DNA from: a virus
DNA length: 21,099 nucleotides
Reading direction: 5' to 3' (one strand)
IMG/VR virus record: IMGVR_UViG_3300047548_000440
Coordinates: 1 to 21,099 of that record
Shown here: piece after piece, positions 1 to 21,099 of the stretch
Layout of the letters: every line of letters starts with the position of its first letter
Position numbering within the stretch: the stretch's first letter is position 1
Position numbers and translations under genes: made by a program
The notes under the pieces: generated by a model
Databases searched by the model: none
What the model saw: only the letters and a program-made list of their open reading frames with translations
What the model was told of the DNA's origin: nothing

Positions 1-239
1 TTTGACTTTAATATATTAATAATACGCTTTTGTTCTTGCTCTGTCAACCACTCTTCTTCCATGGTGCCAAAATTTGGAGAAGTTTTTAATGCTTGGTCGA
101 TGAGTTCTTTGATTTGATATAAATCTTTTTTGAGTTCCCAAGCGGTAAACCCGTCAGTGTAAGAACTGGAACAGTTAACAGATATCTGTCTAATTTGACT
201 GGCAATATTTGCCACGTCCCAGTTCTTACGGAATCCCAT
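1..239 (-). CDS. Conserved phage hypothetical protein, N-terminal part (runs off left edge)
   Basis: An open frame reads from ATG at 239 leftwards to the window edge without a stop, giving about 79 residues. It starts MGFRKNWDVANIASQIRQIS and continues with a TDGFTAWELKKDLYQIKELI stretch, then EEEWLTEQEQKRIINILK near the edge. The start codon overlaps the stop codon of the gp31-like gene by one base (TAATG), so translation is probably coupled. The charged, helical composition and the position next to gp31 match my memory of a small conserved protein of T4-like cyanophages, but I know no function for it. The C-terminus is outside the window, so the full length is unknown. Confidence 0.75.
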   Translation of the reverse strand, partial: MGFRKNWDVANIASQIRQISVNCSSSYTDGFTAWELKKDLYQIKELIDQALKTSPNFGTMEEEWLTEQEQKRIINILKS

Positions 240-631
240 TACATGAACATGTCGGGTGAAAATGTTGCTGAACTACCGTTTGAAAATTCTTGACCCCAAT
301 AAGCACCGCTAGGTTTTTCATCGGAAATAGCCATAATAGATTTAGTTTCTACTTTTTGAATTTCTTTAACGCCGTCGCCGTCATCAATTTTAATTTTACG
401 TGTCCAGCGTCCGTGTTCAATAAGAATCCAGTCCCCGGGTTTAACGTCTTGCTGTTTTGGACCAACACAGTATACCTGTGCCCAACGAGGTTTAACACCG
501 TGAGCTTTACCGTCATCGCTTTGGATAACAATACCGCTAGACGTTGTTTGCTCGCCTAGATCCATATTATAAACAATTACATCGTCGTGAATAGCACGTA
601 CCTTGATGTGTTTAACATCGTATGATGACAT
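239..631 (-). CDS. 31: GroES-type co-chaperonin, T4 gp31-like
   Basis: A protein of 130 residues with a GroES-like beta-barrel pattern. Residues 9-21 form the first strand (IKVRAIHDDVIVY). Residues about 22-48 are a flexible, polar segment with GIVI at 33-36, where GroES and gp31 carry the mobile loop that docks on GroEL. Residues 50-79 (RWAQVYCVGPK, then DVKPGDWILIEHGRWTRK) are the strongly conserved core, and MAISDE at 100-105 is the closing strand. In T4, gp31 replaces GroES on host GroEL to fold the major capsid protein gp23; the same role is inferred here. An AGAGG ribosome site lies just upstream of the ATG, inside the end of the 76-residue gene. The C-terminal 25 residues (YWGQEF onward) are an extension beyond the GroES fold. 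Confidence 0.9.
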   Translation of the reverse strand: MSSYDVKHIKVRAIHDDVIVYNMDLGEQTTSSGIVIQSDDGKAHGVKPRWAQVYCVGPKQQDVKPGDWILIEHGRWTRKIKIDDGDGVKEIQKVETKSIMAISDEKPSGAYWGQEFSNGSSATFSPDMFM

Positions 632-640
632 AGTATCCTC

Positions 641-871
641 TTACTTTTTGTTGCCGCGAGTTGCTACTTCTTCACGAAGTGCATTTGGATTTTGAGCATA
701 GTAGTCTTGCAAAACCTGCTCACGTGTTCGAACAATCTTTCCGCCTTCGCCTAATTCGTCGCCACGTGCATTTACACGCATATTTCCTACTGCTGGTGTT
801 TTTTCGTTACGTAAAGCCATCTTTTCCATATCGATTTCTTTACCTCGAACACTTGTATATGTTCTTCCCAT
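641..871 (-). CDS. Small conserved T4-like phage protein, function unknown
   Basis: A protein of 76 residues with a strong ribosome-binding site (AAGGAG, 8 bases before the ATG) inside the 3' end of the preceding DnaE-like gene. It is hydrophilic and lacks cysteines, membrane segments or a signal peptide. Its central segment NARGDELGEGGKIVRTREQV (34-53) looks like a short conserved motif followed by a helix. I recall similar short proteins in T4-like cyanophages but no assigned role. It sits 9 bases upstream of gp31, so both are probably made from one transcript. Confidence 0.75.
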   Translation of the reverse strand: MGRTYTSVRGKEIDMEKMALRNEKTPAVGNMRVNARGDELGEGGKIVRTREQVLQDYYAQNPNALREEVATRGNKK

Positions 872-872
872 T

Positions 873-1346
873 TTATATCTCCTTGAAGAATTCTTCTATT
901 GGTAGATTGTATTTAATACTATCTATCTTATGTACCCCTATCAAATAGAGTACATAACTTGCTACAGAACTTCCGCGACCTACTCCCCAGATCATATTGT
1001 TTGCACGTAATGTATCTACAATATATTTCATTGCTTTAAGCATAGGAAACATTTCGTGTTTTTTAAATGCTGTTAATTCTTGATCAACACGATATACTCG
1101 ATCTTCGTTGTCGGAATCAACTTGACTCCAAACCCATTGTTCGATATCCATATTTTGGTATTCTTGAGGAATAAACCAATGGCTAGGGTCTGTTTGTTTT
1201 GGAACAGGATAATTTAGGTGCTCTTCGGTGATACGATTTAGATATTGCGTTAAATCGTCATTAGTTTGGCAATGTTCCAAAATTTCTGGACCATATTTTA
1301 TTATGCCTTCGATTAGTTCTTGAGTTGTATTAGTTTCAGTCCACAT
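873..1346 (-). CDS. DnaE-like (DNA polymerase III alpha) fragment lacking catalytic aspartates
   Basis: A protein of 157 residues. Residues about 86-155 resemble bacterial replicative polymerase DnaE just before its catalytic site: a helix (VDQELTAFKKHEMFPMLKAM, 88-107), then GVGRGSSVASYVLYLIGV (121-138, compare GPGRGSGAGSLVAY in E. coli DnaE), then IDSIKYNLPIEEFFKE (141-156, compare LDPLEFDLLFERFLNPE). The frame stops right there, so the following PDFDVDF segment with the catalytic aspartates is absent, as are the PHP, fingers and beta-clamp-binding regions. It cannot be a polymerase by itself. Residues 1-85 are not recognised. The start overlaps the end of the 77-residue gene by 11 bases. 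It may be a domesticated palm-like piece that binds DNA or a polymerase partner, or a decaying remnant; its tight operon position favours a working gene. Confidence 0.8.
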   Translation of the reverse strand: MWTETNTTQELIEGIIKYGPEILEHCQTNDDLTQYLNRITEEHLNYPVPKQTDPSHWFIPQEYQNMDIEQWVWSQVDSDNEDRVYRVDQELTAFKKHEMFPMLKAMKYIVDTLRANNMIWGVGRGSSVASYVLYLIGVHKIDSIKYNLPIEEFFKEI

Positions 1347-1569
1347 TAATCAATTGATCCAAATCGCCACCATTCTGTTGAGCTTTTTTAGCATAACGCT
1401 GACTAAGCTCATCTCTATATATTGTAATGAATGTTGACAACTGTGTCAAGAGACTAGATTCACCTAAACGGGCTGCAATGTAATATTTTTTGTTCAATTC
1501 GAATAGTTTGTTTTCAATTTCTTGATCTTTGTAATGACTCAAATCTTCTTCGAAAGGATGAAAAAACAT
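1336..1569 (-). CDS. Small conserved phage hypothetical protein
   Basis: A protein of 77 residues beginning MFFHPFEEDLSHYKDQEIEN. It looks mainly alpha-helical and charged, with probable coiled-coil character over residues 12-62, and ends in an acidic tail (GGDLDQLINVD). No signal peptide or membrane segment is seen. The ATG overlaps the stop of the 195-residue structural gene by one base (TAATG), and the 3' end overlaps the DnaE-like gene by 11 bases, so it belongs to the same translation unit. I have seen proteins with this start in T4-like cyanophages without an established role. Its place between virion genes and the gp31 group leaves both structural and replication roles open. Confidence 0.75.
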   Translation of the reverse strand: MFFHPFEEDLSHYKDQEIENKLFELNKKYYIAARLGESSLLTQLSTFITIYRDELSQRYAKKAQQNGGDLDQLINVD

Positions 1570-2156
1570 TAAGCAAATTCTCCAACATAGCGCATAAAGA
1601 ATGTTGATTCAGTATGTCTCCATACTTCGAATATAACAGCATTTGTTGAAGAAGTCAATGTTAAAGCAGGGATTCCAGATGAATAACCCGGGAATCCATC
1701 CGATTTAACAATGGTTGCACCACTACTTGAAAGACTGAAATTTACAGTTCTTGAATTTGAATCGCTGCCGTATAATTCAACGGTTACTTTTCCAACTGTT
1801 GCCCCCGATGCAGGGAAATTGGTAAGAGTAAGTGTAATTGGACCAGAATTTGACAAAGTTAGAATTTGGTAATGTCCGTTTTGGAAATCAATTTCTGCCG
1901 TAGAATTATCAATGGTTCCTTGCGGACTTGTTGCGTCAACATTGTTAATTAGTTTCGCATTAGTGATAATATTACCGTTAAAATTATTTTCTTGATCAGT
2001 GCGGGATACGTTATCTTGGAGATCTGTAATTTCTTCTCCAGCTACCCTTAATCCAGTTTTAATACTGTCAAAATTGTCACGAAATACTTGCGTATCGTTA
2101 TCTTGCCCTGCTACAGGAAAGTTTTCATTAATTGTTGAATATACTATATTGCTCAC
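1569..2156 (-). CDS. Virion structural protein, fibre-like, with the shared N-terminal module
   Basis: A protein of 195 residues starting at GTG (2156). GGAG lies 10 bases upstream, and the GTG overlaps the TGA of the 823-residue gene (GTGA), so no ATG is needed to explain the start. The N-terminus (NENFPVAGQDNDTQVFRDNF, 10-29) resembles the 'ND..GD..R.AF.KVN.NF' module of the other proteins in this block, followed by a probable short coiled coil (30-50). The rest is a Ser/Thr/Asn/Gly-rich beta protein (NSGPITLTLTNFPASG, then KVTVELYGSDSNSRTVNF), typical of phage fibre or baseplate-attached proteins. It is likely a small fibre or a capping protein of the adjacent adhesin. The exact virion location is not visible from sequence. 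Confidence 0.8.
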   Translation of the reverse strand: MSNIVYSTINENFPVAGQDNDTQVFRDNFDSIKTGLRVAGEEITDLQDNVSRTDQENNFNGNIITNAKLINNVDATSPQGTIDNSTAEIDFQNGHYQILTLSNSGPITLTLTNFPASGATVGKVTVELYGSDSNSRTVNFSLSSSGATIVKSDGFPGYSSGIPALTLTSSTNAVIFEVWRHTESTFFMRYVGEFA

Positions 2157-4624
2157 GGTAATTTTTCTCCACGTTGCGGAAATGCAAGATATTTATCTTC
2201 TATTTTTCCGTCTAAAATATCTATTATGTATCTATCTGCAACAAAGTCGATAGATTTAAAATCAAAATTTGACGCCTTGATACGGGCTATAATGTCTTCG
2301 GAATGGTTTGGTTTAGCGTAACATAAAGGTAACGCTTTTACATAACCTGTTTCATAACTTGCTTGATCTTGAATACTTCTCATCCATAAAGGCAATAATT
2401 CGCGATCTCGATCCCCTGTAGAATCAATATTTTCTCTCATATTTTTAATTGAATTAGGAAAAATTCGTTGGTGATCGCTGTCGCTAACAAACGGAATATC
2501 GCTATCTACTTTTATTGAATCATAGCTAATTAAAACTTTACTTTTGATTGTATTTGAAAGATTTACAACACTACTGATACTTTTATTGTTTTTTTCGTAT
2601 TCGTCCACAATTTCTGCATAAATGATTTCATAAATTGTTTCTTGTGTTGCTGGATCTTTAGCCTTCGCCATTTTAATATTGCCAAAAAGTAAACGCTTAC
2701 GATAATGATTTCTACTCATGGCTTGAACATATTTGACCGCTTCTTGGCTTTCGATGCCTGCATAGATTAATACTTTTAGGTCAGTTTGAATTCCAAAATT
2801 AGGATCCCCATATCGATAAATGTCATCCGGTTTAAAAATTGTCGCATCGGTAATAAAATCGTACCAGGTCAGTCTCTTTTCTTTTGACTGTAATGCTTTG
2901 ACATAAAGATTTGCAAATGTTTTTTGATTATCTGCAATTACGGTTACAAAAAACGTTTTGTTTATTGATGCAAAATTTACACTATCACGTGCTTTAATTG
3001 TAAAAGTAAATTTTTTATCAAAAGTTGTTACTCCGCCATCAAACTCGCCTGCATTAACATAATCTCTTGATGCTGTAGAATCAATAGTTGACGAATCTAA
3101 TTTTTCATAAAATCTAGTTAATCCGTCACCGCTCTCGTCAGCAAATTGCTTAACCTTACCTTCGATAATTCCTGTTGGCAAGAAAGACAACCCGGGCGGT
3201 AATTTTCCGCTAACCCATTCGTATGCTACCCGCCCACCGTACATTTGACTTTCGGCTTCAACAACAATTCTACTAGGTTGGTTTGGTTTGATAGTTCCTA
3301 AATCACTATCTGATATCCAATTTACAGCACTTTCAATTTCACCAACAATTTCTACAGTAAATGTTTTTTCCGATGAAGAAACACCCGGTTCCCAAAAATT
3401 TGTATCTGTTGGTAATCTATTTCTGTTTGCAGTTGTACAAATATAAACTATATTTTCGTAAATGACAGCATCATTTACAAAATAGTTTGTTGTTGTATTC
3501 CATGATCCTCGAAGGGTGTATGTTGTTGTGGCTAGTGTAACTGGATAATTTACAGCCAACATTGTAAAATTATATGTTTTAGACACTCGAGACTGATAAG
3601 GAACACGGCCCGCAATTTCTCCAGTAATGCTGTCTAGTTCCATTCCGGGTGGAAGAATACTATCAGTTCCGTCTGGATTCTTTGGTAATAGAAAATATGT
3701 GATAGTTCCGCTCAACGATGGCGGGTCGTAAACATCTAAGAAAATTGTTACATAATTATTAGCACGAAAACGTCCTAGATTGCTTTCAGTAATCCAAATT
3801 GGTCGTCTCGCACTTGATGCATCCGATGTAAACAGATTAGTATCAACTTGAACAATTGAATTATCTGCCTGTAAAAATTCTTCTGTAACAACATAAATTT
3901 TAAACAATCTAGTTACAACGTTAACGCCGTCACTGACTGCGACAATAAAAGTGTAAATTCTGCTTAGTCGTCTTGGAACACGACTTGGTTCGTTATAGTC
4001 GTATGTTACGTTGTCATAAAAAAATGTGTCAAATCCGTTAGATCTTGCTTCGACGAAATCTAAAGGAACTATGTCTAATGGTGCAGTATCATAACCGCCA
4101 TACGGATCAGTTGAATATTCTAAAGCAAAAATTGGATCTGTGAATCCAGAAATTAGGCCTTCTTTGCTTAATGATAATCCTGGAGGTAATAATCCACCGT
4201 TTGGCAATAGATAAAATTCTAAAGTATCTCCCGCATTTAAGTCCGGATCATCTGCTTCTAATTGAAAATTAACATAAGCATTATCTAACACAAAATATGC
4301 TTCGCCTGGTCCAACATTTAAAAATCCTTCTTTAGTGATCCATTCTGGTAAATCTTCCCCGTCAACTGAAATACTAAAGGTTCGGTCTTCAATATCGGCA
4401 CCGTCGTCTGCACGAATTACAAATTTGCTGGTAGTAAACTGTCTAACCTCTGTTGGAGATCCTTTAATTGAATTTCCGATTAATCGTAATCCGCGAGGCA
4501 AAGATCCTGCTATTAGACTATAAGTAACGGTTCCTATGTTAGAAGTAGCGACTAACGGAATGTCGACAATGACACGTTCAATTAATTTTCCTAAACTTCC
4601 TGCAGGCGTTATCCATGTAATCAT
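2153..4624 (-). CDS. Large virion protein with tandem Ig-like (He_PIG-type) repeats and a CBM-like insert
   Basis: A protein of 823 residues with a strong ribosome site (AAGGAG) before the ATG. It holds at least four repeats with a 'WIT...LG' entry and a '(L)PPGL....TG.I.G' exit, typical of putative Ig/cadherin-like domains: starts near residues 4, 95, 277 and 435, with exits at SLPRGLRLIGNSIKG (41), LLPPGLSLSKEGLISG (145), ILPPGMELDSITGEIAG (323) and KLPPGLSFLPTGIIEG (474). Between the third and fourth lies a segment (about 370-415: GSWNTTTNYFVNDAVIYENI, ending in NFWEPG) with the aromatic and 'Y..ND.V.Y.....Y' pattern of carbohydrate-binding modules of the CBM5/12 kind. Residues 565-823 form a separate, non-repetitive C-terminal domain (YRYGDPNFGIQTDLKVLIYA at 604-623), which I associate with large structural proteins of T4-like cyanophages. 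The protein is probably an adhesin or baseplate-fibre component. It lacks the shared N-terminal module of its neighbours. Confidence 0.85.
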   Translation of the reverse strand: MITWITPAGSLGKLIERVIVDIPLVATSNIGTVTYSLIAGSLPRGLRLIGNSIKGSPTEVRQFTTSKFVIRADDGADIEDRTFSISVDGEDLPEWITKEGFLNVGPGEAYFVLDNAYVNFQLEADDPDLNAGDTLEFYLLPNGGLLPPGLSLSKEGLISGFTDPIFALEYSTDPYGGYDTAPLDIVPLDFVEARSNGFDTFFYDNVTYDYNEPSRVPRRLSRIYTFIVAVSDGVNVVTRLFKIYVVTEEFLQADNSIVQVDTNLFTSDASSARRPIWITESNLGRFRANNYVTIFLDVYDPPSLSGTITYFLLPKNPDGTDSILPPGMELDSITGEIAGRVPYQSRVSKTYNFTMLAVNYPVTLATTTYTLRGSWNTTTNYFVNDAVIYENIVYICTTANRNRLPTDTNFWEPGVSSSEKTFTVEIVGEIESAVNWISDSDLGTIKPNQPSRIVVEAESQMYGGRVAYEWVSGKLPPGLSFLPTGIIEGKVKQFADESGDGLTRFYEKLDSSTIDSTASRDYVNAGEFDGGVTTFDKKFTFTIKARDSVNFASINKTFFVTVIADNQKTFANLYVKALQSKEKRLTWYDFITDATIFKPDDIYRYGDPNFGIQTDLKVLIYAGIESQEAVKYVQAMSRNHYRKRLLFGNIKMAKAKDPATQETIYEIIYAEIVDEYEKNNKSISSVVNLSNTIKSKVLISYDSIKVDSDIPFVSDSDHQRIFPNSIKNMRENIDSTGDRDRELLPLWMRSIQDQASYETGYVKALPLCYAKPNHSEDIIARIKASNFDFKSIDFVADRYIIDILDGKIEDKYLAFPQRGEKLP

Positions 4625-4636
4625 TTGGACCGCTCC

Positions 4637-5215
4637 TTAAACAATAGTTCCGCAGTCTAAATCAAATCGTCCAGGTAGTGTAATAGTTCCAAAGTCCATG
4701 TTCGAAGCAGCGTATATTGCCTGCATTGAATTGTTATACTTTCCGTCAATTTTTCCAAAGTCGTAAGATGTTAAAATATCTGTAACAGGAATTGCGGTTT
4801 TAAAAGAAATAATAGAACCAAATGCAGATACTTCAATATCCTTTCTGCTAGTAACTGACCCATTTGCAGAAGCTCCGCCAAACCCAATGTGTTGATAACT
4901 GCTGGCCAACATTGTACCAGAATCGGTATCAATCCGTATAAAAGCATCTGGCGCTGTATTATTAACAATTACAGTATCACCAGTGTCATCGATTAAAATC
5001 TTTGTACCAGAAATTAAATTTTTAAAAGTTAATTGAGAGCCAGTTTTTTCTTTAAAAAGACTAACTCCTTGTGTGCTTGCAGCACCGACTGATACAGTTA
5101 ATTCGGAATTTAATGCTGAAAAATTAGCATTTACTTTTTGAAACGCAGTACGTAGATCGTCGCCTAATCCATCGTTTACTACATTACCAAGATTGATTGT
5201 GTTAATAGTTGCCAT
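4637..5215 (-). CDS. Short fibre-like structural protein with the shared N-terminal module
   Basis: A protein of 192 residues. Residues 5-38 are the shared module (INLGNVVNDGLGDDLRTAFQ, then KVNANFSALNSEL). Next comes a Gly/Ser/Thr-rich beta segment (SGTKILIDDTGDTVIVNN), and the C-terminus has a repeated 'DFG.I' pattern (SYDFGKIDG at 149, NMDFGTITLPG at 172, DLDCGTIV at the end). The ribosome site is weak (AGAG). A GTAAATA late-promoter box overlaps the stop codon of the upstream 480-residue gene, so this gene may have its own late transcript. It is probably a short fibre subunit or adaptor joined to the same site on the particle as its larger neighbours. Confidence 0.8.
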   Translation of the reverse strand: MATINTINLGNVVNDGLGDDLRTAFQKVNANFSALNSELTVSVGAASTQGVSLFKEKTGSQLTFKNLISGTKILIDDTGDTVIVNNTAPDAFIRIDTDSGTMLASSYQHIGFGGASANGSVTSRKDIEVSAFGSIISFKTAIPVTDILTSYDFGKIDGKYNNSMQAIYAASNMDFGTITLPGRFDLDCGTIV

Positions 5216-5235
5216 TGTCTACGCTCTCTTTATAG

Positions 5236-5242
5236 TATTTAC
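5236..5242 (-). promoter_or_regulatory. Candidate late promoter GTAAATA before the 192-residue gene
   Basis: On the minus strand GTAAATA is followed by CTATAAAG, close to the T4 late-promoter consensus (TATAAATA with a start about six bases downstream). The predicted start near 5230 leaves a 15-base leader with an AGAG ribosome site before ATG 5215. The box overlaps the stop codon of the upstream gene. Boxes of this kind arise often by chance in AT-rich DNA, so this rests on position. Confidence 0.4.
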
Positions 5243-6681
5243 CAAGTAGTTTGAGTCCATTGTACACGCTTCCAAATATCCGCATCATCACCAGTATAGT
5301 CTGTATGGCAATAATAAATGTAATCGCCGTCAAATACCACAGAACCTGCTTCGTCGCCCTCTTTGCCCTTACTACTTGTTGGGCCAAGGCCTTGCGGGAA
5401 CTGTAGATAACCCTGAGCCGTAAAGTACCAAGTCTGACTACTGTTATTATCGTCTGCGGTGATTTGTATGTTACCTACACCTGTTGTAAGTTGAATAGTT
5501 TGGTTGGCGTAAATGTAAGCACTTTGATTAACAGACAGGTTAAATTCATTATTTTCCAATCGTAGATCATTTTGACTCAATGTATCAACTCTAAATGTCA
5601 TGGTCAAAATTGATGTAGGATTTGTAGCTGGCGTCTCTGTTATACCAATTCTTAATTGATACTGGTTGCCTAAGGTATAGGCCTGGCCGTTGCTAGACAA
5701 ATCAATGTAATTAGTGCCGTCAAACACTTCTATTCTATTCTGAGGATACTGTGTAAAACTATAGAACGGAGTAGAAAAAGGATCAGCACTTCTTGTTGGC
5801 GCCATTGGGTCAGTTATAGTAATATCAAGCCATGTATTACCGGACTCGTCTGTACTCCACGTTGCTGTATCGTAATCGGTGCCTTGTTGGAAACTGTAAA
5901 AATTAGTGTTAAACTGATCATTTTGAAGTTTAACTCCTACTTCATCACGTACTCTAACGTGATTTCTTTCTCCTCCCAGGAAAAGTTCTGCAGTTGACGC
6001 ATCTTGCGGCCCACCTGCTCTAATATGAATGTGAGTAGGATATGTTGGATCAATAACAAGATATTGATTAGTGTTATAAAGATTGTTATCTGGTACAAGT
6101 TCTAATGTTGCGTAACCGAGGCTGTCACCGCTAGCAGTTCCCGCACCAATAACTTTAACACCATCAAATGTTACATCGCCTGTATTAGCTGATCCACCGC
6201 CACCTAATAATCCCGTAGTATCTGTTAATTCACTAACATCTGTTGGTGCATTAGGAATATCTGTATAGGTTATATTTTGACTGATAGGAACATTATTAAT
6301 TTTTAATTCGTTAGTTCCTGGATCTAAACTCAGTGGAACACCGCCCAAGTAAACTGTTGAATTACTTACATATAAACTCTTAAATGGTTTATCAGCACTT
6401 CCTAAATTTCCGCCATTGGCTACATTAGGAACAATATCGCCACCTACGGTTAAATTACTACTAATCGTTACTGCCTGATCTATAGTAATTGCCGTGCTAT
6501 CAGTAGTACTCATCGTACTGCCAGAAAATTCAAAAGCACCTAAATTTAAGCCTCCGCTGTTTAATCCTAGTGCTGTATAAAGTTCTGTAAAGTTAGCATT
6601 GACCTTGGTAAATGCGGCTCTAAGACTATCGCCTTTTTTATCGTTAGCTGTAGCGCCTACGTTTATTGTTTGTTTAGTCAT
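5239..6681 (-). CDS. Fibre-like virion structural protein (480 residues) with the shared N-terminal module
   Basis: The N-terminal module (INVGATANDKKGDSLRAAFT, then KVNANFTELYTALG) covers residues 5-39. Residues about 60-130 carry a phage-fibre pattern of 'GNLGSADKPFKSLYVSNSTV' followed by YLGGVPL, seen in many T4-like fibre proteins where a beta-structured shaft repeats. The middle (about 160-420) is Asn/Thr/Ser-rich beta sequence without clear catalytic motifs. The C-terminus (GDEAGSVVFDGDYIYYCHTD, ending DIWKRVQWTQTTW) is a compact aromatic cap. GGAG sits 9 bases before the ATG. It lies between two module-bearing neighbours with gaps of 12 and 23 bases. It is probably a tail-fibre or whisker-like protein. 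Confidence 0.82.
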   Translation of the reverse strand: MTKQTINVGATANDKKGDSLRAAFTKVNANFTELYTALGLNSGGLNLGAFEFSGSTMSTTDSTAITIDQAVTISSNLTVGGDIVPNVANGGNLGSADKPFKSLYVSNSTVYLGGVPLSLDPGTNELKINNVPISQNITYTDIPNAPTDVSELTDTTGLLGGGGSANTGDVTFDGVKVIGAGTASGDSLGYATLELVPDNNLYNTNQYLVIDPTYPTHIHIRAGGPQDASTAELFLGGERNHVRVRDEVGVKLQNDQFNTNFYSFQQGTDYDTATWSTDESGNTWLDITITDPMAPTRSADPFSTPFYSFTQYPQNRIEVFDGTNYIDLSSNGQAYTLGNQYQLRIGITETPATNPTSILTMTFRVDTLSQNDLRLENNEFNLSVNQSAYIYANQTIQLTTGVGNIQITADDNNSSQTWYFTAQGYLQFPQGLGPTSSKGKEGDEAGSVVFDGDYIYYCHTDYTGDDADIWKRVQWTQTTW

Positions 6682-6693
6682 TTATCCGCTCCG

Positions 6694-8178
6694 TTATACC
6701 AATGCCGCTATTCTTGTTTTGAAATTAGCAAAGTCTGTACTTGCTGCAACAATTGATTTTAATTCAGTTAAATTAATGACTCTACTTCCGCCAACGGTTA
6801 ATCGTTGAGTAACAATTAAGTCGTTCTCTACGGTAACGTCGGTATTAAATGTTGTTAATTCTTCAACAACAATACCGCTAGAATCGCTAGTTCCAATTGT
6901 GCTACCAGTTATTGTTAATGAACCTGTTGCAAATGTACCTGCTGTTAATGTGTTTGTACTTGGGTTATATGTTAACGATGTGTCAGTTTTAACATTTTCG
7001 TTACCAGTCGCAGTATCAACAAAAGTAATATAATGTGTTGCATTAGTAGTATTAGTTGCCACTAAAGTCACAGTTGTTGCAATATCAGCAGTTCCAGTTA
7101 AATTACCGGTAACATTACCAATAACTGTTCCAGTAAATGTTCCTTTAACAACTTCTGCAGGAATTTGGCCAGCATCGGCATCAACTAACACAGTTGAATC
7201 TTTTCCTAATACAGAACCATAAATGTCAATAGTTTGATTAACAGCGATAGTTAATGTATCGGTTCCTGGATCGTTAGTTAATAAAATCCCATACCCTGCG
7301 TCAATATTAAATGTGTCAGCAGTACTATCTGAAGTAATATCATTTCCTACCGAATCTCCAACAATATGGAATCTTGTAAATGCTGTCTGCGGAGCAACAC
7401 CAGAACTAAATGATACCGTTGATACTCCAGATGCTGCATCAGTTGAAACCAGTATACCAAAACCTGCTTGCACATCTAATATACCAGTATTAGTAACTTT
7501 GACATTATCGCCACTGGTGTTGTCAATATTAATACCTGCACCAGCAATTCGACCACTTGGTAATGATGTAGTGCTTTGTAAACTTCTAACACCTGTATTG
7601 GTAATAGTTGCAATTCCGTTGACAGTTGTATGTGATATACCGTTTCCGTCAGCAACGCTTAAAATACCGGTGTTGTCAATAGTAATGCTTTCTGCACTCG
7701 AGTCTACACTAAGTTGTATACCGTTTCCAGATATAAAATTTAAAGTATCGGAAAATTCGTTAGCAATAACACTTTCAGCATTGTCAATTTGCGCTGCTTT
7801 AAAGAAAGTTTTATCTGGGTCGATAATTAAATTTCCGTCAACTGTTGAACCTGCAGGCAATTCAACAGTTAGTCCGATACCTTTAATTTGAGCACTACCT
7901 GCCCATAGGCCGTTTAATTCTGATCCTGCAACAGAACTCCACTCGGCAGTATAAACAGATTTCCACTGATGTGTTGCGTCACCTAAACTATACGCATTTG
8001 ATGTAGCCGGGCTAACACTTGTGTCTAATGTTTCAAAATTAATAGGAGTTAAACCTGAACCCCCGCCAACTGTTGCTGCTAAAATGTCAAAATTTTCGTT
8101 GACTTGTTTAAACGCTTCGTAGACATCACTCCATAGTAACGGTGGTGCGCCTGGGGTGATATTTGTATTGAATGCCAT
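6694..8178 (-). CDS. Fibre-like virion structural protein (494 residues) with a divergent shared N-terminal module
   Basis: Residues 4-42 are a divergent copy of the shared module: NITPGAPPLLWSDVYEAFKQ then VNENFDILAATVGG, keeping the 'AF.QVN.NF..L' half but lacking the 'ND..GD' half. Residues about 140-280 hold degenerate repeats built on 'D(N)TGILSV..G.GI....T.DG.ATI(TN)TG', typical of a trimeric beta-shaft fibre. The segment near 350-370 (GTFTGTVIGNVTGNLTGTAD) is a classic T4-like fibre repeat. The C-terminus has VTVENDLIVTQRLTVGGSRV and then a short helix (TELKSIVAASTDFANFKTRI). GGGAG lies 10 bases before the ATG, and only two bases separate it from the giant fibre gene upstream. No enzymatic motif is seen. 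Confidence 0.83.
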   Translation of the reverse strand: MAFNTNITPGAPPLLWSDVYEAFKQVNENFDILAATVGGGSGLTPINFETLDTSVSPATSNAYSLGDATHQWKSVYTAEWSSVAGSELNGLWAGSAQIKGIGLTVELPAGSTVDGNLIIDPDKTFFKAAQIDNAESVIANEFSDTLNFISGNGIQLSVDSSAESITIDNTGILSVADGNGISHTTVNGIATITNTGVRSLQSTTSLPSGRIAGAGINIDNTSGDNVKVTNTGILDVQAGFGILVSTDAASGVSTVSFSSGVAPQTAFTRFHIVGDSVGNDITSDSTADTFNIDAGYGILLTNDPGTDTLTIAVNQTIDIYGSVLGKDSTVLVDADAGQIPAEVVKGTFTGTVIGNVTGNLTGTADIATTVTLVATNTTNATHYITFVDTATGNENVKTDTSLTYNPSTNTLTAGTFATGSLTITGSTIGTSDSSGIVVEELTTFNTDVTVENDLIVTQRLTVGGSRVINLTELKSIVAASTDFANFKTRIAALV

Positions 8179-8180
8179 TA

Positions 8181-11100
8181 TTATGTTCTCCCTACTGCAA
8201 TTTCAATTGTACCGATGTGATCTGATTCGTAACTTTCTAGTGCCTTACCAACTACAGTACCAACTTTGGCATCGCCGTTTGCAGCAACAGCTACTCCGTG
8301 AATTCCTGCTGTAATTAGAATATCACCTTTTTTAATTTTTCCAACAACCTTACATGGAACACGGCCTTGTAGTGCTACCAAGTTCTTTAATCCTGGGCAA
8401 GCGCCGTACATTGTATAAGCAGCATTATCGGAAACAACGCCCGCTACTCGAGTATCTCCTCGAACATTGGATGTTGTAACTTCCTTATCACCACCAAATA
8501 CAAGAACTGTACCAACTTCGTATTCTTTGTCGCCTTCGTAGTATTCTGCTAAGTCGGCGGAATAAGTTGCTTGTAATCGAGAACCAGTGTCTAATTGCCA
8601 ATACCCTCTAATCGTTCCGTTAGCGGTTGTGCCTCCAGATGTTAAAGTAGTTGCTTGAATCTCTGCGGCTCTAATAGAACCTAGAGACAATCCAGATTGA
8701 TTTCTAAACTGGTGTAGGTCATTGTCATAATATGTAACTTTATCAGTTGCAAGACTACCAGATTGAACGATAATTCCTCCAGCACCGCTGTGACCATAGT
8801 ATCTAATGTATCCACCTGTTGCAGTGGTGTCACTGTCGATTGCTGTATTATTATCAATCTTAAGTTGACTTAGGTCAACAGTTCTAGCACCAAAGTCACC
8901 GTTAGCGTCTCTTATAACAAGTTTACTTGCTTCTGGGTTGGCAGCTGAACCTGCACCTGCTTCAACAATAGTGTAGTCTGCATCTGATGTAAAGCTACCA
9001 GATGTTATTCTTCTTAAGAAACCAGTTGATGAATATTGGCTCTTCTTAATAGCAGCACCAGCGTTAACAATAGTTGAGAATGGAACTGCTGTTACGTTTC
9101 CTGTGGTAATATTACTATTACCTAGTAATGTTTCACCAGGGATTTGATTAATTTTAGATAGCGTTAATCCGTTGTCCTTAATAGTAACAAATCCATCTGT
9201 AACCGTAAACTGAACAGTATCAAAACTAGATAATCCGCTTCGAGCTTGTTTGTCTCGTCTTGTTCCTGTAGGCGCTGCTGTTTCGGCAGTAGCAAATGTC
9301 ATTAACAGTTTGCTTTGTGCAATATCAGCATCTGACTTAACATCAACGTTGATAATTGTATCTGGTACAATTTGAACATCAACTTGATTAACAGTACTAT
9401 CAATTCCTTGACGTAATTCAAATGTAACATCACCAATCACTGTAGCATTTACAGAATCGTTGTTAGATCCAGTAAAGACTAAAATATCAGCAGCATCAGT
9501 ATTGTTTGGTGTAAAGTCTTGGAAGTTGTCCCATGTTAAGCTTCTTAGGTTAATAGCGTCTTGCGGATCAGTTGCATCTGCAATTCGAAGGATCTTATGG
9601 CTATCAAGGTCCATGTCGGCTTTCATAGCCAATTGACCGTCTAGCGGCATGTAACCACCAGTGACTGTTGGAATTAATTGTTCAACTGGAACCTTTGCAC
9701 CAGCATGTGTTAATCCTAATCTACGTTCAATATAGATTCTTGTTGCGTTTTCTGTTGGAACTGTATCAGTTGCGTTATCAGTAAATCCAGAGTCTGTTGA
9801 GAATTCACTAACTGGAACACCTCGCTTGAAACCAATACCATCTAAGTTACTTAACGCAATTGAACTTGAGAACGTAACAGTACCAGTACCTTGGTCAACC
9901 TTAAAGTAAGGACCAACCTTGAAGTTACCGTATTGGTCTGTAGTTACATAGAAACAGCGTCCAACGTCTCTTTCGTCTGTTTCTGTATCTTCGTTAAGAG
10001 CATTTACAGACTGACCATAAATTTCTTTTGGATAGTTTGTGTCAGCATACGAACCAGTACCAATTTCTAGTAAGTCATGAGATGTAACACGAGTCAACGC
10101 AATACGAATTGTTAGTGTACCTAAAGATCCGCTTGTTCGTTTTGCTACACCAGATTTAATAGTATATGCAGATGCATAGGAAATCAAACTATCTTCTAGT
10201 GGTCTGTCTAATGTAACTCTAGCAAATGCTTCGTTAGTAACAGTTTCTGGAGCATATGTAGAAATAATATATTCTTCGCCTTTGAATACAAATTTACTTC
10301 CACCTACTCGACCAATGTCTCCTGGACCGATTGGGGTAACAGCGAATGTAGTATCACCTGCTCGACCAGTTACAAGGCCTACTGTTTGAACTCCGCTTTG
10401 CGAGCCTGAAGTATCTGCTGCTGTTCCTTCTGGTTCTAAACTTACCCGGAAAGATGTGCCCGCAACTAGACCTGTGCTTAATACATGATAGTTTACTAAC
10501 TTACTAATTCCGGTAGGTAAGTTACCAGTTGTTTCAAACTTAACAACATCACCTGCTGAGAATGTATGTCCAGGTAAAGTAATTACTGCTGGAGACCCAA
10601 TGCTAATTGTACAAGGGCTTCCGGAAGTTACAAATTCACCAGGTTGCCATAATGTTAATTCAACATAGTTATAGTTTTCTCTCAAGTTAGTTCTTGTTAA
10701 CCCAACTAGAGATAATGTAAATGATCCAGACCCAGACGTTGTAGTATTAAGTGCAGTACCATATCTTTGTAGAGATATAGTAAATTCTGTTTCTGTTAAA
10801 TTAGTTGAAGAAACATAGTAGGTTTCTCCTGCAAGCATTGGATTTGGCAAGGATCCAGAGGAACTAAACGATAGAGTATAATTCTCTAATAATCTATGAG
10901 TTCTTGCACCTTGAATAGAAAGACCGGTTCCGTTTGTTAACGTAGCAGATGCTCCGCCAGGCGCTGTTGAAAGTTTGAATTGATTGTATTGAGGAACATC
11001 TATAACATAATAAGTTGTTCCCTCAACAAGACCATTTGCTGTTGAAGTTGGTATAAATTTATCACCAAGCAATAATTTGTGAGGTTTAGAAGTTGTACAA

Positions 11101-14100
11101 ACATCTGTGTCGATGTCTGTAATTGTTTCTAAAATCTTGAATATTGCCGGTGATCCGCTAGTAATAGCAATACTATATGGCCCTTGTACATCATTATAAG
11201 ATGTAAATTGTAAAACTCGATATACAAAGTTTGGATCTTCGCGAAGTTTTAAACCTGTTGATGGTCGAACGGCAACGTCTTCCAACCCCCCGGTTAAAAT
11301 AACCTGTCCGTTAGCACGTAAGGTCATCTTAGTATCAGCCGGAACTTGATCAAATAACCCGTCAAGTTCTGCAGATGATGCTCCAGTCGAAAGGTTTAAT
11401 CTTGCTACACCTAATGGAAGATCAGTAGTTGTTACAGAAACAACAGGATATCTATAAATGATTCCGTCGTGATCAATTTCAAGTTCCGAACTTCCTAACG
11501 GTGTATAGTCGTATTTGTATACGTAAATGAACAGTCCGTCTTTGGTATTAGCATATGCTGGACTTGGATAATAACAAACAACACGTTGACTTAGATCTTC
11601 ATATAGTGTTGTTGGTGTTGGAACTTCTAATGGATCAGCACCTTCAGCAACAAGAGCGTATACCCCATGAGAACTAGATCCACCAACGGAACGTATTTGT
11701 CCACCTGTTACTGAATAATAAGAAATCCAGCAATAATATGTAAACACAGAAACAAGTTCTAACAAACCGCCGTTCATTGCAATAGCACCATACCCCATAT
11801 CGTTGATTTGTGTATAGTCGTTTGCAAGCATTGAACGGTTGCCTGGCATTAACAATTCAAATTGATTACCAGTTTCGTCAACGTAATTAATAACGCCAGT
11901 TTGAATTGATGCTTTTGCTGCAATAATATCTGCCCTTGCTGCTTTAGAAGTTGCATTGTAAGCATAAGCACTTAGATTTGGTAGGACTTCTGTAGGAGCT
12001 GCTCCAACGCCACCTGTAATTACTGCGGAAATGCTGTCCATTAACGTGTCGATAATTCCTGCTTCGACGCCGGTTGCAGCAGTTCCTGTAGTTCTTGATA
12101 AGGTCGAATATGCAGTAGCAGGTGCTAAGTTTTGTACAACTTGTTTTGCTAGATAGTTTGCATAGTCAATTGCTGCTGCACATCTAGCAGGCTGACCAGA
12201 AGCTAGCATTGATACACTAGTTGACATGCCGTTCCAGTATTTTAATGCAGCTCTTCTAGTAGCACTATTACCACCGTAAATTAAATCGTAGATAACTGCT
12301 TCAATAACGTACAGAGTATCTCTTTCTGACTTTGCTTCGTTATAAGTATCACCAGTTGCCCACGGGCTAATGTTTCCTGCAATTTGTGCCTTGATCCAAC
12401 CTTGTGTTTCGGCAACAATATAATTTCTATTAGATAACAATAGGTTATACGCACTTGTAATATCTGTCGATACTCCTGGTGGTAATGTATATGTTAATGT
12501 TGGTGCTGCTGCAACACCTCGATCAATAATGTCAGTAATAGTTGCTGCACTTAAATCAACAGTTGTTTGTATTGTAGTGTATGTTGGAATTGAGTTATTA
12601 ACTAATTCGTGAGCATAGTTAATAGCATTAATTGTAATTTGGCGTTGATCTTCTAATACTACTGATGCATTCGATAAACGATAAGTTAGACCAGAAATTC
12701 TAGTATTATAGTTTGTTCCTAAAACAAGGTCATATCCTAATCCGTCAACAATGTATCCAACGTCTCTTGAACAAATTGCTGAGTTATATGTAAAGACATC
12801 ATATGGCCAAGGAGTAGTTTCGTCTAATATAAATGTTGCAGATGATCCGTTCTTGTTGTAAACAAAATCTCGAATATAGTTAACTCGATAAACAGTATCA
12901 AAAACAATAAACGAACATGGTAGTTCTGGGAATCGATCAAGGCCTGTAACTGAAAGTCTTGTTGACGCTCCTGGGTTATTAACCGCGGTTATTGTAAACT
13001 GAAGGTTACCTGCAAATCCGTCAACAAACATACCACCGGCAAACACTTGGCGGTCTTTACTTCTTGAAAATGAAGCACACTCTTGGAAGTATGGAGATCT
13101 AGAAAGAATCTGTCCTTCTGGATCAAGAACACCCATAAAGCCACCGTGGCCAATGGCACTAATAGCTTGCCAACGAACTGCATCATTAGCAAGGAATACG
13201 TCCATCTCTTGGTTTTCTTTTGGATAGTTAACGCTACCAGAGCCGTCCATTACATCTTCTAATGCTGCCATTAAATCATTAATTACAGTATTTGAACCTA
13301 CTTCTGCTTGATATGCAGGATCAATAATTTGGCTGTATAATGTTTGACGAACCGGAGTTACTACAGTATTTGAAATAGAACTGATCATTAATGATTTCAG
13401 TTTTGCCAATACTGCTCGATATTGGGTTAATTGAGTTGTAATAGCAACTCTAGCACTATCGCTTTCATAGTATTTTAAACCAGCAGATATTGTTCGGTTG
13501 TATCCACCCCATTTAAGGTCAAATACTAATGAATCAATAATTAATCCAACGTCTCTTTTACATAAATTTTGTTTGTATTCAAATCCAGCAAATGGAGAAA
13601 TTCCGTTGGTAATGTTGTAATTCATCCATGCAATAATTTCTTCTTGCATGAAACTTCTGTTTAGTTCTAGTAATGAGGCTGCAGAAGTAAATGCCCCTTT
13701 GTTATCAATCTTAGGATAAACTGGTTCGTCTGCATTTTGCAAATAGTGATAACCAAATTCTTTAGTAGCCTCAGTTACAGTTAATCCGTCGATTACTAAA
13801 TCTCTACGGAATTTTTGGAAAGACCAAGGAGAACTTGATGTTCCTGGTTTTGGTCTAAAAATAACTCTACGGAATTCGTCACCTACAATAGAACAGTTTT
13901 GCGGAAGTTTTAATGGATAGTTTTCGTAATATTCACCAGATTCTACAAGAATACTAATTTGAATATTTTTAGAAACATCACCGTAGGAAATTGTTTCGCC
14001 AACTTTGAACGCTCCGTATTTGATATCAACATCAAATAGTTCGTTACCAAAGCTGTCTAATTCCCCAGAGTGTCCTAGAATTTGCGCCAATGCTCCTGTT

Positions 14101-15644
14101 TCTTCGCCTCGCAAATATAAACCTTCTCTTATATCACGACCTCTAATTGATTCTGGAGTATTAGTCGTAACATCACCGGTAAAGTCTGTACGATATCCTG
14201 CTGTGTAAATTGCAAACCTTGGTAGATTAACTTCTAGTGTTGGTAATGCTGTGAATCCAGTACCTTTGTCTGTAATAGTAATACTAGAAACAGCGCCGCC
14301 AGAAACTACAGCAGTACCAAATGCACCAGATCCTGTTGTGTCTCCTACGGCAGGAGTAATACGAACAGATACTAAACTGTATCCGCTTCCGCCGTTAGTT
14401 ATTGATACTGAGTTTACTTTATATGTAACATTAAATGATGCATTTTGTCCTATTGCACCAACTCCTGCCGGAGCGGCCGAAGTTAAAATAGTTGTGGCAA
14501 CATTTGTTGCACCAGGCAATGCACGGTAAGAACCAGTTGAAATAATTCTGTAGGTCGAAATAGCTCCCGGAGTAGTTAATGTTGTTAATACTTCGATCGT
14601 ACATTTTCCGCCACCAGTTGATACCGTGCCGCCGCTTAATTCTAAAATATCACCAGGATAATAGTTAATACCGATATCGTTAATAGTAACGGTATCAACA
14701 CTCATGTTGACAACACCTACAAACCCACTTCCAGATATTGGAGAAGCATACGGTGTTGATGCAAGGTAACATTGACTTGCACCGTTGTTATATGTTAATA
14801 CCTTTTTATATGGTCCAATTTCTTCACGTGCTTCTAAAACTAATTCTTCAGCACGTTTTAATGCTGCTTCTAGGGTACGATAAGCATATGCAAGAGCGCG
14901 GCCTTGTAAGGCTTTTGACACTCCTGGACGATCATCTTGACCAGACATTGCAACGTACAAGTTGGCGATAGATCCAAAAGCTGCATTATCAACATAACGT
15001 TTAGTGGCAGCAATCAACCCTCCATATAATTCATCGTCGTCTGGTTCTGGATCTCTTGATAAAATTAAAGGACCGCCCATACGTCCCATTGATGCATTTA
15101 CTCTACCAGTTTCTGGATCGATGCTGTTAACACCCGCTAAAGAAACTTTAGTATCAGCGTATGCTTTACTGATTGCCTCGTTAGCATTTTTCGGATTTTT
15201 GTCAGCATTATTAAGGTCAGTTAAATCTAATGGAGGAAGGTCTAAAATTCTATATTGGTTACCACCAGATCTTGCAGAAAGATCTCCACCTAGTTGTGGA
15301 TTTGCGTCTGCTGAAATTGCTGCAAACTTAGCATTGATAGTAATTTCGTTAGGGTTTGTATCAAAGTCAATACTAATACCATTACCAGATCTAAGTTGTT
15401 TAAATGTTAATCCGGACTCGGTATTGTTAATAGTTACAATAGGAGTATTTCCGGTTGCAGGGTCGTTTTGCCCAACATATGTGCTAGGAGTGTCATCTAA
15501 CCCGATAAAGGTTAATTTGTCTCCTAAACCTAATGAGCTATATAATTCGCGGAAGTTATCGTTAACTTTACGGAACGAATCACGTATACTATCACCAGTA
15601 CCATCATTTCCAATAGTACCAATATCAATAATCTTTCTTGCCAT
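8181..15644 (-). CDS. Giant tail-fibre-like structural protein (2487 residues)
   Basis: This is the largest gene in the window. Residues 3-40 are the fullest copy of the shared module (IDIGTIGNDGTGDSIRDSFR, then KVNDNFRELYSSLG). A helical segment follows near 215-270. Then come glycine-rich 'ITNGGSGYS'/'ITDKGTGFT' repeats (about 315-460) and a beta-helix-like part (about 560-620). Three degenerate helical repeats with a 'C.RDVG.I.D.L..DL..G' core start near 695, 958 and 1105. Three 'GD.v.F...G.L..G....Y.V' beta repeats lie near 1520-1750. The last 125 residues (from ADLAEYYEGDKEYEVGTVLV, about 2360, to IEIAVGRT) resemble the conserved C-terminal domain of cyanophage long fibres and the Peptidase_G2/intramolecular-chaperone type. 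AGGA lies 9 bases before the ATG, and a CTAAATA box lies further upstream. It is probably a long tail fibre or side fibre for host recognition; cleavage of its end is possible but unproven. Confidence 0.87.
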   Translation of the reverse strand: MARKIIDIGTIGNDGTGDSIRDSFRKVNDNFRELYSSLGLGDKLTFIGLDDTPSTYVGQNDPATGNTPIVTINNTESGLTFKQLRSGNGISIDFDTNPNEITINAKFAAISADANPQLGGDLSARSGGNQYRILDLPPLDLTDLNNADKNPKNANEAISKAYADTKVSLAGVNSIDPETGRVNASMGRMGGPLILSRDPEPDDDELYGGLIAATKRYVDNAAFGSIANLYVAMSGQDDRPGVSKALQGRALAYAYRTLEAALKRAEELVLEAREEIGPYKKVLTYNNGASQCYLASTPYASPISGSGFVGVVNMSVDTVTINDIGINYYPGDILELSGGTVSTGGGKCTIEVLTTLTTPGAISTYRIISTGSYRALPGATNVATTILTSAAPAGVGAIGQNASFNVTYKVNSVSITNGGSGYSLVSVRITPAVGDTTGSGAFGTAVVSGGAVSSITITDKGTGFTALPTLEVNLPRFAIYTAGYRTDFTGDVTTNTPESIRGRDIREGLYLRGEETGALAQILGHSGELDSFGNELFDVDIKYGAFKVGETISYGDVSKNIQISILVESGEYYENYPLKLPQNCSIVGDEFRRVIFRPKPGTSSSPWSFQKFRRDLVIDGLTVTEATKEFGYHYLQNADEPVYPKIDNKGAFTSAASLLELNRSFMQEEIIAWMNYNITNGISPFAGFEYKQNLCKRDVGLIIDSLVFDLKWGGYNRTISAGLKYYESDSARVAITTQLTQYRAVLAKLKSLMISSISNTVVTPVRQTLYSQIIDPAYQAEVGSNTVINDLMAALEDVMDGSGSVNYPKENQEMDVFLANDAVRWQAISAIGHGGFMGVLDPEGQILSRSPYFQECASFSRSKDRQVFAGGMFVDGFAGNLQFTITAVNNPGASTRLSVTGLDRFPELPCSFIVFDTVYRVNYIRDFVYNKNGSSATFILDETTPWPYDVFTYNSAICSRDVGYIVDGLGYDLVLGTNYNTRISGLTYRLSNASVVLEDQRQITINAINYAHELVNNSIPTYTTIQTTVDLSAATITDIIDRGVAAAPTLTYTLPPGVSTDITSAYNLLLSNRNYIVAETQGWIKAQIAGNISPWATGDTYNEAKSERDTLYVIEAVIYDLIYGGNSATRRAALKYWNGMSTSVSMLASGQPARCAAAIDYANYLAKQVVQNLAPATAYSTLSRTTGTAATGVEAGIIDTLMDSISAVITGGVGAAPTEVLPNLSAYAYNATSKAARADIIAAKASIQTGVINYVDETGNQFELLMPGNRSMLANDYTQINDMGYGAIAMNGGLLELVSVFTYYCWISYYSVTGGQIRSVGGSSSHGVYALVAEGADPLEVPTPTTLYEDLSQRVVCYYPSPAYANTKDGLFIYVYKYDYTPLGSSELEIDHDGIIYRYPVVSVTTTDLPLGVARLNLSTGASSAELDGLFDQVPADTKMTLRANGQVILTGGLEDVAVRPSTGLKLREDPNFVYRVLQFTSYNDVQGPYSIAITSGSPAIFKILETITDIDTDVCTTSKPHKLLLGDKFIPTSTANGLVEGTTYYVIDVPQYNQFKLSTAPGGASATLTNGTGLSIQGARTHRLLENYTLSFSSSGSLPNPMLAGETYYVSSTNLTETEFTISLQRYGTALNTTTSGSGSFTLSLVGLTRTNLRENYNYVELTLWQPGEFVTSGSPCTISIGSPAVITLPGHTFSAGDVVKFETTGNLPTGISKLVNYHVLSTGLVAGTSFRVSLEPEGTAADTSGSQSGVQTVGLVTGRAGDTTFAVTPIGPGDIGRVGGSKFVFKGEEYIISTYAPETVTNEAFARVTLDRPLEDSLISYASAYTIKSGVAKRTSGSLGTLTIRIALTRVTSHDLLEIGTGSYADTNYPKEIYGQSVNALNEDTETDERDVGRCFYVTTDQYGNFKVGPYFKVDQGTGTVTFSSSIALSNLDGIGFKRGVPVSEFSTDSGFTDNATDTVPTENATRIYIERRLGLTHAGAKVPVEQLIPTVTGGYMPLDGQLAMKADMDLDSHKILRIADATDPQDAINLRSLTWDNFQDFTPNNTDAADILVFTGSNNDSVNATVIGDVTFELRQGIDSTVNQVDVQIVPDTIINVDVKSDADIAQSKLLMTFATAETAAPTGTRRDKQARSGLSSFDTVQFTVTDGFVTIKDNGLTLSKINQIPGETLLGNSNITTGNVTAVPFSTIVNAGAAIKKSQYSSTGFLRRITSGSFTSDADYTIVEAGAGSAANPEASKLVIRDANGDFGARTVDLSQLKIDNNTAIDSDTTATGGYIRYYGHSGAGGIIVQSGSLATDKVTYYDNDLHQFRNQSGLSLGSIRAAEIQATTLTSGGTTANGTIRGYWQLDTGSRLQATYSADLAEYYEGDKEYEVGTVLVFGGDKEVTTSNVRGDTRVAGVVSDNAAYTMYGACPGLKNLVALQGRVPCKVVGKIKKGDILITAGIHGVAVAANGDAKVGTVVGKALESYESDHIGTIEIAVGRT

Positions 15645-15677
15645 AGTTTAAAATCCTAGATTGAGCAAATGCTCTAA

Positions 15678-15684
15678 TATTTAG
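15678..15684 (-). promoter_or_regulatory. Candidate late promoter CTAAATA for the fibre block
   Basis: CTAAATA on the minus strand sits in the 73-base gap between the divergent giant-fibre and zinc-finger genes. With T4 late-promoter geometry the start would be near 15672, giving a leader of about 28 bases that contains the AGGA ribosome site (15654-15657). CTAAATA-type boxes are known as the cyanophage variant of the T4 late promoter TATAAATA. It is the natural start for the structural operon. Confidence 0.5.
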
Positions 15685-15706
15685 CCCAAAATTCTACAAG
15701 CCGAAT

Positions 15707-15713
15707 GTAAATA
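15707..15713 (+). promoter_or_regulatory. Candidate late promoter GTAAATA abutting the zinc-finger gene start
   Basis: GTAAATA on the plus strand ends 4 bases before ATG 15718. T4 late-promoter geometry would put transcription start at about 15719, so the message would have no leader. No Shine-Dalgarno sequence is visible upstream, which agrees with leaderless initiation, but the box could also be chance. Confidence 0.35.
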
Positions 15714-15717
15714 CATT

Positions 15718-16005
15718 ATGTTTTTAACAACAGAAATTCAAGAAAATCAATATTTAAGACGCAGTAAATGCGGGACAGAGCACACATATGTTAGAAATAA
15801 AACTGTGGCAATCTTTCGTTGCGACAACTGTGATGAACTGTTTTCTAGAGATTTAAAACACGTAGATCGCAAACGATTAAGCAACAATTACTTTCATTGT
15901 TGTTCAAATTGTGATGCAAAAAGATTTGCTCAACGTAAAGGAGTTGAGCAGAAAAAGATTTGGGATATGCCTGCTAGTACAGAATTACCGGTTTCTAAAT
16001 TCTAA
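15718..16005 (+). CDS. Small zinc-finger-like phage protein, function unknown
   Basis: A protein of 95 residues, one of only two genes on the plus strand. Cysteines at CDNC (35-38) and at HCCSNC (60-65) form a CXXC...CXXC zinc-ribbon pattern in a basic context ([20 protein letters not shown]). The tail is [20 protein letters not shown], a segment I associate with a conserved small protein of T4-like cyanophages. It probably binds zinc and perhaps nucleic acid; it is too small and lacks the His/Asn signature needed to call an HNH nuclease. It has no Shine-Dalgarno site, and a late-promoter-like box almost touches the ATG. Its 3' end overlaps the convergent iscA-like gene by 11 bases. Confidence 0.75.
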
Positions 16006-16315
16006 AACTTTCACCGCAGCCGCACATATCTTTGACATTGGGATTTTTAAAATCAAAACCCTCATTTAGCCCTTGTTTAACCCAATCCATTTCCATACCT
16101 TCGATATATGGTAAATCTTTTGGATCTACAAACACATGGACTCCAAAACTAATAAAACTTATATCGCTAGATGTTGGAGCATCTACATATTCTAATTTGT
16201 ATGCAAGTCCAGAACATCCAGTAGTTTTAACTCCTACACGAATACCCACACCTTTGTTTCTACGTGATAGTTGTTCTTTAACTTTTTCAGCAGCGTTTTT
16301 AGTTAATGTGATCAT
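15995..16315 (-). CDS. iscA: A-type iron-sulfur cluster carrier (IscA/HesB family)
   Basis: A protein of 106 residues, the usual length of the family. The three ligand cysteines are present with the exact family spacing: C34 in TTGCSGLAY, then C98 and C100 in MCGCGESF (C-X63-CGC). The segments [15 protein letters not shown] (2-16) and [14 protein letters not shown] (88-101) are also typical. A-type carriers receive Fe-S clusters from a scaffold and pass them to client enzymes. In a phage this may support Fe-S enzymes of the host or the phage during infection; homologues occur in T4-like cyanophages. Upstream on the minus strand are a GTAAATA box (16331-16337) and a short AAGG before the ATG. 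It is flanked on both sides by plus-strand genes and so is probably transcribed alone. Confidence 0.93.
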
Positions 16316-16330
16316 AATTGGCCTTTTTTG

Positions 16331-16337
16331 TATTTAC
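16331..16337 (-). promoter_or_regulatory. Candidate late promoter GTAAATA for the iscA-like gene
   Basis: GTAAATA on the minus strand lies in the 64-base divergent gap. The predicted start near 16325 gives a leader of about 10 bases carrying AAGG before ATG 16315. It faces away from a second GTAAATA at 16352-16358, so the gap would hold a divergent promoter pair. Confidence 0.45.
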
Positions 16338-16351
16338 TTTACGCAATATAT

Positions 16352-16358
16352 GTAAATA
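16352..16358 (+). promoter_or_regulatory. Candidate late promoter GTAAATA for the basic low-complexity gene
   Basis: GTAAATA followed by TAAATT on the plus strand, with a predicted start near 16364. An excellent ribosome site, AGGAGG (16368-16373), lies 6 bases before ATG 16380. The order box, short leader, strong ribosome site and start is the standard arrangement of a T4-type late gene. Confidence 0.5.
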
Positions 16359-16379
16359 TAAATTCATAGGAGGAACACC

Positions 16380-16667
16380 ATGTTCGGATTTATTAAAAAA
16401 CTATTTGGTAGCAAACCAGCAGAGGAAACTGCGGTAGCTCCATATAAAATTGAAACCCCAGTTGTTAAAACTGAAGTAGCAAAAGAAGTTGAAGTAGCAC
16501 CTGCAAAGGTTAAACTACGTCAGCCGGGCTCACCAAAACAAGGTGCTAAAAAGCCTGCACAAGGCAAAAAACCACAAGGGCAGAAGAAACCATCTCAGCC
16601 TAAACAAAGTGGACAAAAGCCAAAAGGACGCAAGCCTAAGGCTAAGCCAGCAGCACCTCAACAGTAA
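16380..16667 (+). CDS. Basic, lysine/proline/glutamine-rich low-complexity protein
   Basis: A protein of 95 residues. A short amphipathic start (MFGFIKKLFGSK, 1-12) is followed by a mixed-charge linker (13-45) and a strongly basic, probably disordered tail (46-95) built from K, P, Q, G and A (for example KKPAQGKKPQGQKKPSQPKQ). It has no cysteines and no catalytic motif. The perfect AGGAGG ribosome site and a late-promoter-like box suggest strong late expression. The histone-H1-like tail suggests DNA or membrane-surface binding, perhaps a DNA-packaged or internal head protein; I do not recognise the family. Its 3' end overlaps convergent uvsE by 10 bases, and a terminator hairpin follows about 25 bases on. 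Confidence 0.72.
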   Translation: MFGFIKKLFGSKPAEETAVAPYKIETPVVKTEVAKEVEVAPAKVKLRQPGSPKQGAKKPAQGKKPQGQKKPSQPKQSGQKPKGRKPKAKPAAPQQ

Positions 16668-17686
16668 TTTAACTGTTTAGCTTGTTCAAAAAGCCTAGCA
16701 CTAGCTAGGTTTTTTGCTTTCGACTCGCACATTATGTCGAACTGATCTAAGAAACTTAGAGCCCATTCGTTAACAGCCGTATTCCAATAAAAGTCGGAAT
16801 GTGCTCTAAGTTTGGATTTTTTATAACCGGATTCTAACAACAGGTTATAGTCAGGTGCGGTAATTGTATCGTGTCCGACAAGTATATCTTCGCGACTAAT
16901 TGAATAGTGACAAGTAGGACGAACCCCGCGCCAACTATCAATGACCCTCTGCACTCTGGCATCTTCTGCCATAATGTACTGACCTTCGCGAACCCAATGA
17001 TGATGGATATCGAGCACAATAGGTACAATATCGCTAATAGCCAAACAATCATCAAGTCCATGACTCATTTCCTCGTTTTCAATTGTGATACAATTACGGG
17101 CCTCAGGTGACAGCCTTTTGTAGGCCTGGCGTATACCTTCACCACCACATCGTCCGGCGATGTGAACGTTGACCTTGAAATCTTGGAAGCTCCTCGCGAA
17201 CCCCATCCAGCGTACCATATCGACATGATATTCAAACTCCTCTATTGATCTATTAACTATATCCGGGTTATCAGATGCCAAAACGCAAAACTGGCCAGGA
17301 TGCATACTAAGCCGAACATTATTCTTGCGAGCCAAATCGCCCACTTCGGCAAATCTTCTTTCGCAAGCGTCTCTAACGTCGGGATGCCGCCAAAACCCGC
17401 TCCAATCAGCGTGAGTGTATACAGGAAGTATATCACTACTGAGTCGTACCATTCTACGATTTTCTTCAAGTGTTCCTACCTTTTCGACTAATTTGCGAGT
17501 CGATTCTATATTTTGTTCTAATAAGTCCCACAGTTTTTGCTCAGCAACATCACGAGTTTGTCGATTAAGCCAAGCAACAGTAGTGGAACCAGTGTTGTAG
17601 ATTTTTGCAGGATCGTTAGGTTTAATACCATCTACCTGTCCAGGATGGTCGATCCACTTGCAAGCAAAGCCAATACGTTTAGTCAT
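16658..17686 (-). CDS. uvsE: UV damage endonuclease UvsE/UVDE
   Basis: A protein of 342 residues with a TIM-barrel UVDE fold. The family starts its excision repair by nicking DNA 5' to UV photoproducts. The metal- and DNA-binding residues known from Thermus UVDE all have counterparts: H92 (YTHADW), H129 (SMHPGQF), H175 (VNVHIAGR), E203 (TIENEE), D226 and H229 (LDIHHHW), H260 (TCHYSIS), H296 (RAHSDFYW) and E321 (MCESKAK). The N-terminus MTKRIGFACKW fits the family start, so the ATG at 17686 is correct. No Shine-Dalgarno site is seen. Instead a consensus TTGACA-17-TATAAT promoter predicts transcription starting at the ATG itself. The 3' end overlaps the convergent basic gene by 10 bases and contains a terminator-like hairpin. 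The role is probably repair of phage DNA in sunlit water. Confidence 0.95.
   Translation of the reverse strand: MTKRIGFACKWIDHPGQVDGIKPNDPAKIYNTGSTTVAWLNRQTRDVAEQKLWDLLEQNIESTRKLVEKVGTLEENRRMVRLSSDILPVYTHADWSGFWRHPDVRDACERRFAEVGDLARKNNVRLSMHPGQFCVLASDNPDIVNRSIEEFEYHVDMVRWMGFARSFQDFKVNVHIAGRCGGEGIRQAYKRLSPEARNCITIENEEMSHGLDDCLAISDIVPIVLDIHHHWVREGQYIMAEDARVQRVIDSWRGVRPTCHYSISREDILVGHDTITAPDYNLLLESGYKKSKLRAHSDFYWNTAVNEWALSFLDQFDIMCESKAKNLASARLFEQAKQLNYC
16688..16715 (+). terminator. Rho-independent terminator inside the 3' end of uvsE
   Basis: An A-run and a G, then the stem CCTAGC (16694-16699), loop ACTA, stem GCTAGG (16704-16709) and six T (16710-16715). It lies 21-48 bases after the stop codon of the plus-strand basic gene and should end that transcript. 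Read on the minus strand it is also hairpin-plus-U-run shaped (CUUUUUG), inside codons of about residues 324-333 of uvsE. Confidence 0.75.
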
Positions 17687-17692
17687 AATGCT

Positions 17693-17721
17693 ATTATAGC
17701 ACCATCACTTCCAGTTGTCAA
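17693..17721 (-). promoter_or_regulatory. Consensus sigma-70 promoter (TTGACA-N17-TATAAT) for uvsE
   Basis: On the minus strand, TTGACA (17716-17721) and TATAAT (17693-17698) are exact consensus hexamers with the ideal 17-base spacer. The expected start is about 17686, the A of the uvsE ATG. The -35 lies just upstream of the uvsE start and just inside the 3'-flanking side of the glycosyltransferase gene. A host-sigma promoter suggests early expression. A 5-base inverted repeat (TGCTA...TAGCA, 17689-17701) straddles the -10 box. Confidence 0.7.
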
Positions 17722-18499
17722 CTACAAATTTATCATGAACGTCTTGAGGTTTTGGATCGCCATGGAATACAGTAACACAACAATCTGGATGCACTTCTAC
17801 GGTGTGATCTACTTCTCTAAATTGTCGTTTACCGTTAATTACTACTAATTGTTCACGACTGCGAATTTCCCACTTATAACTTTGAATCCATTCTTTAGGC
17901 CAAAATTGAATTCGATCTTTAGCTAGTTTCCAAATCCAATCTTGATCACCTTGTAATCTTTGTGCATCTCGAGGATTGGTTTTAAATTGTTCCCAAATAA
18001 AGTTTTGAGTACCATGATTCCATGACATAACGCTGCTGTTTAAATACTTCCAGTGTGCATGAAATTTTCTATTGAAATCGTGTATTCCTAAAAATGCATT
18101 AGGATATGCCGTAGCTAACTTGTCTATATTGTTGTGTATAACAACATCAAGATCAAAATACAATATTCTTCCTGCTAAAGGCAATGTAGGATCAAACATG
18201 TGTACTTTATGCCACCAACCTTTTTGGTATTGTGCATTTGGTTGCACAATTGATCTTACTCCGTCAATAGGATGTTGATCGTCGGTTAAACAAACAAACT
18301 CATAGGGAATGGTTAGATTTCTACTAACCATATTTCGTAATCTTTCTACATATTCGCGAGAGTATCTATTTCCAAAACGAACACATAAAATTGTGACTTT
18401 ATGCTCTCCGGAAGAAATACTAGCTAATGCTTTAGAATTTTCTTTTGCAGCTTTAGCTTCTCGCTTTAGCTGTTTACGTTCTTCTTTTGACAATTCCAT
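17705..18499 (-). CDS. GT-A-type glycosyltransferase
   Basis: A protein of 264 residues. After a charged helical start (1-30) comes a Rossmann-like strand VTILCVRFG (35-43), then YEFVCLTDD (66-74) and [17 protein letters not shown] (112-128), with the DXD metal and nucleotide-sugar motif at D116/D118. Further motifs are GDQDW (184-188) and a late VFHGDPKP (244-251). This order is that of GT-A transferases related to family GT8. Donor and acceptor cannot be read from sequence. The start overlaps the end of kdsA by 26 bases, so the two are probably co-expressed and may act on the same glycan. The ATG at 18499 has no clear ribosome site, so coupling to kdsA translation is likely. There is no membrane segment, so it should be cytoplasmic. 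Confidence 0.85.
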
Positions 18500-19304
18500 C
18501 GATAGCCACTAAATCTTCTAAAATGTTTTTAAGGTTGTCTAACTTAATCATGTTAGGACCATCACTCGGAGCACAGTCTGGATTTTCGTGTGTTTCCATA
18601 AACACACCTGCTACGCAGCCTGTGGCTACAGCGGCCCTCGCCAAGTAGGGGACCATTTCACGGTCTCCACCAGAGATTTGTCCCAACCCTCCAGGCTGCT
18701 GTACAGAATGTGTAGCATCAAAGATAACGGGATAACCAGTGCTTGCCATAATAGGAAGGCTGCGCATATCAACAACAAGATTGTTGTACCCATGTGTATA
18801 ACCCCTTTCACATAACATAATTCGAGTATTTGCTGTTGAAGCAATCTTTGCTGCAACATTTTTCATATCGTGCGGTGCTAAGAATTGACCTTTCTTAACG
18901 TTAATGGTGCAACCGGTATGACCTGCCGCCAATAATAAATCAGTTTGTCGACATAGAAAAGCTGGAATTTGAATAACATCCACACCAGCATCAGCTACTA
19001 ATTCTGCTTGATACGACTCGTGAATGTCTGTTAAGATTGGAATACCAAAAAGGTGTTTAATAGAATTAAGGACTTTGAGACCTTCGTCAATTCCGATTCC
19101 TCTTTGTGTACTAATACTTGAACGGTTAGCTTTGTCAAAGCTACTTTTATAAACAAGTCCGATGCCAAGCTCGTCGCAGATTTCTTTAATGCGTCCAGCA
19201 GTTTGCTCGGCATGTTCTTGACTTTCAATTTGACAAGGGCCAGCAATTAAGAAAAATCTATTCTTATTGCTGACCTCAATATGATTAATATTAAATGTGC
19301 GCAT
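18474..19304 (-). CDS. kdsA: 3-deoxy-8-phosphooctulonate (Kdo-8-P) synthase
   Basis: A full-length protein of 276 residues. It condenses phosphoenolpyruvate with arabinose-5-phosphate to Kdo-8-phosphate, the committed step to Kdo of lipopolysaccharide and some capsules. Visible motifs are IAGPCQIES (20-28), [11 protein letters not shown] (53-63), [12 protein letters not shown] (113-124), [10 protein letters not shown] (135-144), [13 protein letters not shown] (174-186), [12 protein letters not shown] (195-206) and METHENPD (236-243). C24, H199, E237 and D248 match the four metal ligands of the Aquifex enzyme, so this is a metal-dependent (class II) KdsA. All active-site segments appear intact. 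Upstream, TATAAATA lies 5 bases before the ATG and there is no Shine-Dalgarno site. It is followed by an overlapping glycosyltransferase gene. Kdo-8-P synthase rather than the related DAHP synthase is supported by KANRSS and the overall length. Confidence 0.96.
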
Positions 19305-19320
19305 ATAATTATTTATATGC
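19301..19320. repeat. Inverted repeat covering the kdsA start codon
   Basis: GCATATA (19301-19307) and TATATGC (19314-19320) are perfect 7-base arms around a 6-base centre. On the minus strand the 3' arm contains the kdsA ATG. A read-through RNA could fold so that the start codon is paired, while an RNA starting at 19304 would lack the 5' arm. Confidence 0.7.
19310..19317 (-). promoter_or_regulatory. Perfect T4-type late promoter box TATAAATA at kdsA
   Basis: An exact match on the minus strand to the T4 late consensus TATAAATA. In T4 transcription starts six bases after the last A, here 19304, the A of the kdsA ATG. The box lies in the left arm and loop of an inverted repeat that covers the ATG. 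Confidence 0.6.
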
Positions 19321-19322
19321 GG

Positions 19323-19874
19323 TTATCTGTCCATGTAATAAACTGAACGAGATTTAGGAGTTTCCCACCATTCAATGCTTTGAACACGAACACCTAACTT
19401 GCGCATTTTAACTTCTACAAGTTCTGCCATCCAAGCACTTAGTTTTTCACTAGTCGGGACAAAATCTACAATTAGAAAGCCTTCAAGGTACTCGTATTCA
19501 GGAGTATTAGGTGTAATGTCGTCTAGTTTGATCTTCCACCCAGCAATGACGTTAGTGTCAGTTACATGCACTGGATACAGCACACGATCTTTACCAATCA
19601 TTTGATTGTACAAGGGATCCTTACGATCAAGAATGAACTGATGATCGATATGTTCGTTGATCCATTTTTTCAGCCATTCTAAGTGCCTAAAGTCAGTAAC
19701 CATTCCGGTGTTATCGAGTCCATCGCCCGTTAAGTGTACCTGCATCTTACCTTCGTGTCCGTGTAAGTGCCTGCAAGCACATTTTAAATCGGCAGCATAT
19801 TCGCCGTTTAGTGTCTGTGTATGAACTCTGTGCCCGTAGCAAAACTCGAAGGTCTTATCAATTATCCAAGTCAT
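19323..19874 (-). CDS. queD: 6-pyruvoyl-tetrahydropterin synthase / QueD family protein
   Basis: A protein of 183 residues from ATG 19874, chosen because AAGGA lies 7 bases upstream; a GTG at 19898 in the same frame would add 8 residues but has no ribosome site. Zinc ligands are H15 (CYGHRV), H38 and H40 (HLHGHEG). The catalytic cysteine is C34 with C-X3-H-X-H spacing as in QueD. The D77-H78 pair (HIDHQF) and E171 (WWETPKS) complete the active site. The family acts on dihydroneopterin triphosphate. QueD makes carboxy-tetrahydropterin for queuosine and 7-deazaguanine, and related phages use such genes for deazaguanine DNA or tRNA modification; no queC, queE or folE is in this window. An insert of about 50 residues (roughly 85-135) sits between the IDHQF and VPTSEKL segments. 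Two promoter candidates lie upstream. Confidence 0.88.
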   Translation of the reverse strand: MTWIIDKTFEFCYGHRVHTQTLNGEYAADLKCACRHLHGHEGKMQVHLTGDGLDNTGMVTDFRHLEWLKKWINEHIDHQFILDRKDPLYNQMIGKDRVLYPVHVTDTNVIAGWKIKLDDITPNTPEYEYLEGFLIVDFVPTSEKLSAWMAELVEVKMRKLGVRVQSIEWWETPKSRSVYYMDR

Positions 19875-19904
19875 CTTGTGTTCCTTATAAGATGACACGC
19901 AGAG

Positions 19905-19911
19905 TATTTAA
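19905..19911 (-). promoter_or_regulatory. Candidate late promoter TTAAATA for queD
   Basis: TTAAATA on the minus strand, 30 bases before the queD ATG. The predicted start near 19899 leaves a 25-base leader containing AAGGA. It lies in the only sizeable gap of this gene group, which supports it. Confidence 0.4.
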
Positions 19912-19942
19912 AGTGGGATGAGCGTCTAAGTCCACTTGTATT

Positions 19943-19971
19943 ATTATACAGAGAACGTATTTATGAATCAA
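19943..19971 (-). promoter_or_regulatory. Candidate sigma-70 promoter (TTGATT-N17-TATAAT) for queD/kdsA
   Basis: On the minus strand TTGATT (19966-19971) and TATAAT (19943-19948) with a 17-base spacer, at the very end of the upstream gene. A CATAAATA late-type box (19958-19965) overlaps the spacer. This would give early expression of queD and, by read-through, kdsA and the following genes. Confidence 0.45.
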
Positions 19972-20590
19972 CAGTTAGTTGCTCAATATTTCTAAATTCA
20001 ACATTTTCGAGCAACCAGCTATCTGGAAGTTTCCAATCTGCATTGTTGATTATAGTAAATTTTTTATCGGTAAAATGCCTAAACACTTTTCCAATCTGGT
20101 ATATCCAGAATGAATAATCTACTGCGGGCGATTCAACCTTGCTATAGTTTTGTGTTCCTTTGTAAACATTGTTTACACTATTTGTTGACGAATATAAATC
20201 AAACCCCAATAGATAAATGCATTTAGATTTAGAATGAGCTGCCAACAAAACAGCATAACACCCGCTGCCCCAATGTTCTGGTTGATCCTTTTTCAATTCG
20301 CCCCTAAAAGGTAATTCAGGAAGTTGTTGAATGTTTTTATTTTTTAAAACTTTACGAAAATGTCGATACCATTCTTCGCGAACATATATTAATGTATTAT
20401 TTGTATATGGGTTTCTTACAGCCTCGTCAGCCATTCGCCTATCACAGCAGACAAGATAATCGGTTGTAAAATCTCTATGCAGAGCATTACAACCGACTGT
20501 TATATAATTTTTAAATAAATTTAAATCAACATCTTTTCGACTTTCGCCATTGCCGACAACAAGAATATTATTCGATTCTTCCAAAGCCAT
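19961..20590 (-). CDS. Putative glycan enzyme, GT42 sialyltransferase/DUF115-like
   Basis: A protein of 209 residues from ATG 20590 (MALEESNNILVVGNGESRKD). An upstream in-frame ATG at 20620 would add 10 residues but overlap the fibre gene by 53 bases. The opening strand ILVVGNGESRKDVDL (9-23) followed by YITVGCNALHRDF (29-41) and, later, WGSGCYAVLLAAHSKSKCIY (107-126) then LLGFDLYSS (127-135) follows the motif order of CST-type sialyltransferases (GNGPSL ... RCN ... TSGVY...A...IYL.GIDFY) and of the DUF115/Maf glycan family. The N-terminal half is thus a Rossmann-like nucleotide-sugar-binding fold. The donor cannot be decided; CMP-linked sugars would fit GT42. It overlaps the fibre gene upstream by 23 bases. 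No membrane segment is seen. Confidence 0.72.
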   Translation of the reverse strand: MALEESNNILVVGNGESRKDVDLNLFKNYITVGCNALHRDFTTDYLVCCDRRMADEAVRNPYTNNTLIYVREEWYRHFRKVLKNKNIQQLPELPFRGELKKDQPEHWGSGCYAVLLAAHSKSKCIYLLGFDLYSSTNSVNNVYKGTQNYSKVESPAVDYSFWIYQIGKVFRHFTDKKFTIINNADWKLPDSWLLENVEFRNIEQLTVDS

Positions 20591-21099
20591 TCCACAATCC
20601 AGGGTTTCCGGCTTTAACACATACCCAGCCTACAAATAATCCTGGTTGAGGATTAGTATTCCACATTATATCGCCTTCGGTATACGTTCCGCCTTGTGGT
20701 GGTTCTGTTCCGCTTAGGTGTATTTTGTCATTAAATTTAATAGGACCATTAACATGTAAGTTTGTTCTTGGGTCAATACTGTTTACATTAACGCCTAAAG
20801 ATCCTACAACAGAAACTTTAACTGGGCCAAAACTATGATTGCCAAGGGTTATATCGCCGTTTGCCCCAACTGTAAGTCTTGATGTATTGTCAGTTACAAG
20901 TTCTAGATCTGCTGAATTAAATGTACCGATGCTACCAACATTAGGCTCACTAGCACCTAACACTAATTCGATATTCATATCAACTATACTAAGGGGAGCC
21001 TTTGGTTGATCAGTACCAATGCCTAATCGATCTGTATTAGCATCATAGAATAGATATTGATTAATGCTACAGCTACCGTCAACAACTAGTCCTTTTAAA
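20568..21099 (-). CDS. Fibre-like virion structural protein, C-terminal part (runs off right edge)
   Basis: The open frame continues without a stop from the right edge to 20570, giving 176 residues; the internal ATG at 20978 is not the true start because coding continues upstream (SINQYLFYDANTDRLGIGTD). The sequence has the fibre-shaft pattern 'D..TDRLGIGTD.P.APLSI' and its partner 'GVNVNSIDPRTNLHVNGPIK', common in phage tail fibres, and ends in GDIMWNTNPQPGLFVGWVCV followed by KAGNPGLWNGFGRIE, a C-terminal cap common to T4-like cyanophage structural proteins. It is probably the distal end of another fibre or baseplate-linked protein. The glycan-type gene begins inside its last codons. Its N-terminus, and whether it carries the shared module, are outside the window. 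Confidence 0.85.
   Translation of the reverse strand, partial: LKGLVVDGSCSINQYLFYDANTDRLGIGTDQPKAPLSIVDMNIELVLGASEPNVGSIGTFNSADLELVTDNTSRLTVGANGDITLGNHSFGPVKVSVVGSLGVNVNSIDPRTNLHVNGPIKFNDKIHLSGTEPPQGGTYTEGDIMWNTNPQPGLFVGWVCVKAGNPGLWNGFGRIE

Follow-up and report, generated by a model that had tools for sequence, protein, structure and literature searches.

A probable Cst/Maf-fold glycosyltransferase encoded behind a tail fibre gene in a conserved phage gene cassette

The viral DNA IMGVR_UViG_3300047548_000440 (the window analysed here, which is the whole record of 21,099 bases) encodes on its minus strand a short protein (19961-20590) whose gene overlaps a fibre gene, and this raises the question of whether the protein transfers a sugar and, if so, which sugar and onto what. 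The initial annotation had described it as GT42-like, possibly a new phage glycosyltransferase family, that might glycosylate the fibre or a host surface sugar. The translation comprised 209 amino acids and contained the described motifs exactly, namely GNGES (residues 13-17), GCN (33-35), GSG.Y (108-112) and IYLLGFDLY (125-133). The overlap of 23 nt was also exact, the fibre frame stopping at 20568 and the ATG of the putative transferase lying at 20590.

All genes of the neighbourhood were on the minus strand. Toward lower coordinates, the C-terminal part of a tail-fibre-type gene (20568..21098; PHROG_21471 and PHROG_2617), which runs off the record end, was followed by the gene for the 209-residue protein, a PTPS/QueD-like protein with a Cys-x3-HGH motif (19323..19898), KdsA, the 3-deoxy-8-phosphooctulonate (Kdo-8-P) synthase (18474..19304), a glycosyltransferase of predicted GT8 fold (17705..18499), a UvdE-like endonuclease (16658..17686), a HesB/IscA-type (Fe-S_biosyn) protein (16315-15995) and a fibre of 2,487 aa (15644-8181). 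The UvdE-like endonuclease was a constant neighbour of the cassette and probably has no role in the sugar function. Just upstream of uvdE, at 17721-17693 (-), a perfect sigma-70 promoter consensus (12/12) with TG before the second hexamer was found; the total number of promoter-like sites in the window was below the shuffled mean, and the T4 late-promoter consensus occurred once, against 2.7 occurrences expected by chance. Several fibre-type genes within 4637-15644 (-) had similar N-terminal segments (..NDG.GD..R.AF.KVN.NF..L..), which suggests paralogues with a common attachment domain. A 157-aa frame at 873-1346 (-) had as top Pfam match PF07733, the DNA polymerase III alpha NTPase domain (E 3e-11, 77 positions), a short piece that is odd for a T4-like phage. 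The GroES/Cpn10-like protein encoded at 239-631 (-) (E 1.7e-6) is, we assume, perhaps the counterpart of T4 gp31.

The 209-codon frame is not a chance frame, because 16 IMG/VR loci were 55-60% identical to it over the best segment, a profile scan found at least 580 relatives among the 600 stretches listed, and 25 residues were invariant in 62 aligned members. Of the 68 distinct locus proteins, 61 entered the alignment, together with the window protein; L003, L028, L035, L056, L071 and L092 were thinned out, and L020 was excluded since its frame stops after 89 aa. The invariant residues included G13 N14 G15 E16 S17 R18, G33 C34 N35, D50, S109 G110, G129 D131, N140 N141, Y149 and W162, and the W.SG and G.DL motifs were invariant as well. 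Among public phages, matches were found in three records of two Pelagibacter phages (HTVC008M in two records; Mosig) at 34-35% identity. In HTVC008M two family paralogues are present, gp002 and gp007 (L018:752-1309 and 4180-4983), both annotated as hypothetical and located close to a Nol-like carbamoyltransferase and 2OG-Fe(II) oxygenases.

The window protein matched the PHROG_30607 profile with an E value of 4.5e-31, identifying it as a member of that family. To speak of a new family was therefore too strong: the protein already has a place in PHROG_30607, and the label alpha-2,3-sialyltransferase has already been given to a related phage family, PHROG_4603, to which P1 PmgO belongs. When bacterial and archaeal genomes were scanned with a sequence pattern, a method that picks up fairly close relatives only, five loci were found, all on MAG contigs, and the one inspected (L106) carried the same phage cassette. 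Within the reach of that scan the family therefore appears to be a phage family, and its members look like they come mostly from one group of aquatic T4-like phages.

Gene order was analyzed in 91 loci, of which 83 had at least 3,500 nt downstream (8 have less) and 86 had 600 nt upstream; the resulting counts are not independent, as the loci are mostly from one phage group and some are near-identical (e.g. L008-L013). The PTPS-type gene, the GT8-type gene and uvdE followed downstream in that order in 83 of 83 loci. The PTPS-type gene was always found within 1,500 nt of the transferase gene (83/83), usually directly next to it and in a few loci up to about 740 nt away. It was more constant than kdsA, which lay between the PTPS and GT8 genes in 59 loci and was absent in 24 of the 83. 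Upstream, a fibre match ended no more than 100 nt from the transferase gene in 78 of 86 loci, and no such match was found within 100 nt in the other eight. The fibre stop lay within -8 to +4 nt of the transferase start in 74 of 91 loci (11 undetermined), most commonly with a one-base overlap (37 loci), and the overlap of 23 nt in the window was longer than in nearly all other loci. The adjacency to a fibre gene first seen in the window is thus conserved across its relatives. The records of HTVC008M and Mosig have no annotated fibre gene alongside the relative.

An AlphaFold2 model built from ten sequences had a pLDDT of 81.6 and a pTM of 0.84. Values below 50 were confined to residues 134-140 and 144-152, a loop with the conserved VNN.YK.T..Y motif; Cst-II has a loop that becomes ordered upon donor binding. 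The top fold match was Maf (5mu5; Z 12.8, rmsd 3.0, 167 aligned residues), followed by Cst-I (Z 11.3, rmsd 3.7, 187 aligned), Cst-II (Z 11.0, rmsd 3.5, 180 aligned), the archaeal HPPK/MptE enzyme MjHPPK (8sd5; Z 10.6), Corynebacterium SteA (Z 10.2), a Pasteurella sialyltransferase (Z 9.8), mammalian GT29 (Z 8.8) and thiamin pyrophosphokinase (Z 8.7). Structural matches in BFVD included viral DUF115, MptE-like and GT29 proteins. A Foldseek search by itself found nothing in the PDB at E ≤ 0.001, the nearest entry being Maf at 4.1e-3. The fold comparison with Cst-II and Maf, which the initial annotation had suggested, matched both and MptE too. The model has the Cst fold expected of GT42 and that of the Maf catalytic domain, but the Cst match was not exclusive: Cst, MptE and SteA were tied within about 1 Z unit and only Maf stood clear of them. 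The predicted fold is common to glycosyltransferases and pyrophosphokinases, and since MptE is not a glycosyltransferase, fold alone cannot name the reaction.

The similarity to CST-type and DUF115 proteins noted at the outset was real but weak. The window protein scored 16.8 bits to PF06002 (CST-I), against a gathering score of 25, and E 1.3e-4 to PHROG_4603. At E ≤ 1, PF01973 matched 18 of the 62 members (best 3.7e-5) and PF06002 matched 16 (best 6.1e-5), so that the two appear tied across members by profile matching. The window protein itself was not among the PF01973 matches at E ≤ 1, and three members scored in whole records reached 15.5-19.3 bits, below the PF01973 gathering score of 34.6 bits. 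No NCBIfam match was obtained for the window protein at E ≤ 0.01, and it reached none of the curated Pfam or NCBIfam cut-offs.

Profiles were required for matches in the PDB, as phmmer with the single window protein found nothing up to E 10. With the 62-member profile, all nine chains matched up to E 10 were CST-type sialyltransferases (E 0.0016-0.039) representing three enzymes: seven were Cst-II variants, one was Cst-I and one the Pasteurella enzyme. Maf and MptE were not among them; with a smaller profile, 9 of 10 chains were CST-type. By hhalign, the probability was 94.6 against a GT42 alignment, over 33 columns only, at the first motif, 67.5 against one bacterial CST-I-type protein alone, and a weak 59.4 against 18 Maf domains, over the second motif. 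The GT42 alignment was limited to two sequences because CST-I matches were found in just 2 of 299 genomes (the phylum of an Oceanospirillaceae MAG), one of them over the cut-off. This sole match over the cut-off was a long open frame with a CST-I domain (L114; E 1.9e-20), and tblastn of this bacterial protein against phages gave no match. A search for archaeal MptE sequences in 148 genomes yielded two matches, both under the cut-off.

Residue by residue the picture was mixed. Cys-Asn at 34-35, present in 62 of 62 members, resembles the 'RCN' of Cst-II, and D50 in the second segment, likewise present in all 62, would fit either a Cst-type enzyme or MptE. The catalytic His of Cst-II, which we take to be His188, has no conserved counterpart, since no His was conserved in the C-terminal half across the 62 members. 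In a weak alignment, the GHS of Cst-II fell on residues 158-160, where position 159 was P in 43 members, Y in 14, F in 3, H in 1 and A in 1. Position 158 was Asp in 61 of 62 members, and by the same weak alignment Asp158 adjoins the place of the catalytic His. The initial description as GT42-like was right in kind and is backed by fold and PDB sequence matches, but not by the PF06002 cut-off or the catalytic His. On the best reading the glycosyltransferase is placed outside GT42 proper: it cannot be counted as an established member of GT42, nor as a phage family that is new altogether.

The model of the GT8-like neighbour (pLDDT 87.5) matched glycogenin with Z 17.7 and LgtC with Z 17.3 over about 200 residues. 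Its DxD (D116 and D118) and GDQD motifs were invariant in 26 chosen alignment rows (stretch L083 was left out). With 16.4 bits it stayed below the Pfam GT8 cut-off of 24.3, and the predicted fold is the GT-A/GT8 fold with DxD. Because of the fold match to glycogenin and LgtC and the invariant DxD and GDQD, the neighbour is very probably a glycosyltransferase. It belongs to PHROG_1962, the family that also includes P1 PmgQ. Just upstream of pmgQ, P1 encodes two GT42-like proteins, PmgO, the member of PHROG_4603 mentioned above, and PmgP (PHROG_2111), which also matched PHROG_4603 weakly (E 1.8e-5).

Relatives of the GT8 protein were present in 36 public phage records, and in 31 of these a GT42-like gene was located within 5 kb. 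The P1-type gene block accounted for 22 of the pairs, its records being near-duplicates. The other nine were from phiNP, XacN1, CM1, RAS14, three Tetraselmis virus records, DSL-LC06 (weak profile scores of E 0.005-0.01, plus annotation) and C48C1 (weak profile scores only, 4e-4 to 7e-4). No GT42-like gene was found within 5 kb in Mosig, Chlobot, Chuche, EBPR siphovirus 3 and S.Kent 1-2-1. In Mosig it lay about 15.6 kb from the best of the GT8 places, two further places not being located; in the other four none was found in the scanned stretches, some of which ended at the record end. Pairing by chance is unlikely because only 71 of 50,697 records matched PmgO, an informal estimate that includes the near-duplicate P1-type records. 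A PmgO homologue lacking an annotated gene was also noted in Citrobacter phage phiNP at about 23737-24282 (L104:3834-4475), just before phiNP_031. In the small lake phage DSL-LC06 (L173), one cluster combines genes annotated as KpsC-type protein and as alpha-2,3/8-sialyltransferase with a heptosyltransferase gene and two further glycosyltransferase genes; KpsC uses CMP-Kdo.

Since the fold is common to pyrophosphokinases, the protein might be an MptE-like 6-hydroxymethyl-dihydropterin pyrophosphokinase that serves a pterin or folate pathway alongside a phage FolE and the PTPS encoded next to it. PTPS enzymes act on pterins, and FolE carries out the first step of that route. The fold match to 8sd5, tied with Cst-I and Cst-II, the PF01973 matches in 18 members, the PTPS-type gene downstream in every locus, and FolE, which was present in 7 of 27 records (among them five of the six largest), are consistent with this. 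The same 27 records, picked mostly by length from the 91 loci, were searched for QueC with regard to a full preQ0 route: nine matched at E ≤ 0.001 and eight passed the 22-bit cut-off. At 14-28 bits, most of these matches extended over no more than 50-70 of the 210 positions, one over about 100, and several fell in one record; short and weak as they are, they cannot be called QueC with confidence.

Against the pterin enzyme, MptE was absent from the PDB sequence matches, which were all CST-type with the 62-member profile. The 'ADGA' of MjHPPK, located before its SDL segment, was replaced by G-C-N in 62 of 62 members. Furthermore, the PTPS motif CxxxHG[HY] was of the Cys form in 87 of 91 loci and of the Glu form, which we take to be PTPS-III, in none, four loci not being scored. 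The P1 and phiNP relatives pair with a glycosyltransferase and have no PTPS-type gene annotated beside them, among neighbours many of which are of unknown function. We consider an MptE-like function, the main rival reading, rather unlikely. Divergent PTPS types (four by best-matching query) occupied the slot after the transferase gene in L001, L025, L041 and L054, as if the gene in this slot had been repeatedly exchanged among related phages.

A catalytically dead protein of Cst/Maf fold, with a structural or assembly role, is a very unlikely explanation. It would suit the conserved coupling to a virion gene, the naming of the P1 relatives as morphogenetic, and the annotation of the PAJU2 and Eowyn relatives as structural protein (one record each). 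The 25 invariant residues, many of them in motifs common to Cst and MptE enzymes, and the recurrence of an enzyme partner argue for an active protein.

The clue to the sugar comes from KdsA. The KdsA of the window scored 416 bits to NF003543 (cut-off 242) and 387.1 bits to TIGR01362 (cut-off 314), identifying it as a member of both families. The KDO8P_synth cut-off was exceeded in 40 of 50 related records, whereas matches to the window KdsA at E ≤ 1e-5 were present in only 14 of 50,697 public phage records. Four of 50 partial records contained a PF02348 cytidylyltransferase gene, on the same strand as the transferase gene and 4.6-6.5 kb upstream of it (both sets of 50 were picked mostly by length from the 91 loci). 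The best matches of the one PF02348 gene tested were all KdsB models, whose cut-offs it did not reach (175.6 bits to NF003952, cut-off 193; 97.4 bits to TIGR00466, cut-off 155.2). The co-occurrence with CMP-sugar genes, for which the initial annotation had proposed to look, was thus observed, frequently for KdsA and rarely for a PF02348 cytidylyltransferase. Cyanophage S-SCSM2R has KdsA and KdsB, and the two hypothetical proteins beside its KdsB contained neither the GNG motif nor a useful Pfam match.

Two groups of KdsA occupied the same slot, 66-90% and 43-47% identical to the window KdsA. Two separate kdsA acquisitions were considered and rejected, as the tree, made with 78 of 91 rows after pieces shorter than 200 aa, with stops or identical were dropped, gave no sign of them and a single phage clade was not rejected (p-AU 0.52). 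On the transferase tree as drawn, the presence of kdsA required six changes; the well-supported branches force only two for the kdsA-less group.

A true sialyltransferase moving Neu5Ac from CMP-Neu5Ac, like Cst-II, would agree with the nearest PDB sequences, those of Cst-II, Cst-I and the Pasteurella enzyme. However, the cassette contains KdsA, a Kdo-8-P synthase at equivalog level, and the one upstream CMP-sugar synthetase tested was closest to KdsB models. To our knowledge, E. coli K-12, in which P1 grows, makes no CMP-Neu5Ac, and the P1 relatives would find none there. Transfer of sialic acid is accordingly regarded as highly improbable. Modification of phage DNA or nucleotides instead of glycans, a function brought to mind by the neighbours of HTVC008M gp002 and gp007, which include replication genes besides the carbamoyltransferase and oxygenases, is just as improbable, since in the group of the window the gene stands in conserved coupling with a fibre gene and usually has kdsA nearby.

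Beyond the observed gene, its conservation, the gene order, the identity of KdsA and the predicted folds of the protein and its partner, we infer glycosyltransferase activity. Our main reading, with a probability of roughly 0.7, is that the 209-residue protein is a Cst/Maf-fold glycosyltransferase that uses a CMP-activated acidic sugar, together with a GT8 partner and often a phage KdsA. It would probably be translated together with the tail fibre and have as its partner the GT8-fold transferase, whose gene follows two or three places further downstream. Kdo-8-phosphate would come, in most members, from the phage's own KdsA. From this context the sugar is likely Kdo rather than sialic acid. 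CMP-Kdo as the donor is put forward tentatively, because the cassette makes its precursor and Gram-negative hosts generally make CMP-Kdo, unlike CMP-Neu5Ac.

Two acceptors are conceivable, and we hold each of them with equal reserve. The fibre encoded just upstream may be the acceptor in view of the fibre coupling and of the precedent of Maf, Aeromonas Maf1 being proposed, in a passage of PMC3426422, to place CMP-activated pseudaminic acid on flagellin. A host surface glycan may be the acceptor in view of Kdo being an LPS sugar and of the 'lock out' idea cited in a passage of PMC5332604. The most specific reading, which in all its parts together is unlikely, would have a Kdo transferase using Asp158 near the usual place of the catalytic His and, with its GT8 partner, building a Kdo-containing glycan onto its own fibre, with the Kdo supplied by the phage's KdsA, aided in some phages by a KdsB-like enzyme; PmgO, PmgP and PmgQ would then offer a laboratory example of the two-transferase scheme. 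If the main reading is right, Kdo is made, or its supply boosted, by a conserved module in a large group of T4-like phages from aquatic habitats, and two transferases encoded next to the fibre attach it. A bacterial LPS core sugar would thereby be linked to modification of the virion or of the host surface during infection, and a function would be suggested for the unexplained P1 genes pmgO, pmgP and pmgQ.

The newer part of these results is mainly the conserved cassette of fibre, Cst/Maf-fold transferase, PTPS, KdsA and GT8 transferase, and our literature search found no paper describing it. The genes kdsA and kdsB themselves have already been recorded in viruses as auxiliary metabolic genes. 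A passage of PMC10653327 names both among the glycan genes of viruses in surface sea water, and one of PMC5332604 reports KdsA and NeuA among six LPS/capsule enzymes in a marine genome with T4-like structural genes. Unlike the cassette described here, these passages do not present kdsA in a fixed position between PTPS and GT8 genes behind a fibre-coupled Cst/Maf-fold protein.

The archaeal HPPK/MptE enzyme has the same fold and differs in its ADGA segment, in the want of a PDB sequence match and in the Cys-type PTPS neighbour found in the window. Maf 5mu5 is the best fold match with a weak sequence profile match, and its chain of 666 aa with extra domains contrasts with the single short chain of 209 aa. 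Cst-I and Cst-II resemble the window protein in fold and in the motifs GNG.S, CN, SG.Y and G.D.Y, the last of which is followed by a loop modelled with low confidence; the window protein is shorter, lies under the Pfam cut-off and does not conserve the catalytic His. P1 PmgO has a similar length, the motif order GSGPS / N / NSG / GYD and a PHROG_1962 transferase nearby, but it is very distant in sequence (hhalign probability 32), and neither kdsA nor a fibre gene is annotated within 3 kb of the P1 pmg region. In a passage of PMC10695390, pmgO, pmgP and pmgQ were scored as non-essential for lytic growth of P1. HTVC008M gp007 and Mosig_00142, which belong to PHROG_30607 by profile, are longer (267-281 aa), contain an insert and have neither fibre nor kdsA annotated alongside, but they share GNGESR, GCN and VNN.YK.T..Y with the protein of the window.
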